Source: Leucobacter muris
GTDB taxonomy: Bacteria > Actinomycetota > Actinomycetes > Actinomycetales > Microbacteriaceae
DNA length: 64,000 bases
Assembly: GCF_004028235.1 (NCBI RefSeq)
Contig: NZ_CP035037.1
Span: 2,294,001-2,358,000 of the forward strand
Direction: 5' to 3'
Shown here: positions 1 through 64,000 of the stretch, in pieces
Layout: each line of letters begins with the position of its first letter
Position numbering within the stretch: position 1 is the stretch's first letter
Notes under the pieces: model-generated
Databases searched by the model: none
What the model was told of the DNA's origin: nothing
What the model saw: the letters and a program-made list of their open reading frames with translations, nothing else
Translations under genes and position numbers: made by a program

Positions 1-170
1 ATCCGACGCGCGCGTACCTCGCGTTGCGGGAGCAGCGGGAGATCCTGCGGGAGATCTCCGAGATTCAGGGCAATGGCCAGTCGACGAAGGGGGTCACCCT
101 TGAAGACCAGCTTGCTGCTGCCAGGGCAGAGCGGGAGCAGCGAGAAGCTGCTCGGGCTGCAGGAGCCTAG
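1..170 (+). CDS. terminase small subunit, C-terminal part
   Basis: An open frame enters from the left edge and ends at TAG 168-170. It encodes about 55 residues rich in Arg, Glu, Ala and Gln that read as one long charged helix, ending in an AARAAGA tail. This is the usual look of the C-terminus of a small terminase (DNA recognition) in actinobacterial siphoviruses. It overlaps the start of the large terminase in another frame, as small and large terminase genes often do. The N-terminal DNA-binding part is outside the window, so the call rests on position and composition. Confidence 0.5.
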   Translation, partial: PTRAYLALREQREILREISEIQGNGQSTKGVTLEDQLAAARAEREQREAARAAGA

Positions 171-1653
171 CCTCCTCCGCATCCCAGACCGGGCCGGATC
201 CCGGGTGGGCGAGGCCCTCGACCTCGCTGCGGTCGCCGGCTTGCGGGAGGATCCGTGGCAGGAACTCACGCTCGACGCGATTCTCTCGATCGACGCCTCA
301 GATCGGTGGGTGTGCACGGAGTTCGGTGTGCTCGTGAGCCGGCAGAACGGCAAGGGCAACATCATCTTGCCGTTCGAGCTCGCGCACCTGTTCCTGTGGC
401 CGAAGGCTGACGGGGAGCCGAAGACGATCCTGCACTCCGCGCACGAGGTGAAGACCGCCATCGAGGCCTTCCGGCGCCTGAAGCGGGTCATCACCTCGTC
501 ACCACTACTCATGGGCGAGCTGCTGGGCGGTGAGCGTGGCATCAAGGACAACAACCAGTGGCGCGGCTTCGAGCTCGCGAACGGCAACCGGCTCATCTTC
601 ATGGCCAGGTCGCGAAACGCGGGCGTCGGCTTCACCGTCGATGTCCTTGTCGTGGACGAGGCGCAGGAGACCCCGCAGCCCGCTATGGATGCGCTGCTGC
701 CGACCATGTCAGCGGTGGACAACACGCAGGCACTCTTCACCGGCACCGTCCCTGACGAACTGAACAACTCGGAGTACTTCGAAGGAGTGCGCGACCGTGG
801 CCGGGCAGGAACTGACCCGCGCACCGGGTGGGCGGAGTTCAACCCGAAGGGGTCGCACGACCCAGACGTCGCGGCGAAGATCGACATTCGAGATCCTGAG
901 GTGTGGCGGGCCGGGAATCCCGGCCTGGGCTACCGGCCGGGCCTGACTCGGGCGACCATCGAGGATGAGATTTCGCGTCTCGACCCGGAATCGGTGAAGC
1001 GGCTGCGGTTCTCGATCTGGCCGAACCGACGCGAAGAGGAAGCGGAGCAGCTCTCCGAGCTCGACATCGCGGTGTGGAAGCGCGTCGCGGGCGACCACCC
1101 GGTGAAGGGCGACGGGGGCGTGATCGCGATCGCCGTCGGCCGTGGTGGCGGGTACGCGACGATCTCGAAAGCGATCCGCGTCGACGACGAGCACATCGCG
1201 GTCGAGCACCACAAGACCGACCGCAAGGTGCGCTGGGTCGCCGACGACGTGAAAGCACTCAAGGCTGAGCTTGGGAACGCTCTCGTGGTGGTCGACCCGA
1301 AGAACGCGGCGATGATCCTTGCGGATCTCGACCGTGTCGGCGTGAAGTACCTGCCGATGAGCATTGACGAGCTCGCCGCCGCGCACTCGATCTTCATCGA
1401 GATGTCGAACGACGGCCTCGTGCTGCACCGGGATCAGGCCGAGGTGACGAAGTCGCTCGAGCTCGCGACGACTCGAGCGATCGGCCGCGCCGGCTTCACA
1501 TGGGAGCCGTCTGACCCGACGAAGCCGATCTCGCACGCCCAGTCCGTGACTTGGGCGGTGTGGGGCGTGATCAAGTCCGAAGCTTCCCCGAAGCGGGAGC
1601 CTGAATTGGCCTGGTTTGAGTTCCGACCGGTTTTCCTGTCAACCTGTCGGTGA
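73..1653 (+). CDS. phage terminase large subunit, last codons replaced by IS sequence
   Basis: This is the ATP-driven packaging motor and headful/cos nuclease. A Walker A-like RQNGKG lies near residue 92 and a Walker B VVDEAQ near residue 195. The C-terminal half has the nuclease-fold elements VVVDPKN and an H-R-D motif, followed by an Ala/Arg helix. The first nuclease Asp, normally in a DVSPD-like strand, is not obvious: the equivalent stretch reads IAIAVGRGGG. The IS3-flanked unit entered at codon 510, so the frame now ends with 15 IS-encoded residues (LAWFEFRPV...). Without the unit the protein would end REPAVVRGYA and stop at TGA 9604-9606. The protein may still work because only about eight C-terminal residues changed. 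The true start is uncertain: 73 is the first ATG, but a later non-ATG start is possible. Confidence 0.85.
   Translation: MASRRRGSPLKTSLLLPGQSGSSEKLLGLQEPSLLRIPDRAGSRVGEALDLAAVAGLREDPWQELTLDAILSIDASDRWVCTEFGVLVSRQNGKGNIILPFELAHLFLWPKADGEPKTILHSAHEVKTAIEAFRRLKRVITSSPLLMGELLGGERGIKDNNQWRGFELANGNRLIFMARSRNAGVGFTVDVLVVDEAQETPQPAMDALLPTMSAVDNTQALFTGTVPDELNNSEYFEGVRDRGRAGTDPRTGWAEFNPKGSHDPDVAAKIDIRDPEVWRAGNPGLGYRPGLTRATIEDEISRLDPESVKRLRFSIWPNRREEEAEQLSELDIAVWKRVAGDHPVKGDGGVIAIAVGRGGGYATISKAIRVDDEHIAVEHHKTDRKVRWVADDVKALKAELGNALVVVDPKNAAMILADLDRVGVKYLPMSIDELAAAHSIFIEMSNDGLVLHRDQAEVTKSLELATTRAIGRAGFTWEPSDPTKPISHAQSVTWAVWGVIKSEASPKREPELAWFEFRPVFLSTCR
1598..1601. repeat. left copy of the 4-bp target duplication AGCC
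   Basis: AGCC directly precedes the first IS end (TGAATTGG), and the same four bases directly follow the outer end of the second IS at 9578-9581. The inner flanks of the two IS copies (ATTC after 2910, TTAC before 8269) do not match the outer flanks or each other. The pair therefore marks the outside of the whole unit, not of either IS alone. Confidence 0.75.
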
Positions 1654-2550
1654 CAGAAGTTCCTCGGCCTCAGTATAGTAGGCCTGCTCGACCTCGATCG
1701 GGGTACGCATATCGAGCTCCCCGTGAAGGCGCTCATGGTTCCACCACCACACGTATTCGAGGGTCGCGAGTTCGACCTGCTCAACCGTCCGCCAGGGGCC
1801 CTGCTGTCGGATCAGTTCGGTCTTGTAGAGGTTGTTGACCGCCTCAGCCATGGCATTGTCAAAACTGTCGCCGACCGTCCCGGTCGAGGGCACTGCTCCG
1901 AGTTCCGCAATGCGATCCGTATAGACCATGGCGGTGTAATTCGACCCGTGATCGGCGTGATGGATCAGGCCATCGAGCCTGCCGCCCGATTGCCACGCAG
2001 CCATATCGAGTGCCTGCATCGGCAGAACCTCAGATTTCAGCGTCGCAGCGACATTCCAGCCCACGATTCTGCGCGAGTACACGTCAGTGACGAACGCGAC
2101 ATAGGCGAACCCAGACCAGGTGGCGACGTAGGTCACGTCGCACACCCAGAGCTTGCGCGGCCCGTCAGCGGCGAATCTCCGGTTGACGAGATCGGCAGGC
2201 AGTGCCGCCGTTTTGTTAGGGCGTGTGGTGAACACGCGCTTTGATTTCCGTACCCCGCGCACGCCGGCGAGCCGCATCAGACGCTCGGTCTGGTCGCGGC
2301 CGATCTTCCACCCCTCACGCTTCAGCAGGGCATGCATCTTCCGGCGCCCGTACACGCCATAGTGCTTCGCGTGGAGCCGCCGGATCTCAGGGAGGAGCAA
2401 CTCGTCGCGCAGCTGCCTGGCTGAGGCCGACCGGGCTTTCGCGGCCCGGTATCCGCGGGAGGTGAGGAACCCACGAACTGCCGCACGCAGCGTACGACAG
2501 AGGAACTCGACCCCGAAACGATCACGGTACTCGTCGATGAATCTGATCAT
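1639..2550 (-). CDS. IS3-family transposase OrfB (copy A)
   Basis: This 303-residue DDE integrase-type catalytic subunit has an N-terminal HTH_21-like region (YGVYGRRKMHALL) followed by the rve core. The likely acidic triad is the Asp in VCDVTYV, the Asp in HADHGSN and the Glu in MAEAVNNL. The C-terminal WWWNHERLHGELD motif is typical of the family. The start ATG overlaps the orfA stop by ATGA (2547-2550), so OrfB is made by coupling or as an OrfAB fusion by frameshifting. The protein appears complete and active, with no stops or frameshifts. Confidence 0.93.
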   Translation of the reverse strand: MIRFIDEYRDRFGVEFLCRTLRAAVRGFLTSRGYRAAKARSASARQLRDELLLPEIRRLHAKHYGVYGRRKMHALLKREGWKIGRDQTERLMRLAGVRGVRKSKRVFTTRPNKTAALPADLVNRRFAADGPRKLWVCDVTYVATWSGFAYVAFVTDVYSRRIVGWNVAATLKSEVLPMQALDMAAWQSGGRLDGLIHHADHGSNYTAMVYTDRIAELGAVPSTGTVGDSFDNAMAEAVNNLYKTELIRQQGPWRTVEQVELATLEYVWWWNHERLHGELDMRTPIEVEQAYYTEAEELLSPTG

Positions 2551-2861
2551 TTCGTTCGTGGCCGGTCGAGTTCCTTCGCGAAAAACACGCTCGCGGCTTT
2601 GAGTACCTCGTTGGCCTTACGGAGCTCGCTCACCTCGCGGCGTAACCGCCGGTTCTCCTGGGCCATATCGATCGAGGTGCCAGGCTTCGCGCCGGTATCG
2701 ATGTCGTAGCGGCGCTGCCACACGCGCAGCGTCTCCGGGCTCACTCCGAGGAGCCCACCGACGTGTCGGCAGGCCGCGGTCAGCGACTCGTGCTCGGGAC
2801 GGGCTTCGGCGAGCATCCGAAGTGCGCGCTGGCGAAGTTCAGGGTCATATTTGCTTGGCAT
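2547..2861 (-). CDS. IS3-family transposase OrfA (copy A)
   Basis: This 104-residue helix-turn-helix protein (transposase_8 type) has an N-terminal PSKYDPELRQRALRM, an HTH around LLGVSPETLRVWQRR and a C-terminal leucine-zipper-like stretch (NRRLRREVSELRKANEVLK). It binds the IS ends and partners OrfB. The ATG at 2861 is chosen because the upstream in-frame extension is made of IS terminal repeat and cargo DNA. Confidence 0.9.
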   Translation of the reverse strand: MPSKYDPELRQRALRMLAEARPEHESLTAACRHVGGLLGVSPETLRVWQRRYDIDTGAKPGTSIDMAQENRRLRREVSELRKANEVLKAASVFFAKELDRPRTK

Positions 2862-2923
2862 CGTAGTTCCATCCTTGTATAAAGATCGGAACTCAAACCA
2901 GGCCAATTCAATTCTTATTTCCC

Positions 2924-2967
2924 AGGCCCTACCCCCTCCGCTAAGCACGGCAGAGGGGGTGGGGCCT
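2924..2967. terminator. 15-bp stem terminator at the cargo/IS boundary
   Basis: AGGCCCTACCCCCTC pairs with GAGGGGGTGGGGCCT with one T-G wobble. The plus-strand side is followed by TTTCGTTTTT. The stem lies between copy A of the IS and the stop of the large surface-protein gene. It can end that gene's minus-strand transcript and also block transcription leaving the IS on the plus strand. Confidence 0.7.
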
Positions 2968-3016
2968 GTTTCGTTTTTGAAACTCGCCCCCCTCCATCAG
3001 AGGTCCGCCGGTCTTC

Positions 3017-6000
3017 TTAGCTCATAGCTTCCCGAGAGCGACGCCGCTGCATCCACAGCGCGAACGCGACCAGAAGACCAGCACTGCCGGCCCCGAGGAA
3101 TATCGCAAACGTTCCCATCCCACCAGTGAGCGGCAACTGCGGAACATCCGACTGCGTATTCCTGAAAGACTTTTGGAACGCGGTATAACCACGCACGGTG
3201 ATCTCACGCGGGGTGTCATCAAGAACATACCCTGCGGGGGCACGCGTCTGTGTCAGAACATAGTCGCCCGCAGTGAGCCCGGAAATCCTGATTTTTCCTA
3301 GTTCCGGGTTCACGTCAGAACCACTGCAATTAGCACCGGTCTCTGCGACGCAATCCGTGACTTCGACAGCCGCACCGATCGGCTCGCCGTTCTTATCGAC
3401 GCGCACCAACGACCACTCCGAACCGGCGAGATACCTGCCCTCGTCTCCTGAGTTCGATAAATACCACGCGAGCGTCGAGGTCTCTACAATGATGCCCGCG
3501 GGATCGCAGGGCTCATCGACCTCTGTATCAGTAGGAACCGCACACGCGTTATTGACCAGGGTCCCGCCTGCGGCCTCGTCTCCCAGCTTGATCGAGTAGT
3601 CGATCGTGACCGCGTTGTCTTCTCCCGGGAGCAGTTCGGGGATGATCGCCCCAGCTTCGAGGCCGTCCGGCAGCGGGTCCAGTGAGGCGAGAGCGACCCG
3701 GTCATCCGTGATTTGCACATCGGTCAGCGTCTCGTCACCGGTGTTGGTTACGACCAGCCGGTAGGGGACGGTGTCACCCGCGTATCGTGTCGGATAGTCG
3801 TCCACGTTCTGCGCGTCATGCCAGCCGCCGTCGGAATCTTGCACGTACTTCTTGATCGAGATCGAGTTCACAGCCGCGATCTGGAACCAGCTCGAAGTCC
3901 GCATCTTAAGTTGCGTACGCGCTGCACGGGATTCGGCACGATTCACGTAGATGTCTTCGAAAGTGGCACCGGTCGTGGTGATGTCAATCTTGAATTCCTG
4001 AGATGCCGCCGCAGGCAGAGAAGGGCCAATGACTCGCACACCAGTCGCGTCGGGCGTGAACGTCGTCGACCAACCCACCGTGTTCCCCGAAGGATCACCC
4101 GCTGCACCGTTTGTCGGGTCCGCCGGATCGTCGACCAACGTCGCCGGATCCGCCGTTGTGTAATAGACGGTCGAGCCAGAAACTGCAGTCACCGGTCCGG
4201 ACAGCTGATAGGTGCCGGAGAAGCTTGTCCCCCGCCCATCACCGTTGTACGGAAGAACATCGATTGTGTCGGTGAAACTCTGTGCCACAGAATCCGCAGA
4301 GGTGAGGCGCACAGTCCAGCCGTCCTGCGCGGCACCACTCACATGAGGGACCTGCTGGGCGTCTGCCGTTTTCGTGAGGAAAGTGTAACCCCCGTCGCGC
4401 ACTCGCGTCGATGCCGTGTCCTCGTCAGTTGCACCAGCCAACACCGCTTTGACACGGGTACTGAACACTTCTCCTGGATCCGCATTCGAGTCCACCGTCG
4501 CGCTCAGCAGAATCGTGTAATCCGTATTCGTAGAAACGCTACCGATGCTCCACGACAAGATCTGCCCGCTCACTGACGTCGGGGCGACACTCGCGCTGCC
4601 CGGGACGTATGTCAGTCCCGCCGGCAGCACGTCCCTCAGATCGAGATTATCCACCACTATGTCACCCGGCGCTTTAACCCGATACGTGATCGTGAAGTTC
4701 ACCGTCGCACCGGGCATCGTTATTGACTGGTCAACCGTCTTCTTCACTAGCGGGCGGCCCGTCACAATCCGCAGAACATCGCGACCGCTACCCGCGTAGG
4801 CATACCGCGAACCAGGAGTAACGGTGCCCTGCACCGGCACATCACTCGCGTTCGACGTGCGATGGGAGTTAACCCAGGCGTTGGATCCCGTCCGGTAGCT
4901 GGTCCAGGTCCAAATGTCTTGCCCGACAGCAACGTTCGGCTTCACCGTCGAGTACGTACGAAGGTACGCAACAGCGTCACGAATGTTCGCCGAGGCTGGG
5001 AAAGTGGCGCGGACCGCCTTCACCTTCGACAAATCAGACGGAAGCGTCGCCTGCCACTCTGTCCCCGTGGAACCATCGCACTGGAAACTGTTCGGATCGT
5101 AGGCAGAGTTCGAGGGGTTTAGGATCCCCCCAGTGCCCGTCCCCGTGAAGTACTCATATGTAACCCCCGGATACGGGGTCACGACTCCGCCTGAGATCGG
5201 ACCCGCCGCAGAGCTATTGAACGTCACATACTTTGTATCAAGGATCGTGCAGACCTGCGTCCGCGTCTCGCTACCGGAGGGGGGTCGAACACCGGACTGC
5301 GCGAGAACGGGCTGTCCGGCCATGCTGCGGTAAGTGTCCTTCCATAGACGCCCCTGCACGGGGGGAGCCATGTTCCTGAGATCCCATCCTCCGGACCAGG
5401 TTCCGCGAACCGACGCCCGCCTATTCTGATTGTTCGCCGGGTCGTCTGAACTAGTTTCAAGCGCGGTCGACGTGTATGTCGGCGCGGTTGACGTGAAAGA
5501 GATGGCCGTGCCAGCTACATACGTGAACCGCACAGAAATCAAACCGGAAGCGACCACGTCCCACTCAGCTGGCAACGCAACACCATTCGAGTCCGTGGTT
5601 GGGTCAAGCATCTTCGAATAGTCGATCCCGGTCAGCGTCAGACGCATCTGATTCGAACCCAGCTGAACCAACGTACACGTTGCCGGGAATGGCGCGGTCT
5701 GGGCTGCATCAAAACCTTTTCCCGAGTACGGGTGCCCCGGAATCTTATAACCCAGAGTCGTGCAGCCATCGACGGATGGCATGACGGATTCGCCACCGGT
5801 CGCAGTGAACGTGAGGTCGTAACTCACGGTACCGGGACCCGCATTCGAACCCGGAGCGTGCCTGAGAGACCATGGGAACTTAAGAACATTCTGGTCCCCA
5901 TCACGTGAATTCAAGGGATTTCCTCCATCGAATTTCATGTCCATCCGGAACGGGGCCACGATGTCCAGCTCCGGCAGCGAGGTCGACACCTCATTTACGC

Positions 6001-6493
6001 CCAGCTCGCCTACGTTCGCTGAGAGGCCCACTTGAGCACCGGCCACACCTCTCGCCTCGACGCCCGTGAGGAATAGCTCGGCGGTACCGAGATTCCGAGT
6101 GCCGAGATTGCACACGAGCCTGGCCCCATCGCCTTGAATCTCAGACGACGGGTCTACCCCGTCCGTAAGACACTCGAACGGTAACTCAGTAAATACAGCG
6201 TTTTGCGCCGTGAAAGTTACAACCACGTTCTCCTGCGAATGGTTCTCAGGTGCAGGGTCTGCATCATTAACGTTGTAACGCCAGACAGCGGTGAGTTCAG
6301 TACCACGCTGCAGCGGATTCGGAGTACCTGCAGCCCAGCTTCCTTCGAGCCCATAGACGGGGGTGACGGCGTGAGTAGCATCGGTCTTCTGAAGCCCGGC
6401 AAAGCTGACTACTGCGGTGCAGGCCAGTACCGCAGCGCACAGTCTCTTCGCTCTGTGGCGGACATTCATCCGAGTTATGAAGTTATCTTTCAA
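3017..6493 (-). CDS. large LPXTG-anchored surface protein, probable pilus tip or adhesin subunit
   Basis: A 1158-residue secreted cell-wall protein. Residues 1-40 form a signal peptide (basic MNVRHRAKR, then a hydrophobic core). A long beta-rich ectodomain follows, with two DUF11-like conserved repeats near residues 582 and 877. A SpaA/prealbumin-like domain lies near 1023-1105 (LTAGDYVLTQTRAPAGY). The end is an LPLTG sorting signal near residue 1120, a hydrophobic span and an RRR tail. Size, the SpaA domain and the neighbouring shaft pilin suggest the tip or adhesin of a sortase-built pilus; a stand-alone adhesin is also possible. The start is TTG at 6493, whose first two bases overlap the stop of a 13-codon leader ORF with a strong AGGAGG. 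An ATG eight codons further in is the alternative start. No sortase C is present in the cargo. Confidence 0.8.
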   Translation of the reverse strand: MKDNFITRMNVRHRAKRLCAAVLACTAVVSFAGLQKTDATHAVTPVYGLEGSWAAGTPNPLQRGTELTAVWRYNVNDADPAPENHSQENVVVTFTAQNAVFTELPFECLTDGVDPSSEIQGDGARLVCNLGTRNLGTAELFLTGVEARGVAGAQVGLSANVGELGVNEVSTSLPELDIVAPFRMDMKFDGGNPLNSRDGDQNVLKFPWSLRHAPGSNAGPGTVSYDLTFTATGGESVMPSVDGCTTLGYKIPGHPYSGKGFDAAQTAPFPATCTLVQLGSNQMRLTLTGIDYSKMLDPTTDSNGVALPAEWDVVASGLISVRFTYVAGTAISFTSTAPTYTSTALETSSDDPANNQNRRASVRGTWSGGWDLRNMAPPVQGRLWKDTYRSMAGQPVLAQSGVRPPSGSETRTQVCTILDTKYVTFNSSAAGPISGGVVTPYPGVTYEYFTGTGTGGILNPSNSAYDPNSFQCDGSTGTEWQATLPSDLSKVKAVRATFPASANIRDAVAYLRTYSTVKPNVAVGQDIWTWTSYRTGSNAWVNSHRTSNASDVPVQGTVTPGSRYAYAGSGRDVLRIVTGRPLVKKTVDQSITMPGATVNFTITYRVKAPGDIVVDNLDLRDVLPAGLTYVPGSASVAPTSVSGQILSWSIGSVSTNTDYTILLSATVDSNADPGEVFSTRVKAVLAGATDEDTASTRVRDGGYTFLTKTADAQQVPHVSGAAQDGWTVRLTSADSVAQSFTDTIDVLPYNGDGRGTSFSGTYQLSGPVTAVSGSTVYYTTADPATLVDDPADPTNGAAGDPSGNTVGWSTTFTPDATGVRVIGPSLPAAASQEFKIDITTTGATFEDIYVNRAESRAARTQLKMRTSSWFQIAAVNSISIKKYVQDSDGGWHDAQNVDDYPTRYAGDTVPYRLVVTNTGDETLTDVQITDDRVALASLDPLPDGLEAGAIIPELLPGEDNAVTIDYSIKLGDEAAGGTLVNNACAVPTDTEVDEPCDPAGIIVETSTLAWYLSNSGDEGRYLAGSEWSLVRVDKNGEPIGAAVEVTDCVAETGANCSGSDVNPELGKIRISGLTAGDYVLTQTRAPAGYVLDDTPREITVRGYTAFQKSFRNTQSDVPQLPLTGGMGTFAIFLGAGSAGLLVAFALWMQRRRSREAMS

Positions 6494-6531
6494 GGTAATT
6501 CTTTCGAAGCTCGAGAACTATTACTATGCAC
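6490..6531 (-). promoter_or_regulatory. 13-codon leader ORF with strong RBS, coupled to the surface-protein start
   Basis: On the minus strand AGGAGG (complement of about 6536-6541) is followed by a GTG at 6531. This opens a 13-residue frame (VHSNSSRASKELP) that stops at TGA 6492-6490. The TGA overlaps the TTG start of the large surface protein (TTGA). The downstream gene has no comparable RBS of its own, so its translation may depend on reading this leader. No start in frame with the surface protein lies next to the AGGAGG. Confidence 0.4.
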
Positions 6532-6608
6532 GCTTACCTCCTGTAATCCCTAACGGGCGCTTCACGGTGAGGGATGGTTGGGAACTGTCGCCATGCTCCG
6601 GAACTGAA

Positions 6609-6659
6609 GGTGTTGTGGCGTGGACCATGGAGCCTTCGCATGGCCCACACCACAACACC
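6609..6659. terminator. long hairpin between shaft pilin and tip genes
   Basis: GGTGTTGTGG pairs with CCACAACACC, and the stem continues inward through the imperfect CGTGGACCATG/CATGGCCCACA. It starts just 7 bases beyond the shaft pilin stop on the minus strand. It likely works as a terminator or attenuator, giving more shaft than tip transcript. There is no clear T-run on the minus-strand side. Confidence 0.6.
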
Positions 6660-6666
6660 CTGCAAC

Positions 6667-8178
6667 TTAGGCGTCCTGGTTCTGTCGACGTCGGTTCATT
6701 AGTACGAACCCCGCAGCAACAGCCACCGCGGCAACACCAGCTGCGATGAGCATGACCTGACCCGCGGCACCCGTCAGCGGCAGCTCGGGCACACCCTGCT
6801 GCGTGTTCACGATGTCAACATTGTCCGAGACCGTCGTCTCACCAATCTTCACCGTCACCGCAGTGAACGGGTCAGCCGGCAGCACGTAGCCTGCAGGAGC
6901 CGCTACTTCCTTGAGGACATAGCAGCGCTGCTGCGCATCAATGACCGGGTTCACGCTATCGCTCACGAACAGGCCAGGAATCGAGATAATACCAGTCCCC
7001 GCGGAAGTGAACTGCGTCTCACCATTGGCAACAACCGGGTCGCCGGCAGCTTCCGCTGCCGAGCAGTCGGCAGCGTACGGGTCAACAGCGTTGTACACCT
7101 CGAACACCGCACCATTCAGGCGGCCCTCGTTACCCGAGGTGCCAGCGGCACGCTTCTGCACCTCAAGGCTGCCCCAGTGCGTTTCGACCTCATTCGACAG
7201 AACCGGAGGGTTCGTGCTCGGGTCAAAGCCCGGGTTGTTCGGCCGCAGTTCAGCCTCGTTGGTGATCGTACCGTTCCCAAGCGTCGTCACCGTACCCGCG
7301 AACACGACCTGGATTTTCTTCCCAGCCTGAGCGTTCGGGCTCTGATTCAGCCAAGCGAGCCCCGCAGCGGTGAAGTTCATCGTGATCTGCTGACCATCAA
7401 CAGTGAGCGTGTAGTAGCTCGCATCAAGCGGGCTACCGTCCACCGTGACAGTCATATCCGCCGGCGCTACCGGCGTAAGACGACTATCCAGGGTGTCGCG
7501 AATCGCGAACCCGGTCCAATCCTCACCAGTGGTCGGGATCGGAACCGTCACAGGGAACTTCACAACCGACCCGAGACCAGTGTCCTGCTGCTCCTCGATC
7601 GTCTTCTCGATCGTTCCTTCACCGTTCTTCGGGTAGGCGTGCACGTCGTACACCCAGCCGTTCTCGTGCGGCATCGGAATAGTCACGATGAACGGAGACG
7701 CGGAATCGATGATCTGTGCGGGAGCCGACGTCTCGCACACCTGGTACACGCCGATCGGAAGGGCAACGTTCGCTGCACCATTCGCATCAGCAGTCGGCAT
7801 CGCCTGCCCGGCACCAAGCGTGTACCCGGCAGGTGCCGTGCACCCATCACCGGGCGTAAGGTCTCCCAAGGCGTCCCAATTCGCCGGCACAGACAGGTCA
7901 ACTGGCTGCCCATCCTTCAGCAGCGGGTACACCGTGAACACCACACCCTCAACGGGATCCGTGAAATCACCCGCAGCAGGAGCCTCACTAATATCACCGT
8001 CAGAGCCGTTGACCTGATGCAGGTACTTATGCACCGTCAACGAGCCTTCCCGGCCAAAGCCGATGTTACCGTAGTTCTGCGGCGCAGCAAACGCGGCAGA
8101 ACTCGCGCCCACCATGGCCGTCATACCGACAGCCCCGACCATCGCGGCAACGCGCCGCATCGTTTTCCGTTCAGCCAC
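6667..8178 (-). CDS. SpaA-type major (shaft) pilin with LPXTG anchor
   Basis: A 503-residue isopeptide-forming fimbrial subunit. The GTG start at 8178 is chosen for its AAAGGAG spaced 8 bases; the longer upstream frame runs through IS antisense DNA. It has a signal peptide with cleavage near AFA-AP and three Ig-like domains with candidate isopeptide lysines (TVHKYLH, TIEKTIE, LEVQKRA). The pilin motif WVYDVHAYPKN, near residue 179, holds the Lys used for polymerisation. An E-box-like LKEVAAPAGY lies near 425, LPLTG near 467, and a membrane span with an RRR tail ends the protein. Class C sortases link such subunits through the pilin-motif Lys and LPXTG Thr. The gene lies 173 bp upstream of the large surface protein. 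Confidence 0.88.
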   Translation of the reverse strand: MAERKTMRRVAAMVGAVGMTAMVGASSAAFAAPQNYGNIGFGREGSLTVHKYLHQVNGSDGDISEAPAAGDFTDPVEGVVFTVYPLLKDGQPVDLSVPANWDALGDLTPGDGCTAPAGYTLGAGQAMPTADANGAANVALPIGVYQVCETSAPAQIIDSASPFIVTIPMPHENGWVYDVHAYPKNGEGTIEKTIEEQQDTGLGSVVKFPVTVPIPTTGEDWTGFAIRDTLDSRLTPVAPADMTVTVDGSPLDASYYTLTVDGQQITMNFTAAGLAWLNQSPNAQAGKKIQVVFAGTVTTLGNGTITNEAELRPNNPGFDPSTNPPVLSNEVETHWGSLEVQKRAAGTSGNEGRLNGAVFEVYNAVDPYAADCSAAEAAGDPVVANGETQFTSAGTGIISIPGLFVSDSVNPVIDAQQRCYVLKEVAAPAGYVLPADPFTAVTVKIGETTVSDNVDIVNTQQGVPELPLTGAAGQVMLIAAGVAAVAVAAGFVLMNRRRQNQDA

Positions 8179-8305
8179 CCGAACGTCTCCTTTCGTAGCC
8201 GCAGGAGACCCAAAGCCCCTGACGCCATAACACGCCACCAACCGAACTACAGCGTTCATAAATATTACTGAATTGGCCTGGTTTGAGTTCCGACCGGTTT
8301 TCCTG

Positions 8306-9217
8306 TCAACCTGTCGGTGACAGAAGTTCCTCGGCCTCAGTATAGTAGGCCTGCTCGACCTCGATCGGGGTACGCATATCGAGCTCCCCGTGAAGGCGCT
8401 CATGGTTCCACCACCACACGTATTCGAGGGTCGCGAGTTCGACCTGCTCAACCGTCCGCCAGGGGCCCTGCTGTCGGATCAGTTCGGTCTTGTAGAGGTT
8501 GTTGACCGCCTCAGCCATGGCATTGTCAAAACTGTCGCCGACCGTCCCGGTCGAGGGCACTGCTCCGAGTTCCGCAATGCGATCCGTATAGACCATGGCG
8601 GTGTAATTCGACCCGTGATCGGCGTGATGGATCAGGCCATCGAGCCTGCCGCCCGATTGCCACGCAGCCATATCGAGTGCCTGCATCGGCAGAACCTCAG
8701 ATTTCAGCGTCGCAGCGACATTCCAGCCCACGATTCTGCGCGAGTACACGTCAGTGACGAACGCGACATAGGCGAACCCAGACCAGGTGGCGACGTAGGT
8801 CACGTCGCACACCCAGAGCTTGCGCGGCCCGTCAGCGGCGAATCTCCGGTTGACGAGATCGGCAGGCAGTGCCGCCGTTTTGTTAGGGCGTGTGGTGAAC
8901 ACGCGCTTTGATTTCCGTACCCCGCGCACGCCGGCGAGCCGCATCAGACGCTCGGTCTGGTCGCGGCCGATCTTCCACCCCTCACGCTTCAGCAGGGCAT
9001 GCATCTTCCGGCGCCCGTACACGCCATAGTGCTTCGCGTGGAGCCGCCGGATCTCAGGGAGGAGCAACTCGTCGCGCAGCTGCCTGGCTGAGGCCGACCG
9101 GGCTTTCGCGGCCCGGTATCCGCGGGAGGTGAGGAACCCACGAACTGCCGCACGCAGCGTACGACAGAGGAACTCGACCCCGAAACGATCACGGTACTCG
9201 TCGATGAATCTGATCAT
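8306..9217 (-). CDS. IS3-family transposase OrfB (copy B)
   Basis: This 303-residue DDE transposase matches copy A residue for residue in translation. It contains the same VCDVTYV, HADHGSN and AEAVNNL acidic motifs and the WWWNHERLHGELD tail. It overlaps orfA by ATGA at 9214-9217. Identity of the two copies suggests recent assembly of the unit or gene conversion between the copies. Confidence 0.93.
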   Translation of the reverse strand: MIRFIDEYRDRFGVEFLCRTLRAAVRGFLTSRGYRAAKARSASARQLRDELLLPEIRRLHAKHYGVYGRRKMHALLKREGWKIGRDQTERLMRLAGVRGVRKSKRVFTTRPNKTAALPADLVNRRFAADGPRKLWVCDVTYVATWSGFAYVAFVTDVYSRRIVGWNVAATLKSEVLPMQALDMAAWQSGGRLDGLIHHADHGSNYTAMVYTDRIAELGAVPSTGTVGDSFDNAMAEAVNNLYKTELIRQQGPWRTVEQVELATLEYVWWWNHERLHGELDMRTPIEVEQAYYTEAEELLSPTG

Positions 9218-9528
9218 TTCGTTCGTGGCCGGTCGAGTTCCTTCGCGAAAAACACGCTCGCGGCTTTGAGTACCTCGTTGGCCTTACGGAGCTCGCTCAC
9301 CTCGCGGCGTAACCGCCGGTTCTCCTGGGCCATATCGATCGAGGTGCCAGGCTTCGCGCCGGTATCGATGTCGTAGCGGCGCTGCCACACGCGCAGCGTC
9401 TCCGGGCTCACTCCGAGGAGCCCACCGACGTGTCGGCAGGCCGCGGTCAGCGACTCGTGCTCGGGACGGGCTTCGGCGAGCATCCGAAGTGCGCGCTGGC
9501 GAAGTTCAGGGTCATATTTGCTTGGCAT
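9214..9528 (-). CDS. IS3-family transposase OrfA (copy B)
   Basis: This 104-residue HTH/leucine-zipper partner of OrfB is the same as copy A, starting at ATG 9528. The frame is open further upstream only because it reads through the IS end into the phage portal region. Confidence 0.9.
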   Translation of the reverse strand: MPSKYDPELRQRALRMLAEARPEHESLTAACRHVGGLLGVSPETLRVWQRRYDIDTGAKPGTSIDMAQENRRLRREVSELRKANEVLKAASVFFAKELDRPRTK

Positions 9529-9577
9529 CGTAGTTCCATCCTTGTATAAAGATCGGAACTCAAACCAGGCCAATTCA

Positions 9578-9581
9578 AGCC
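9578..9581. repeat. right copy of the 4-bp target duplication AGCC
   Basis: AGCC follows the outer end of IS copy B and repeats 1598-1601. Deleting 1602-9581 joins the terminase reading frame to GCAGTGGTG... and its own stop TGA at 9604-9606, which overlaps the portal ATG at 9606. Confidence 0.75.
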
Positions 9582-9605
9582 AGCAGTGGTGAGGGGGTAT
9601 GCCTG

Positions 9606-10916
9606 ATGCTCGATGAGACTGAGCTCGGTGAGCGTTGCGCCGCGGTGATGAAGGATGCACGCCAGGAGTGGATGCGCCTTCGAAACCTGCAGCGGCACAT
9701 CGACGGGAAGGTGCTCAGGACGTGGATGCCGGACGGCGCGGACGCGGAGTACAAGGATCTGCTGGACAAGTCAGGCGGTCCGTGGCTTGGGTTCTCGCGC
9801 GACGCGATCGCGCAGGGCTGCCGAATCAACGGCTACGCGAACGAGGACATCTGGAATCGCGTGTGGCGGGCCAACGGGATGGATGGCCGGCAGGGCGTGT
9901 CCACGAAGGAAGCGGTGGGGCTCGGCAAGAGCTTCCTGATGCTGCTGCCCGCTGATGGTGATCAGGGTGTCGTGATGCGCCCGATGTCGGCGCACAACAC
10001 CTTCGCCGTGTACGCAGACCCGTGGGACGATTTCCCCGAGTTCGTGCTCTACCGCGTGGGTGCTACGAAGCAGGGTCCGACGTTCTGGAACTCGCAGTGG
10101 TATGCCTTCGACAGCGAAGGCAGCTACCGGTTCGACGGGTCGCCGTCGACGCCGCAGAATCTCCGCCCTACCCCGCATGGTCTCGACTTCGCACCAGTGG
10201 TTCGGATCTCGAACTCGCTCGCGTCGGAGGGCGAACCGCAGTCGAGCGTGGAGCCGGGGATCCCGATCTACAAGCGCATCGTCGACGCGACCTTCGCGCT
10301 GCAGATGATCCAGAGATACGGCGCGTTCCCTCAGAAGTGGGGTGCCGGTGGGACGCTCGGCGAAGTGCGGGTCGCGATCGACTCTCTGATCCACGCTCCT
10401 GGTGAGGCCGGTGAGACGGTCCGGTTCGGCACGTTCGAGGCGGCAGACCCTACGAAGATGGTCGCCGCGCTCGAAGCGCATGTGAAGCATCTCGCGGCTG
10501 TGCTGCAGGTGCCTCCGCACTACCTGCTGGGCGCCGTGGTGAACATGAGCGCTGAGGGCATCGCGGCTGCGGAGTCGGGCTATCACCGGAACATCGGTGA
10601 CCGGCGCGACGCGCTCGGCGAAGGGTACGAGCTCGCGCTGCGAACCGGGGCACGGATTCTTGGCGAGTCGGCTGCGGCGAGCGCTCTGACCGATCAGGTG
10701 TCCTGGGCGAATGTGCAGTCGTGGTCGCTGGCGCAGGTGTCGGATGCGATCTCGAAGCTCGACGTCGTCGGCGCAGATCTGGGGCGGCTGTTCCAGATGC
10801 TGCCGGGTTGGTCGAGGCAGGACGCTCTTGAGTCCGCCGGGAGCGCCAAGGACAAGAAGATGCTCAGGATTGCGGCATCCTCGTCCAGCCAGCCAGCCAG
10901 CCAGGCGCTGAGCTGA
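9606..10916 (+). CDS. phage portal protein (SPP1 Gp6-like), frame broken near C-terminus
   Basis: This subunit forms the dodecameric ring at the capsid vertex through which DNA enters, and docks terminase and connector. The 436-residue reading has the family pattern: an N-terminal helical region, PLSAHNTFAVYAD-like wing strands, and the late segment VPPHYLLGAVVNMSAEGIAAAESGY that is characteristic of Gp6-like portals. It originally overlapped the terminase stop (TGATG). The frame ends at 10916 just after a (CCAG)5 tract. A further 50 codons with a typical portal C-terminus continue in the -1 frame to 11059, so the protein as read is short by its C-terminal tail. No MuF-type head morphogenesis gene follows. 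Confidence 0.9.
   Translation: MLDETELGERCAAVMKDARQEWMRLRNLQRHIDGKVLRTWMPDGADAEYKDLLDKSGGPWLGFSRDAIAQGCRINGYANEDIWNRVWRANGMDGRQGVSTKEAVGLGKSFLMLLPADGDQGVVMRPMSAHNTFAVYADPWDDFPEFVLYRVGATKQGPTFWNSQWYAFDSEGSYRFDGSPSTPQNLRPTPHGLDFAPVVRISNSLASEGEPQSSVEPGIPIYKRIVDATFALQMIQRYGAFPQKWGAGGTLGEVRVAIDSLIHAPGEAGETVRFGTFEAADPTKMVAALEAHVKHLAAVLQVPPHYLLGAVVNMSAEGIAAAESGYHRNIGDRRDALGEGYELALRTGARILGESAAASALTDQVSWANVQSWSLAQVSDAISKLDVVGADLGRLFQMLPGWSRQDALESAGSAKDKKMLRIAASSSSQPASQALS
10885..10904 (+). repeat. (CCAG)5 tetranucleotide tract in the portal gene
   Basis: Five tandem CCAG units lie six codons before the portal stop. Changing the copy number by +1 or -2 units would join the portal frame to the downstream AELSGATKDQADALG... 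frame. Such tracts slip during replication, so the portal C-terminus could be switchable. A fixed mutation or an assembly error is equally possible. Confidence 0.7.
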
Positions 10917-11059
10917 GCGGCGCCACCAAGGACCAGGCTGACGCCCTCGGCTCGCTCATCCGTGCCGGTGTCGCACCGGAGGATGCAGCACGCCGTGTCG
11001 GTCTCACTGGGCTGCAGTTCACCGGGGCGACCCCGGTCGCGCTGCGGCTCCCCGAATGA
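10905..11059 (+). pseudogene. out-of-frame C-terminal tail of the portal protein
   Basis: From 10907 the frame encodes AELSGATKDQADALGSLIRA and continues through a GLTGLQFTGATPVALRLPE end, stopping at TGA 11057-11059. The helix followed by GL-G--FTGA-PV-LR is the familiar C-terminal tail of actinophage portals. No start codon or RBS suggests an independent gene. It is best read as the displaced end of the portal coding sequence. Confidence 0.7.
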
Positions 11060-11131
11060 ACCTACCCACGCTCGTGGGGATGCAGGATACGGCACCTGCT
11101 CGAACATGCCGGCGAAGGAGAACCACCCATC

Positions 11132-11716
11132 ATGTCCACCGAGAACCAGCCTGCGAATGAGAACCCGGCCGGCGACGAGCCGACAGGCGGCGGCAAGCCG
11201 GAATACACGCCCCCGGCATCGCAGGAAGAACTCGACCGCATCGTCGAATCGCGTCTCGCACGCGAACGGTCGAAGTACGCCGACTACGACGCCCTCAAGA
11301 AGAAGGCAGCCGACCACGACGCGTACCTCGATTCGCAGAAAGACGAGCACCAGAAGGCGCTCGACCAGACGAAGGCCGACACCGAGAGCGCGGTCGCACA
11401 GCGATACCTCTCGAAGCTCGTCTCCTCGGAGGTGAAGGCGATCGCGTCGGCGCTGGGGTTCAACGACCCGTCGGATGCGCTCGCTGTCATCGACGCGGAG
11501 AAGCTGCCCGTGAAGGACGACGAGCCCGACACCGAGGCGATCAAGGCCGCGGTCGAGAAGCTCGCGACCGACAAGCCGTACCTCGTGAAGGCGGGGAGCG
11601 CTCGTCCCGCGACGCGCCCGCGTCCGAAGCAGGGTGAGCGGCAGGAGTCGGGCCCCGCGAAGGGTCGCGCTGCGGCTGCGCTGCGTCAGCTCGGGGCATC
11701 CAGGAAGTCCTCCTGA
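11132..11716 (+). CDS. phage scaffold protein
   Basis: A 194-residue acidic and highly charged protein. The N-terminus is disordered and rich in Pro, Glu and Gly. The central stretch (residues about 30-100) is a coiled coil with SRLARERSKYADYDALKKKAADHD, and the tail is basic and Ala/Arg-rich. This is the usual make-up of internal scaffolds encoded between portal and capsid genes; they guide capsid assembly and are lost from mature heads. A GAAGGAGAA RBS lies 9 bases before the ATG. Confidence 0.82.
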   Translation: MSTENQPANENPAGDEPTGGGKPEYTPPASQEELDRIVESRLARERSKYADYDALKKKAADHDAYLDSQKDEHQKALDQTKADTESAVAQRYLSKLVSSEVKAIASALGFNDPSDALAVIDAEKLPVKDDEPDTEAIKAAVEKLATDKPYLVKAGSARPATRPRPKQGERQESGPAKGRAAAALRQLGASRKSS

Positions 11717-11737
11717 CCCACATCATCAACACCATTC

Positions 11738-11760
11738 AGGCCGTCCTCTCGGGCGGCCTT
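11738..11760 (+). terminator. intergenic stem-loop before the capsid gene
   Basis: GGCCGTCC pairs with GGGCGGCC around a TCTC loop, with TTT after it, then CGCATTGAAAGGGG leading into the capsid RBS. Comparable hairpins precede the major tail and endolysin genes. It may be an intrinsic terminator or a processing/stabilising stem at the 5' end of the capsid message. Confidence 0.6.
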
Positions 11761-11781
11761 TCGCATTGAAAGGGGCCATTC

Positions 11782-12744
11782 ATGGCTGACATCTCTCGCA
11801 ACGACGTTGCGACTCTCATCCAGGAGGAATACTCGAACGTGTTCCTCGACGCCGCGGCGAGCTCGGAGGGCTCCGCGGCGATCCAGGCGTTCGGTACCGT
11901 GCCGCTGGGCACGAAGATCACGAACGCGCCCGTGCTCACGACCCTGCCCGACGCCTACTGGGTGTCGGAGTCGGCTACCGCGTCCGAGGGTGTGAAGCCG
12001 ACCAGCGAGGCGACCTGGGGCAACAAGCGGTTCGTGGTCGAAGAGATCGCGGTCATCATCCCGGTGCATGAGGATGTGCTGGAGGACATGACCGAGGACG
12101 GTCTCGAGGAGCTCTCGAAGCTGGGCGGTCAGGCGATCGGTAAGAAGCTGGACCAGGCGGTTCTCTTCGGTACGCAGAAGCCGACGACCTGGACCGATCC
12201 GGCGCTGCTCGCGGCGGCGATCGCGGGCGGCAACGTGTTCCAGATCTCGAACACGCCGGGCGCCGACGACCTCGCGGGGTCGATCTTCCAGGCGGCCGGC
12301 GCGGTCGCGGACTCGGGCGCCGATCCGACGACGATCTTCTCCTCGTCGGGCCTCCGGTTCCGACTCGCGAACCTCCGCGCCTCGGACGGCACCGCGATCC
12401 TCTCCCGCACGATGGGAGACGCGGGCTCGTTCTCCGACTCGATCGCGGGCCTCGATGCCGCGTTCGTGAAGAACGGGGCCTGGGATCCGGCGCAGGCGAC
12501 TGCGCTCGTCGCCGACAAGTCGCGTGTGAAGATCGGTCAGCGCCAGGACATCACCGTGAAGTTCCTTGATCAGGCCACCCTCGGTACCGGGGCGAACCAG
12601 ATCAACCTCGCCGAGCGCGACATGGTGGCGCTGCGCTTCAAGGCGCGCTACGCCTACGCGCTCGGCAACACCATCACCGCCAATGGCACCTCCGCGCAGC
12701 CGGCGGGCGCCGTGACCCCGGCTGCGGCCGGTGGGGAGGGCTGA
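11782..12744 (+). CDS. phage major capsid protein (HK97 fold)
   Basis: A 320-residue shell subunit. Recognisable HK97-type elements include the N-terminal arm with IQEEYSNVFLDAA, the E-loop/P-domain region around GVKPTSEATWGNKRFVVEEIAVIIPVHEDVLED, the spine helix with KLDQAVLFG and a C-terminal strand with EIRDMVALRFKARYAYA-like residues. It sits directly downstream of the scaffold, as expected. RBS AAAGGGG lies 7 bases before the ATG. No separate protease gene is seen, so maturation may be protease-free. Confidence 0.92.
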   Translation: MADISRNDVATLIQEEYSNVFLDAAASSEGSAAIQAFGTVPLGTKITNAPVLTTLPDAYWVSESATASEGVKPTSEATWGNKRFVVEEIAVIIPVHEDVLEDMTEDGLEELSKLGGQAIGKKLDQAVLFGTQKPTTWTDPALLAAAIAGGNVFQISNTPGADDLAGSIFQAAGAVADSGADPTTIFSSSGLRFRLANLRASDGTAILSRTMGDAGSFSDSIAGLDAAFVKNGAWDPAQATALVADKSRVKIGQRQDITVKFLDQATLGTGANQINLAERDMVALRFKARYAYALGNTITANGTSAQPAGAVTPAAAGGEG

Positions 12745-12747
12745 CCC

Positions 12748-13053
12748 ATGAAGCTCAAGCACGCACAGGGTCGCATCGTGGATGTGCCCGAGAACCTGGC
12801 TGAGGGCTACATCGCGCTCGGCTGGGAGAAGGTGTCCGGTTCGGTCGACGCCGCGGATCCGACCGAACCGTCGAAGTCGTGGAAGGTTGACGCGCTCAAG
12901 GCGTACGCCGCCGACCACGGCATCGACCTCGGGTCGGCGGCCAAGAAGGACGACATCCTCGCCGCGATCGAGGCGCACGAGACCAGCGGGAACGGTGACG
13001 AGGTGTCCGGTTCGGCCGACGTCTCGGAGCCGACCATCGCTGAGGACGAGTAG
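12748..13053 (+). CDS. small head protein with HeH/LEM-like C-terminal domain
   Basis: This 101-residue protein follows the capsid gene by 3 bases. The N-terminal 25 residues (MKLKHAQGRIVDVPENLAE) resemble short phage head accessory proteins. Residues about 45-80 (SWKVDALKAYAADHGIDLG...KKDDILAAIEAH) match the helix-extension-helix/SAP-like motif often found in capsid-adjacent proteins. Two similar acidic VSGSxDxxxPT segments flank it. The function is not known with certainty: capsid decoration or head completion are options. Confidence 0.6.
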   Translation: MKLKHAQGRIVDVPENLAEGYIALGWEKVSGSVDAADPTEPSKSWKVDALKAYAADHGIDLGSAAKKDDILAAIEAHETSGNGDEVSGSADVSEPTIAEDE

Positions 13054-13073
13054 CAGGCGGGAGGGGCGGAGAC

Positions 13074-13490
13074 ATGGACCTCACAAGAGCGAAGCTGGAC
13101 CCGTTCCTCCCGACGCTCTCCACCGCCCAGTCCACGAAGGTGAACGCGTGGATCACCGTTCTCGGGCCACTGCTCAACCAGAGGTACGGGGAAGCGATCA
13201 CGACAGATCTGGAGCCGGTGTTCGTGTCGGCGGCAGCAGATGCGGTCATTCGGCGCCTTGAACGTCCCCGTTCGGGGGCGCTGCGAGAGCGTGTCGGACC
13301 CGCATCTATCGACCGTGATGCGCGCTTCCTGCTCGCAGCGTGGTTCCTGCCTGAGGAGCTCGCGCAGCTCGATGACCTCGTAGGCACAGGTGCGGGTGTG
13401 ATCCGTTCGCACCGCACGCCCGCGCCGGACGAGCAACGCTTCGGCAATCGCTACCGCCCGGAGGTGCCCGATGAGCTTCCCAACTGGTGA
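13074..13490 (+). CDS. head-tail connector/adaptor protein
   Basis: This 138-residue, mainly helical protein sits at the position of the Gp6/Gp15-type adaptor that docks under the portal in siphoviruses. It has the helical WITVLGPLLNQRYGEAITTDLEPVFVSAAADAVIRRL core and a C-terminal YRPEVPDELPNW tail typical of connectors. GGAGGGG precedes the ATG by 8 bases. The last 20 bases overlap the next gene. Confidence 0.72.
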   Translation: MDLTRAKLDPFLPTLSTAQSTKVNAWITVLGPLLNQRYGEAITTDLEPVFVSAAADAVIRRLERPRSGALRERVGPASIDRDARFLLAAWFLPEELAQLDDLVGTGAGVIRSHRTPAPDEQRFGNRYRPEVPDELPNW

Positions 13491-13821
13491 GCAGGTCGTG
13501 CGCCTCCGGCGCCGCGAACTCCTAGACGACTACTCCGGCACGGTGACCCTCGGCGCCTGGGACACCCCCGACGAGTTGCCGCTCGAAGGCGCGTACGTTG
13601 CATCGTCGTCGACGTCCGCTCGGCGAGATGCGGCCCGGAACGAACTGCTCGAAGAGAAGAGCCTGTATCTGGGCAGCCCTGACGCGGATGTGCAAGCACA
13701 GGATCGGGTCCGCGCTCAGGGCGTGACCTATTCGATCGACGGCATGCCCTCCGCTGATGTGAATCCGTGGACGGGCTGGCAGCCGATCCGGGAGATCCCA
13801 TTGACGAGGGTGGTGGGGTGA
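13471..13821 (+). CDS. head-tail stopper (head closure) protein
   Basis: This 116-residue beta-rich protein overlaps the connector gene. The order connector, stopper, tail-completion, tail terminator is conserved in lambdoid/SPP1-like heads, and this is the second member. The sequence shows a small beta-barrel pattern (TVTLGAWDTPDELPLEGAYVA ... VTYSIDGMPS) ending in a conserved-looking WTGW segment. Its stop overlaps the next start (TGATG). Confidence 0.65.
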   Translation: MSFPTGEQVVRLRRRELLDDYSGTVTLGAWDTPDELPLEGAYVASSSTSARRDAARNELLEEKSLYLGSPDADVQAQDRVRAQGVTYSIDGMPSADVNPWTGWQPIREIPLTRVVG

Positions 13822-14090
13822 TGGAGTTCCAGAACGGCTACTTCGAGTCCCTGCTGCGATCGGCGCCAGTCCGCGCGGTCGTCGACGAGGCTACCGAGAG
13901 AGTCGCCGCGAAAGCACGGTCGACCGCTCCTGAGGACGGCGGCGACTACAAGCGCAAGATCGCGACCGGCGGCAAGATGCAGAAGCGTTACGTCGGCGTT
14001 GTGACGGCGAGCGCACGGCATTCCATGAAGGTCGAGGCCCGCACCGGGAATCTGGCGCGCGCGGTGAGGAGCTCAGGCCGTGGCCGGTGA
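13821..14090 (+). CDS. tail-completion / HK97 gp10-like protein
   Basis: An 89-residue basic protein. The ATG at 13821 is chosen because it overlaps the previous stop (TGATG); a longer frame upstream lacks an RBS. The N-terminal helix (SAPVRAVVDEATERVAAKARSTAP) followed by a basic beta region with ASARHSMKVEARTGNLARAV is typical of minor head-tail joining proteins of the gp10 family. It overlaps the next gene by 11 bases. Confidence 0.65.
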   Translation: MEFQNGYFESLLRSAPVRAVVDEATERVAAKARSTAPEDGGDYKRKIATGGKMQKRYVGVVTASARHSMKVEARTGNLARAVRSSGRGR

Positions 14091-14529
14091 ACTCCTCGAC
14101 CCAGACATCGAACGCTTCCTCACGGGAGAGATCCGCACCCGCCTTGCGGCACTTGCTGGCGCCGAGTTCCCCGCAGCGAAAGGGCACGTGTCGAATCGGC
14201 GCTGGACGCCACCCGCTGCCGCACCTGCCACACCGCCACCGGCGTGGCAGGTGATCGTCCGTGACGACGGCATCAACGACGTCGACATTTCGCTCGGTGA
14301 CGCGGGCGTGGGAATCGTGTGCCTCGCAGGCTCTCAGGACAACCCGGGCCCGGCGATCCGGCTCGCGAAGCTCGTGAAAGCGATCGTCAAGGCCTCGCCG
14401 CGTCCTGGACCGTCGTCCCCTGTAGCCGCGGTCCTCGAGTTCCATGGCCCCTACCCGGTGCCGGAGGACTCGCAGTACGAGCAGCGCTACATGACGTGCT
14501 CGCTCGCGGTGGTATCGACACCGCTCTAG
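14080..14529 (+). CDS. tail terminator protein
   Basis: A 149-residue protein with a GTG start inside the end of the previous gene. The pattern is helix, then beta sheet (WQVIVRDDGI...VDISLGDAGVGIVCLAG), helix, and a final strand with QYEQRYMTCSLAVV. This matches the gpU/Gp17-like fold that caps the tail tube. It is placed immediately before the major tail protein, as in most siphoviruses. Confidence 0.7.
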   Translation: MAGELLDPDIERFLTGEIRTRLAALAGAEFPAAKGHVSNRRWTPPAAAPATPPPAWQVIVRDDGINDVDISLGDAGVGIVCLAGSQDNPGPAIRLAKLVKAIVKASPRPGPSSPVAAVLEFHGPYPVPEDSQYEQRYMTCSLAVVSTPL

Positions 14530-14551
14530 ACCCACCGATCAACATCCATTT

Positions 14552-14572
14552 GCCCCTGGCGCTGCCGGGGGC
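14552..14572 (+). terminator. intergenic stem-loop before the major tail gene
   Basis: GCCCCTGGC pairs with GCCGGGGGC (one T-G wobble) around GCT, followed by TTTCTCATTGAAGGAG, which supplies the RBS of the major tail gene. It is the same arrangement as upstream of the capsid gene. Confidence 0.6.
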
Positions 14573-14595
14573 TTTCTCATTGAAGGAGAAGAACC

Positions 14596-15177
14596 ATGGC
14601 AGCAGATGCCGAAGGCAACGACATCGGTCTCGTCGGGATCCCCATCACGGGGTTTCTCGCATGGGCGCCGATCGGTACCGCAATCCCGGCGAAGTCGGAG
14701 GGTGCGGAGCTCGACCTCGAGCTCGCCGCCGCGTTCGCGAAGGTCGGCCTGATCAAGCAGGACGGCGGCTTCGACTGGACCGGTGAGGCGTCCGGCGACG
14801 CGATCGAGTTCTGGCAGGAGGGCTACTCGGTCCCCACCGGCCTCGCGAACGTCACCATCGCCGCGACTCTCGCCGAGCACAAGGCGAAGAACCAGGAACT
14901 CCTCTATGGCGAGGCTCCGGACGCCGACGGTGCCGCCGACATCGAAGAGGCGTCGAACGACAAGCGAGTCGTTCTGTTCTCGCATGAGGTGTTCAAGAGC
15001 GGCTGGATCCGTCGCCGGGCGATGCCGAACGTCGGCGTGCAGCTTGTGAAGCTCGACAAGTCCGAGCGCGGCAGCGTGCAGGGCCAGGCTGTCACGTTCA
15101 AGGTCGACCGATCGGGGGTGGTGGGTAACCGCCACTACCGGCAGTGGATCATCCCGCCGGCGCCGGTCACCCCGTAA
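14596..15177 (+). CDS. major tail (tube) protein
   Basis: A 193-residue acidic beta-sandwich protein. The N-terminus ADAEGNDIGLVGIPITGFLAWAPIGT and the repeated strands (GGFDWTGEASGDAIEFWQEGYSVPTG) resemble actinophage tube proteins. It lies between tail terminator and tail chaperones, the invariant position of this gene. GAAGGAGAAG precedes the ATG. Perfect hairpins on both sides fit a separately processed, highly expressed message. Confidence 0.85.
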   Translation: MAADAEGNDIGLVGIPITGFLAWAPIGTAIPAKSEGAELDLELAAAFAKVGLIKQDGGFDWTGEASGDAIEFWQEGYSVPTGLANVTIAATLAEHKAKNQELLYGEAPDADGAADIEEASNDKRVVLFSHEVFKSGWIRRRAMPNVGVQLVKLDKSERGSVQGQAVTFKVDRSGVVGNRHYRQWIIPPAPVTP

Positions 15178-15183
15178 CAGGCC

Positions 15184-15216
15184 CCGGGGCAGCGCTCGGT
15201 GGGTGCGCTGCCCCGG
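15184..15216 (+). terminator. 12-bp perfect stem after the major tail gene
   Basis: CCGGGGCAGCGC pairs with GCGCTGCCCCGG around a 9-base loop, 7 bases after the major tail stop. It could end or attenuate the tail-tube message before the low-level chaperone genes. Confidence 0.65.
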
Positions 15217-15261
15217 CTACTCCCCTACCCACCATCCACCCACCACACGAAGGAACCCATC

Positions 15262-15681
15262 ATGACCGAGAACTCCACCCCCGAGGCCATCGACGAGACT
15301 CCCGAGGCACTCGAGGAAGAACTGCTCAACGTCGACGAGTACGAGATCCCCGTCGTCGAGGACGACAGCGACGATCGCTTCCCCTGCTTCATCGCCGGGT
15401 CGACGCTGATCGTGCGCCTCGACGATCCCGGCGAGCTCCGGCTCCCCCTCAAGCTCTCGTACAACCAGATCCAGGACCTGAAGTCGCGAACGCAGTCCGA
15501 TGCCGATGAGCTTGACCAGCTCCTCGTGCTGCTCGAGATCATCGGCGACGAGGAGATGGTCGAGACGTTGAAGGGCATCGACATGGCCGACGCGATTGCG
15601 GTCTCGCTGCTGTTCTTCCGCGCGTGGAAGCAGCGGACGCAGGTGTCGCTGGGAAAATTGCGGCGCTCGCCGCGACGGTAA
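15262..15681 (+). CDS. tail assembly chaperone, short form (gpG-like)
   Basis: A 139-residue acidic protein (EAIDETPEALEEELLNVDEYEIPVVEDD). The ATG at 15262 is preceded by GAAGGAACCC. The position between major tail and tape measure and the GGGAAAA slip site before the stop identify it as the lambda gpG counterpart, which coats the tape measure during tail assembly. Frame 0 ends at 15681; a -1 shift gives the longer GT form. Confidence 0.85.
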   Translation: MTENSTPEAIDETPEALEEELLNVDEYEIPVVEDDSDDRFPCFIAGSTLIVRLDDPGELRLPLKLSYNQIQDLKSRTQSDADELDQLLVLLEIIGDEEMVETLKGIDMADAIAVSLLFFRAWKQRTQVSLGKLRRSPRR

Positions 15682-16046
15682 AGACCTATCGCGCCGAGCT
15701 TGCCTTCGACTTCCGGCACGAGTTCGGGGTGCCCCTCTCTGATATCGGTGAGGGCATCCCGTGGCCGGAAGCGATCGACCTGATCGATGAGCTCGGAAAC
15801 CACCCGGGCTCGCACTACTGGTCGGCCCTGAACGGCATGGCATCGCCGACGACGTACGGCGAGATCGCATCGATCCTCCACGCGACGCGAATGATCAACC
15901 TCTACCGACCGGACGGGGCGGAGCCGGTGCAGTTGCCGGGCCCGTTCCCTGAGCGTGCCTCGCCTGAGGCTGACGTCACCCCGGAGGAGCGCGACGAACT
16001 CGTGGAGTACGCACGCGCCACTGCACCGTTCTCGCTCGACGACTGA
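15624..16046 (+). CDS. tail assembly chaperone T domain, reached by -1 frameshift
   Basis: After the GGGAAAA site, translation in the -1 frame continues from base 15657 as IAALAATVKTYRAELAFDF... to the stop at 16046. The T domain is about 130 residues and contains GIPWPEAIDLIDELGNHPGSHYWSALNG, a common T-domain pattern. It has no convincing RBS of its own. The fused protein, starting at 15262, recruits the tube protein during tail assembly. Confidence 0.85.
   Translation: MEAADAGVAGKIAALAATVKTYRAELAFDFRHEFGVPLSDIGEGIPWPEAIDLIDELGNHPGSHYWSALNGMASPTTYGEIASILHATRMINLYRPDGAEPVQLPGPFPERASPEADVTPEERDELVEYARATAPFSLDD
15651..15657 (+). promoter_or_regulatory. programmed -1 ribosomal frameshift site GGGAAAA
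   Basis: The zero-frame codons are ctG GGA AAA ttg, matching the X XXY YYZ rule. Slipping gives GGG AAA and continues into the open T frame. The overlap of the two frames and the gene order match the conserved siphovirus G/GT arrangement. Confidence 0.85.
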
Positions 16047-16059
16047 GAGGAGGCCGACT

Positions 16060-18615
16060 GTGGCGACTCAGGTAGGTGTCGGCGAGGTTGCGATCGTCCC
16101 GACGATCAAGGGGTTCCGCCGCGCGGTGGGCGCCGAGGTGGATGCCACCACGAAGGAAGCCAAGGGCGCCTTCGAGAAGGGATTCGCCTCGGCCGGCACC
16201 AAGGCGGGCACTGACTCGGGCAAGGGCTTCCACTCTGCATTCGGTGGGGAGACGAAGAAGACCGTCGAGCAGCTCACGAAGAGCATGCGCGCCGATGTCG
16301 CGAAGGCCGCACGCGAAGTGTCGCAGGCACGGCTCAAGGAGCAGGACGCCGCGGGCAAGGTCCGTGTTGCGGAGGCTCAGCTTGCGGAGACCGGCAAGAA
16401 GTACGCCGCGGATTCCTCTCAGGTGGTCCGCGCGGAGGAGCGGCTGCAGGCTGCGCAGCGCACCCTCGCCGCCAGGCAAGACGATACGAAGTCGGCAACC
16501 GACAAGCTCAGCACGGCACAGACTCGGCTCGCGGATGCGACCGATAAGGCCGAACGGGAGTTGAAGCAGGTCGAGGACGCCGCAGACGGTGCTCAGGACG
16601 GCTTCGGAGACCTCTCCCGCTCCGCGGATCGAGCCGGCACCGAACTCGGCTCTGTGGGCGATTCTGGCGGCAAGAAGTTCTCGGGCGGTATCGCGGCCGG
16701 AATCGGTAAGGCCGCTCCCGTCATCCTCGCAGCCGTCGCGGCGCTCGGCATCGGGTCGATGGTGAGCAACGCGATCGACACCGCAGTGTCGTCGGTCATC
16801 ACCTATGTGAAGGATTCGGTCAGCGCCGCGTCGAGCCTCGAGCAGTCGATGGGCGCAGTCGACGCGATCTTCAAGGAGAACGCGGAGACCATCAAGACGT
16901 GGTCTGCAGAGTCTGCCCAATCTGTCGGCCTCTCGCAGGTCAAGTATCAGGAGTTCGCGACCGTCGTTGGCGCGCAGCTCAAGAACATGGGTCTCCCCAT
17001 GGGCGACGTGATATCGCAGACCGGCAACCTCATCTCCCTCGGCGCCGATCTCTCCGCCCAATTCGGCGGACCGACTTCGGATGCTGTGGATGCTCTGTCG
17101 TCCGCGCTTCGTGGAGAGCGAGATCCAATCGAGCGCTATGGCGTTGCGATCAAGCAGGCCGACATCAACGCTCGCCTCGCCGCGAAAGGCCTGAACGAAC
17201 TCGAAGGCGACGCTCTCAAGGCTGCAGAGGCCAACGAGACGCTCGCGATGATCTATGAGCAGACCGCGGATGCCTCGGGCACTTTCGCCCGCGAATCAGA
17301 CACGCTCGCCGGCCAGCAGCAGCGTCTCACCGCTGAGTGGGAGAACGCGCAGGCGAAGCTCGGCACATCGCTCATGCCGACGCTGACGGAACTCGCGAAG
17401 ATCGCGAACGACGAGCTCGTGCCCGTCCTGAACGATGTCATCGATCAGGTAGGCCCCGAGCTCGGAGCCGCAGTCAAGGAGGCGGCGCCTTCCCTGATCG
17501 AGCTTGCGAACGCGGTCGCCGAGAACCTCCCGAAGTGGATCGAGCTCGGAACCGATGCGCTACCGGTCATCGTCGATGCCCTCGAAACAATCACTCCGAT
17601 CCTCGTGGATGTCGCGAACGCGTGGGGCGTCTGGGGTGAGCAGATCAGTGCTCTGCTGGGCTGGCTGTCGGGCGACTCGAGCCTGTCTGAGACTGCTGAG
17701 AAGCTCGGCGGGATCGCGGGCTCATCGGAATCGGTGCTCGATGCGATCTCCGATCTGATCATCTGGTTCAACGATTTCTCGGTCGTCGTGGCGGAGACCG
17801 TCGGCCCCGTGATCGCGTGGCTGTCGGAGAAGTGGACCGAAGTGAAGTCCGGACTCGAATCAGTCCGGCAGTTCTTCGCTGATATCTGGCAACAGATCGG
17901 CCTCGCCCTCGGCGGCGCTCTCAAGTTCATCGTCGGCCTGATCACCGGCAACATGGATCTAGCCAAGCAGGGGCTCGACCAATTCCTCGGCGCAGCCCGG
18001 AGCATCTGGCAGAACGTCTCTGGCGCCTTCCGGTCCGGGGTCGAGTCGGCGGTGAGCTTCGTGACCGGTCTCCCCGGCCGGATCGTCTCCGCTCTGAGCG
18101 GTGCTGGATCGTGGCTCGTCTCGGTGGGTCGGGATATGGTGCAAGGCTTGATCAACGGCGTGAACGACATGGTCTCAAACGCCGTGCGCGCTGTCACCAA
18201 TCTCGGCAGCTCCATGGTGAGCAAGGTGAAGTCGTTCCTCGGTATCGCCTCCCCGTCGAAGGTGTTCAAGCAGCTCGGCGTGTGGACTGGCGAAGGCCTC
18301 GCAATCGGGCTCGACAGCCAGCGATCGAAGGTTGAAGCGTCGAGCGAGGGGCTCGCGTCCACGCTTGCTGACGCCTTCTCCGGCGGAAGCGGGAGCTCAC
18401 TGCAGACGAGAGTGTCGGCCGTGATGGATCTTGCGCTCGGCGGCACCCGCCTCGCGGCAGCGGGAGGGGTCCCGGCGGCCGGGGGTGCCGGTGGTGCGTC
18501 CACGGTAGTGCAGATCACCGGCCCCGTGTACGGCAACCCCGAGCACGTGGCCGAGGAGATCGATAAGAAGCGTCGCCGGGCGGACGCTGTCTATGGGGTG
18601 GGAGGTATCCGATGA
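16060..18615 (+). CDS. tail tape measure protein
   Basis: An 851-residue protein that sets tail length and passes into the host membrane during DNA injection. The GTG start at 16060 has GAGAGGAGG 8 bases upstream; the upstream frame overlaps the chaperone gene. Residues about 55-220 are a charged coiled coil. A Gly/Ala-rich hydrophobic stretch (APVILAAVAALGIGSMVSNAI) lies near 230-260, and phage-MinorTail-like SAASSLEQSMGAVDAIF follows. The C-terminal third carries the hydrophobic and SWLVSVGRDMVQGLINGV repeats common to tape measures. It is the largest phage gene in the window. Confidence 0.93.
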   Translation: MATQVGVGEVAIVPTIKGFRRAVGAEVDATTKEAKGAFEKGFASAGTKAGTDSGKGFHSAFGGETKKTVEQLTKSMRADVAKAAREVSQARLKEQDAAGKVRVAEAQLAETGKKYAADSSQVVRAEERLQAAQRTLAARQDDTKSATDKLSTAQTRLADATDKAERELKQVEDAADGAQDGFGDLSRSADRAGTELGSVGDSGGKKFSGGIAAGIGKAAPVILAAVAALGIGSMVSNAIDTAVSSVITYVKDSVSAASSLEQSMGAVDAIFKENAETIKTWSAESAQSVGLSQVKYQEFATVVGAQLKNMGLPMGDVISQTGNLISLGADLSAQFGGPTSDAVDALSSALRGERDPIERYGVAIKQADINARLAAKGLNELEGDALKAAEANETLAMIYEQTADASGTFARESDTLAGQQQRLTAEWENAQAKLGTSLMPTLTELAKIANDELVPVLNDVIDQVGPELGAAVKEAAPSLIELANAVAENLPKWIELGTDALPVIVDALETITPILVDVANAWGVWGEQISALLGWLSGDSSLSETAEKLGGIAGSSESVLDAISDLIIWFNDFSVVVAETVGPVIAWLSEKWTEVKSGLESVRQFFADIWQQIGLALGGALKFIVGLITGNMDLAKQGLDQFLGAARSIWQNVSGAFRSGVESAVSFVTGLPGRIVSALSGAGSWLVSVGRDMVQGLINGVNDMVSNAVRAVTNLGSSMVSKVKSFLGIASPSKVFKQLGVWTGEGLAIGLDSQRSKVEASSEGLASTLADAFSGGSGSSLQTRVSAVMDLALGGTRLAAAGGVPAAGGAGGASTVVQITGPVYGNPEHVAEEIDKKRRRADAVYGVGGIR

Positions 18616-19556
18616 TCCGTCACGAGCTGAGAATGCCACACCCCACCCAGGCGGCACGGTTCGTCGTGTGGGATCTCACAGAGGCCCGATATCGGATCGA
18701 GACCGCGGCTGGTGCCGTCGTCTCCTCCGGTGTCGGGCCTCGCGTTGCCACCGGCATCGAAGGCATGGGCGGGCCAGGGATCGACGTTTTCGCGCGTGAG
18801 ACGCCTCGCGGGGCTGGGCGGGTGCGTACCGGCACCCGTCCCACCGCCCGTTCGGCGTTCCTTCCCGTCGCGTTCAGCCAAGCGGGCCAGGACTGGGTTG
18901 CCGTGCAGCGCCTGTTCTGGTCCTGCCTTTCCCCGGACCGGGAGTCGGCGTGGCGGGTGTACGCGCCCGATGGTTCGTGGCGTGAGCTGCTCGTCTTCCT
19001 AGACGAGAACGCTACGGTCTACGCTCACGATCCGACGCAGATCCGACAGGTTGTCGGCGTAGCGCTCACCGCCGACAACCCATTCTGGTTGGGCCCGGAG
19101 CAACTCGCGGTGATGGCCGTGCAGCCGTCCGTCGAACCGTTCTTCGGCACGTCGAATGCCGCACCCCCGTTCTACATCGTGCCGGGTGCTCAGGACGGTT
19201 CTACCGGGCTGACGGTGGCCGGTGATGTGGAGGCGTGGCCGACGCTCACGATCCTGGGTCCCGCGAGCGCTTTCAGCACGCAGCCGCTGTTCGTGGAGTC
19301 GGCTGTGTCGGCCGAGATCCCGGTGTCGGGGTCGGAGCAGCTCGTGATCGACTTCGATCCGACCGCGCAGGCGGCGATGCTGCGCGCGAAGGGTGCGACG
19401 AGCGGCGGCACCAACGTGACCGCGCAGCTGACCGGGCGCGCGTTCTTCCCGATCGCGCCGACGTTCGAGCCTGACGTGCAGGTGGTGCTGCTCACACTGG
19501 CAGGCGCGGGCGAGGCGCGACTGACGTACCGGCCGAAGTACTGGAGGGCGATCTGA
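18612..19556 (+). CDS. distal tail protein (Dit-like)
   Basis: A 314-residue protein overlapping the tape measure stop by ATGA. In siphoviruses the gene after the tape measure is Dit, the hub ring of the baseplate. A beta-sandwich N-terminus and a C-terminal domain with paired strands (WPTLTILGPAS...EQLVIDFDPTAQAAML) fit the phage tail family of actinophages. It ends overlapping the next ATG. Confidence 0.75.
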   Translation: MIRHELRMPHPTQAARFVVWDLTEARYRIETAAGAVVSSGVGPRVATGIEGMGGPGIDVFARETPRGAGRVRTGTRPTARSAFLPVAFSQAGQDWVAVQRLFWSCLSPDRESAWRVYAPDGSWRELLVFLDENATVYAHDPTQIRQVVGVALTADNPFWLGPEQLAVMAVQPSVEPFFGTSNAAPPFYIVPGAQDGSTGLTVAGDVEAWPTLTILGPASAFSTQPLFVESAVSAEIPVSGSEQLVIDFDPTAQAAMLRAKGATSGGTNVTAQLTGRAFFPIAPTFEPDVQVVLLTLAGAGEARLTYRPKYWRAI

Positions 19557-21049
19557 TGGCACTGCTCAACGACAGCTTGGAGATCCGGCTGTGCTCTCCC
19601 GACTATCAGGAGGACTGGGGTGTGCTCGGTGACCCGATGCATGTGGTGCTCACGAAGATCCGCTCGTCGGCTGACGTGCTGGAGATCGGGGTGGATGCGG
19701 ACTCGCCGCAGCGCGAGCTGCTGATGCGGGAGATGTGCGGCGTCGTCGTGCGGTTCCGTGGCCGGTGCGAGTTCATCGGGCACGTGTACCGGCGTGCCGG
19801 AGGGGTCCGGCCCGACGCCCCGATCACGGTGTACGCGCGCAGCGAGGACGAGGTATTCGATCAGACGCTCGCGTGGGTGATGCCGACGCCGGCGGTCTTC
19901 TCGGGATCCTGGGCCGGCCTGTACTCCTCGTCGAAGATCGAGGCGGAGGCCGAGAAGGACACGGCCCAGTCGTTCCCGGATCCGTTCATGGACCCCGGTC
20001 ACTACATGTGGGTGTGGCCCTACACGGACTCGACGACTTGGACGTTCCGCCGCAAGCCGGCGGTCGTGGGTGAGCTGATCGCCCCGATGCTCGTGTCGAA
20101 TCTGAAGCGGGTCGGCTACCGGCGCGGCACGTTGTGGAGCGTGCATCCCTCGACCCCGGCAGGGGATGGCCTGATCGAAGGTGCGGGCATCTACCTGCCG
20201 AGCGCCTTCGGAGCGCCGTATCAGGTCGTCGACGCCGCACGGTGGGGCTCCCCAACAGAGGCCGTACCGTGGGCGTTCGGGTTCGATGGGTTCTCGCCAC
20301 GTTTCCAGACGCTGCGCGAGGTGATGGCGGCTTTTCAGACGTGGGCGGACCAGCACAACAATAGTTTCAACGTGGTCGCATCCGGGGAGATCGGGGGCGG
20401 CGCCTACAACGTGCGCGTCGGCTACGAAGCTTGCCCCGACCCGTACCCGGTGCCGCTGTCCGTCGCAGCTGGAACCGTCATCGACGGCGCCTGGTCGATG
20501 GCCGAGCACACTGCGTCGCGAGTCATCCTCGGTGGTCCTGGCGAGCAGGAAGCGCGGCTCTTCCAAGAGCGCCAGCAGCTCGACAGAGAGCAGCACGGCC
20601 GCGTCATCGAGGTCTTCAAGGACGCCACCGGAGCCAAGCTTCTGGCCCTCAACCAGGAAGGCTACGAGGATTTCCCTCGGTTCTACTTCGTGGACCCTGC
20701 CGTCCCGCAGGGGTACAAGAACCGCGCCAGGGCGTACTTCGATCAGCAGGGTGCCCGGTATCTCGCTGAGGCGGCGCCGGAGACCGAGGTGTCGGTCGAG
20801 CTGCAGGAGACGAGCGAGATCTACTACGGCGGCGAGTCCGGCTATGTCCTGGGTCAGATCGTCTCGATCGACTTGGGGTGGATGGTGCTGCGCAAGCGCG
20901 TCGAGAAGGTCACCATTGCTCTCTCCCGCGATTCGGGTCTCACGGTCACCCCGCAGGTCGGGTCCGAGGTGGCGTCCTCGGATGAAGTGCAGGCGCGCGC
21001 ACTGCGGGCGGTCGCCGATCGCCAGCGCAGAGACAACTCAAGCAGATAG
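19556..21049 (+). CDS. tail-tip protein, siphovirus ReqiPepy6 Gp37-like
   Basis: A 497-residue baseplate protein resembling the Gp37-like tail hub family of actinophages. It opens with LEIRLCSPDYQEDWGVLGDP, has the hub-domain pattern EFIGHVYRRAGG and a later YEDFPRFYFVDPAVPQGYKNRARAYFDQQG segment, and ends in VASSDEVQARALRAVADRQRR. It probably forms the Tal-like hub under Dit that contacts the tape measure and host surface. No separate enzymatic motif was recognised. Confidence 0.72.
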   Translation: MALLNDSLEIRLCSPDYQEDWGVLGDPMHVVLTKIRSSADVLEIGVDADSPQRELLMREMCGVVVRFRGRCEFIGHVYRRAGGVRPDAPITVYARSEDEVFDQTLAWVMPTPAVFSGSWAGLYSSSKIEAEAEKDTAQSFPDPFMDPGHYMWVWPYTDSTTWTFRRKPAVVGELIAPMLVSNLKRVGYRRGTLWSVHPSTPAGDGLIEGAGIYLPSAFGAPYQVVDAARWGSPTEAVPWAFGFDGFSPRFQTLREVMAAFQTWADQHNNSFNVVASGEIGGGAYNVRVGYEACPDPYPVPLSVAAGTVIDGAWSMAEHTASRVILGGPGEQEARLFQERQQLDREQHGRVIEVFKDATGAKLLALNQEGYEDFPRFYFVDPAVPQGYKNRARAYFDQQGARYLAEAAPETEVSVELQETSEIYYGGESGYVLGQIVSIDLGWMVLRKRVEKVTIALSRDSGLTVTPQVGSEVASSDEVQARALRAVADRQRRDNSSR

Positions 21050-21058
21050 GAGAGCCAG

Positions 21059-21850
21059 ATGGCTATGACAATCGCGGGCTTCCAAGGCACCGTCTCGGAG
21101 ACGCAGTGGGCGCAGATCATGACCGCCGTGGCCCAGAAGTACGTGCTCACCTCCGGGGATCCGGTGCGCTCGTCCGGGCGGACCCTGCTCATCGACCCCC
21201 GAGCATCGGTCGGGGCCGGGGTACTGGTCGCGACCGACACCATCACCTCGGTCGCGGTCCCGGCACCTACGACGGGGCAGTGGCATCTGCTGGTGCTGCG
21301 CCGCACCTGGGGCGCAGCACGGTCGGCGCAGTACCTGCTGATCCCGGGCGCGACCGGCCCGAACTCAGCGCAGACCGCCCCGCCCTCGACATTGCCCGCC
21401 GGCCGGAATCGCTCGGTCGGTGTCGTCGATGACGAGCCGGTGGCCTGGGTGTACGCCCGATCCGGGACGACCGAGCTGCAACTCTGGCAGATGAGCGCGA
21501 AGCCCGCTGGCGTGATCCCCGGCCCCTGGGCCTTCTGGGACGCAGCCGAACAGGGGCCGCTCTCTCGCGCTGGCATCATGACGAATCCGGCGGCAGCGTG
21601 GAATGCGACCTTCGGTGAGATCAGGCTGCGCGTCGTGAACTACGACGTGCCGGTTGAGATCGACCCCACCCGCGAAAAACTGCAGGTCACACCCCTCAAC
21701 ACGGGCAATGGATATGGGTTCTTCAGCGTGGCCTCGATCGCAGCTTCGTCAGGCGGAACGACTCGGGTCAACGGCCGCTACATGCAGATCGGGTCAGCCG
21801 TTGAACGGGCGGTCACGATCCTGTGGCGCGTAGTGCCCCTCAACCGGTAG
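21059..21850 (+). CDS. minor tail / upper baseplate protein
   Basis: A 263-residue protein starting 9 bases after the hub gene (RBS AGGAGAG). The N-terminal segment (QGTVSETQWAQIMTAVAQKYVL) and the following beta region with AGVLVATDTITSVAVPAP are shared by actinophage baseplate proteins placed here. The C-terminal part (residues about 170-263) is a beta-rich domain with AAWNATFGEIRLRVVNYDVP, possibly receptor-binding. The exact role is unknown. Confidence 0.6.
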   Translation: MAMTIAGFQGTVSETQWAQIMTAVAQKYVLTSGDPVRSSGRTLLIDPRASVGAGVLVATDTITSVAVPAPTTGQWHLLVLRRTWGAARSAQYLLIPGATGPNSAQTAPPSTLPAGRNRSVGVVDDEPVAWVYARSGTTELQLWQMSAKPAGVIPGPWAFWDAAEQGPLSRAGIMTNPAAAWNATFGEIRLRVVNYDVPVEIDPTREKLQVTPLNTGNGYGFFSVASIAASSGGTTRVNGRYMQIGSAVERAVTILWRVVPLNR

Positions 21851-21884
21851 GTGAACTTCACGCGGCACTACCCGATCCCATCGA

Positions 21885-21908
21885 GAGCCCCGCTGAGTAG
21901 CGGGGCTC
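21885..21908 (+). terminator. perfect 10-bp hairpin between tail and lysis genes
   Basis: GAGCCCCGCT pairs with AGCGGGGCTC around GAGT, then TTCGCATTCGAGGAAGG leads into the endolysin RBS. It is the third structural-gene junction with a strong stem followed by a CATT(C)GA-RBS stretch. Confidence 0.7.
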
Positions 21909-21931
21909 TTCGCATTCGAGGAAGGAACCGT

Positions 21932-22678
21932 ATGGCAACCGCAACAGATCTGGCGGCCTACGTGCAGCGCGTCCGCTACCAGTGGATCGACGTCGACCGG
22001 GTGTTCGGCGCGCAGTGCTGGGACCAGTGGTCGCACTACGCGACGAACTTCCTCGGCGTTCCGTCGTGGCCGACATACACGAACGCCGGCGGCACCGGCC
22101 CGCACGCGGGCTGGGCCTGCAACGTCTGGCACCACTTCGACCGCTCCGGCCTCGGGCAGTGGTTCGAGAAGATCCCCGCCGGCCAACCCTTCCGCCCGGG
22201 CGACGTCGTGATCTGGGAGCTCGGGTCGGTCTGGTACCCGCTCTCGCACATCGCGACCCTGCTCGAGGTGCTCGCGAACGGGATGCTGCGCTGCCTCACC
22301 CAGAACCCGGGCGCGGTGCAGATCGCAGACCTCATCCCGCGGGGTGTGCTCGGCGCGCTCCGCCCGAAGGCGCTCACCGTGGGCGCCTTCCACACCTCCA
22401 AGACGCCGGCGCTCGCCGCGTCTCAGAAGGCCGCGGCGCTCGCGCGTGCGCGACGACGAAAGGACGACCCCATGCATCTCATTGTTCTGACCACTGGCGC
22501 CCGGCAGGACGGCTCTCCCGCATACGCGATCTACCGCCCCGGCGTGAAGGGCTCCTGGGAGGAGTACGACAAGAACGGCGCCCGCAAGCAGTACGCGAAC
22601 GCACTCGCGAGCCAGTTCGGACAGCCGATGGAAGTCACCGTGGAGCGCTGGCTCGAGCTCAAGGAGAAGTACGCGTGA
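21932..22678 (+). CDS. endolysin with N-terminal CHAP domain
   Basis: A 248-residue peptidoglycan amidase/endopeptidase. CHAP catalytic Cys29 lies in AQCWDQW and His106 in PLSHIATLLEV, with the usual PGDVVIW strand between. A linker (ALAASQKAAALARARRRKDD) leads to a C-terminal domain of about 70 residues (LIVLTTGARQDGSPAYAIYR) that may bind the wall. The ATG at 21932 follows GAGGAAGG. It overlaps the next gene by GTGA and heads the lysis cassette. Confidence 0.85.
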   Translation: MATATDLAAYVQRVRYQWIDVDRVFGAQCWDQWSHYATNFLGVPSWPTYTNAGGTGPHAGWACNVWHHFDRSGLGQWFEKIPAGQPFRPGDVVIWELGSVWYPLSHIATLLEVLANGMLRCLTQNPGAVQIADLIPRGVLGALRPKALTVGAFHTSKTPALAASQKAAALARARRRKDDPMHLIVLTTGARQDGSPAYAIYRPGVKGSWEEYDKNGARKQYANALASQFGQPMEVTVERWLELKEKYA

Positions 22679-23205
22679 GCCCGATCGCGACCGCGCTCGC
22701 CGCAGCTGGGTTCGCGCTGCTCGTGCTCGCGGCGCTCACTGCGATCGTGTGGGCGCGCGAGCACGGCGCACAGCCTGCCCGCGCCGTGGCGGGGTGGGTG
22801 CGGGCGCGCTGGCTGCGCCTCGTCCCCGAACCTCGCTACGCGTCCACGGTGTACGCCTGCGCTTACGCCCTGTTCGTCGCGACGGGGGTGGTGACGCTCG
22901 CGTGGCCGCCGCAATCGCTCGAGGGCGTGTTCGGGGCCGGCGGCATGACCGTCGTTGGCCTGATGTTCCTCGTCGGTGGTGCGCTCGGCATGCTCGCGGG
23001 CTGGCGGGAATGGTGGGAGCTCGAGCGGTGGGCGATCGTCGCGATGGTCGCCGGTCTCGCCGCGTACGCGTACATCGTGATCGTGCTCCACTTCCAGTCC
23101 ACCGGGTCGCGACTCACCCAGGCCGGTGTGATCCTCATCGCCTCCTGCGTGCTCGCGCTCCGTCTCGGGATGATCTGGCGGTACCCGTTCAAGCCGAGGG
23201 GGTAG
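22675..23205 (+). CDS. multi-span membrane protein of the lysis cassette
   Basis: A 176-residue protein with a GTG start overlapping the endolysin stop. About five hydrophobic segments are visible: residues 5-25, 60-78, 85-105, 118-135 and 145-162. The position between endolysin and holin fits a membrane helper or second holin-like protein. No family motif was recognised. Confidence 0.6.
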   Translation: MSPIATALAAAGFALLVLAALTAIVWAREHGAQPARAVAGWVRARWLRLVPEPRYASTVYACAYALFVATGVVTLAWPPQSLEGVFGAGGMTVVGLMFLVGGALGMLAGWREWWELERWAIVAMVAGLAAYAYIVIVLHFQSTGSRLTQAGVILIASCVLALRLGMIWRYPFKPRG

Positions 23206-23208
23206 CCG

Positions 23209-23457
23209 GTGGGAATCATCGACAGCCCCGACAAGCTCTGGTACACCCTCGCGGGCGCCCTCCTCGTGTGGCTCGGCCGCATCCTCGCCAACCGCATCCA
23301 ACAGTCCACCGAGCAGCGCCGCCAGCAAGTCGACGCGCACGCCGCGGCGCTCACTGAGAACCGCAAACTCAAGGAGAGCCTGCACGCGCACCGCGTCGAG
23401 ATGCTCAAGACCGGCACCTGGACCCAAGACACCCTGCCCCCCTTCATGAAGGAGTAA
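23209..23457 (+). CDS. small lysis-cassette protein with one N-terminal membrane segment
   Basis: An 82-residue protein with a GTG start 3 bases after the previous stop. The N-terminal LWYTLAGALLVWLGRILA is a single transmembrane or signal-anchor helix. The rest is a charged coiled coil (QQSTEQRRQQVDAHAAALTENRKLKESLHAH) ending in PPFMKE. Its size and topology are those of spanin- or antiholin-like accessory proteins; the function is unproven. Confidence 0.55.
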   Translation: MGIIDSPDKLWYTLAGALLVWLGRILANRIQQSTEQRRQQVDAHAAALTENRKLKESLHAHRVEMLKTGTWTQDTLPPFMKE

Positions 23458-23461
23458 CCCC

Positions 23462-23785
23462 ATGACCACCCAGACCAAGACCGATCGCAAGAACCAGGAC
23501 CGGCGCACGATCATGGCCGCCCTGATCGCCGTGCTCGTCGCCCGCCTCGTCGCACAGATCCCCGCGCTGGCCGCCGCGCTCGCGTGGGTCGACGGCGTGA
23601 TCGCGGAGGCCGGCATCGTGTCGGTGCCGGCACTCGCGCTGCTGCAGGCGCTCGTGATCGCGCTCGTGATCCTCGCTTACCAGAGGCTCGCGCAGTGGCT
23701 CGGCGATCGCTGGCCGGCCGTTGAACGCATCATGCTCGGATCCGATGCGCGCCCGCACTACGTGCCCCGCTACGCCGTCGACTGA
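23462..23785 (+). CDS. putative holin
   Basis: A 107-residue protein with a basic N-terminus (TKTDRKNQDRR) and two hydrophobic helices (about residues 18-45 and 50-75) separated by a short acidic turn (WVDGVIAEAG), then a cytoplasmic tail. Two-helix proteins at the end of actinophage lysis cassettes are usually holins that release endolysin. AAGGAGTAA precedes the ATG. Confidence 0.65.
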   Translation: MTTQTKTDRKNQDRRTIMAALIAVLVARLVAQIPALAAALAWVDGVIAEAGIVSVPALALLQALVIALVILAYQRLAQWLGDRWPAVERIMLGSDARPHYVPRYAVD

Positions 23786-23800
23786 CGCTGGTTACGTTGG

Positions 23801-23845
23801 CTGTCATATTCTGCCAACCGCACCAGTTCTGTCAGAATATGACAG
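23801..23845. repeat. 13-bp inverted repeat with 19-bp spacer
   Basis: CTGTCATATTCTG at 23801-23813 is mirrored by CAGAATATGACAG at 23833-23845. It is AT-rich for this region and lies between the last lysis gene and a strong terminator. It could be a protein-binding site (regulator or recombinase) or part of a larger RNA structure. No partner was identified. Confidence 0.5.
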
Positions 23846-23850
23846 CAATT

Positions 23851-23894
23851 GAAACGCGACCCCGCTGCTCTTCGGAGCGGCGGGGTCGCGTTTC
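23851..23894. terminator. bidirectional terminator closing the late operon
   Basis: GAAACGCGACCCCGC pairs perfectly with GCGGGGTCGCGTTTC (15 bp). An inner GCTC-TTCG-GAGC stem gives a UUCG tetraloop. A/T ends on both sides allow termination in either direction. It separates the late phage operon from the XRE-ImmA module. Confidence 0.9.
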
Positions 23895-23905
23895 TGCGTT
23901 TCACG

Positions 23906-23973
23906 CAAGGCTGTGCCACAGCCTTGGAGTTGGAGGATTCCAGGAGGTGTGTAATACATTGTGATATTATCAC
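23906..23973 (+). promoter_or_regulatory. promoter and two dyad operators of the XRE-ImmA module
   Basis: A perfect 21-bp dyad (CAAGGCTGTG-C-CACAGCCTTG, 23906-23926) is followed by a candidate -35 TTGGAG (23930-23935) and -10 TAATAC (23952-23957) with 16-bp spacing. A 13-bp dyad GTGATATTATCAC (23961-23973) would cover the start point. The ATG follows 4 bases later, so the message would have almost no leader. Dyads on and around the promoter suggest autorepression by the XRE-domain protein. Confidence 0.5.
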
Positions 23974-23977
23974 TCGC

Positions 23978-24613
23978 ATGGACACACCCTTGCATGAGCG
24001 GGTGCGACTGGCACTCGCACCCATCGCCGGAACCCTGGCCAAGATCAGCGAAGATGCTGTAACGACCGCCGAATCTGCCGCCTCAGTGCTTGAGATCCCT
24101 CACACCGACCATTATCAGCCGACTCGCGTGCATATGGCTCGTGCCCGCATGCACAAGCGCCTGTGCGGTGTGGATCTGGGGCCATGGGCGCTGGATCTAG
24201 GGCAGCGCAACAATACGCCGATCCACCTGCGCACCGAAGGCCTCGCGCTTCGATTCCTGCACACTTCGGGAGTCGTACCGGCCCCGGGTACGAACCTTGC
24301 GCGGCAGTACTGGTATTCGAATCAAGGCCTGTTCGATGATGAGGCACTGGTGGCTCGCAGTGTTGAGATGCTTCTCCTGCTCTGGACCGCGGACTTCGCG
24401 GCCGGTACGGCTTTCATGCGTGTTGTGCATCCAGTCGGGACCTGGAAGTACGGCGAAAAGGCCCAGACGGACCTCTCGATTCCGCTCAATGATCTCGAGT
24501 TCTTTGAGGATGGCGGGTTCGATACGCGCGACGACGAGGAGGATCTGGTTATGCCCAGTAAGCGTGAAGCGGCTGAGGAAACGCAGGAAGGGGCCGGCAG
24601 TGTTTCTGCCTGA
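23978..24613 (+). CDS. partner protein of the XRE-ImmA module, putative toxin
   Basis: A 211-residue soluble protein of unrecognised family. It has a helical N-terminus (HERVRLALAPIAGTLAKISEDAV), a central mixed region with DLGPWALDLGQRNNTPIHLRTEGLALRFLH and an acidic C-terminal tail (DGGFDTRDDEEDLVMPSKREAAEE). Its end overlaps the next gene by 14 bases, so the two are co-translated. Upstream partners of XRE-ImmA/IrrE proteins are often toxins or effectors held in check by the second gene. The ATG at 23978 is chosen because the region upstream holds the operators. Codon use is less GC-biased than in the phage structural genes. Confidence 0.6.
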   Translation: MDTPLHERVRLALAPIAGTLAKISEDAVTTAESAASVLEIPHTDHYQPTRVHMARARMHKRLCGVDLGPWALDLGQRNNTPIHLRTEGLALRFLHTSGVVPAPGTNLARQYWYSNQGLFDDEALVARSVEMLLLLWTADFAAGTAFMRVVHPVGTWKYGEKAQTDLSIPLNDLEFFEDGGFDTRDDEEDLVMPSKREAAEETQEGAGSVSA

Positions 24614-25706
24614 GCGCCTCATTTCCGCTCGCGCACTCACCGGGGTGACTCAGACTGCGCTCGCGGAGACGGCTGGCGTAGCGCAATCGATGGTCTCGAT
24701 GGTGGAGAAGCATCAGCGAGATTTCACGGAGCAGCTCGCGGTGGCATTCTCTTCGGCGTTGGCACTTCCGCTCGAGTACTTCACGGTAACTCCGCGTTCA
24801 ATTCCCCGCGATAGCTTGCATTATCGCAAGCAGTCGGGCGCGCGGGTGTCTGATACGGCGCGCGTCCATGAGCTCTTCTCGGAGGCGTTCCGAGTCACAG
24901 AATCGCTGCTTGATGGCTCTGGTTATCCCCGCCAGCAGCTACTGGCAGTTCAGGATGATGCTGAACTGCTCGATGTAGCCCGCATCGATGAACTTGCGCA
25001 GCAGACTCGTGAGATTCTGGGAATCGCTGCAGACGCTCCGATCTCCAATGTCACACGTGCGCTTGAGCGTGCAGGGGTGGCGGTGGCGACTATGAATGGC
25101 CATGATGACGGCTTCGTCAAGCACTCTGGGGTCTCTTGGTCCGCAGGTCGCGGCGAGGCCGCCCTGATCGGTGTGATGCAGGTTCGAGGAGACCGCGATC
25201 GATTCACGCTTGCGCATGAACTCGGGCATCTCGTGTTGCACAGCTTCCGGCGTTCCTCAGACCCGGAGCGTGAAGCTAACCTGTTCGCTGGCGCGTTCCT
25301 GATCCCTGCCCCGCAGGTTCGAGAGCATGTCGCCCACGATGCGACGTTAGTAGATTTGCGCCGGGTGAAGGCCACTTGGGGGCTTTCGATTCAGGCGATC
25401 TTGATGCGAGCCCAGGCGGTCGAGCAAATTGACGCAGCCCGGTCGCAGACACTGTGGAAACAGCTTTCTGCGAGGGGTTGGCGAAAGAACGAGCCGGTCG
25501 AGGTGGGCGCGGAGTCACCCCGCTTGCTCTTCAGGCTTTTGCAGGAGCGCTATGGCCCATCACCTTACAGTGCGCCCGAGATCGAAAATGAGATGGCACT
25601 CCCTGTGATGATGCTTCGTTCGCTCGCACCGTCTCCATCGACGCGTAAGCCTTCCTCGAGCACGCCACGCCCAGTCGCCCAACTCCCCTGGGCGGGTCAC
25701 GGCTAG
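24600..25706 (+). CDS. XRE-family HTH / ImmA-IrrE (DUF955) metallopeptidase
   Basis: A 368-residue protein with a GTG start overlapping its partner. Residues about 5-60 form a Cro/CI-type HTH (TQTALAETAGVAQSMVSMVE). Residues about 195-260 form the zinc peptidase with HELGHLVLH near 206 and a downstream zinc ligand in EREANLFAGAFLIP. Single-chain XRE-ImmA proteins act as DNA-binding repressors and antitoxins, and some have metal-dependent protease activity. In a prophage it can serve as antitoxin of an anti-phage toxin-antitoxin pair (the RosmerTA layout is similar) or as a lysogeny-linked regulator. Confidence 0.85.
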   Translation: MFLPERLISARALTGVTQTALAETAGVAQSMVSMVEKHQRDFTEQLAVAFSSALALPLEYFTVTPRSIPRDSLHYRKQSGARVSDTARVHELFSEAFRVTESLLDGSGYPRQQLLAVQDDAELLDVARIDELAQQTREILGIAADAPISNVTRALERAGVAVATMNGHDDGFVKHSGVSWSAGRGEAALIGVMQVRGDRDRFTLAHELGHLVLHSFRRSSDPEREANLFAGAFLIPAPQVREHVAHDATLVDLRRVKATWGLSIQAILMRAQAVEQIDAARSQTLWKQLSARGWRKNEPVEVGAESPRLLFRLLQERYGPSPYSAPEIENEMALPVMMLRSLAPSPSTRKPSSSTPRPVAQLPWAGHG

Positions 25707-25750
25707 CTCTTACTGAGTACGGTTGCCCGCCGACGCTGACTCTACGCACT

Positions 25751-25794
25751 GCGCCCCCGCACCCTTGCTCTCACGAGCTCGAGTGCGGGGGCGC
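25751..25794. terminator. bidirectional terminator between XRE-ImmA and fic genes
   Basis: GCGCCCCCGCAC (25751-25762) pairs with GTGCGGGGGCGC (25783-25794), then TTTCG. It lies between two convergent genes and can serve both. Confidence 0.75.
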
Positions 25795-25809
25795 TTTCGA
25801 TGTTCAGCG

Positions 25810-27063
25810 TTACTCCGTTGTTCCCCCCTCAGCCACTAGTGAACCAGCATCTGCTCGAACAGGCATGACGGTGCCAAGCTGAGGTACTGGCATGAAGGCA
25901 CTCATCAGCCAAACCTTCGCTTCGAACACTCCTTTTCGAACTTCTTCGACGAGCCCCAGTTCTTTGAGTTTGCCCAGGTCGCGGGAAAGCGTTCGCTGAT
26001 GCTGTTTGGCGTACTCGCGCGCGTGCCAAGCTGTAATGATCTCCAACTGATCGCGCGTGTACTCGACATCCTCATCCATCGAAAGCAGCAAGTCACGTCG
26101 CCGCTTAGCAATTCGGTTCTGAGGTTCGTTCCGGAAGCGTTCGTGAACATAGTTGACCCATGCCACCAGGCGCTGTTGATGCTGGACGGCTTCTACCTGC
26201 GCACGGAGTTCATCACGAAAGCCCTGAGCGCTATATGCGACGAATCCCACCACATCTCCATGGATTGAGGCTTCACTGAGCCTGGTGTAGTAACGAGACT
26301 TGGTTCGGTTGTAGAAGTCTGAAAGCACGTTTGCGCTCACCCACGGCACCAATCCGGAGGTAGCGAGAATAGCGCACTCAATAAGCCGCGAGGTCCTACC
26401 ATTGCCGTCTCCGAACGGGTGGATCCAAGCGACATAGAGATGCGCAAGAACTGCGGCAAGGAACACAAAATAGAATCGGTTCTCTGGCTGCTCCTGCTTA
26501 GCGGCGTCATCGAGAATGGCGTTAAGCCAGTCACAGAGCTTCTGCATAAGGAACTCGACATCTTCTGTGGGCGCACCTCTATAGAGCCCTACCCCTACGT
26601 TCACGTCGCGAAATTCACCCGGGACTACATGGTCTTCAAGTTCCATGTCGGCCATGAGCATGGCGTGGATACTCTTGATCCACTCTGGAGTTAAGCGGAA
26701 ATCGCCGTCGACCGAAGCAGCAGTCTCTCTCACTGATTCTAGAGCTGCCATGACATTGAGAACTTCCTGCTCCAAGTACTCGCGCGACGGCGGCTGCGTC
26801 TTGCCTCGTTCGAGCAGCTTGTCGACTTCTTCTTGGGTAAGAGTGTTTCCCTCGATCTGTGCCGAGGCAAGGGCCCCACGGCGCAGATAAATTACTGATA
26901 GATGATCTGCTGTGCCTGGCATGAGAGGCGTGCCGATGAGGTGCATTGACTTGGAGTAGCACTCGCCAAGTTGGGCCCAAATTAGCGGCGGAAGATCGCG
27001 ATTGTCGAACTTAAATGTTAACCAAGGGTGACTATCAGCGTATGCGCGATGCGTTGTCTCCAT
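25810..27063 (-). CDS. Fic-domain AMPylase (class II) with C-terminal winged helix
   Basis: A 417-residue protein. The Fic active loop HPFGDGNGRTSR lies near residue 214. The N-terminal self-inhibitory motif SAQIEGN near residue 68 matches the [S/T]xxxE[G/N] of class II Fic proteins. The N-terminal Fic_N-like region and C-terminal HTH segment (DQLEIITAWHAREYAKQHQRTLSRDLGKL) are common in bacterial stand-alone Fic regulators. The reaction is AMP transfer from ATP to a protein side chain, held off by the inhibitory Glu. It sits in the lower-GC accessory end of the prophage, on the opposite strand to the late genes. The target is unknown. An immunity, toxin or host-modification role is possible. 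Confidence 0.88.
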   Translation of the reverse strand: METTHRAYADSHPWLTFKFDNRDLPPLIWAQLGECYSKSMHLIGTPLMPGTADHLSVIYLRRGALASAQIEGNTLTQEEVDKLLERGKTQPPSREYLEQEVLNVMAALESVRETAASVDGDFRLTPEWIKSIHAMLMADMELEDHVVPGEFRDVNVGVGLYRGAPTEDVEFLMQKLCDWLNAILDDAAKQEQPENRFYFVFLAAVLAHLYVAWIHPFGDGNGRTSRLIECAILATSGLVPWVSANVLSDFYNRTKSRYYTRLSEASIHGDVVGFVAYSAQGFRDELRAQVEAVQHQQRLVAWVNYVHERFRNEPQNRIAKRRRDLLLSMDEDVEYTRDQLEIITAWHAREYAKQHQRTLSRDLGKLKELGLVEEVRKGVFEAKVWLMSAFMPVPQLGTVMPVRADAGSLVAEGGTTE

Positions 27064-27106
27064 TGGGTCACACTACTAATGCTAGTTCAAATTGTCCAAC
27101 CCAATG
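27061..27106 (-). promoter_or_regulatory. inverted repeat and candidate promoter at the fic start
   Basis: CATTGGGT (27061-27068, including the fic start codon) is mirrored by ACCCAATG (27099-27106). Between them the minus strand has TTGGAC and, about 15 bases on, TAGTAG as weak -35/-10 candidates. This would give a very short or absent leader. The dyad could be an operator. Confidence 0.35.
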
Positions 27107-27167
27107 TCACAACTCCAGGCACATTAGCCCAGTCTCAGTCAGCGCGGATCTGCGCCTACATCCGCCA

Positions 27168-27827
27168 CTATCCAAAAGAGCGATGGCATCTTGCCAATGG
27201 GGCCGTTGTGAGCTCGTGCGAGATCCCCTCTGACGCGCGCTGCACCTTCGCTACCAGCGCAGCGTCGCCGGGCTGCTCGGGATCAAGCCAGTCGCCGTGC
27301 TCGTCGCGTGGGAGAACGAGCGGCATCCGCGGCCAGTACTCGGCCGCTTCGCTGCCGGTGGGGGCGTCGCGGGTGACCATCGAGTACGTTGTGAGTTCAC
27401 CGTCGTCGGTGGTGACGGTGGAGGTGACCGCGGCGATCCCGAACTGCTCGCCGTCTGGCAGCGCGAAGCGCCCTTTCTTCTCGACGTACCAGCTCGCCGG
27501 CAGCAGCGCGCGGCGCTGGAACGGCTTCTTCCACGAGCGCAACAGCCGGTCGTCGCGAGAGTTGAACGCGGAGAACTTCACCGGCCCGCTGCCGTCAAGC
27601 CAGAGCCACCACCACCCGAACACGAGCTCACGATCACCGTCCTCGGCCGCGCGGATGATGGGGTTCAGGTTGCGGGCCTTCGATCCGGTGATCGCGGCCC
27701 TGCCGTCGCGGCCCTGTGCCCACTCCGCGATCGCGCGCTCGGACTCGCGCTGGTCCAGTGGGCGGAGCGGATTGCGCGGTTCCTCCCCGTCGTGGAGGTA
27801 GCCGCCAAGTCCGTAGCTGTTGCACAT
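27168..27827 (-). CDS. SRAP (HMCES/YedK-like) abasic-site domain protein, divergent
   Basis: A 219-residue protein of the SOS-response-associated peptidase family, which crosslinks to abasic sites in single-stranded DNA. The start at 27827 is chosen so that Met removal exposes Cys2 (MCNSYG), the crosslinking residue. The Asn of AFNSRDDRLL and the Glu of ASWYVEKKG are in the expected places. The family His before RMP (I-H-x-RMP) appears replaced, since this protein reads EYWPRMPLVL. SRAP genes are frequent in phages. It may protect phage DNA during replication or host SOS induction. Confidence 0.85.
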   Translation of the reverse strand: MCNSYGLGGYLHDGEEPRNPLRPLDQRESERAIAEWAQGRDGRAAITGSKARNLNPIIRAAEDGDRELVFGWWWLWLDGSGPVKFSAFNSRDDRLLRSWKKPFQRRALLPASWYVEKKGRFALPDGEQFGIAAVTSTVTTDDGELTTYSMVTRDAPTGSEAAEYWPRMPLVLPRDEHGDWLDPEQPGDAALVAKVQRASEGISHELTTAPLARCHRSFG

Positions 27828-27890
27828 GCGCACAGGCTACGCCGCCGCGCCGCCCGCGGACACCCCCTCGCGCCCCACGAGGGCGATGGG

Positions 27891-28097
27891 CTACTCCGAG
27901 CGCGACTCCTGATCCGCGGCAGCGCTCGCCGCCGCGATGATGCGGCTCACCTGCATGCGGGAGAGGCGCACGGCCGCGGCGATCGCTGTCTGGGGGATCT
28001 TGGCGGCGTGGGCGTCGAGGATCGCGGCGTCGCGGGCGGCGTGGGCCTGCTCGAGGCGGTCGGCGGCGGCTGTGAGGGCGCGGGCGTGGTTGGTCAT
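27891..28097 (-). CDS. small helix-turn-helix protein
   Basis: A 68-residue protein made of an N-terminal helix (ARALTAAADRLEQAHAARDAAILDAHAA) and an HTH (IPQTAIAAAVRLSRMQVSRII), like the DNA-binding part of sigma-region-4 or Hin-type proteins. The start overlaps the stop of the tiny membrane gene upstream (TGATG arrangement on the minus strand), so they form one operon. It may bind the 38-bp palindrome upstream and autoregulate. Confidence 0.65.
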   Translation of the reverse strand: MTNHARALTAAADRLEQAHAARDAAILDAHAAKIPQTAIAAAVRLSRMQVSRIIAAASAAADQESRSE

Positions 28098-28186
28098 CGT
28101 CGGCCTCGGATCGCGTAGATGAGCGCGGCCACAGCAATCACCGCGGCGGCGATGGAGATGATGAGGGTGAGGGTGAGGGTCTGCAT
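28094..28186 (-). CDS. 30-residue single-span membrane peptide
   Basis: MQTLTLTLIISIAAAVIAVA continues as ALIYAIRGRR. One hydrophobic helix fills most of the protein and it ends in basic residues, which suggests a cytoplasmic C-terminus. AGGAG lies 7 bases before the ATG, and its TGA overlaps the ATG of the HTH gene. Tiny phage membrane peptides of this kind can be toxins, antiholins or superinfection-exclusion factors. The role is not known. Confidence 0.6.
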   Translation of the reverse strand: MQTLTLTLIISIAAAVIAVAALIYAIRGRR

Positions 28187-28220
28187 GAGGGGCTCCTGGT
28201 GGACGTAGGATGGAGGGGTA

Positions 28221-28253
28221 GGGCCCCGAGTATCTAACGGCTACTCGGGGCCC
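28221..28253. terminator. 12-bp hairpin between two tiny membrane-peptide genes
   Basis: GGGCCCCGAGTA pairs perfectly with TACTCGGGGCCC around a 9-base loop, with TTCTCT on the plus side. In the minus-strand operon it lies between the 31- and 30-residue peptide genes and can attenuate the second. Confidence 0.7.
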
Positions 28254-28260
28254 TTCTCTG

Positions 28261-28356
28261 TCAGTCGCGGTTGCGCCGGTTGCGCTTCGCGGTCTGCCAG
28301 AGGATGAGGGCGGTGATGAGGTTGACCAGTGCGGTGAAGAACCCGATGATCTCCAT
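28261..28356 (-). CDS. 31-residue single-span membrane peptide
   Basis: MEIIGFFTALVNLITALILW followed by a basic tail (QTAKRNRRNRD). One N-terminal membrane helix and a strongly basic cytoplasmic end resemble type I toxin or phage exclusion peptides. AGGGAGGG lies 4-5 bases before the ATG. It is the first gene after the palindromic promoter region. Confidence 0.6.
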   Translation of the reverse strand: MEIIGFFTALVNLITALILWQTAKRNRRNRD

Positions 28357-28372
28357 GTTTCCCTCCCTCTCT

Positions 28373-28391
28373 GTCGGGGTATCTCCCCGAC
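28373..28391 (-). promoter_or_regulatory. 5'-leader hairpin of the membrane-peptide operon
   Basis: GTCGGGG pairs with CCCCGAC around a 5-base loop. It lies between the palindromic promoter (28401-28438) and the RBS of the 31-residue peptide, so it would be near the 5' end of the minus-strand transcript. It may stabilise the message or control translation. Confidence 0.5.
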
Positions 28392-28400
28392 GTCTCTAGT

Positions 28401-28438
28401 GTAACATCATGTGGCACAATTGTGCAACATGATGTTAC
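28401..28438. promoter_or_regulatory. 38-bp near-perfect palindrome overlapping a minus-strand promoter
   Basis: GTAACATCATGT and ACATGATGTTAC flank GCACAATTGTGC, itself a perfect palindrome. The whole 38 bp is symmetric except one base pair. On the minus strand it contains TTGCAC and, 18 bases later, TACACT, so a promoter lies within the dyad. This is the strongest operator-like element in the window and probably binds a dimer or tetramer of a phage repressor. The HTH protein at 27891-28097 is a candidate. Confidence 0.65.
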
Positions 28439-28457
28439 GCGGCGGGGGCCGATCCGA

Positions 28458-28760
28458 TCACGACAGGCTGCGCCCCTCGACGGGTTTGTGTCGCTGATCC
28501 CAGGATCGCCACGTCACCGCGGCAGCCATCTGCACGCTCGGGAAGTACCCGACGAGGGCGCGTACGTCGGGATCCTCGTCGCCGGTCACCGAGCGCCAGA
28601 GCAGCGCGGACGGGCGCCCGATTCGCACCCGGCGGATGATCGCGACCCGGATCGAGCCGTCGTACATCCACGCCTCTTCATCGCTGACGCGCGTCAGCGT
28701 CATCATCGGACTCCACGGCATCCCACCCATGCGGGCGAGAGTAGCCGCGACCCCCGACAT
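28458..28760 (-). CDS. hypothetical phage protein, 100 residues
   Basis: The start ATG at 28760 overlaps the upstream stop (TGATG). The protein has a beta-rich core (WMYDGSIRVAIIRRVRIGRPSALLWRSV) and a C-terminal helix-strand (GYFPSVQMAAAVTWRSWDQRH). It was not recognised. It is encoded with the next gene as a two-gene unit at the right prophage end. Confidence 0.5.
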   Translation of the reverse strand: MSGVAATLARMGGMPWSPMMTLTRVSDEEAWMYDGSIRVAIIRRVRIGRPSALLWRSVTGDEDPDVRALVGYFPSVQMAAAVTWRSWDQRHKPVEGRSLS

Positions 28761-29035
28761 CAGACCCGCCGCACGCTGAGCATCTGCCACCCCTCGGGCA
28801 CCGCAGCCCGTAACTCGGCATAGCTGGGTGCCTCGATCTCCTGCACCTTGTCGCGCCGCTCATAGGTGCCGGTCGCAGTGATCGCCATCGACGCCTTCGC
28901 CATCGAGACGGGCGCCAGCGTCAGCACGAACCCATCCGGGCACTGCTCCCGGAGATGCTGCTGGATCTCGCCGAGCGACTCCCCTTCCACGGTGACCTGG
29001 TGGGTTTCAGCGAGACGAATCGTGGCATACAGCAT
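28760..29035 (-). CDS. hypothetical phage protein, 91 residues
   Basis: A small alpha/beta protein (LYATIRLAETHQVTVEGESL, then IQQHLREQCPDGFVLTLA) with alternating strands and one central helix. It is the first gene of the two-gene unit next to the presumed attachment site. The family was not recognised. Confidence 0.5.
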   Translation of the reverse strand: MLYATIRLAETHQVTVEGESLGEIQQHLREQCPDGFVLTLAPVSMAKASMAITATGTYERRDKVQEIEAPSYAELRAAVPEGWQMLSVRRV

Positions 29036-29159
29036 GAGACGAGGCTATCGCCCATGCCCTCGACCCCCGCCAGAGAATGCGCTGCACGGCGCGCCGTGTG
29101 TACTGCGTGTTTACTGGCGCCAATAGCGAGCCCATCCACGCGCCCCACAGGCACAAGAA

Positions 29160-29203
29160 AACCCCCTCAACATCCGCTTGTTTCTGCGGATGTTGAGGGG
29201 GTT
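29160..29203. terminator. 18-bp perfect terminator downstream of tRNA-Arg
   Basis: AACCCCCTCAACATCCGC (29160-29177) pairs perfectly with GCGGATGTTGAGGGGGTT (29186-29203) around 8 bases. It lies 26 bases beyond the tRNA 3' end on the minus strand and is followed there by TTCTTG. It stops tRNA transcription from entering the prophage, or late phage reading from entering the tRNA. Confidence 0.85.
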
Positions 29204-29228
29204 CTGGTGTTTCTTGCGGCTGCTTTCG

Positions 29229-29301
29229 TGCCCCCGGAGGGATTCGAACCCCCGACCTACGGTACCGGAAACCGGCGCTCTATCCCCTGAGCTACGGAGG
29301 C
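29229..29301 (-). tRNA. tRNA-Arg (anticodon CCG)
   Basis: A 73-base cloverleaf on the minus strand. The acceptor GCCTCCG pairs with CGGGGGC (one T-G), the D-arm is GCTC/GAGC, and the T-arm GGGGG-TTCGAAT-CCC reads as usual. The anticodon loop TTCCGGT gives CCG. One C-T mismatch sits at the base of the anticodon stem, and CCA is not encoded. It is the probable integration target of the prophage on its left. Confidence 0.93.
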
Positions 29302-29359
29302 GAGCACGGGCAGCCGCGACTAGCCTAGCGCACTTCGGAAGGCCGCCCGTGCCACCCCC

Positions 29360-29656
29360 TCAGGCGAGCGACAGGAACAGTCGCTCGAGTTCGTCGGGCT
29401 GCGGGGCGCCCTCGGCGCCGGGGTTGGCGAGGCACTCCTTGAGCGACGACGAGATCACCAGGAAGCCCGCACGATCCAGCGCCTTCGAGACCGCCGCGAG
29501 CTGCTGCACCACGTCGCGGCAGTGCGCGTCTCCCTCGACGGCGTCGACCACCGCCGCGAGCTGCCCCTGCGCCCGGCGCAGCCGGTTGACGACCTTGCGC
29601 TTGGCCTCAGGGTCGTGGCCGAAGACGGCCCCCTCTTCGATGCTCGCATCACTCAT
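29360..29656 (-). CDS. cstR: CsoR-family persulfide sensor repressor (CstR-like)
   Basis: A 98-residue all-helical repressor. Cys46 (HCRDVV) and Cys75 (KECLAN) keep the 29-residue spacing of CsoR/CstR. The His of the copper site (four residues before the second Cys in CsoR) is Ser here. Two Cys without that His is the CstR pattern, in which per- and polysulfides crosslink the Cys pair and release DNA. It is divergent to the persulfide operon with two ATACCCC-GGGGTAT operators between. The neighbours (persulfide dioxygenase, rhodaneses) support a sulfide role over copper. Confidence 0.88.
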   Translation of the reverse strand: MSDASIEEGAVFGHDPEAKRKVVNRLRRAQGQLAAVVDAVEGDAHCRDVVQQLAAVSKALDRAGFLVISSSLKECLANPGAEGAPQPDELERLFLSLA

Positions 29657-29681
29657 GTCGCTCTCCCATTCGAAATCTGAC

Positions 29682-29742
29682 TTGACAGCCAGGATACCCC
29701 ATGGGGTATATTTTCTCTATCACAGGATACCCCCAGGGGTAT
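29682..29742 (+). promoter_or_regulatory. promoter with paired CstR operators
   Basis: ATACCCCATGGGGTAT (29694-29709) and ATACCCCCAGGGGTAT (29727-29742) are 16-bp dyads with centres 33 bp apart. TTGACA at 29682-29687 and TATATT at 29707-29712 give a plus-strand promoter (spacing 19, slightly long) whose spacer and -10 are covered by the first dyad. The G/C-tract dyad flanked by AT is the known CsoR/CstR operator style. Confidence 0.8.
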
Positions 29743-29765
29743 TAGCTTCCGCGAAAGGACACCCC

Positions 29766-29951
29766 ATGTGCCGCCCCACCCGATGCCGCGTCTGCGGCAA
29801 GACCACCTGGGCCGGCTGCGGCCAGCACGTCGCGGCTGTCAAAGCCTCCGTGCCCAGGAACGACTGGTGCGGCGGCACGCACAGCAGGGCCGAGACCGAG
29901 GCCGCGCAGGCCTCTCGCGGCGGCTTGCTCTCGCGCCTGTTCGGCCGCTGA
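29766..29951 (+). CDS. Cys-rich microprotein 1 of the CstR operon
   Basis: 61 residues. MC-x4-C-x2-CGK-TWAGCGQHV is followed by a Cys in NDWCGG and a C-terminal extension with GGLLSRLFGR. CxxC plus GCGxH could form a small zinc or iron site, or carry persulfide sulfur. It is the first gene after the CstR-controlled promoter (GAAAGGA 10 bases before ATG). It is paralogous to 30002-30118 and 32370-32489. No characterised family is known to me. Confidence 0.75.
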   Translation: MCRPTRCRVCGKTTWAGCGQHVAAVKASVPRNDWCGGTHSRAETEAAQASRGGLLSRLFGR

Positions 29952-30001
29952 TCCGCAGCACCGACCCCGAATCCCCGCACCACCCGAAAGGATCACCGAT
30001 C

Positions 30002-30118
30002 ATGTGCGCACGCACCACCTGCCCCGACTGCGGCAAGCCCACCTGGGCCGGCTGCGGCAACCACATCGAGGAGGCCCTGGCCGGCGTCCCCGAGACCGAC
30101 CGCTGCCACTGCGGCTGA
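30002..30118 (+). CDS. Cys-rich microprotein 2 of the CstR operon
   Basis: 38 residues. MCARTTCPDCGKPTWAGCGN followed by HIEEALAGVPETDRCHCG. Six Cys and two His in 38 residues, with the same spacing of the first four Cys as microprotein 1. It lies between microprotein 1 and the persulfide dioxygenase. RBS GAAAGGATC precedes the ATG. The conserved core shows that this is a real gene despite its length. Confidence 0.78.
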   Translation: MCARTTCPDCGKPTWAGCGNHIEEALAGVPETDRCHCG

Positions 30119-30144
30119 CACGCTCGACGACCCCAGGAGGTACC

Positions 30145-31563
30145 ATGCTGCTCGAACGCATCTACGACGAGGATCTCGCGCAGGCGAGCTATCTCATCGG
30201 CTGCCAGGCCAGAGGCAGGGCCGTCGTGGTCGACGCCCGCCGAGACATCGACGTGTATCTCGATCTCGCGGCCGCCAACGGCATGACGATCACCGCCGTC
30301 ACCGAGACCCACATCCACGCCGACTATCTCTCCGGCACCCGCGAGCTCGCCGATCGCACCGGCGCCCAGGTGCACGTCAGCGACGAGGGCGGACCCGACT
30401 GGATTTACGGCCCCGACTTCGACGGCGCGGTGCGCATGAAGCACGGGCACCGCATCGAGCTGGGCAACATCACCGTCGAGGCCGTGCACACCCCGGGCCA
30501 CACGCCCGAGCACCTGTCGTTCCTCGTCACCGACGGCGCGCAGACCGACGAACCCGGTTTCCTGCTCACGGGCGACTTCGTGTTCGTCGGCGACCTCGGC
30601 CGACCCGACCTGCTCGACGAGGCCGCCGGCGGCGTCGACACCCGCTTCCAGGGCGCGAAGGATCTCTTCGCGAGCCTGCGCGACCGCTTCCTCACCCTGC
30701 CCGACTACGTGCAGGTGCTGCCCGCCCACGGCTCGGGCTCGGCGTGCGGCAGATCCCTCGGCTCGATCCCGTCGTCGACCGTCGGCTACGAGCGCAACTT
30801 CTCGTGGTGGGCGCCCTACCTCGCCGCCGACGACGAACAGGGCTTCGTCGACGAGCTGCTGCGCGGGCAGCCCGACGCCCATGCCTACTTCGGCCGCATG
30901 AAGATGCAGAACAGGATCGGCCCCGCCATCCTCGGCGAGGCGCCGGAACTCGTCGAGTACGCGGCCGACCGGCTCGCCGCCGAGCTCGCCGCCGAGCGAG
31001 CGATCCTCGTCGATACCCGTCATCACCACGACGTGCACGAGGGCACGGTGCCGCGCTCGCTCAACATCCCCGGCATCGCGAAGGCGGCGAGCTACGGCGC
31101 CTGGGTCTACGACCCCGAGACCGAGCAGCGCCCGCTCGTGCTGCTGAGCGGTTCGCGCACCGAGGCCGAGATCATGCGCGACCACCTGGTGCGCGTGGGC
31201 ATCGACACCGTGCGCGGCTTCATCACGTCGCTCGACGGCCTCGAGCTCGTGCGACCGCCCCTCGTGCGGCCCGAGCAGCTCGACGACATCGAGCGAGCCA
31301 TGCTGCTCGACGTGCGCAACAAGACCGAGTACGCGGCGGGCCACCTGCCCGGTGCGGCCCAGCTCTCGGGCGGCCGCGTGCTGTGGCAGCGGGATCGGCT
31401 CCCCGAGAGGGGCACCGGTCCGATCGTCACCTACTGCCAGAGCGGTGTGCGGGGCAGCGTGACCGCGAGTGCGCTGCGTCGAGAGGGCTACGACGTCGTC
31501 GAGCTCGACGGCAGCTACCTCGGCTGGGTCGCGGTGCCGGGCAACGACCCCGTCGTCGCCTAG
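30145..31563 (+). CDS. CstB-like persulfide dioxygenase-rhodanese fusion
   Basis: A 472-residue enzyme. The N-terminal metallo-beta-lactamase fold has THIHADYLSG (HxHxD-type iron ligands), HTPGHTPEH and TGDFVFVGDLGR. This is the ETHE1-type site that oxidises persulfide to sulfite. A middle rhodanese-like domain has Ser in the active loop (LLSGSRTEAE), so it is a pseudo-rhodanese. The C-terminal rhodanese has the Cys loop TYCQSGVRGS and can make thiosulfate. This order matches staphylococcal CstB, which is under CstR. AGGAGG precedes the ATG at 30145 by 5 bases. The stop codon TAG touches the left end of a MITE-like element. Confidence 0.9.
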   Translation: MLLERIYDEDLAQASYLIGCQARGRAVVVDARRDIDVYLDLAAANGMTITAVTETHIHADYLSGTRELADRTGAQVHVSDEGGPDWIYGPDFDGAVRMKHGHRIELGNITVEAVHTPGHTPEHLSFLVTDGAQTDEPGFLLTGDFVFVGDLGRPDLLDEAAGGVDTRFQGAKDLFASLRDRFLTLPDYVQVLPAHGSGSACGRSLGSIPSSTVGYERNFSWWAPYLAADDEQGFVDELLRGQPDAHAYFGRMKMQNRIGPAILGEAPELVEYAADRLAAELAAERAILVDTRHHHDVHEGTVPRSLNIPGIAKAASYGAWVYDPETEQRPLVLLSGSRTEAEIMRDHLVRVGIDTVRGFITSLDGLELVRPPLVRPEQLDDIERAMLLDVRNKTEYAAGHLPGAAQLSGGRVLWQRDRLPERGTGPIVTYCQSGVRGSVTASALRREGYDVVELDGSYLGWVAVPGNDPVVA

Positions 31564-31723
31564 GGCGTGTCTCGCAGATCGTTGCCGTCGCGAGCAGCGC
31601 TTGGGCGGGGTGCTTCGCAAGGCGGAGGAGGACGGTTTGCCGGGTTGTAGATCTGACGACGACAACGCAGCGAGGCGCCTCGAACAGGCGCGCGCAGTAG
31701 GCAAGGAGCTGCGAGACACGCCC
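31563..31723. mobile_element. 161-bp MITE-like element with 15-bp perfect terminal inverted repeats
   Basis: GGGCGTGTCTCGCAG (31563-31577) is repeated inverted at 31709-31723. The interior (161 bp in all) has no gene of its own and contains further self-complementary stretches such as GTTGTAGATC...GACGACAAC. The left end forms the last base of the upstream TAG stop. It looks like a non-autonomous transposon, but a clear target duplication was not found. It splits the persulfide operon without breaking a frame. Confidence 0.65.
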
Positions 31724-31881
31724 GAGGGGCTCCAACCTTGGCGGGCGCCGTTCTCGACGCGGCGCCCCGCCTTCCGCCTCCGGCTGCGCACGACCGCTGC
31801 TCGGCTGTTCGCGACCGCTATCCCGCCCCCTGTCCGCCTACCTGCCTATCTGCCGCCCGCCCACCCGCCGAAAGGAACCCC
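31724..31881 (+). other. intergenic stretch between MITE and rhodanese lipoprotein gene
   Basis: 158 bases with no supported gene. The last part (CCACCCGCCGAAAGGAACCCC) holds the RBS of the lipoprotein gene. C-rich low-complexity sequence (CCCGCC, CTGTCCGCC, CTACCTGCC) fills the 3' half. No promoter or terminator is evident. Confidence 0.5.
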
Positions 31882-32295
31882 ATGTCCCGCAGCACCCTCC
31901 TGCACACCCTGCGCGCCGCCCGGCCGCTCATCGCCCTGCCCTGCGCGGCCGCCGCCCTGACCGTCGGACTGACCGCGTGCGCACCGGCCGCCGCAGAGCC
32001 TGGTGGTCCCGTCGAGCTCAGCGCCGACACTATGCTGCTCGACGTGCGCACGCCCGAGGAATTCGCGACCGGCCACCTCGACGGCGCCCGATTGATCGAC
32101 TTCGCCGGCGGCGAGGTGCAGGCCGCGATCCCGAGCCTCGACCCCGACGCCGAGTACCTCGTCTACTGCCGCTCGGGCAACCGCTCCGGCCAGGCCGTCG
32201 CCCTGCTGGAACGGGCCGGGTTCACGAGCGTCACGAACCTCGGCTCGGTCGAGCAGGCCTCGGCCGCGACCGGTCTGCCGATCGTCGCCGAATAG
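31882..32295 (+). CDS. rhodanese-like lipoprotein
   Basis: A 137-residue protein with an N-terminal signal peptide ending in the lipobox LTAC (Cys about residue 33). A single rhodanese domain follows (MLLDVRTPEEFATGHLDGA) with the active loop YCRSGNRS. It is predicted to sit on the outer face of the membrane and handle sulfane sulfur or thiosulfate there. AAAGG precedes the ATG. It is the second rhodanese of the persulfide operon, after the MITE. Confidence 0.88.
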   Translation: MSRSTLLHTLRAARPLIALPCAAAALTVGLTACAPAAAEPGGPVELSADTMLLDVRTPEEFATGHLDGARLIDFAGGEVQAAIPSLDPDAEYLVYCRSGNRSGQAVALLERAGFTSVTNLGSVEQASAATGLPIVAE

Positions 32296-32369
32296 CGCAT
32301 CGCGGCGGCAGCCCCCACAATGGAAGCTGCGATCCGCGACCGCGGAGCCCCGACCGAAGGAGAACCGCC

Positions 32370-32489
32370 ATGTGCCAGCGAGTGAGCTGCCAGAACTGCG
32401 AGAAGCCGACCTGGGTGGGCTGCGGCGAGCACGTCGAGCAAGCTCTGGCCGGGGTGCCCGCCGCCGAGCGTTGCCGCTGCCCGCGCTGA
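32370..32489 (+). CDS. Cys-rich microprotein 3 of the CstR operon
   Basis: 39 residues. MCQRVSCQNCEKPTWVGCGE followed by HVEQALAGVPAAERCRCPR. It shares MC-x4-C-x2-C-x-K-x-TW-x-GCG-x-H with the two copies upstream and is closest to microprotein 2 (ALAGVP tail, CxC end). GAAGGAGAA precedes the ATG. It is the last gene before a 25-bp-stem terminator, so the family frames the persulfide operon. Confidence 0.78.
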   Translation: MCQRVSCQNCEKPTWVGCGEHVEQALAGVPAAERCRCPR

Positions 32490-32508
32490 CACCCGGCCTC
32501 CGCTCCTC

Positions 32509-32575
32509 CAGCACCGATCGACGCTCGCGCACCTCGACTCTCCGATTCGGGGTGCGCGAGCGTCGATCGGTGCTG
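32509..32575. terminator. 25-bp perfect inverted repeat ending the persulfide operon
   Basis: CAGCACCGATCGACGC...GCACC (32509-32533) pairs base for base with 32551-32575 around a 17-base loop. It lies 20 bases after the last microprotein stop. The stem is unusually long for a simple terminator and may be a mobile REP-like stem as well. Confidence 0.75.
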
Positions 32576-32620
32576 TTGCGTGCGCGCGGGGCTCCGGATC
32601 AGGACCCCGGCGACCCCCTG

Positions 32621-32775
32621 ATGACCGGCGGCTCGGCAGCCCAGCCCGGCGGCTCGGCAGCCCGGCGGCCCCGCGACCCGGCGACTCCGCGGCCCAACAG
32701 AGCGACGGCCCGGCGGCTCGGCGACCCAGCGACCCGACGGCCCAGCAACCCGACGGCTCGACGACCCGGCGACGG
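32621..32775. repeat. degenerate GC-rich short tandem repeat tract
   Basis: Variants of CCCGGCGGCTCGGC, CCCGGCGAC and CCCGACGGC recur about every 9-17 bases without exact periodicity. All frames are open for short stretches, but the encoded peptides are low-complexity and lack a start with RBS. It looks like a decayed minisatellite between the persulfide operon and the convergent MFS gene. Confidence 0.5.
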
Positions 32776-32787
32776 AGCTTCGGTGCC

Positions 32788-34302
32788 CTAGCGGTCGTCG
32801 AGCGCCTGACCGCGCCGGTCGACGAGCCCCCACGCCGCGCCCGCCGCGACCACGAAGAACACGGCGAACACCGCGAAGGTGAGCCCCGCTCCCCCGGCGA
32901 CGAGCATGATCGGCACGAGCAGCGGGGCGACGATGGAGGCGATCCGCCCCACCCCGGCCGCCCACCCGGCGCCGGTGCCGCGCAGCGACGTCGGGTAGAT
33001 CTCGGGTGTGACGGCGTAGAGCGCGCCCCACGCCCCGAGGTTGAAGAACGAGAGCGCCATGCCCGAAGCGATGATCGCTCCCTCGGCGTGCACGGTTCCG
33101 AACATCACCGCCGACACGGCCGACCCCATCAGGAACAGCGACAGGGTGAGCCTGCGCCCCCACACCTCGATGAGCCACGCCGCGACCGCGTAGCCGGGCA
33201 GCTGCGCGAGCGTGATGATCAGCGTGAAGCCGAACGAGCGCACGAGGTCGAAGCCGGCGTCGACGAGGATGCTCGGGATCCAGATGAACGCTCCGTAGTA
33301 GGCGAAGTTCACGCAGAACCAGACCAGCCAGATCGAGGCGGTGCGCAGCCGGAACTCGGCCGACCAGAGCGCGCCGACCCGGGCGCCGAAGCCGAGCCGC
33401 TGCGCCGCCGCGGGCGCGAGGCGGCCCGCAGCGCCGGGGCTCGAGGCGGTGGAATCGGGGACATCGGCGTGCTGGGCGAGCGAGGCGCGATCCCGAGCCG
33501 CCTCGACCGAAGGCGCTGCCGCCGCACCGGTCTCGGCCGCCGCTTCCGTCTCGGCCGCAGGCTCGGCGAGGGGTGCCGGCTCCGCGGGATCCGTCGTCCC
33601 AGGGCGAGCCGCTCGCCCGGATCGCGCCGAGGCCTCGAACTGCTCGACGATGCGCTCGGCCTCGGCGGTGCGCCCGCGCCCGGCCAGCCACCTCGGCGAC
33701 TCGGGCAGCCCCCAGCGCACCACGAGCGCGTACGCGGCCGGGATCGCCCCCAGCGCGAACGCCCAGCGCCACCCGTTCTCGGACGCCGGCACCACGAAGT
33801 AGCCGATCAGCGCCGCGGCGGTCCAGCCCACGGCCCAGAACGCCTCGAGGATCACGATCAGCCTGCCGCGAATGCGCGCGGGCGCGAACTCGCTCACGTA
33901 GGTCGACGCGACCGGCAGCTCGGCGCCGAGGCCGAGGCCCACGAAGAAGCGCAGCACGAGCAGCAGCGCGATGCCGCCCACGAGGGCGCTGGCGCCCGTC
34001 GCCGCGCCGTAGACGAGCAGCGTGATCGCGAACACCTGTCGGCGGCCGAGGCGGTCGGCGAGCAGGCCGCCGAGGCTCGCGCCGATCGCCATGCCCAGGA
34101 ACCCGACCGAGGCGATGAGCCCGCTCTCGCCCTTCGAGATGCCCCAGTGCTCGACGAGTGCGGCGATGATGAACGAGATGAGGCCCACGTCCATGGCGTC
34201 GAGCGCCCAGCCGAGCCCGGACCCCGTGAGCACGCGGCCGTGCTTGCGGGTGAAGGGCAGGGCGTCGAGACGCTGCGAGAGGGAGGGGCCTGATTCGCTC
34301 AT
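32788..34302 (-). CDS. MFS transporter, sugar/aromatic-acid porter type
   Basis: A 504-residue major facilitator with 12 predicted spans. The motif GGLLADRLGRRQ between TM2 and TM3 and PESPRWLAGRGR after TM6 identify the sugar porter/aromatic acid:H+ symporter superfamily (including SV2-like niacin and benzoate carriers). The central loop is about 80 residues longer than usual and made of Ala, Glu and Pro (PAEPAPLAEPAAETEAAAET). The substrate cannot be told from sequence. It is monocistronic. Confidence 0.85.
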   Translation of the reverse strand: MSESGPSLSQRLDALPFTRKHGRVLTGSGLGWALDAMDVGLISFIIAALVEHWGISKGESGLIASVGFLGMAIGASLGGLLADRLGRRQVFAITLLVYGAATGASALVGGIALLLVLRFFVGLGLGAELPVASTYVSEFAPARIRGRLIVILEAFWAVGWTAAALIGYFVVPASENGWRWAFALGAIPAAYALVVRWGLPESPRWLAGRGRTAEAERIVEQFEASARSGRAARPGTTDPAEPAPLAEPAAETEAAAETGAAAAPSVEAARDRASLAQHADVPDSTASSPGAAGRLAPAAAQRLGFGARVGALWSAEFRLRTASIWLVWFCVNFAYYGAFIWIPSILVDAGFDLVRSFGFTLIITLAQLPGYAVAAWLIEVWGRRLTLSLFLMGSAVSAVMFGTVHAEGAIIASGMALSFFNLGAWGALYAVTPEIYPTSLRGTGAGWAAGVGRIASIVAPLLVPIMLVAGGAGLTFAVFAVFFVVAAGAAWGLVDRRGQALDDR

Positions 34303-34332
34303 GGTTCACATGTTAGAGGCGACCCCCGACAT

Positions 34333-35079
34333 TCACGCGCGCCGATAGGCGAGATCGCGGATCTCGCGCCCCTTCTCGGCGCCCTTCTGCTCGAAGGCGG
34401 TGAGCACGCGCCCGTCGAAGCGATCCGACCACTCCCCCGCGAAGTCGCGTTCGAAGCCCGGCGCCGCGTCGAGCACGTCGCGCATCTGCTCGGCGTAGTC
34501 CTCCCAGTCGGTCGCGAGGCGCAGCACCCCGCCCGGCCGCAGCGCCCGGTGCGCGATGCGGGCGAAGTCGGCGCTCACGAGGCGCCGCTTCTTGTGGCGC
34601 TCCTTCTTCCAGGGATCGGGGAAGAACACCCAGATCTCGTCGACCGAGCCCTCGGGCAGGTACTTCTCGAGCAGCTCGGGGGCGTTGACCTCGGCGAGGC
34701 GCAGGTTGTCGAGCGCGGCGAGCTCGGCGCGGATCATGGTGCGAGCGAGGCCCGCGCGGAACACCTCGATCGCGAGGAAGTCGGTGTCGCGACGGGTTTC
34801 GGCGGCGTGCAGGATCGCGTGTCCCTGGCCCGAACCGATCTCGACCACGAGCGGCGCCCGCCGCCCGAAGATCTGCTCGGGATCTCCCGTCACGCCGTCG
34901 GCGACGCTCGTCGCCGCGGCGCCGTGCGGGATGTCGAGCACGTACTTGGCGCGGTGCTCGTCCCAGGCGCGCACCTGCGACGGCGTCATGCGGCCGCTGC
35001 GGCGCACGAACGAGACGGGCTTGTCGCGGAAGGTGGTGGGGTCGAAGCTCTTGTGAGGCAGGGGCTGCTGGTCGTTCAC
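34333..35079 (-). CDS. trmB: tRNA (guanine-N7-)-methyltransferase TrmB
   Basis: A 248-residue SAM-dependent enzyme that makes m7G46 in tRNA. The GTG start at 35079 ([13 protein letters not shown]) is chosen because the frame further upstream overlaps the promoter of aroQ and lacks conservation. SAM motif [10 protein letters not shown], later [11 protein letters not shown] and the signature [18 protein letters not shown] are clear. It is divergent to aroQ. Confidence 0.92.
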
Positions 35080-35204
35080 CCGTCTACGGTAGCCCACCGC
35101 CCCCGGGAGGCGCCGAGGCGCCGCGGGGGGGGCGAGGATCGACACGCGTTCGAAACACCCCGGCGGTACCATGGGTGCACACGTCGACGCGGAGGGAACG
35201 CACC

Positions 35205-35645
35205 ATGACCAGACGACTTCTCCTGGTGAACGGCCCGAGCCTCAACCTGCTCGGCACGCGCGAGCCCGAGATCTACGGCGACGAGACGCTCGCCGACGTC
35301 GAGGCGCTCGTGTCGCGCGTGGCCTCCGACTTCGGTTTCGAAGTGCGGGCGCTGCAGAGCAACCACGAGGGTGTGCTCATCGACGCGATCCACGCCGCCC
35401 GCGAGGACTGCGCCGCGATCGTCATCAACCCCGGCGCCTTCACGCACACGTCGGTGGCGCTGCGCGACGCCCTGTCGGCGGTCGCGCTGCCGGTCGCCGA
35501 GGTGCACATCTCGAACGTGCACGCTCGCGAGGAGTTCCGCAACCACTCCTACATCTCGGGCGTCGCGCAGTGCGTGATCGTGGGCTGCGGGGTGCAGGGC
35601 TACGAGTTCGCGGTGCGCCGCCTGGCGGCGCTCACCGCGGGTTGA
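35205..35645 (+). CDS. aroQ: type II 3-dehydroquinate dehydratase
   Basis: A 146-residue shikimate-pathway enzyme converting 3-dehydroquinate to 3-dehydroshikimate. The signature [20 protein letters not shown] holds the catalytic Tyr and Arg region. [17 protein letters not shown] and [17 protein letters not shown] give the Asn/His substrate-binding residues. The ATG at 35205 follows GGAGGGAAC. Its position away from other aro genes is common for the type II enzyme. Confidence 0.95.
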
Positions 35646-35671
35646 TCCGCGTCCGCCCCATACGCGGGATC

Positions 35672-35747
35672 GAGTCGGCCTGTTCGTATCGAGCCGGCCC
35701 GAAATTCGCGTGAATCGTAGGCCGACTCGATACGAACAGGCCGGCTC
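35672..35747. terminator. 28-bp inverted repeat between convergent genes
   Basis: GAGTCGGCCTGTTCGTATCG...GGCC (35672-35699) pairs with 35720-35747, with two wobble mismatches, around 20 bases. It lies between aroQ and the convergent CPBP gene and can stop both transcripts. In length and style it resembles the stem at 32509-32575, though the sequences differ. Confidence 0.7.
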
Positions 35748-35772
35748 GACGGGGAGAGGCGCCCGCGACCCG

Positions 35773-36744
35773 CTACGGCACCGTCACGAACACGTCGAAC
35801 AGGTGCGGGTTGTGGGCGTGCACGAGCACCGCGAACACCACCGCGTCGAACAGCAGGTGCACGGTTACCACGTAGGCGAGCGAGTGCGTGCGCAGGTAGA
35901 TCCAGCCCTGCACCAGCGCGAACGGCACGGTGAGCGCCGGCCCCCACGAGCGGTACCCGAGCTCCCACAGGAACGACACGAACACGATCGCCTGCAGCAC
36001 GTTCGCGAGCCACGGTGGGAAGTGCCGCAGCAGCACCGTGAACACGGTGCAGATGAAGAAGAGCTCGTCCCAGATGCCCACGGCCCCGACGCCGATGAAG
36101 AGCCTGGCGATGAGATCGGCATCGTCGACCTCGGGCCAGTTGAGGTAGACGCCCGAGCTGATGAAGTACCAGGGCAGGATCAGCCAGCCCAGCACCAGCA
36201 CCGCGATCAGCCAGCTCCAGTGGATCCGCCCCCAGCGCCCTCCGCCTCTCCAGGGGAACGCCGTGGCGCGGTCCCGGTACACCCACCGCGAGATCGCGTA
36301 CGGCACCGCGACCGCCCCGCCCAGCGCGAGGGTGAACTTCACCATCGACCAGTCGTCGAGCTCGGCGGCGAGCGGGATCGTGCGCACGATCAGGAGCCCG
36401 ATCGCGATCAGCGAGAGATCGCGCAGCAGGTTCGGCGGGCGGGCTGCGGAGCCGGATCCCCGTCCGTCGCCCGCGGGGAACGCCGGCCCGGCAGGAGCGG
36501 CCGTCGCCCCGGAACCGGCCACCGGCCCGGCTCCGACTCCCGCCCGAGACGCGGCCCCCGCCACAGGCACGGCCCCCGCCCCGCCCCGCGACACCGCCCA
36601 CGCGACGAGCAGGCCGCCCGCGAGCAGCGCGATCCCGAGCAGCGGCAGTTCGGCCACGAAGAAGGCGGGCGCCGCGAGCACCGTCAGCACGGCCGCGACG
36701 GCCGGCCCGGGTCTCACCCCGGCTCCGACCGTCGCGCTTCGCAT
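35773..36744 (-). CDS. CPBP-family-like intramembrane protein (putative Abi/CAAX-type protease)
   Basis: A 323-residue protein with about eight hydrophobic spans. The region WDELFFICTVFTVLLRHFP resembles motif 1 of CPBP proteases (E-E-x3-R) in degenerate form, and AYVVTVHLLFDAVVF gives the later His motif. The N-terminal part has a Gly/Ala-rich loop (about residues 55-95). Such proteins are linked to prenyl-protein processing or bacteriocin immunity, but the incomplete EExxxR makes enzyme activity uncertain. Confidence 0.65.
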   Translation of the reverse strand: MRSATVGAGVRPGPAVAAVLTVLAAPAFFVAELPLLGIALLAGGLLVAWAVSRGGAGAVPVAGAASRAGVGAGPVAGSGATAAPAGPAFPAGDGRGSGSAARPPNLLRDLSLIAIGLLIVRTIPLAAELDDWSMVKFTLALGGAVAVPYAISRWVYRDRATAFPWRGGGRWGRIHWSWLIAVLVLGWLILPWYFISSGVYLNWPEVDDADLIARLFIGVGAVGIWDELFFICTVFTVLLRHFPPWLANVLQAIVFVSFLWELGYRSWGPALTVPFALVQGWIYLRTHSLAYVVTVHLLFDAVVFAVLVHAHNPHLFDVFVTVP

Positions 36745-36763
36745 GCCACTCAGACTAGCGCCC

Positions 36764-38284
36764 TCAGCCCACCCGGGCGAGCGCCTTCGCGCGCCGCCGC
36801 TCGACCACCTTGCCGCGCACCGCGAACGCGATCACGAGCAGCAGCAGCGCGTAGAGCGTGATCGGGATCGCCCCCTGCACGAGCACCGAGAAGTCTCCGT
36901 TGGCGCTCATCGCAGCGTCGCGCAGGCTGGTCTCGGCGAGGGGGCCGAGCACCATGCCGATGATGAGCGGCGCGAGCGGGAAGTCGACGGCCCGCATCAC
37001 GAATCCGACGAGGCCGACCGCGAGCAGCAGCATGAGGTCGAAGGTCTTGCCCGAGGTGGCGTAGATGCCGAGCGCGCAGACCATCGTGATGCCCGCGTAC
37101 AGGTAGGGCCTCGGGATCAGCAGCAGCTTCGCCCAGACCATCGCGAAGGGCAGGTTGAGGATCAGCAGCACGATCATCGCGATGAAGAAGCTCGCGAGCA
37201 GCGCCCACACCAGCTCGGACGAGCGCTCGAAGAGCAGCGGGCCGGGCTGCAGCCCGTACTGGCGGAAGGCGGCGAGCATGATCGCCGCGGTCGCCGAGAT
37301 CGGCAGGCCGAGTGCGAGCAGGGCGCCCATCGCCATGCCGGTCGTGGAGTTGCCGGCGGCCTCGGGGGCGGCGAGGCCGCGGATCGCTCCCTTGCCGAAC
37401 TGCGGGTTCTTGCGGCGCGCGTCGAGCTTCTTCTCGAGGCCGAAGGCGAGGAAGGTGGGGATCTCGGATCCGCCGGCCGGCACGACGCCGAACGGCAGGC
37501 CGATCGCGGTGCCGCGCAGCCAGGCGGGCATCGCTTCGCGGAACTCGCGGCCCGAGAGCCAGGGGCGGCCCTTGGGCTTGATGAGCTTGCCGCCGCCGAT
37601 GTGCCGTTCGAGGCACGCCACGTAGATGACCTCGCCGAGTGCGAGGATCGCGACGGTCACCGTGACGAGCGAGACGCCGTCGAACAGGTTGGGCGAGTCC
37701 ATCGTGAAGCGCGGCGCGCCCGAGATGCCGTCGACGCCGATCACTGCGATCCCGAGCCCGATGAACAGCGACGAGAGACCCTTCACGGGGTTGTCGGTGA
37801 CCACCGACGAGGTCGCGACGAAGGCGAAGAGCGCCAGCGCGAAGAACTCGGCGGGCCCGAACTGGGTCGAGAAGTCGGCGAGCGCGGGCGCCATGAAGAC
37901 GACCACGATGGAGGCGATGAAGCCGCCGGTGAACGCGCCGATCGCGGCCGTGGCGAGCGCCTGGGCGGCTCTGCCGTCGAGCGCCATCTTGTGCCCCTCG
38001 AACGTGGAGGCGATGGCCGAGGCCTGACCCGGCATGTTCATGAGGATGCTCATGGTGGAGTCGCCGAAGAGGCCGCCGAAGTAGACGCCCGAGAACATGA
38101 TGAAGGCGGCGGTCGGTTCGAGCGCGAAGGTGACGGGCAGCAGCAGGGCGACCGCCATCGACGAACCGAGTCCGGGCATCACTCCGACGGCGGTGCCGAG
38201 CAGGCAGCCGATGACCACCCAGAGCAGGTTCTGCCAGGTCAGGGCCCCGGCGAAGCCCTCGGCGAGCAGTTGCAGCGTATCCAT
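36764..38284 (-). CDS. tctA: tripartite tricarboxylate transporter large permease TctA
   Basis: A 506-residue protein with 11-12 membrane spans. It has the TctA signatures GVMPGLGSSMAVALLLPVTF at the N-terminus and GVYFGGLFGDSTMSILMNMPG, with a second PAGGSEIPTFLAF/EAAGNSTTGMAMGAL repeat in the C-terminal half. With TctB and the binding protein TctC it imports citrate or related tricarboxylates with cations. It is the last gene of the tctCBA operon. Confidence 0.92.
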   Translation of the reverse strand: MDTLQLLAEGFAGALTWQNLLWVVIGCLLGTAVGVMPGLGSSMAVALLLPVTFALEPTAAFIMFSGVYFGGLFGDSTMSILMNMPGQASAIASTFEGHKMALDGRAAQALATAAIGAFTGGFIASIVVVFMAPALADFSTQFGPAEFFALALFAFVATSSVVTDNPVKGLSSLFIGLGIAVIGVDGISGAPRFTMDSPNLFDGVSLVTVTVAILALGEVIYVACLERHIGGGKLIKPKGRPWLSGREFREAMPAWLRGTAIGLPFGVVPAGGSEIPTFLAFGLEKKLDARRKNPQFGKGAIRGLAAPEAAGNSTTGMAMGALLALGLPISATAAIMLAAFRQYGLQPGPLLFERSSELVWALLASFFIAMIVLLILNLPFAMVWAKLLLIPRPYLYAGITMVCALGIYATSGKTFDLMLLLAVGLVGFVMRAVDFPLAPLIIGMVLGPLAETSLRDAAMSANGDFSVLVQGAIPITLYALLLLVIAFAVRGKVVERRRAKALARVG

Positions 38285-38285
38285 G

Positions 38286-38900
38286 TCAGAACCCCCAGCC
38301 GAGAACGCCGGACGGCAGGGTGAGGCCGAGCAGCATGTCGAATGCGATGTAGGCGATCGAGCTCGCCGTCAGGCCGACGACGAGGTTGAAGACGGGGCGC
38401 CGCGACCCGAACGCCCACGCGACGCACCAGAAGAGCAGGGCCGCAGCGACGACCCAGCCGAGCACCGGCAGCAGCAGCGCGAAGCCGATGAACGAGGCGA
38501 CGATCCAGGCGAGCGACCCCCAGTCGACGCCCACGCGCTTCGCCCCGCCGTCGTCGAGCGCCGCGATCTCCTCGTCGGTGAGCAGCTCGATCTCGGCGGC
38601 CGAGCGCTCGAGCCCGGCGAAGGCCTCGGCGCGCTCGCGCAGGGCGCGTACGATCAGCAGCACCGCGAACAGATACAGGCCGCCCGCGATGATCGCCGGG
38701 AAGAACTGCGGCCCGGGGAAGACGACGCCCTCGGGCACGCGCATCGTGAGGATGCCGACGAGCAGGTAGGTGGCGAAGGCGAGCAGGATCGCCGGCATGA
38801 TGAGCTGCTTGAGCAGCGCGGCGTCGGGATTCGCCCTGCCGAGCTCGAGCTCCTCTCCCACGACCGCCGAGACCGCGGTGGGGTTGTTCGAATGCGTCAT
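38286..38900 (-). CDS. tctB: tripartite tricarboxylate transporter small permease TctB
   Basis: A 204-residue protein with four to five membrane spans (LLKQLIMPAILLAFATYLLVG, FPAIIAGGLYLFAVLLIV, then two C-terminal helices). The ATG at 38900 overlaps the tctC stop by 4 bases; the longer frame upstream lies inside tctC. The next gene, tctA, starts one base after its stop, so the three are translationally linked. Confidence 0.88.
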   Translation of the reverse strand: MTHSNNPTAVSAVVGEELELGRANPDAALLKQLIMPAILLAFATYLLVGILTMRVPEGVVFPGPQFFPAIIAGGLYLFAVLLIVRALRERAEAFAGLERSAAEIELLTDEEIAALDDGGAKRVGVDWGSLAWIVASFIGFALLLPVLGWVVAAALLFWCVAWAFGSRRPVFNLVVGLTASSIAYIAFDMLLGLTLPSGVLGWGF

Positions 38901-39922
38901 TGGTCCATCTCCTCGTACAGCTGCGCGATGCGCTCGTGCTCCTCGACGAGGAACGCGTCGAGTTCGTCGCCCGTGAGCACCTTCTCGGTCCAGTGGTAGC
39001 GGGTCATCGCGTCGGCCCACTCGGGGGTGTCGAGCGTCTCGAGCACCAGTTCGACGAGCGCCTCGCGATCCTCACCGCTCAGCCCGGCGGGGGCCGAGAG
39101 GGAGCGCCAGTTAGTGAGGCTGATGTCGTAGCCCTGCTCGGCCGCGGTCGGGATGTCGATGCCGTCCACACGCTCCGGCGCCACGAGGGCGAGTGCGCGC
39201 AGCCGACCCGACTCGATCTGATCGATGTTGTCGGGGTAGCCGCCCGCCGCCGCCGAGACGGTGCCGTTGAGCATGGCCTGGATGGCCTCGCCGCCGCCGT
39301 CGGAGGGGATGTAGGTGACGTCGATCGGGTGGACGCCGGCGGCGAGCGCGAGGTCGGTGACGACGAGCTGGTCGAAGGAACCTCCGCCCGACCAGGGGAG
39401 GGCCTTCGGATCGTCGCGCCAGGCCTCGACCAGGTCGTCGAGGGTCTCGTACGGGGAGTCGGCGGGCACGACGATCACATCGTACTCCTCGACGATCGTG
39501 GCGAGCGGCGTCACGTCGTCGAGGGTCGCGGCCGAGTCGAACTGGATGGTCGCGGCGAGCAGGCCGGTGCCGCCGACGAGGATGTTGTTCGGCTGTCCCG
39601 AGAGCACCGAGAGGTTGCCGAGCGCGATCGTGCCGCCCGCGCCGGGCATGTTGACCACCTGCACATTGTTGACGATGCCGTTGGCCTTCATGCCCTGCTG
39701 CATCTCGCGGGCGACGCCGTCCCATCCGCCGCCCGCGGCGGCGGGCGCGATGATCGTCATCGAGTTGCGGATGTCGGATCCGAGCGCCGCCGAGCTGATC
39801 GAGCCGGACGAGGCGACGCCGATCGCGGCGACCGCGATCGCCCCTCCGATCAGCCGCGCGATCCACCCGGACCGTCTGCGCGAGGACGGTTGCCGTTCGG
39901 GCTCCGTCGATACTGCCGTCAT
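38897..39922 (-). CDS. tctC: tripartite tricarboxylate transporter substrate-binding protein TctC
   Basis: A 341-residue extracytoplasmic binding protein. The N-terminal basic region and hydrophobic helix (IARLIGGAIAVAAIGVASSG) act as signal or anchor. The Bug/TctC motifs MTIIAPAAAGGGWDGVARE and VVNMPGAGGTIALGNL bind the carboxylate ligand. A late DAMTRYHWTEKVLTGDEL is typical of the family end. AAGGAGTG precedes the ATG. It is transcribed away from the CitA-type sensor kinase. Confidence 0.9.
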   Translation of the reverse strand: MTAVSTEPERQPSSRRRSGWIARLIGGAIAVAAIGVASSGSISSAALGSDIRNSMTIIAPAAAGGGWDGVAREMQQGMKANGIVNNVQVVNMPGAGGTIALGNLSVLSGQPNNILVGGTGLLAATIQFDSAATLDDVTPLATIVEEYDVIVVPADSPYETLDDLVEAWRDDPKALPWSGGGSFDQLVVTDLALAAGVHPIDVTYIPSDGGGEAIQAMLNGTVSAAAGGYPDNIDQIESGRLRALALVAPERVDGIDIPTAAEQGYDISLTNWRSLSAPAGLSGEDREALVELVLETLDTPEWADAMTRYHWTEKVLTGDELDAFLVEEHERIAQLYEEMDQ

Positions 39923-40067
39923 TGTTCACTCCTTCGTGGCGACTCCGTTGTCTCTGACCGCGATTACTAGAATGTACAGAGAAGCAGGCCGGAGCACCCT
40001 CGCGGCAGGGGTTTGTGCTCTTTGATGCTCACGACTCGGCAGTGTGGCCGTGCGGAGGGGGGGAGCG

Positions 40068-41324
40068 GTGGCGATCCGGATCAGACCGCTCGCGATGCGC
40101 CTCGCGATCCTGCTGCTGCCGAGCCTCATCGTGCTGCTCTCGGTGGGCCTCACGACCTCGATCGCGATCTCCGTGCAGGAGCGCAGCGTGCGCACCGCGA
40201 CGGGCGAGCGGGTGCGGGAGGTGGCGACCACCCTGGCCGGGTTGAGCCAGGTGCGCGACGCGCTGCGGCCGACGGCGGGCGTGGGCAGCGCCGAGCTGCG
40301 CGCGCTCGCCGCAGCCGAGCTGCAGCCGCTCGCCGACGTCGTCGAGCACGCCGCGGGCGTCGACTACGTGGTGATCACCGATACCGAGGGCATCCGCGTC
40401 ACGCACCCCACCCCCGACGAGCGCGGCAGGAGGGTCTCCACCGACAACTCGGCGGTGCTCGCCGGTGAGGAGTTCCTCGGCACCGAGACCGGAACGCTCG
40501 GCCCCACGCTGCGCGCGAAGGTGCCGGTGCACGACGATGACGGCGGCGTGACCGGCACCCTCTCGGTCGGCATACTCGAGTCGCACATCTCGGCGGAGCG
40601 CGACGAGGCGCTCGGGCTGCTGCTGCCGTGGGCGCTCGGCGCGGTCGTGCTGGGCACGCTCGCGAGCTCGCTGCTCGCCGCGGCGCTCGAGCGCCGCTTC
40701 CGCCGCCTCGACGAGGCCGCGCGCGAGCACGAGCGCGTGAGCCGCACGGCGGCGGCGCTGCGGGAGCAGACGCACGAGTTCCACACGCGGCTGCACGTCA
40801 TCCACGGGCTCGTCTCGCACGGCGACACGCGGGAGGCGCTCGACTACATCGAGGGGGCCGCGCCCGTGCTGGCGGGCGGCACCGACGACGAGGTGCTGCC
40901 GGGGCAGCCGCTGCTGCGCGCCACGGCGGAGGCCCTGCGCGCCGAGCTCGGGGCCCTCGGGGCGCGCCTCGAGACCCAGATCGACGTGACCGACGAGATC
41001 GACCGCGACGCGCTGCTCGTGATCGCGAACCTGTGCCGCAACTCGGGCGAGGCGGGTGCGTCGCGGGTGCGCTGCGCGCTCGCGCAGCGCGGCGGCCGTC
41101 TGCTGGGCGCGGTGGAGGACGACGGGCCGGGCGTCGACTTCCGGGAGGCCGAGCGGATCTTCGGCCGGGGCTTCTCGTCGAAGCCGGACCCGGCGGGCGT
41201 CGGTCGCGGCGTGGGGCTCGATCTCGTGCGCCGCGCGGTCGTCGCCCGGGGCGGATCGATCGAGGTCGGCCGGTCGCGGTGGGGCGGGGCGCGCTTCTCG
41301 TTCGAGATGGAGATGGGGCGATGA
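40068..41324 (+). CDS. CitA/DcuS-type sensor histidine kinase
   Basis: A 418-residue membrane kinase. TM1 is at residues 8-30 and TM2 about 180-200, enclosing a periplasmic PAS-like sensor domain with VDYVVITDTEGIRVTHP, the citrate/dicarboxylate-sensing type. The cytoplasmic His is in QTHEFHTRLHVIHGLV. The ATPase boxes are NLCRNSGEAG, DDGPGVD and GRGVGLDLV. The GTG at 40068 follows GGAGGGGGGG; an in-frame GTG at 40044 has no RBS. It is divergent to tctCBA and probably senses the transported tricarboxylate. Confidence 0.9.
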   Translation: MAIRIRPLAMRLAILLLPSLIVLLSVGLTTSIAISVQERSVRTATGERVREVATTLAGLSQVRDALRPTAGVGSAELRALAAAELQPLADVVEHAAGVDYVVITDTEGIRVTHPTPDERGRRVSTDNSAVLAGEEFLGTETGTLGPTLRAKVPVHDDDGGVTGTLSVGILESHISAERDEALGLLLPWALGAVVLGTLASSLLAAALERRFRRLDEAAREHERVSRTAAALREQTHEFHTRLHVIHGLVSHGDTREALDYIEGAAPVLAGGTDDEVLPGQPLLRATAEALRAELGALGARLETQIDVTDEIDRDALLVIANLCRNSGEAGASRVRCALAQRGGRLLGAVEDDGPGVDFREAERIFGRGFSSKPDPAGVGRGVGLDLVRRAVVARGGSIEVGRSRWGGARFSFEMEMGR

Positions 41325-42100
41325 CCGACGAGACGATCCGCGTGCTGGTGGTGGACGACGACCCGGGGGCGCGGTCGCTGCACGGCCGCTTCGTATCGGG
41401 CACCCCGGGCTTCTCTCTGGCCGGCACCGCCGGCACCGGCGACGCCGCGGTGCTGCGGGGCCGCCGCGGCGGCATCGACCTGATCCTGCTGGACATGCGG
41501 CTGCCCGACATCAGCGGCGTCGAGGTGCTGCACCGGCTGCGCACGCTCGGCGTGCGCTCCCCCGACGTGCTCGTGATCAGCTCGTCCCGCGACCAGGTCA
41601 CCGTGCGGCAGGCACTCGCCGCCCACGTGGTCGGCTACCTCGTGAAGCCGTTCACGCAGGAGGCGCTGCGCGATCGGCTGCGCGTGTACCGCGCCGAGCG
41701 GCGGGCGCGAGAGCGGAACGAGCGGGATCGGCCCCTCGCCCAGGGGGAGATCGACCGGCTGCTCTCGACGGGCCGGATCCGCGTGCCAGGCACGGCGCCC
41801 CGCCCCGCCGCTCGCCCGTCGGCGCCCGCAGCGGAGCGGAGCGCCCCGCACCCGTCACGGCTGCCGAAGGGGCTCTCGGAGGTGACGCTCGCCCGCATCG
41901 TGGAGGCGCTCGACCCAATCGCACCCCTCTCGGCGGCCGAGCTCTCGGAGCGGTGCTCGGTGTCGCGGGCCACCGCGCGACGGTATCTCGATCACCTCGT
42001 CGCCGAGGGCGCCATCGACCTCGCGCACCGCTACGGCAGGCGCGGCAGACCCGAGGTGCTCTACCGCCTCGTGCCCTCGCCCGGCGCCGATCAGGAATGA
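41321..42100 (+). CDS. CitB/DctR-type response regulator
   Basis: A 259-residue regulator overlapping the kinase by ATGA. The receiver has the acidic pocket VVDDDPGA, the phospho-Asp in LILLDMRLPD and the Lys in YLVKPFTQ. A Pro/Ala-rich linker (residues about 150-190) leads to a C-terminal HTH (LSAAELSERCSVSRATARRYLDHL) as in CitB/DpiA. It is expected to activate the tctCBA promoter. Confidence 0.9.
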   Translation: MTDETIRVLVVDDDPGARSLHGRFVSGTPGFSLAGTAGTGDAAVLRGRRGGIDLILLDMRLPDISGVEVLHRLRTLGVRSPDVLVISSSRDQVTVRQALAAHVVGYLVKPFTQEALRDRLRVYRAERRARERNERDRPLAQGEIDRLLSTGRIRVPGTAPRPAARPSAPAAERSAPHPSRLPKGLSEVTLARIVEALDPIAPLSAAELSERCSVSRATARRYLDHLVAEGAIDLAHRYGRRGRPEVLYRLVPSPGADQE

Positions 42101-42138
42101 AGAAGCCCGATGTCCGAGGCGCGCGCTACCCTGTCCCC

Positions 42139-44504
<2,366 letters not shown>

Positions 44505-44508
<4 letters not shown>

Positions 44509-44528
44509 GAACGCGCCAGCGTTCTCAC
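44505..44528. terminator. 10-bp hairpin at the UvrA2-like stop codon
   Basis: GTGAGAACGC pairs perfectly with GCGTTCTCAC around GCCA. The stop codon lies inside the left arm. There is no T-run, so it may be a weak terminator. Confidence 0.5.
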
Positions 44529-44583
44529 AGCGGCTCGTGCCGCCCACGGCGGCAGCCCACGGAGCGCGGCGAGGGGTAGCCCG

Positions 44584-45585
44584 CTAGCTGTAGTTCCTCG
44601 TGAGGTTGTGAACACGATCTGACGGTGTGAGACCACCGATCCCGGTATGGGGTCGGTGATGATTGTAGTGATGCAGCCAAGCGTCGTATGTTGCGGCCCT
44701 GGCTGCATCACTCTCATACATGCCGGCGTACGCCCACTCTGCTGCGAGCGTGCGGTTGAAACGTTCGACTTTCCCGTTCGTCTGTGGCCGATACGGGCGC
44801 GTGCGATGATGCTTGACTCCGGGGCCGAGCGCGCTCGCGAACGCGTGGGATCGGTAACAAGACCCGTTGTCTGTCATGACAGCGGTCACCACGATTCCAG
44901 CCTGGGTGAAGAACTTACGCGCCCGATCCCAAAACGCTGCCGCGGTCTCTTTCTTTTCATCGTTCAGTATCTCGGAGTACGCCAATCGCGAGTAATCATC
45001 GACCGCGTGATGTAAGAACGCGTAGCCGCGCGAGGATGCTGCGCCAGTACGTGCCGCACGGTCACGAGCACTGCCCGCTTGACGATCTTGCGCGGATCCG
45101 CGTCCGTGCACACGCCATCCGCCCCCAGTGGGAATACGGCCGAGTTTCTTGATATCAACGTGCACGAGCTCTCCCGGGATCTGTTTCTCGTACCTCATGA
45201 TGCGAGGCTTCCTCACGGGAAGACCGGTCGCGCGGTCAAGATGGGCCAGATGCGGCATTCGATATCGGTTCAAGACCCGCTCGATCGTGGAACGCGGGAT
45301 ACCGAGGTGGTAACTAATGCGATGCGGCCCCCACTGACGGGTGAAACGCAGACTGATGATGCGATGCTCGCGTCGTTTCGAGAGGCGATTGGGTGAGGTG
45401 TGCGGGCGTGAGGAACGATCCTGGAGGGTGTCATCGGCCCGGTATCTCGCAGCCCATTTTGCAGCGGTCGCGGGTGACACTTGGAACCGTTCCGCGGCAC
45501 GGCGGATGGTCCATCCCTGATCGACAATCAATACTGCGAGACGTTGTCTGCCGATAGGGGTGAGGGGTGCGTTAGCGTGGGGCAT
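44584..45585 (-). CDS. IS481-family transposase
   Basis: A 333-residue DDE transposase. N-terminal HTH (GWTIRRAAERFQVSPATAAKWAARYR), then an rve core with HVDIKKLGRIP (first Asp), TDNGSCYRSHAF (second Asp) and the Glu in NGKVERFNRTL. It ends in HHYNHHRPHTGIGG. A basic, Gly-rich insertion lies between LGRIP and HHAVDDYS. The stop codon TAG (44586-44584) is outside the IS, in the CTAGC target duplication, so the element borrows its stop from the target. Confidence 0.92.
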   Translation of the reverse strand: MPHANAPLTPIGRQRLAVLIVDQGWTIRRAAERFQVSPATAAKWAARYRADDTLQDRSSRPHTSPNRLSKRREHRIISLRFTRQWGPHRISYHLGIPRSTIERVLNRYRMPHLAHLDRATGLPVRKPRIMRYEKQIPGELVHVDIKKLGRIPTGGGWRVHGRGSAQDRQAGSARDRAARTGAASSRGYAFLHHAVDDYSRLAYSEILNDEKKETAAAFWDRARKFFTQAGIVVTAVMTDNGSCYRSHAFASALGPGVKHHRTRPYRPQTNGKVERFNRTLAAEWAYAGMYESDAARAATYDAWLHHYNHHRPHTGIGGLTPSDRVHNLTRNYS

Positions 45586-45682
45586 GAAGACCTCCGGTTG
45601 AGGACGTGTGTGTGGTAACCCACATCCTGCCGGAGGTCTTCTTTAGTCTGCTACGCGTTCACAACGTCCCAAGGAACTACAC
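44589..45682 (-). mobile_element. IS481-family insertion sequence
   Basis: A 1094-bp element with imperfect inverted ends (TGTAGTTCCTCGTGAGGTTG on the left; reverse complement of CAACGTCCCAAGGAACTACA on the right). 5-bp CTAGC duplications flank it at 44584-44588 and 45683-45687. It is inserted exactly at the stop codon of the GGDEF gene, whose own TAG is kept in the right-hand duplication. The insertion is therefore nearly neutral. Confidence 0.88.
45586..45641 (-). promoter_or_regulatory. hairpin sequestering the transposase RBS
   Basis: GAAGACCTCCG (45586-45596) pairs perfectly with CGGAGGTCTTC (45631-45641). On the minus strand CGGAGG is the RBS 5 bases before the transposase ATG. A transcript entering from outside would fold and hide the RBS, whereas a transcript starting inside the loop would not. 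This is a known self-protection strategy of insertion sequences. Confidence 0.6.
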
Positions 45683-46708
45683 CTAGCGGTCGGCGGGTTC
45701 GCGGCGCGTGGCCTTGTCGCGGTACATCTCGCGGTCGGCGTTCGCCACCACGTGGGACAGCTTCTCGTCGGGTTGCCACTCGACGAGCCCCCACGACCAC
45801 GGGTGCGAGCTGTGCTTGTTGAGCCGTTCCATGACCCGCTGCCCGGTCTCGACGTCGGTGTCGGGCAGCACGAGCACGAACTCGTCGCCGCCGAGCCGGG
45901 CGATGACGTCGCTCTCGCGCAGCTGCGCGCGCCACTGGCCCGCGAGATCGCGCAGCACGTGGTCGCCGGCGCTGTGCCCGCGGGTGTCGTTGACCTGCTT
46001 GAAGCGGTCGAGGTCGATCATCGCGACGCTGGTCGGCCGCTCGGCGCGGGTGGCGCGCGCCCGTTCGGCGTAGGCGCGGTCGACGAGGCCCTGCCGGTTC
46101 AGCAGCCCGGTGAGGATGTCGACGTGCGTCTCGCGTTTGAAGCGTTTCTGGGCGTAGATGCCGGCTTCGAGGCAGAGCCAGACGAAGAGCAGGATCTTGA
46201 TCAGGTTTCTGCCGCCGTAGAAGACGTCGGTGCCCGTGTGCCCGAGCACCGCGGCGGTGAGCACCGCGATCAGCACGCCCGCCTCGATGATCCTCGCGGC
46301 GGCGGGGCGCAGGAAGATGCCGAGGTAGAGCGCGAGCACCGGCATCTGGATGACCGATCCGATGGTGTTGGTCGGCACGCGCAGCAGCGTGAAGTCGAGC
46401 ACCATCATCACGCCGTTGGCGGTGACGATCACGAGGGCGGGCCAGAACCCGAAGCGATCGCCGAGCACCAGGAACCCGAGGGCCGCGACGGCCGAGAGGA
46501 TCATGAGCGTGACGATGATCGGGTAACCGAGTCGCGGGCCGCCCTCGAGGAACAGATCGGAGCAGAGCAGCACCGTGAAGACGGCGCAGAGGGCGGCTGT
46601 CGCCACCGAGTACATCGTGCTGCGCTCGCGCACCCACGCGAGCAGGTCTTCCGCCCTGCTGATCGTACCCACCTCCACACCTTTGAGACACGTGTATAAC
46701 ATCTCCAT
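45683..46708 (-). CDS. membrane-bound GGDEF diguanylate cyclase
   Basis: A 341-residue protein with about five to six N-terminal spans (residues 30-165) and a GGDEF domain: RETHVDILTGLLNRQG at its start, active site RLGGDEFVLVLP, and I-site RESD five residues before it. It makes cyclic di-GMP from GTP and is probably product-inhibited. The end RREPADR and its stop TAG adjoin the IS481 insertion. The ATG at 46708 is the most upstream in-frame ATG with local support; no strong RBS is seen. Confidence 0.85.
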   Translation of the reverse strand: MEMLYTCLKGVEVGTISRAEDLLAWVRERSTMYSVATAALCAVFTVLLCSDLFLEGGPRLGYPIIVTLMILSAVAALGFLVLGDRFGFWPALVIVTANGVMMVLDFTLLRVPTNTIGSVIQMPVLALYLGIFLRPAAARIIEAGVLIAVLTAAVLGHTGTDVFYGGRNLIKILLFVWLCLEAGIYAQKRFKRETHVDILTGLLNRQGLVDRAYAERARATRAERPTSVAMIDLDRFKQVNDTRGHSAGDHVLRDLAGQWRAQLRESDVIARLGGDEFVLVLPDTDVETGQRVMERLNKHSSHPWSWGLVEWQPDEKLSHVVANADREMYRDKATRREPADR

Positions 46709-46892
46709 TCTAGGAGATGAACGCGTCTTTCGCTCGGCCGCGCATCGGGCGTCCGCGCGGATCGGGAGGGGCCGACGAAGCGGTGCGTCACCCGCGACTC
46801 TACCCGCTCTCCTCCGGCTCCGATACCTCGTATTCCGGGAACACTCGCGGGCGGGAGGCGCGGTCGCCGCCGGGCTCGGAGGCGCGCTCAGC

Positions 46893-46930
46893 GCGAGGGG
46901 CGCTCCCGAGCATTCGGGAGCGCCCCTCGC
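46893..46930. terminator. 17-bp perfect terminator downstream of the P1 peptidase gene
   Basis: GCGAGGGGCGCTCCCGA pairs perfectly with TCGGGAGCGCCCCTCGC around GCAT. It lies 23 bases past the peptidase stop and ends the long catabolic operon. The rest of 46709-46892 shows no supported gene. Confidence 0.85.
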
Positions 46931-46952
46931 CCGGGACACGGCGCCGACGGCT

Positions 46953-47993
46953 CTACTCGAGCTCGCTCGTGCCCGCCGCCGCGAGCCGCCGTCGCACCTC
47001 GTCGACCGGGATCTCGTGCCCGACGCGACCCTCGGGCCCGCGTCGGGTGGTCGCCCGCAGCACCGAGTTGATGAGCGCCTCCTCGACCGCGAGCATCGTG
47101 GCGTGGAAGAGCGGTGAGAGATCCTCATCGCGGGGCGCCGCGCCGCGCTCGGCGGTGGAGAACGAGATCGCGTAGTCGCCGCTGCCCTGGTCGAAGTCGG
47201 CCCCGACGCCGCGCATCGCGTAGACGGCCCGGCGGGCGACGCGGGCGAGCTGCCGCGAATCGAGCGGCGCGTCGGTCGCGACGACGATCATGCACGAGTT
47301 GCCGATGGTCTCGGCCGACGGCTCGGGCAGCATCTCGGCCGCCGGCATCGGCACGCCGGCGATCCGCAGCAGGCCCGTGAAGTTGCTCTGCACGATCGCG
47401 CCGACCGTGTACTCGGCGTCGGCCACGGGGGCGAGCCGCGACGACGTGCCGATGCCGCCCTTGAAGCCGAGCGCGGTGGTGCCGGTGCCCGCGCCGACGC
47501 AGCCTTCGGCGACGGGGCCGCCGGCGGCCGAGGCGAGCGCCTCGGCGACCTGCTCGGGCCCCACCGGGCGATCCCGGATCGCCGAGAGCGCGCCGTCGTT
47601 CGTCTCGCCGACGACCGGGTTGATCGTGGTCGTCTGCTCGTGGCCCGGTTGCGCGAGCAGCTGCGCCACGAGCGCGTCGGCCACCCGGAACGCCGAGAGC
47701 GTGCTCGTCAGCAGAACGGGGGTCTCGATCGCGCCGAGCTCCTGCAGCTGCGTGGCGCCCACGATCTTGCCGTAGCCGTTGCCCACGGCGAGCGCCGCGG
47801 GCAACGAGCGCCGCTCGGGTGTGAGCTGGTCGGGCACGATCGCGGTGACACCCGTGTTGTAGTGCCCGTCGGAGATCGTCGCGTGGCCCACGCGCACGCC
47901 GGGCACGTCGGTGATGGCGTTGATCGCCCCGCGGGCGTACTTGCCGGCGCCGATCCCGAGCTCGTCGAGCCGGGGTCTCTCCTGCGCGGTCAT
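46953..47993 (-). CDS. P1 family peptidase (DmpA/BapA beta-aminopeptidase type)
   Basis: A 346-residue Ntn-type hydrolase. The N-terminal region has NAITDVPGVRVGHATI. The self-cleavage site is in ETIGNSCMIVVATDAPLD, where cleavage before Ser would expose the nucleophile. NPVVGETNDGALSAI and GTTALGFKGGIGTSSR are typical family stretches. Members remove N-terminal D- or beta-amino acids from peptides and amides. The ATG at 47993 overlaps the racemase stop (ATGA). It is the last gene of the operon with racemase and amino-acid transporter. Confidence 0.88.
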   Translation of the reverse strand: MTAQERPRLDELGIGAGKYARGAINAITDVPGVRVGHATISDGHYNTGVTAIVPDQLTPERRSLPAALAVGNGYGKIVGATQLQELGAIETPVLLTSTLSAFRVADALVAQLLAQPGHEQTTTINPVVGETNDGALSAIRDRPVGPEQVAEALASAAGGPVAEGCVGAGTGTTALGFKGGIGTSSRLAPVADAEYTVGAIVQSNFTGLLRIAGVPMPAAEMLPEPSAETIGNSCMIVVATDAPLDSRQLARVARRAVYAMRGVGADFDQGSGDYAISFSTAERGAAPRDEDLSPLFHATMLAVEEALINSVLRATTRRGPEGRVGHEIPVDEVRRRLAAAGTSELE

Positions 47994-48751
47994 GCGCTCC
48001 ATCGTTCGGTCTCCTCGTCCTGTTCCCTGCCCGAGTGGCTCAGGGCCCACCGCACCACGGCCTGCGCGAGCACCTCGGTCGAGTCGACGACCGGCACCGC
48101 GAGCCCCACCGCCCCCGCGAGCGCGACCGGTATCTCGGTGCATCCCGCGATCACGACGCCGGCCCCGCGCTCGGCCAGGTCGGCCACCGCCGAGCACAGC
48201 GTCTGCGCCGCCGCCGCGCTCTCGGGGTCGCCCTTCACCTGCCGGATCGCCTCCATGACCCGCTCCTGCTGCTCGCCCGAGGGCGCGAGCAGGGGTTCGC
48301 CGCGCTGGGCGAAGGCCTGCTCGTAGAGTCTGGCCCGAATGGTGCCGTGGGTGGCGAGCAGGCCCGCCCGCCCGCCCGGGGCGAGCATCTCGAGCACCCG
48401 GTCCCGCGTCTCGAGCACCATGTCGAGCACGGGCACCTGGACGGCGGCGCGGATCTCGGGCAGGAAGGCGTGCGCGGTGTTGCAGGGCACGGCGATCACG
48501 GCGGCGCCCGAGCGCTCGAGCATGCGCGCGCCCGCCGCGAGCTGCGGGCCCGGGTGGGGGCCACTCCCGATGAGCGCCCCCGTGCGGTCCGGGATCGACG
48601 GGTCCGACCAGATGAGCGTGCGCGGGTGGTCCTGATCCCGCTGGGCCGGTGTGGCCTGCACGATCTTCGCGTAGAAGTCGGCCGTCGCGGCCGGCCCCAT
48701 GCCGCCCAGCACCCCGATCACCGCGCGCTGGTCGGCGCGCAGCTCGCTCAT
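47990..48751 (-). CDS. aspartate/glutamate racemase family protein
   Basis: A 253-residue cofactor-independent racemase. The two catalytic Cys sit in VPCNTAHAF (about residue 88) and AGCTEIPVAL (about 203). The N-terminus IGVLGGMGPAATADFYAKIV is the family hallmark. It overlaps the ABC ATPase upstream and the peptidase downstream by 4 bases each. In this setting it probably interconverts D- and L-acidic amino acids released by the peptidase or amidase. Confidence 0.9.
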   Translation of the reverse strand: MSELRADQRAVIGVLGGMGPAATADFYAKIVQATPAQRDQDHPRTLIWSDPSIPDRTGALIGSGPHPGPQLAAGARMLERSGAAVIAVPCNTAHAFLPEIRAAVQVPVLDMVLETRDRVLEMLAPGGRAGLLATHGTIRARLYEQAFAQRGEPLLAPSGEQQERVMEAIRQVKGDPESAAAAQTLCSAVADLAERGAGVVIAGCTEIPVALAGAVGLAVPVVDSTEVLAQAVVRWALSHSGREQDEETERWSA

Positions 48752-49512
48752 CGGACCAGATCCAGGAAGCCCCGGATCCGCTGCGAGTCGCTGCCGGAGA
48801 GCACGCTCTCGGGGGTGCCGTGCTCGAGCACCCTGCCCTCGTCGAAGAAGCTGAGCGTGTCGCCCACCTCCCGGGCGAAGCCGATCTCGTGCGTGACCAC
48901 GATCATCGTCATGCCGCCGTCGGCGAGCTGTCGCATGGTCTCGAGCACCTCGTCGACGAGCTCGGGGTCGAGCGCGCTCGTCGGCTCGTCGAAGAGGATG
49001 AGCTCGGGGTCCATCGCCAGCGCGCGGGCGATGGCGACGCGCTGCTGCTGTCCGCCCGAGAGCTGGTGCGGCTTCTTGTGCATGTGATCCGCGAGCCCCA
49101 CGCCGGTGAGCTCCTGCTCGGCGCGCGCGTGGGCGTCGGCCCTCGACATCCGCTTCACGTGGATCAGGCTCGCGGCCACGTTCTCGATCGCGTCGAAGTG
49201 GCCGTACAGGTTGAAGCGCTGGAACACCATGCCGATCCCGGACCGGAACTTCGCCAGCTGCGGGTCGGACCACTCGTGGTACTTGCCGCCGCGCAGCTCG
49301 TAGCCGACTTGCTCGCCCCGCACCACGAGGCTGCCGGAGTCGATCGTCTCCAGCGCGTTGATCGTGCGCAGGAAGGTCGATTTACCGGATCCCGAGGGTC
49401 CGATGATGCAGCTGACCTCGCCGGGCCGCACCTCGAAGTCGACGCCCCGCAGCACCTCGTTCTCGCCGAACGACTTGCGCACTCCGCGCGCATCCACCAA
49501 CAGCTCGCTCAT
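48748..49512 (-). CDS. polar amino acid ABC transporter ATP-binding protein (GlnQ-like)
   Basis: A 254-residue ATPase with Walker A GPSGSGKST, signature LSGGQQQR, Walker B LILFDEPTSALDPE and switch His in VVTHEIGFA. The whole reads as the polar-amino-acid PAAT subclass. It overlaps permease and racemase genes by 4 bases on either side and powers the permease at 49509-50474. Confidence 0.92.
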   Translation of the reverse strand: MSELLVDARGVRKSFGENEVLRGVDFEVRPGEVSCIIGPSGSGKSTFLRTINALETIDSGSLVVRGEQVGYELRGGKYHEWSDPQLAKFRSGIGMVFQRFNLYGHFDAIENVAASLIHVKRMSRADAHARAEQELTGVGLADHMHKKPHQLSGGQQQRVAIARALAMDPELILFDEPTSALDPELVDEVLETMRQLADGGMTMIVVTHEIGFAREVGDTLSFFDEGRVLEHGTPESVLSGSDSQRIRGFLDLVR

Positions 49513-50474
49513 CGCGCCGCCTCCTTCTCCGCCTTCTTGCCCCTGGGCAGGGTGATCGCTCCCGTGGCCGCGCGGATCAGCTGCTGGCTGAACCCCGGCC
49601 CGCGCACGAGCCGCACCCGATCCTCGCCGAAGCGCTTCTCGAGCAGCGACTGCAGGTAGGTGGCGATCGCTGTCATGAGCATGTACCAGAGGCTCGCCAC
49701 GATGAGCAGCTCGATGATGAGGTTGTTCTGCTTGTAGATGCGGCTCGCGTTGGTCATGAGGTCGTTGCCCGCGACGACCACGATCAGCGAGGTGGTCTTG
49801 AGCATCGAGATGAACTCGTTGCCCGTCGGCGGGATGATGATGCGCAGCGCCTGCGGCAGCACGATGAGCCGCATGGTCTGGCGCTGCGTCATGCCGCCCG
49901 CGAGCGCGGCCTCGCGCTGGCCGCGGTCGACGGCCTGGATGCCGGCGCGCACCGTCTCGGCGAAGTATGCCGCGAGGTTGAGACCGAGGCCGAGCAGCGC
50001 CGCCACCGACCCGCTGATGAGCTGGTTCGTGTCCCAGCGCATGCCGATCTGGGTGAACGGCACCTGCAGGGTGATGTAGGGCAGCAGGAACGCCAGGTTG
50101 AACCAGAAGATGAGCTGCACGAGCACCGGGGTGCCGCGGAAGAACCAGATGTAGCCCTCCGCGATCCACCGCAGCACCGGGTTCTTCGACAGCTTCATCA
50201 CCGCGAGCACCACACCGAGCACGAGGCCGAGGATCGTGGCCGCGATGCTCACCCAGATGGTGACAACCACGCCCTCGAGGATCCTCGGGGAGAAGAGGTA
50301 CTCCCACACGCGGTTCCACCGGATGTTCTCGTTGAACACGACGATGGACATGGCCCAGAGCACGGCGGCGACCGCGACGGCCCCCACCACCCATCGGCTC
50401 ACGTGCAGCCTGGGGGCGATCTCGACGGCCGCGCCGCCCGGCCCCAGGAAGGGTTCTTTTCGAGTGCCGCTCAT
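49509..50474 (-). CDS. polar amino acid ABC transporter permease (GlnP/HisM-like)
   Basis: A 321-residue membrane protein with a cytoplasmic N-terminus of about 30 residues, then five to six spans. The BPD loop reads EAALAGGMTQRQTMRLIVLPQALRIIIPP, the amino-acid permease EAA motif. A PAAT_NMpro-like segment (WFFRGTPVLVQLIFWFNLAF) precedes it. It probably forms a homodimer because no second permease gene is present. Confidence 0.9.
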   Translation of the reverse strand: MSGTRKEPFLGPGGAAVEIAPRLHVSRWVVGAVAVAAVLWAMSIVVFNENIRWNRVWEYLFSPRILEGVVVTIWVSIAATILGLVLGVVLAVMKLSKNPVLRWIAEGYIWFFRGTPVLVQLIFWFNLAFLLPYITLQVPFTQIGMRWDTNQLISGSVAALLGLGLNLAAYFAETVRAGIQAVDRGQREAALAGGMTQRQTMRLIVLPQALRIIIPPTGNEFISMLKTTSLIVVVAGNDLMTNASRIYKQNNLIIELLIVASLWYMLMTAIATYLQSLLEKRFGEDRVRLVRGPGFSQQLIRAATGAITLPRGKKAEKEAAR

Positions 50475-50527
50475 CGCGGTGCTCCTCTCGGTTGCTACGT
50501 TCTCGTGTGCGGTGTCCGCGTCGGGGC

Positions 50528-51489
50528 TCAGGCGCCGCCGTTGATGGTGGCCTCTTCGACGGCCATGCCCTCGACGCTCCAGGCCTCGAGGATCTCGAGG
50601 TAGGTGCCGTTGTCGATGAGCTCCTGCAGCGCCGCCTGGATGGCCTTCGCGAGCTCCTCGTTGGAGTTGTCGACGCCGAGGCCCCACAGGCTCTCGCCGC
50701 CCTCGATCTCGATGGCATCCATCTTGTTCTCGGGGTCGGCCGCGCGAGCCGCGGCGACCGGGTAGTCACCGATGGTGGCGACGGCGCGGCCGCTCTGCAC
50801 GGCGAGATTGGCCTCGGAATCGCCGCCGAAGGCGAGGATCTCGTAGGGCGCCTTGCCGTCGGCCTCGCACTCGGCCGAGAACTCCTCGGCGAGCAGCGCC
50901 GACGAGCCGGAGTCGACCACGGCGATGATCTTGCCGCAGAGATCGGAGGGCGTCTCGATCGACTCGGGGTTGCCGGTGGAGACGAGGAACGCATTGCCCG
51001 CGCTCACGTAGTTGATGAAGGTGGTGGTCTCGCGGCGCTCGGCGTTGTCGGTCATCGAGCTGGCGAGCACGTCGTAGCGCTTCGAGATGAGGCCCGGGAT
51101 CATCGAGTTGAACTCCTGATCCTCGATCGTCATGGAGACGCCGAGGGTGCGCGAGATCGCGTGGCCGATGGCGGGGTCGACGCCGATGATGCCCTCGCCG
51201 TCGCTCGCCCACTCCTCCATGGGCGGGTAGCCGACCGAGGTGACCCAGCGCAGGCCCTTACCCTTGAACTCGTCGGGCAGCAGCGCGGCGGCCTCCGCGG
51301 AGGGCTCGATGCCCTCGATCACATCTTTGGCCTCTCCTCGTCGGGTACTGCCATGAACTCGACCTCGCCCGCGGCGTCGCCGCTGCCGGTGTCGCTGAGG
51401 GACTGCCCGCCGCAGGCGGTCAGCCCGAGCAGGGCGAAGCTCGCGACGATCGCTCCCGAGAGCTGCAGTGCTCGCGTGCTGTTCTTCAT
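50528..51489 (-). pseudogene. amino-acid ABC transporter substrate-binding lipoprotein, frameshifted
   Basis: The N-terminal frame (MKNSTRALQLSGAIVASFAL, lipobox GLTAC) starts at 51489 with GGAGA upstream and stops at 51319 after PDEERPKM. The rest of the protein (EAKDVIEGIEPSAEAAALLP, then LRWVTSVGYPPMEEW through to ATINGGA) is intact in another frame ending at 50528. Adding one G in the GAGGAGAGG stretch at about 51331-51343 would read ...PDEEEAKDV... and give one SBP_bac_3 protein of about 320 residues. It is either a real inactivating deletion or a sequencing indel. Confidence 0.8.
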
Positions 51490-51561
51490 CTGGTTCTCCA
51501 TTCGTGGGTTGGGGTGCGCACTTCCCCGTGCGCGGCGTGGATCCTGGTGCGGTGCAGCCGT

Positions 51562-53151
51562 TCAGTCGGCCCGGTAGACGACCCGGCCGCCGACGACGGT
51601 GGTGCGCACGGTGAGATCCGGGATCTCGTGGGGTTCGACCGCGAAGATGTCGCGGTCGAGCACGACGAAGTCGGCGAGGAGGCCCGGGGCGAGCCGACCG
51701 ACACGATCGGCGAGGCCGGCGGCGCGGGCGCCGCCCTCGGTGAAGGCGCGCAGCGCGTCGAGCAGCGCGATCCGCTGTTCGGGCTCGCGCCCGCCGGGCG
51801 GCATGCCCTCGCGGTTCTGGCGGGTCACCGCGGCGTGCACCCCGTAGAGCGGGTTCGCCGGTTCGACCGGGGCGTCCGAGCCGAAGGCGACGAGCGCGCC
51901 CGAGTCGAGCAGCGATCGCCACGGGTAGTGCGCGATGTCGCGGTCTCCGAGCAGTTCGACGCTCAGCGGGAAGTCGCTCGTGCAGTGGATCGGCTGCTGG
52001 GAGGCGACGACGCCGAGCTCGGCGAAGCGGGGCACGTCCTGCCAGCGCAGGTGCTGGGCGTGCTCGACGCGATTGGTGAGGCCGGCGGCGGCCGTGAGTT
52101 CGCGGTGGCGCTCGTAGGCGTCGAGCACGAGGGTGTTGGCCCGGTCGCCGATCGCGTGGGTGGCGACGGCGATGCCGTGGCTCACGGCCCGCTCGACGAG
52201 TTCGCAGAGCTCGTCGAAGGGGATGACTTCGATGCCGTGGTTGCCGGGCTCTCCCGCGAAGTCCTCGTGCAGATGCGCGGTGTGGGATCCGAGCGCGCCG
52301 TCCGAGAAGAGTTTGACTGGACCGTCGGTGAGCCAGTCGTCGCCGCGGCCGGTGCGCCGGCCCTCGGCGATCGCGAGGTCGAGGTCGCCCATCGCGACCC
52401 CGACGTGCACGCGGATCGCGAGGCACCCGTCGGCCCGTAGTCGTTCGAGCCCGGCGCGCACGTCTTCGCCCTCGAAGTTGGTGATCTGGGTGATGCCGCA
52501 GGCGAGGAGCGTCTGCTGGGCCCGCGCGAGGAGGCGGTGCAGCTCGCCGACGAGCGCGGCCTCGGAGCGGTCGCGGATGTCGTCGCCCGCGGCCTCGAGC
52601 AGCAGGCCGGTCGGCTCCTGCGAGCCGGGTTCGCGCTCGATGCGGCCGCCGACCGGGTCGGGGGTGCCGGCGTCGATGCCGGCGACGCGCAGGCCGGCCG
52701 TGTTCGCCCAGACCGCGTGGCCGTCGACGCTCGGCAGGGACACGGGGCGGGAACCGAAGAGCGCGTCGAGCGCCTGGCGGGTCGGCATCTCGCCGGCGGG
52801 CCAGAGATTGCGGTCCCAGCGGCCGCCGAGCACCCATCCGTCGCCCGGGTGGGCGTCGGCCCAGGCTCGCAGCCGGTCGAGGGTCTCGCCGAGCGAGGCC
52901 GCGCCGCGGAGGTCGGGCGCCTCGAGCTCTCGGGCGAGGTTGCCGATGTGGAAGTGGGCGTCGTGGAAGCCCGGCAGCACGACGCCCCCGTCGAGTTCGA
53001 CGGTCTCGGTGCCGGCGGGCGCGATTCCGCGCAGTTCGCCCTCGGAGCCGAGAGCGACGATGCGACCGTCCTCCACGAGCATCGCCTCGTGCACCGCGGT
53101 CTCGGACTCGAGCGAGCGGATCGCCCCGTGCAGGAACAGCGTGGAAACCAT
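51562..53151 (-). CDS. amidohydrolase family protein (YtcJ-like)
   Basis: A 529-residue metal-dependent hydrolase (amidohydrolase_3). Metal ligands are suggested by GFHDAHFHIGNL at the N-terminus, the segment VKLFSDGALGSHTAHL, ATHAIGDRAN, NRVEHAQHL and the final Asp in VAFGSDAPVEPANP. YtcJ-type proteins act on amides and formyl or N-acyl amines. It is first in the minus-strand operon with the amino-acid transporter. The ATG at 53151 is used; a GTG at 53160, closer to GAGAGGG, is possible. Confidence 0.88.
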   Translation of the reverse strand: MVSTLFLHGAIRSLESETAVHEAMLVEDGRIVALGSEGELRGIAPAGTETVELDGGVVLPGFHDAHFHIGNLARELEAPDLRGAASLGETLDRLRAWADAHPGDGWVLGGRWDRNLWPAGEMPTRQALDALFGSRPVSLPSVDGHAVWANTAGLRVAGIDAGTPDPVGGRIEREPGSQEPTGLLLEAAGDDIRDRSEAALVGELHRLLARAQQTLLACGITQITNFEGEDVRAGLERLRADGCLAIRVHVGVAMGDLDLAIAEGRRTGRGDDWLTDGPVKLFSDGALGSHTAHLHEDFAGEPGNHGIEVIPFDELCELVERAVSHGIAVATHAIGDRANTLVLDAYERHRELTAAAGLTNRVEHAQHLRWQDVPRFAELGVVASQQPIHCTSDFPLSVELLGDRDIAHYPWRSLLDSGALVAFGSDAPVEPANPLYGVHAAVTRQNREGMPPGGREPEQRIALLDALRAFTEGGARAAGLADRVGRLAPGLLADFVVLDRDIFAVEPHEIPDLTVRTTVVGGRVVYRAD

Positions 53152-53307
53152 CAGTATCACTTACCCTCTCGCATCATCCTCGAAGCCCGTTCTAGCTCAG
53201 GCTAGGGCACGCAGGCCCGCGCCTTCCACTCCACCGCTGCGCGAATCGGCTACGCTGAGCATCAGCAGATCTTACGCTTTTTCCGCTTCTCGATGCCGGG
53301 AGTCGCC

Positions 53308-54225
53308 ATGCTCAACCCCGTCCACCTGCGCACGCTGCTCGAGGTCGTGCGCCTCGGATCCTTCGCCGGCGCCGCGAACCGCCTCGGCTACACGCCCTCG
53401 GCGGTCTCCCAGCAGATGGCGGCGCTCGAGCACGATTCCGGGGTGCGGCTGTTCGAGCGCACCGCGCGCAGCGCCCGCCCCACGCAGGCCGCCGAGATCA
53501 TGGCGCAGCACGCCGTCAACGTGCTCGCCGAGCTCGACGCCCTGCTGGAGGCCGCGGCCGGCGCCGGGCTCGACACGCGGGAGGAGCTGCGCCTGAGCAT
53601 CTACGCGAGCCTCGCGCACCGGGTCTTCCCCGATCTGCTGACCGAGCAGCTCGTCGACGAGCCGCTGCTCGGGGTGCGCCTCACGATCCGCGATCCCTCC
53701 CCAGCCATCCAGGCGCTCCGCAACGGCGAGGAGGTCGACGTGTCGCTCGTCTACCAGGTCGGCGACAGCGGGCTGTCGTGGCCGGACTCGGTGCACCCCG
53801 AGTACCTCGGCGAGGATCGCTACCGCGTCGTGGTGCCCGAGAGCTGGGATCCGCACCGGCACGGCCCGGTGAGCGCGTCGCAGCTCGTCGGCCGCCCGTG
53901 GGTGCTGCACCATCCCGGATCGAGCGACATCGCCGAGATCGAGGGCGCGTTCTCGGCCCGCGAGCTGCGGCCGAGGGTCGTCGCCCGCTGCGACGACTTC
54001 TCGGTGTCGCTGAAGCTCATCGGCAGCGGCTACGCGGCGTCGTTCATGCCGGAGGTGGCGCTCGGCGAACTGCCAGCCGGCGTGCGCGTGCTCGACGTGC
54101 CCGAGATCGCGCTCTCGCGACGGGTGTGGGCGCTCGTCTCCCGGCGCGCCCCCCAGCAGCCCGTGCAGCGTCTACTGCGCCGGATGCGCGAGGCGATCAC
54201 CCGAGACGGGGCGCCACTGGAGTGA
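53308..54225 (+). CDS. LysR-family transcriptional regulator
   Basis: A 305-residue regulator. The N-terminal winged HTH reads HLRTLLEVVRLGSFAGAANRLGYTPSAVSQQMAALE, followed by a linker helix and a periplasmic-binding-type effector domain (residues about 90-300). The ATG at 53308 starts the conserved segment; an ATG five codons upstream is an alternative. It is divergent to the amidohydrolase operon and is its probable regulator through the 156-bp gap. Its end overlaps the convergent amidase gene by 29 bases. Confidence 0.92.
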   Translation: MLNPVHLRTLLEVVRLGSFAGAANRLGYTPSAVSQQMAALEHDSGVRLFERTARSARPTQAAEIMAQHAVNVLAELDALLEAAAGAGLDTREELRLSIYASLAHRVFPDLLTEQLVDEPLLGVRLTIRDPSPAIQALRNGEEVDVSLVYQVGDSGLSWPDSVHPEYLGEDRYRVVVPESWDPHRHGPVSASQLVGRPWVLHHPGSSDIAEIEGAFSARELRPRVVARCDDFSVSLKLIGSGYAASFMPEVALGELPAGVRVLDVPEIALSRRVWALVSRRAPQQPVQRLLRRMREAITRDGAPLE

Positions 54226-55393
54226 GACCGGCCCTCTCGAGTGAGAGGCCGAGGTCGAGCGCCTCGCGCTCGGAGCGGGCCATGATCTGCAGGTCGCCGA
54301 CCGCGAGGGCCGCGAGGTCGAGGGCCGAGGCGGGCACGGCGTAGAGGCCGAGCAGATCCCGGTAGTCCTCCTCGCGCTCGCCGACGCGCGGCAGGGGGAT
54401 GCCGAGCACCGGGCTCACGACGGCGACCGCCCCGAGCCGGCCCCACTCGCCGAGCAGCCGCTCGCGCAGCGCGGCGAGCCGCTCGCGGCTCGCGCGATAG
54501 CGCTCGAGCGGGATCCCCTGCGTGCCGGCGAGCTTCGCGGCCACGTTCGGATCGTAGTCGCCCGCCAGACGCGGGTAGGTGGCCTGGTGCGCACGGGCGA
54601 TCTCGGCGCGGAAGGCGGGCCAGAACGCCGCCTCGATCTCGTCGAGCGGCAACTCCACCCGCACCGTCTGCACGCCGAGCCCCTCGAGGATGCGCAGCGC
54701 GGCGGGGTCGGGATCGCCGCAGACGCCCACGCGGAGCGGCGCCCCGCTCCCGCCGCCCGCAGGGTCGTCCTGTCGACCGCCTGCCGCGCCCGCCCGCGCG
54801 AGCGGCCCGCCCGGGCTGCTCGCCCGCTCGGAGAGCGCGCGCCAGGCCTCGGCCACGAGGGAGACGCTCGCGGCCATCGGCCCGACGGTGTCGAACGACG
54901 GGCACAGCGGCTGCACCCCTGCGAGGTCGAGCGACCCGTTGCGGGGCCGGAGGCCGACGACGCCCGTGCAGGCCGCGGGGATGCGGATCGAGCCCGCCGT
55001 GTCGGTGCCGAGGGCGAGCTCGGCGATGCCCGCCGCGACCGCCGCCGCGCTGCCGCCCGAGGATCCGCCCGGGATCCGATCCGGGAACCGCGGGTTCGGC
55101 ACCCGGCCGTGCCAGGGGTTGTCGCTGCTCACCCCGTACGCGAACTCGTGCAGGTTCACCTTTGCGACAGGCCGCGCGCCCGCGCTCGCGAGCGCGGCGA
55201 CCGTCGGGGCGGTCGCGAGCGCGGGTTCGTGGCCGCAGATGCGGGATCCGCCCGTCGTCGGGGCGCCCGCGACGTCGATGTTGTCCTTCACCGCGAGGCG
55301 CAGGCCCCGCAGCGCGCCGTCCCCCGTCTCGGTCCCCGACAGCTCGGTGATCACGATGCCCGCAGGCGCAGCCGTTCCGTTCACGCGCACCAC
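54197..55393 (-). CDS. amidase signature family protein
   Basis: A 398-residue Ser-Ser-Lys amidase. Catalytic Lys in LAVKDNIDV, cis-Ser in GGSSGGSAAAVA, nucleophile Ser in DTAGSIRIPAACTGV. The C-terminal half is shorter than in GatA and has a Gly/Pro-rich insert (residues about 180-215). It releases ammonia from carboxamides. The neighbouring peptidase, racemase and amidohydrolase point to amide or amino-acid scavenging. Confidence 0.9.
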   Translation of the reverse strand: MVRVNGTAAPAGIVITELSGTETGDGALRGLRLAVKDNIDVAGAPTTGGSRICGHEPALATAPTVAALASAGARPVAKVNLHEFAYGVSSDNPWHGRVPNPRFPDRIPGGSSGGSAAAVAAGIAELALGTDTAGSIRIPAACTGVVGLRPRNGSLDLAGVQPLCPSFDTVGPMAASVSLVAEAWRALSERASSPGGPLARAGAAGGRQDDPAGGGSGAPLRVGVCGDPDPAALRILEGLGVQTVRVELPLDEIEAAFWPAFRAEIARAHQATYPRLAGDYDPNVAAKLAGTQGIPLERYRASRERLAALRERLLGEWGRLGAVAVVSPVLGIPLPRVGEREEDYRDLLGLYAVPASALDLAALAVGDLQIMARSEREALDLGLSLERAGLTPVAPRLG

Positions 55394-55448
55394 AGTAGCG
55401 GGTGCCCGATCGGAAACGGGAGTCGCAGGGGCCTGCGACGGTGCCGCC

Positions 55449-56662
55449 CTAGTCCGCGACGAGCGCGTTGAGCGCCCTGATGAGCAGGTGCAGGCTGCCG
55501 ATCGCGCGCGGCTCGGGCACCAGGGTGACGCGCGGCAGCTCCGTCCGATCCCGATCGGCGAGCTCCTCCGGGGAGGCGTCCGCGAGCTCGATGCGGCCCT
55601 TCGCCAGCATGTGCGCGAAGCGCGCGTTCAGCTCGTCGAGCTGCGCCTCGTCGGGCGCCCGCCGCAGTCGCAGCACGAGGCGGTCGTACTGCACGGCCGG
55701 GGCGGTCTGCCCGCTCAGCACGGTCCGCCCGGCCTGCCCGGGCGGATCCGCCGCCGGGGCGGGTCTGGCCGGCGACGCGGGGGCCCCGCCCGCCTCCGAA
55801 GGATCCGGCTCGATCTCGACCCGCACCCGCGGCTCGCACGTATCGGCTCCGGCGCGATCCGGCACCCACCGCAGCGAGTCGTAGTTGCTCCAGAAGCCCG
55901 CGATCTCAGCCACGGCGGCCTCGACCGAGTCGGTGATGAGCACACGATCGAGATCGCCGGGCGACACCATGCCGTAGTCGGCGAGCTGCTCGCGCACGAA
56001 CGCCTCGAAGCCCCGCCAGAACGTGCCCCCGGCCGGTCGAGCAGCACGATCGGCGTCGGCACGGCTTTGCCGGTCTGCTGCAGCGTCAGCAGCTCGAACG
56101 TCTCGTCGAGCGTGCCGAACCCGCCTGGCAGGCACACGAAACCGCTCGACTCCTTGACCAGCATCAGCTTTCGGGTGAAGAAGTACTTCATCGCGACGTG
56201 GTTGCCGTCCTGACTGATCATGTCGTTCGGCTTCTCCTCGAAGGGCAGCCTGATCGAGACGCCGAGCGACCGGTCAGGCCCCGCGCCGCGAGCCGCGGCC
56301 TCCATGATCCCCGGCCCCGCCCCCGTGACGAGCATCCAGCCGAGCGCGGCGAGCCCCTGCGCGACGGCCTCGGCCTGCTCCCACAGCGGGTCGCCGGCGA
56401 GGATGCGAGCCGATCCGAAGATCGTGACCTTGGGCGTGCCCTCGTGCGCCGCGAAGATGCGGAAGGCGCTGCGCATCTCGGTCAGCGCCGCCGACGAGAG
56501 CTTCAGATTCGCGCGGCTCGTGCCGTCGCGGCCGAGGCCGAGGCTCGTGTCGACGAGCTGCGTGACGAGCTTGCGCTGCCCCCGCACCCCCGCCTCGTCG
56601 AGCAGCTCGGCGATCCGCCCCCGCAGCTCTTCGCGATCCTCTGCTCCTCGTTCACCGCTCAT
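55449..56662 (-). pseudogene. LOG-family (Rossmann) protein gene, frameshifted
   Basis: The first frame (from ATG 56662) encodes the complete LOG core: VTIFGSARI, VTGAGPGIMEAAARGA, and the signature LPGGFGTLDETFELLTLQQTGK up to TPIVLLDRP. The next residues of the family (GGTFWRGFEAFV, then REQLADYGMVSPGDLDRVLI) continue in another frame to the stop at 55449. One missing base in the CCGGGGGCACG tract near 56024-56034 explains this. LOG proteins are nucleotide-monophosphate phosphoribohydrolases. The last 100 residues carry an Ala/Pro-rich linker and a mixed domain. Confidence 0.8.
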
Positions 56663-56737
56663 GCCTCGAGTCCACGAGGCGGGCGAACACACGACCGGGG
56701 TTGCGCCATCGTCGGAGAGGCGCGGTGGGTCGCGGGC

Positions 56738-57889
56738 TCAGGCGGTGACGACCTCGGGCGCGCCCGTGCCCGCCGTATGGCCCATCTCGTCGGCGATGCG
56801 GTTCGCCTCCTCGATGAGCGTGGCCACGATCTCGCTCTCGGGCACGGTCTTGATGACCTCGCCCTTCACGAAGATCTGCCCCTTGCCGTTGCCGCTCGCC
56901 ACGCCCAGATCGGCCTCGCGGGCCTCGCCCGGGCCGTTCACGACGCAGCCCATCACGGCGACGCGCAGCGGCACGCTCATGCCCTCGAGACCCTTCGTGA
57001 CCTGCTCGGCGAGGGTGTAGACGTCGACCTGAGCGCGGCCGCACGACGGGCAGGAGACGATCTCGAGCTTGCGCTCGCGCAGGTTGAGCGACTGCAGGAT
57101 CTGCAGGCCCACCTTGACCTCCTCGACGGGGGGCGCCGAGAGCGAGACGCGGATCGTGTCGCCGATGCCCTCCGACAGCAGGATGCCGAACGCGGTCGCG
57201 CTCTTGATCGTGCCCTGGAACGCCGGTCCGGCCTCGGTGACGCCCAGGTGCAGCGGCCAGTCGCCCCGCTCGGCGAGCTGGCGGTAGGCCTTCACCATGA
57301 CGATCGGATCGTTGTGCTTGACCGAGATCTTGAAGTCGTGGAAGTCGTGCTCCTCGAAGAGCGAGGCCTCCCAGACCGCGCTCTCGACGAGCGCCTCGGG
57401 TGTCGCCTTGCCGTACTTCTGCAGCAGACGGGGGTCGAGCGATCCGGCGTTCACGCCGATGCGGATCGAGACGCCAGCGGCCTTCGCCCGCTTCGCGATC
57501 TCGCCGACCTGATCGTCGAACTTGCGGATGTTGCCCGGGTTCACGCGCACCGCCGCGCAGCCGGCGTCGATCGCCGCGTAGACGTAGTTCGGCTGGAAGT
57601 GGATGTCGGCGATGACCGGGATCTGGCTCTTCATCGCGATGATCGGCAGCGCCTCGGCGTCGTCGCGCGACGGGCACGCGACACGCACGATGTCGCAGCC
57701 CGACGCCGTGAGCTCGGCGATCTGCTGCAGGGTCGCGTTGATGTCGGTGGTGGGCGTCGTGGTCATCGACTGCACCGAGACGGGGGCGTTGCCGCCCACC
57801 ATCACCGAACCGACCTTGATCTGCCGGGTCTTGCGCCTGGGGGCGAGGATCTCGGGGACCTTCGGCATTCCTAGATTCACTGCTGCCAC
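56738..57889 (-). CDS. ispG: 4-hydroxy-3-methylbut-2-en-1-yl diphosphate synthase IspG
   Basis: A 383-residue iron-sulfur enzyme of the MEP pathway. TIM-barrel signature [21 protein letters not shown] at the N-terminus and DIHFQPNY in the core. [4Fe-4S] ligands are SCPSCGR and [15 protein letters not shown]. Length fits the bacterial form. It lies two genes from dxr, as in many Actinobacteria where dxr, the M50 protease and ispG are linked. Confidence 0.96.
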
Positions 57890-57994
57890 GGAGTCGAGTG
57901 TACCGCCGCCCGCTGTGCGCCGCCCGATGGCCCCCGGCGGATCGAACCGGCGCCCGCGGCGGCGCAGCGACCGAGCCCGAGCACGAGCCCGACC

Positions 57995-59557
57995 TCAGCC
58001 GAGCAGGCTCACCGGCTTCACGATGTCGGCGTACATGAGCAGCAGCGACATCGCACCCACCGCCACCACCACCACGAACGTGACCGGCACCATGCGCGCC
58101 GTGTCGACCGGCCCGGGATCGGGTTTGCGGCGGACGCGCGCGATGCCGCGCTTCGCCCCCTCGTAGAGGGCTCCCGCGACGTGGCCGCCGTCGAGCGGCA
58201 TGAGCGGCACGAGGTTGAAGACGAACAGCGCCACGTTGAGCGAGCCGAGCAGGCCGATCACGCTCTGGGCGCGGGCCGCGACGGGCGCCTCGTCGAGGCT
58301 CACGATCTCGCCGGCGAGCCGCCCGACGCCCACGACGCTCATGGGGCCGTTGGGGTCGCGCTCCTCGGCGCCGAAGGCCGCGTTCCACGTGTCGACCATG
58401 CGCTGCGGCAGTCGCACGATCACACCGGCGACCTGCCGCACGTTCTCGCCCACGAACGCCGGCACCGCGGTGACCGGCTGGGGCACCGTCTCGGAGGCCG
58501 AGACCGCGCCGATCATGCCGACGGTCTCGGTGACGGGTTCGCCCGCGTCGTTCGTGACGGGTCGACCGGCATCGTCGAGCACGGCTCGGGCGTTCGGCTC
58601 GGGGGTCATCGTGAGCGTCTGCTCGGCCCCGTCGCGCTCGACGAGCACGCGCAGCGACTGCCCGGGCGAGCCCGCGACGATGCCGCGGAACTGCTCCCAG
58701 CTCTCGATCTCCTCGCCGTTCACGGCCACGATCCGGTCCCCGGGCAACATGCCCGCCGCCGCGGCGGGGGCGGCGGGATCGCCCTCGCCGCAGGTGGTCG
58801 CCGTGCTGCCCGCGGGCAGCAGGCACTCGCTGACGCTGCCGAGCGTGGTGGTGCTCTGCGGCACCCCGAAGCCGACGAGCACGATGCCGAAGAAGACGAA
58901 GGCGAGCACGAGGTTCATGAACGGGCCGCCGAGCATGATCACGATCTTCTTCCAGACCGGCAGCCGGTAGAAGGTGCGGTGCTCATCGCCCGCCTCGATC
59001 GTCTCGGCGCTCGCGATCCGGGCCTCCTCGACCATGCCCGCGATGCCGCCGCGGCCCTCGGCGGCGCCGGTGCCCTCGGGTTCGGCGCCGCTCTCGGCGT
59101 CGGCCTGGGCCTCGGCGGATCGCGAACCGCTCGCGGCGGTGGTGCCTGCGGAGCCGGGTCCGCCCGACTCGGTCGCAGCGGGGTCGGGATCGCCGATCCG
59201 CTCCACCTCGGCGATCACGTCGCCCGCCCGCGAGCGGTGGGCCGACGCGGGCCGCTCCTCGACGACCGTGTTGAGGAAGCCCGTGGTCGACTCCCGCGGC
59301 GCCTCCCCCGGCCTCTGGGGCGGGTACATGCCGATCATCGCGACGTAGCCGCCGAGCGGGATCACTTTGACGCCGTACTCGGTCTCGCCCTTCTTACGCG
59401 ACCACAGCGTCTTGCCGAAGCCGACCATGTACTGCGTCACCTTCACGCCGAACAGCTTGGCGGGCAGCAGATGGCCGATCTCGTGCAGGCCGATCGAGAC
59501 CGCGAGCCCGATGACCACGATCAGGATCCCGAGCACGTAGAGCAGCACCTCAATCAC
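57995..59557 (-). CDS. M50 site-2 protease (RseP/Rip1-like)
   Basis: A 520-residue intramembrane metalloprotease. HEIGHLLPAK in TM1 gives the zinc His pair and Glu, and NLVPLMPLDGGHVAG near residue 450 gives the third ligand. A PDZ-like domain lies between (AAGMLPGDRIVAVNGEEI). An unusual Ala/Glu/Ser-rich insertion of about 80 residues separates TM1 and TM2 (ESGGPGSAGTTAASGSRSAE). It probably cleaves anti-sigma factors or other membrane substrates. The dxr gene is 54 bases upstream. Confidence 0.93.
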   Translation of the reverse strand: MIEVLLYVLGILIVVIGLAVSIGLHEIGHLLPAKLFGVKVTQYMVGFGKTLWSRKKGETEYGVKVIPLGGYVAMIGMYPPQRPGEAPRESTTGFLNTVVEERPASAHRSRAGDVIAEVERIGDPDPAATESGGPGSAGTTAASGSRSAEAQADAESGAEPEGTGAAEGRGGIAGMVEEARIASAETIEAGDEHRTFYRLPVWKKIVIMLGGPFMNLVLAFVFFGIVLVGFGVPQSTTTLGSVSECLLPAGSTATTCGEGDPAAPAAAAGMLPGDRIVAVNGEEIESWEQFRGIVAGSPGQSLRVLVERDGAEQTLTMTPEPNARAVLDDAGRPVTNDAGEPVTETVGMIGAVSASETVPQPVTAVPAFVGENVRQVAGVIVRLPQRMVDTWNAAFGAEERDPNGPMSVVGVGRLAGEIVSLDEAPVAARAQSVIGLLGSLNVALFVFNLVPLMPLDGGHVAGALYEGAKRGIARVRRKPDPGPVDTARMVPVTFVVVVAVGAMSLLLMYADIVKPVSLLG

Positions 59558-59611
59558 CCGCTCAGGCTACTGCTCGGCGCTGTGGACTCTCGGAGAGCCC
59601 GGCGCAGCGGA

Positions 59612-60703
59612 TCAGCGCGAACCGCGGGCGGCGATCGTCTTCTGCGCGCGCTCGCGCGCCCACCGCTCGGCCTCGGCGAGCGATTCGAGTGTCAGGATGT
59701 CGGGCGCCGTGTGGGCCTCGAGCACGTCGCGCACCGTGTCGACGATGTCGAGGAAGCCGATGCGGCCGGCGTGGAAGGCTTCGACGGCCTCCTCGTTGGC
59801 GGCGTTGTAGACCGCTGGGAAGGTGCGCCGGGCGCGCCCCACCTCCTTCGCGAGGTCGACAGCGGGGAACGCTTCGGAGTCGAGCGGCTCGAACTCCCAC
59901 GAGGTCGCGGCGGTCCAGTCGAGCGGCGGCACGGCGTGGGCGACGCGGTTCGGCCAGCTGAGGCCGAGCGCGATCGGCAGGCGCATGTCGGGCGGCGACG
60001 CCTGCGCGATGGTCGATCCGTCGATGAACTCGACCATGGAGTGCACGATCGACTGCGGGTGCACCACCACGTCGATGTCGCCGTAGGAGACCCCGAAGAG
60101 CAGATGCGCCTCGATCACCTCGAGGCCCTTGTTGACGAGCGTGGCCGAGTTGGTGGTGACCACGCGCCCCATGTTCCAGGTGGGGTGCGCGAGCGCCTGC
60201 TCGGGGGTGACGTCGCGCAGGCGCTCGCGGCTGCGGCCGCGAAACGGGCCGCCCGAGGCGGTGAGCACGAGCCGCCGCACCTCATCGCTGCTGCCGGAGC
60301 GCAGCGCCTGCGCGATCGCCGAGTGCTCGGAGTCGACCGGCACGATCTGTCCCGGCTTCGCGAGGCCCGTGACGAGGTCGCCGCCCACGATCAGCGACTC
60401 CTTGTTGGCGAGAGCGAGCGTGCGGCCCGCCTCGAGCGCCGCGATCGTCGGCCCGAGGCCGATGGAGCCGGTGATGCCGTTGAGCACCACATCGGCCGGC
60501 ACGTCGCGGATCAGCTTCGCGGCATCGGCGGCGCCGAGCGCGGTGTGCTCGACGTTGAACTCCTCGGCCTGCTCGCGCACCCGTTCGGCCTGGCTGCCGG
60601 CCACGAGCCCGACGACCTGGAACTTGGAGGGGTTCTTGCGGACGACGTCGAGCGCCTGTTCGCCGATGGAACCGGTGGACCCGAGAATGACGATGCGCCT
60701 CAT
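59612..60703 (-). CDS. dxr: 1-deoxy-D-xylulose 5-phosphate reductoisomerase
   Basis: A 363-residue NADPH-dependent enzyme of the MEP pathway. The nucleotide motif [17 protein letters not shown] is at the N-terminus. Metal and substrate residues are [26 protein letters not shown] and [13 protein letters not shown], and [12 protein letters not shown] follows. The ATG at 60703 is used; one three codons upstream (MGAMRR) is equally possible. It acts upstream of the IspG step encoded nearby. Confidence 0.95.
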
Positions 60704-60784
60704 GGCACCCATTCTGTCAGCACGCCGTTGCCCGAGCCCATCGAGACGATCATGGACGCGAGCGGGGAGGCGACGCCGAAGCCC

Positions 60785-60809
60785 GGCCCCTGAGTGCGTC
60801 ACAGGGGCC
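60785..60809. terminator. hairpin downstream of the FKBP lipoprotein gene
   Basis: GGCCCCTG pairs with CAGGGGCC around 9 bases, 16 bases beyond the FKBP stop on the minus strand. It separates the FKBP gene from dxr. Confidence 0.55.
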
Positions 60810-60825
60810 GGCTGCGGCGTTGCGG

Positions 60826-61875
60826 CTACTCGCTGTCGGCGTCGGCGTGCACCGTGCCGAGGATGTCGAGCACGAAGATCATCGTGTCGTCGGGCTGGTG
60901 ACCCATCTGCTCGAGGCTCGCGGCGCCGTAGCCGCCGTCTTCTGCGGGCACCACCGAGATGATCTGCGATCCGACCTTCTGGCCGACGAGGGCGCGCGCG
61001 AAGCCGCCGATGACGCCGCCGGGGCCCTCCTTCGCGAGGAAATCGATCGGCTCGCCGCGGCTCCAGCTCGAGTCGAACTCCTCGCCCGTGCGCCAGATCA
61101 CGCCGCGGTAGTTGACGTAGACGCGGTCGCCCTCCTGCACCTCTTCGCCGTCGCCCTCGATGAGGGTCGCGATCGACAGCTCGGACGGGGGCTCCGCACC
61201 CTCGGGCACGGTGATGGTGGGCGCGCCGTCGTCGGCGAGCACCACGCTCGGGAAGCCGGCGGGAGCCTGCTGCTCCTTGCCCTCGGCCTTCTTCAGCAGC
61301 TGATCGGGCTCGAGCGTGCCGGGCTCGCCGGCGGTCGCGTCCTCGCCCTCGGTGATCTCGCCGAACTCCATGACGACGACGATCGAGTCCTTCTCGGTGA
61401 GACCCTCGATGCCGCTCTCCTCGGCCTTCAGCTCGCCGAAGACGTCGGCGTAGGGCGCGACGAGAGCGACCTGCTCGCCTGGCGTCGCGCAGCGGATGCC
61501 CTCGTAAGCCCAAGGCATGAGCTGCTCCTCGACGAACGGCACCGCGCTCTCGGGGAACTGCTGCAGGCTGGCGCCGTCGGAGCCGTTGAACATCGACATC
61601 GCGACCGCGATGGTCTGCCCGCTCTTGACGACGTCCCCCTCGCCGTTCTCGAGCACCGAGCGCTCCATCTCGTCGGCCGAGACGGGCGTCTTCGAGGTGA
61701 TCTCGAGGTCGGAGCCGACCCCGCCCTTCACCGCGATGGACTTGCTGGCCTCGCCGGCGGGCACGCAGGCCTCGCCCGACGCGTCCTTCCCGGTTCCGCC
61801 GCCCCCCCCCGTGCAGCCGGTCATGAGCAGTGCCCCGGCGACGGCCGCGGGCAGGAGAACGGAGGAGATTTTCAC
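60826..61875 (-). CDS. FKBP-type peptidyl-prolyl isomerase lipoprotein
   Basis: A 349-residue protein with signal peptide and lipobox LMTGC (Cys21), a Gly-rich spacer, and two FKBP-like regions. The N-terminal one is degenerate (residues about 60-180). The C-terminal one (residues about 240-345) has [21 protein letters not shown] and [24 protein letters not shown], the active FKBP pattern. It is anchored outside the membrane and assists folding of exported proteins. Confidence 0.9.
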
Positions 61876-61978
61876 TGGTATCTGACTTCCTTACACGTGA
61901 ACTTGCGACGGGGCCGAGCGGCCGCGGATCGTCCCCGAGTATTCCGCACCCGGCTGCCCGTCTCCTGGGAGAGGCGGC

Positions 61979-62476
61979 TCAGCGCCTCGACTTCGCCGGC
62001 AGCACCGCTCGGGCGGCGCTCACCGCGACCACCACGAGCAGCACCAGGGTGGCGAGGTCGCAGACGATGTACACGTAGTGCCACGGCGACTGCCCCGGAT
62101 CCGCCCCCTGCAGCACGAGGTCGGTGCGCGCGTTGAGCGGCGGTCGCACCACGGTGAGCTTGAAGACGAAGACGAGCAGCAGCGCCATCCAGCTCCAGAG
62201 CCGGGCGCCGGCGATGCGGGTGGCCGCGGGCCAGAAGCACAGCAGCGTGTACACGAGCAGGATGGCCGCCTCCACGAGGTTGAGCACGGCGAAGACGAGG
62301 CGGCCGATGCCGAGACCGAGCGGGATCGTGATGCCGGGGGCCTGGAACTTCAGCGGAGCCTCGATGAACGAGATGGCCGCGACCATGCCGAACCACAGCA
62401 CGGGCAGCACGAGCCGCCACAGCTCGGTCGAGATCCTGCGGCGCTCGGCCGCCTCCGTGCCCGCGTCGGGGCTCAT
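61979..62476 (-). CDS. hypothetical four-span membrane protein
   Basis: A 165-residue protein. Four hydrophobic helices are visible (LVLPVLWFGMVAAISFIEAP, FAVLNLVEAAILLVYTLLCF, LWSWMALLLVFVFKLTVV, YIVCDLATLVLLVVVAVSAA). The ATG at 62476 overlaps the rsmI stop and follows AAGGAG. It is conserved-looking but of unknown function. Confidence 0.75.
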   Translation of the reverse strand: MSPDAGTEAAERRRISTELWRLVLPVLWFGMVAAISFIEAPLKFQAPGITIPLGLGIGRLVFAVLNLVEAAILLVYTLLCFWPAATRIAGARLWSWMALLLVFVFKLTVVRPPLNARTDLVLQGADPGQSPWHYVYIVCDLATLVLLVVVAVSAARAVLPAKSRR

Positions 62477-63306
62477 GCCGATGCTCCTTCCGCTCGGGCC
62501 TCGAGCGCCGCGGCGTAGAGCTCGCGCGCCGAGAGGCCGGTGGCCTCGGCGACCGCTCGGGTCGCATCCTTGAGTCGTTCGCCCTCGACGACGCGCTGCT
62601 GCACCTCTGCGAGCGCGGCCTCGGCCGACACCGCGACCTCGGGGGCGCCCCCGACCACGACCACGATCTCGCCCCGCACACCCTCGGCGGCCCAGTCGGC
62701 GAGCTCGGCGAGCGAGCCTCGGCGCACCTCCTCGTGCAGCTTGGTGAGCTCGCGGCAGACCGCGGCCGGCCGACCGGGGCCGAAGGCCGCCGCGAGGTCG
62801 GCGAGCGAGGCCGCGAGACGGGTCGGCGCCTCGAAGAACACGAGCGTGCGGCGCTCGGCCGCGAGCGCCGAGAGCGCCCGGGATCGCTCTCCCGCCTTGC
62901 GCGGCAGGAAGCCCTCGAACGCGAAGCGGTCGGTCGGCAGCCCCGCGACGGCGAGCGCGGTGATGACGGCGCTCGGGCCGGGGATCGCGCTCACCTCGAC
63001 GCCGTGCTCGGCCGCGAGCTGCACCACCCGGAACCCGGGGTCGGAGACCGTCGGCATGCCGGCGTCGCTCACCAGTACCACGTCCTCGCGGGCGGCCCGT
63101 TCGACGAGCGACGCCGCCTTCTCGTGCTCGTTGTGGTCGTGCAGCGCGAGCAGTTCGGGGCGGTTCTCGATGTCGAGCAGGCGCAGCAGCTGGGCGGTGT
63201 GCCGCGTGTCCTCCGCGGCGATCACCGTCGCAGCCTCGAGGGTCTCGCGGAGGCGCGGCGAGGCGTCCCCCAGATTGCCGATGGGGGTGGCCGCGAGCAG
63301 GATCAT
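62473..63306 (-). CDS. rsmI: 16S rRNA (cytidine(1402)-2'-O)-methyltransferase RsmI
   Basis: A 277-residue tetrapyrrole-methylase-fold enzyme. Signatures LLAATPIGNLGDASPR, VIAAEDTRHTAQLL, LVSDAGMPTVSDPGF and IPGPSAVITALAVAGLPTDRF are all present. It modifies the ribosomal P-site together with RsmH. It is transcribed with the membrane gene after it. Confidence 0.95.
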   Translation of the reverse strand: MILLAATPIGNLGDASPRLRETLEAATVIAAEDTRHTAQLLRLLDIENRPELLALHDHNEHEKAASLVERAAREDVVLVSDAGMPTVSDPGFRVVQLAAEHGVEVSAIPGPSAVITALAVAGLPTDRFAFEGFLPRKAGERSRALSALAAERRTLVFFEAPTRLAASLADLAAAFGPGRPAAVCRELTKLHEEVRRGSLAELADWAAEGVRGEIVVVVGGAPEVAVSAEAALAEVQQRVVEGERLKDATRAVAEATGLSARELYAAALEARAEGASA

Positions 63307-63410
63307 GCCTCCATGGTATGCCCGTCGCGCATTCCTCGCCCCTCGCGCCCGTCGCGGATCCCGCGCCCTCGTGAGGAGGAGACTCAGCGGGCACTGCCAG
63401 AATGTCGACC

Positions 63411-64000
63411 ATGAGCGAAACGCCTCCTCAGGATCCCCAGCGCCCCCTCCCGCCGGCCAACCCGTTTACCGCGCCGCAGGCGGTCGAGGCCGACCGGGCG
63501 CCGAAGAAGGCGATGATCTGGATCGCCGCCGCCCTTGTGGCCCTGCTCTTCACCGGACTCATGGTCTGGTACACCACGGTGCAGCTGCGCGGCGGCGCGG
63601 CGGGCTCCGGCGGGCCGATCGCCGGACCCGTCGAGGAGCAGACCGACGACGACGGGGCAGAGAACGGATCGGGGTCGTCGGTCGAGTGGCCCGAGAACCT
63701 CGCGACCGGCGGGATCGTGTTCGTCGAGCAGGGCGGCGAGGTCGGCGTGCTGCCCTCCGACGCCCCCGTCGGCGACGCGGTGCCCGCGCCGGTCGACGCG
63801 GCCGGCATCGGTGCGCAGCACCACATCCGCGTCTACCTCGACTACCGCTGCCCCTTCTGCGCGTTCTTCGAGGAGGCCAGCGCCGACACCCTCGAGCAGG
63901 CGGTGCTGAACGGCGACACGGCCGTCGAGATCCACCCGCTCACCTTCCTCGACCGCGCCTCGGCCGACGGCTACTACTCCTCCCGCACGGCGGGCGCGAT
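63411..64000 (+). CDS. DsbA/thioredoxin-like membrane-anchored protein, partial
   Basis: The first 196 residues are in the window. A Pro-rich N-terminus leads to one membrane helix (AMIWIAAALVALLFTGLMVW), an extracellular Gly/Glu spacer and the start of a thioredoxin_4 domain with CPFC in YLDYRCPFCAFFEE. It is probably an extracytoplasmic disulfide oxidase or related oxidoreductase. GTGAGGAGGAGA lies well upstream of the ATG, so the exact start is uncertain. The 3' end is cut by the window. Confidence 0.85.
   Translation, partial: MSETPPQDPQRPLPPANPFTAPQAVEADRAPKKAMIWIAAALVALLFTGLMVWYTTVQLRGGAAGSGGPIAGPVEEQTDDDGAENGSGSSVEWPENLATGGIVFVEQGGEVGVLPSDAPVGDAVPAPVDAAGIGAQHHIRVYLDYRCPFCAFFEEASADTLEQAVLNGDTAVEIHPLTFLDRASADGYYSSRTAGA

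Follow-up and report, generated by a model that had tools for sequence, protein, structure and literature searches.

In the available part of the report on the Burkholderia thailandensis IS2-like 'megacircle', IS3-family copies surround a cargo that includes surface-protein genes, and a circle of one IS plus the cargo can insert beside an existing IS copy, also in tandem (PMC6350997). The pneumococcal rlrA pilus islet is bounded by IS1167, and its loss through recombination at the IS has been proposed, as given in the portion of that paper available (PMC2270847). The locus described here lies in the window, i.e. the whole stretch of 64,000 nucleotides of Leucobacter muris DNA that was analysed, which corresponds to positions 2294001-2358000 of a genome consisting of one contig of 3,211,982 bp. 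It places a pilin and an adhesin gene between two IS3-family copies, and the cargo sits antisense to the phage genes between the terminase and the portal gene of a prophage. We consider it fairly probable that the locus represents a mobile, IS3-bounded unit with the substrate-encoding half of a pilus operon of the class C sortase type, housed in tailed-phage prophages, with a single entry, spread by recombination and a sortase acting in trans.

Organization of the IS-bounded unit

The cargo is enclosed by IS-L (1602..2910, minus strand) and IS-R (8269..9577, minus strand), which are identical over 1,309/1,309 bp and lie in direct orientation. Two such 1309-bp IS3 copies around a shaft-type pilin and a large LPXTG adhesin had been described in the initial annotation, and the alignment that it proposed as a check bears this out, as do the profile matches of the cargo given below. 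The element has 25-bp terminal inverted repeats and two transposase frames, located in IS-L at 2547-2861 (orfA) and 1639-2550 (orfB); the transposase genes of IS-R point towards the pilin. The product of orfB exceeds the cut-off of the NCBIfam IS3 family transposase profile (NF033516, 268 vs 160 bits) and contains an rve integrase core, and orfA by itself scores 36 bits with the IS3 family transposase profile. The two-ORF transposase with its integrase core, the terminal inverted repeats and the short duplication place the element in the IS3 family, in which target duplications are short (3-5 bp).

The outer flanks of the pair read AGCC on both sides (1598..1601 and 9578..9581), and the inner flanks, ATTC and TTAC, do not match; both had been noted earlier and are upheld. 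The two copies are read as a target-site duplication, a single AGCC being present in the empty sites of two relatives (G402 and G418). At the local base composition a chance match of the 4-bp outer flanks has a probability of ~0.006, and because two natural empty sites carry one AGCC, it is very unlikely that the pair arose by chance.

The cargo between the IS copies (2911..8268, 5358 bp) does not differ between the three units detected in the genome, and its two genes are both open reading frames. The pilin (6667..8178, minus strand) scores 367 bits against the NCBIfam SpaH/EbpB major pilin profile NF033902, the cut-off of which is 95, and the family profile together with the YPK pilin motif, an E-box-like motif and an LPXTG signal in the form of LPLTG identifies it as a SpaH/EbpB-type major pilin. 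YPK and E-box motifs play a role in pilin polymerisation. The adhesin (3017..6493, minus strand; 1158 aa, with LPLTG) matches Pfam DUF11, DUF7507 and SpaA and contains an E-box-like motif; a motif scan found no YPK in it, and it may be a tip-like protein. A promoter scan revealed no sigma-70-like promoter directed towards the pilin, with 2 sites found vs a chance expectation of 2.2.

Insertion site between the terminase and portal genes

The terminase large subunit (73..1653, plus strand; PHROG phrog_9, 2.6e-49) has its last 7 residues swapped for 16 from the IS end, and the phage portal protein (9606..10916, plus strand; phrog_104, 8.5e-65) follows on the far side of the insert. A query of 54 genomes of the genus, including its own, with the terminase sequence gave matches in 18; those of 83-99% identity occurred in five genomes besides its own, and the junction was compared at six loci from those five. 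Both sides aligned at two of the six, in G402 (terminase 99%) and G418 (93%), each with one AGCC and without the pilin. The right flank did not align at the other four (in L083 the contig ends there), and these loci are therefore uninformative on the site. The reading of the flanks as a true duplication thus stands, as both readable relatives are without a pilin at the junction and have a single AGCC.

In the empty sites of G402 and G418 the terminase has the C-terminus ...KREPAVVRGYA, and there is an overlap between its stop codon and the start of the portal gene; the insertion therefore trades the seven residues AVVRGYA for 16. Past ...WGVIKSEAS the tails diverge in four more distant viral relatives, and the end of the terminase is therefore not conserved. 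Destruction of terminase domains by the insert was rejected, given that 7 codons separate the site from the stop and that the tails vary in these relatives. The insertion into a terminase gene proposed in the initial annotation is accordingly confirmed as to its site and corrected as to its extent, only the last 7 codons being replaced.

Copies of the unit in two prophages

The window was rejected as the sole location of the unit, since two further identical units are present elsewhere. The unit of one IS and the cargo (6,667 bp) exists in three identical copies, one in the prophage of the window (P1) and two in tandem in a second prophage (P2), where the array IS-cargo-IS-cargo-IS spans 2804858-2819500 with a period of exactly 6,667 bp. 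The flanks of the array are those of the P1 unit, i.e. the identical terminase site. With one IS between the copies, the array has the (IS-cargo)n-IS form of IS26- or IS2-like translocatable units. Recombination at the IS may have produced the extra tandem copy, either by unequal crossing-over or by a circle of one IS and the cargo joining the resident IS.

P1 and P2 share a substitution-free tract (508..28363 of the window) with two 1-bp indels and one unit more in P2; the unit counts and this 28-kb tract come from one assembly. In contig coordinates, 19 substitutions separate the two prophages in 2293777-2294507 and none from there to 2322363, with divergence again beyond. An identical core with diverged edges makes recent recombination between related prophages the expected source, and since the unit lies inside the identical block, it was carried along with the block or arrived with it. 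The comparison of the two sequences indicates phage-phage recombination, with no second transposition, as the most likely way in which the unit spread between the prophages.

P2 is ~52.6 kb long, or 38.0 kb minus the insert, and has the parts of a complete prophage: a tyrosine-recombinase-like integrase gene (2786700-2787842), the matches of which stay under the curated cut-offs, a 23-base att repeat (2786558-2786580 and 2839107-2839129) located at the 3' terminus of a tRNA-Ser gene, and head and tail genes, which were profiled in P1 and are common to P2. The shared region of P1 stops on the left at an IS256-family copy. A counterpart of the P2 left arm was not found at P1 in 2240-2340 kb, and in the search for the left att of P1 there was no exact repeat of at least 14 bases between 2322886-2323319 and 2260000-2293759. 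One frame in the head region of P2 is interrupted by a 1-bp difference. The IMG/VR record matching P2 stops inside the first IS and exemplifies how prophage calls can be cut at such IS-bounded units.

Movement of the whole 7,976-bp element into the terminase gene by its outer IS ends, in the manner of a classical composite transposon, has somewhat less than an even chance. The locus has the make-up of a composite (class I) transposon, namely two complete IS copies around a non-IS cargo, an outer duplication, and one copy of the duplicated bases in the empty site; the identical, directly oriented IS pair with open transposase frames and the unmatched inner flanks agree with such movement, for which one event suffices. 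However, the three units in the genome occupy one target site and a second is absent, homologous recombination alone accounts for the extra copies, and another 15 full copies of the IS, located away from the units, indicate that it also moves alone. What survives of the composite transposon in the initial annotation is an IS-bounded unit with a target duplication; it may have moved as a whole, one target site being seen and the additional copies being explicable by homologous recombination.

The genome contains at least 20 full IS copies and one split copy, a count that is a lower bound with 40 of the 112 candidates scored. At the unit the duplication is 4 bp long; of the 15 full copies located elsewhere, 3 are flanked by one of 3 bp and the other 12 by none. 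When the flanks of the 20 full copies and the split one were read by eye, no donor scar was found in them: setting aside the inner flanks of the unit, none of the copies listed has ATT or ATTC at the end of its left flank, or TAC or TTAC at the beginning of its right flank. An ATTC to the right of the split copy was rejected as the donor scar, as it lies inside an IS256-family copy. A 166-bp piece of the adhesin gene, 98.8% identical, is present at 1.398 Mb (1,398 kb) between IS256 and IS3 copies; the simplest view is that it remains from another copy, and it suggests an older local copy.

Sortases and a probable partner of the pilin

Three sortase hits were obtained in the genome, of class C at 240 kb and at 1,710 kb and of class E at 20 kb. 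None is located inside the unit or within 400 kb of any unit, including when the contig is taken as a circle, and the locus has no class C sortase of its own of the kind found in a sortase pilus islet. The pneumococcal rlrA islet carries its own sortases. The 1,710-kb class C sortase adjoins its own pilin, and the 240-kb one (G000:C1:239730-240695; 245 bits vs a cut-off of 160) is an orphan, 2.05 Mb from the unit of the window in contig coordinates.

A search for related pilins covered 398 genomes out of a larger group. Of the related loci, the 15 with strong pilin matches were inspected, and in 14 of them the pilin has a relative of the 240-kb sortase no more than 3.5 kb away. The remaining locus is a truncated pilin in G416, where such a sortase is absent in the 19 kb covered. 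Compared with the enzyme next to the closest pilin, which comes from Leucobacter massiliensis (pilins 89.5%), the 240-kb sortase shows 88.8% identity, and sortase and pilin identities correlate across 13 loci (Spearman 0.66, p 0.013). The SpaA-domain match nearest to the 240-kb sortase is about 68 kb off, and an IS copy begins 19 bp past its stop. It is because of this linkage, the identity to the L. massiliensis enzyme, the lack of a SpaA-domain neighbour and the adjoining IS that the 240-kb sortase appears to be the former operon partner of the cargo pilin. The IS beside it was rejected as the old operon junction, its orientation being opposite to that expected and its flank GGTC vs GTAA at the cargo end; this misfit tells against the former partnership.

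A pilin left unpolymerised for want of a sortase in place would make the unit dead weight and its copies IS-driven debris, which is conceivable and rather doubtful. The unit is indeed without a sortase, and the missing target duplication at 12 of the 15 full copies located away from the units and the adhesin debris at 1.398 Mb are in keeping with this explanation. On the other hand, both genes are open, the pilin retains YPK, the E-box-like motif and LPLTG, and the genome still encodes two class C sortases.

The prophages as possible carriers

Lysogenic conversion, with the unit imported from another cell by the phage and passed on from host to host, is improbable. It is favoured by the two prophages with the unit at the identical site, by the integrase-like gene of P2 (below the curated cut-offs) with its 23-bp repeat at tRNA-Ser, and by the donor scar not being found among the IS copies listed in the genome. 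However, no close relative of the pilin was confirmed in viral contigs by a scan limited to close relatives, and 50,697 phage records gave two weak matches. Moreover, P2 measures 52.6 kb vs 38.0 kb without the insert, nothing corresponding to its left arm was found at P1, the cut frame lies in its head region, and the 166-bp adhesin match suggests an older local copy. On plasmids, five relatives of the pilin were found, the best being that of Arthrobacter alpinus (65%).

One unit increases the 38.0-kb form by 21% and two units by 39%. P1 and P2 hence seem ill suited to packaging the unit, the capsid probably being too small for the extra DNA. The role of the prophage as a vehicle, raised in the initial annotation, fits within the genome, the unit and the surrounding phage DNA being common to P1 and P2. 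The enlarged genome and the antisense cargo argue against a packageable phage.

An assembly artefact, in which one prophage or unit is counted repeatedly, is very improbable, for although the units are perfectly identical, the shared tract extends over 28 kb and all come from one assembly, the genome is a single 3.2-Mb contig, the outer flanks of P1 and P2 differ, and there are base differences at both edges of the tract.

Proposed course of events

In the favoured reading of a mobile substrate unit, the unit would have entered the AGCC site, seven codons before the terminase stop, once. The chances are about even that the first entry was that of a lone IS at AGCC, joined later by a circle of one IS and the cargo. 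Homologous recombination across the phage structural genes would then have copied the unit from one prophage to the other, and its copy number would rise or fall as IS copies, or the prophages, recombine with each other. In the lysogen, the cargo genes would lie antisense to silent late genes, with transcription of the pilin presumably coming from the IS-R side, and the pilin may be polymerised in trans by the orphan 240-kb class C sortase, its putative former operon partner. The promoter scan lends no weight to such transcription, and the failure to find a donor scar among the IS copies listed likewise counts against this reading.

A more far-reaching proposition is that the IS split the pilus operon, leaving the sortase in the chromosome, where it would act in trans, and the shaft and tip genes in an amplifiable unit in two prophages, which is copied and the dose of which is set by phage-phage recombination, so that the prophages serve as a platform of homology and not as packaged vehicles; this we regard as rather unlikely. 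As the pilin substrates lie apart from the enzyme assembling them, action in trans is directly testable.

Comparison with known systems

The B. thailandensis megacircle resembles the present unit in being an IS3-family-bounded cargo with surface-protein genes that forms tandem arrays, as the available part of the report describes it (PMC6350997). It differs in the size of the cargo (~210 kb vs 5.4 kb here) and in its 5-bp duplications; moreover, its circle was shown experimentally and the element is chromosomal, outside a prophage, according to the same part of the report (PMC6350997). The rlrA islet similarly has IS copies bounding pilus genes, but one of its IS1167 copies is degraded, and neither a prophage site nor tandem copies are described in the available portion of that paper (PMC2270847). 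IS26 translocatable units, in the portion of their literature available, are like the present array in the tandem amplification of IS and cargo and differ in belonging to the IS6 family and in their resistance cargo. The transposase of IS26 differs from that of an IS3-family element.

The srtC-pilin-adhesin operon of L. massiliensis (L074) matches the cargo in gene order, with a pilin of 89.5% followed by an adhesin of 55.9% identity, and differs in that its sortase gene is adjacent to the pilin; the IS of the present unit has no match in the L. massiliensis genome. A search of the open-licence literature turned up no description of pilin genes carried as a unit within a prophage terminase. 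The locus gives a concrete example of how genes for surface adhesins can escape from their operon, multiply and pass from one prophage to another in one cell. IS-bounded pilus genes, and IS3-family units joining an existing IS copy, are already known from the available parts of the reports cited; as far as the literature search reaches, what is new here is the prophage site, the sharing of the unit between two prophages by phage homology, and its separation from the sortase.

IS copies and pilin-like genes outside the units

Among the matches listed for the Leucobacter muris genome (G000), 12 of the 15 full IS copies lying outside the pilin-carrying units (L006-L020) lack a 3-bp target duplication, which suggests that IS-mediated rearrangement is frequent in this genome. 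The copy at G000:C1:548393 (L011) is preceded by GGTTCGAAT and followed by AATCC, and its target, judged from the sequence, resembles a tRNA gene in the T-arm region. The IS3 copy adjoining the orphan class C sortase gene is itself split by an IS256-family element (L036:12716-15417). The sortase search found no sortase match near two further pilin-like genes, at L039:5027-6640 and L040:8972-10312; an IS3 copy is situated about 2 kb from the latter.

Comparison with related prophages

Over the 6,676 bases retrieved, the viral record IMGVR_UViG_2841129318_000005 (L159) matches the left part of the second prophage of the genome (P2) with 100% identity; the record terminates within the first IS. 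A small head-region frame, encoding 138 aa in the prophage of the window (P1; window 13074-13490), is shortened in P2 by a 1-bp difference, which is either a true difference between the two prophages or a sequencing error.

In G418, a genome of the same genus, the contig that carries the prophage also has, at G418:C7:32986-34970, a sortase match and a weak match (72 bp) to the pilin. This stretch lies some 6 kb past the last matched stretch of that prophage, and also past a tRNA-Arg gene; both matches are outside the prophage, as far as the prophage is matched.
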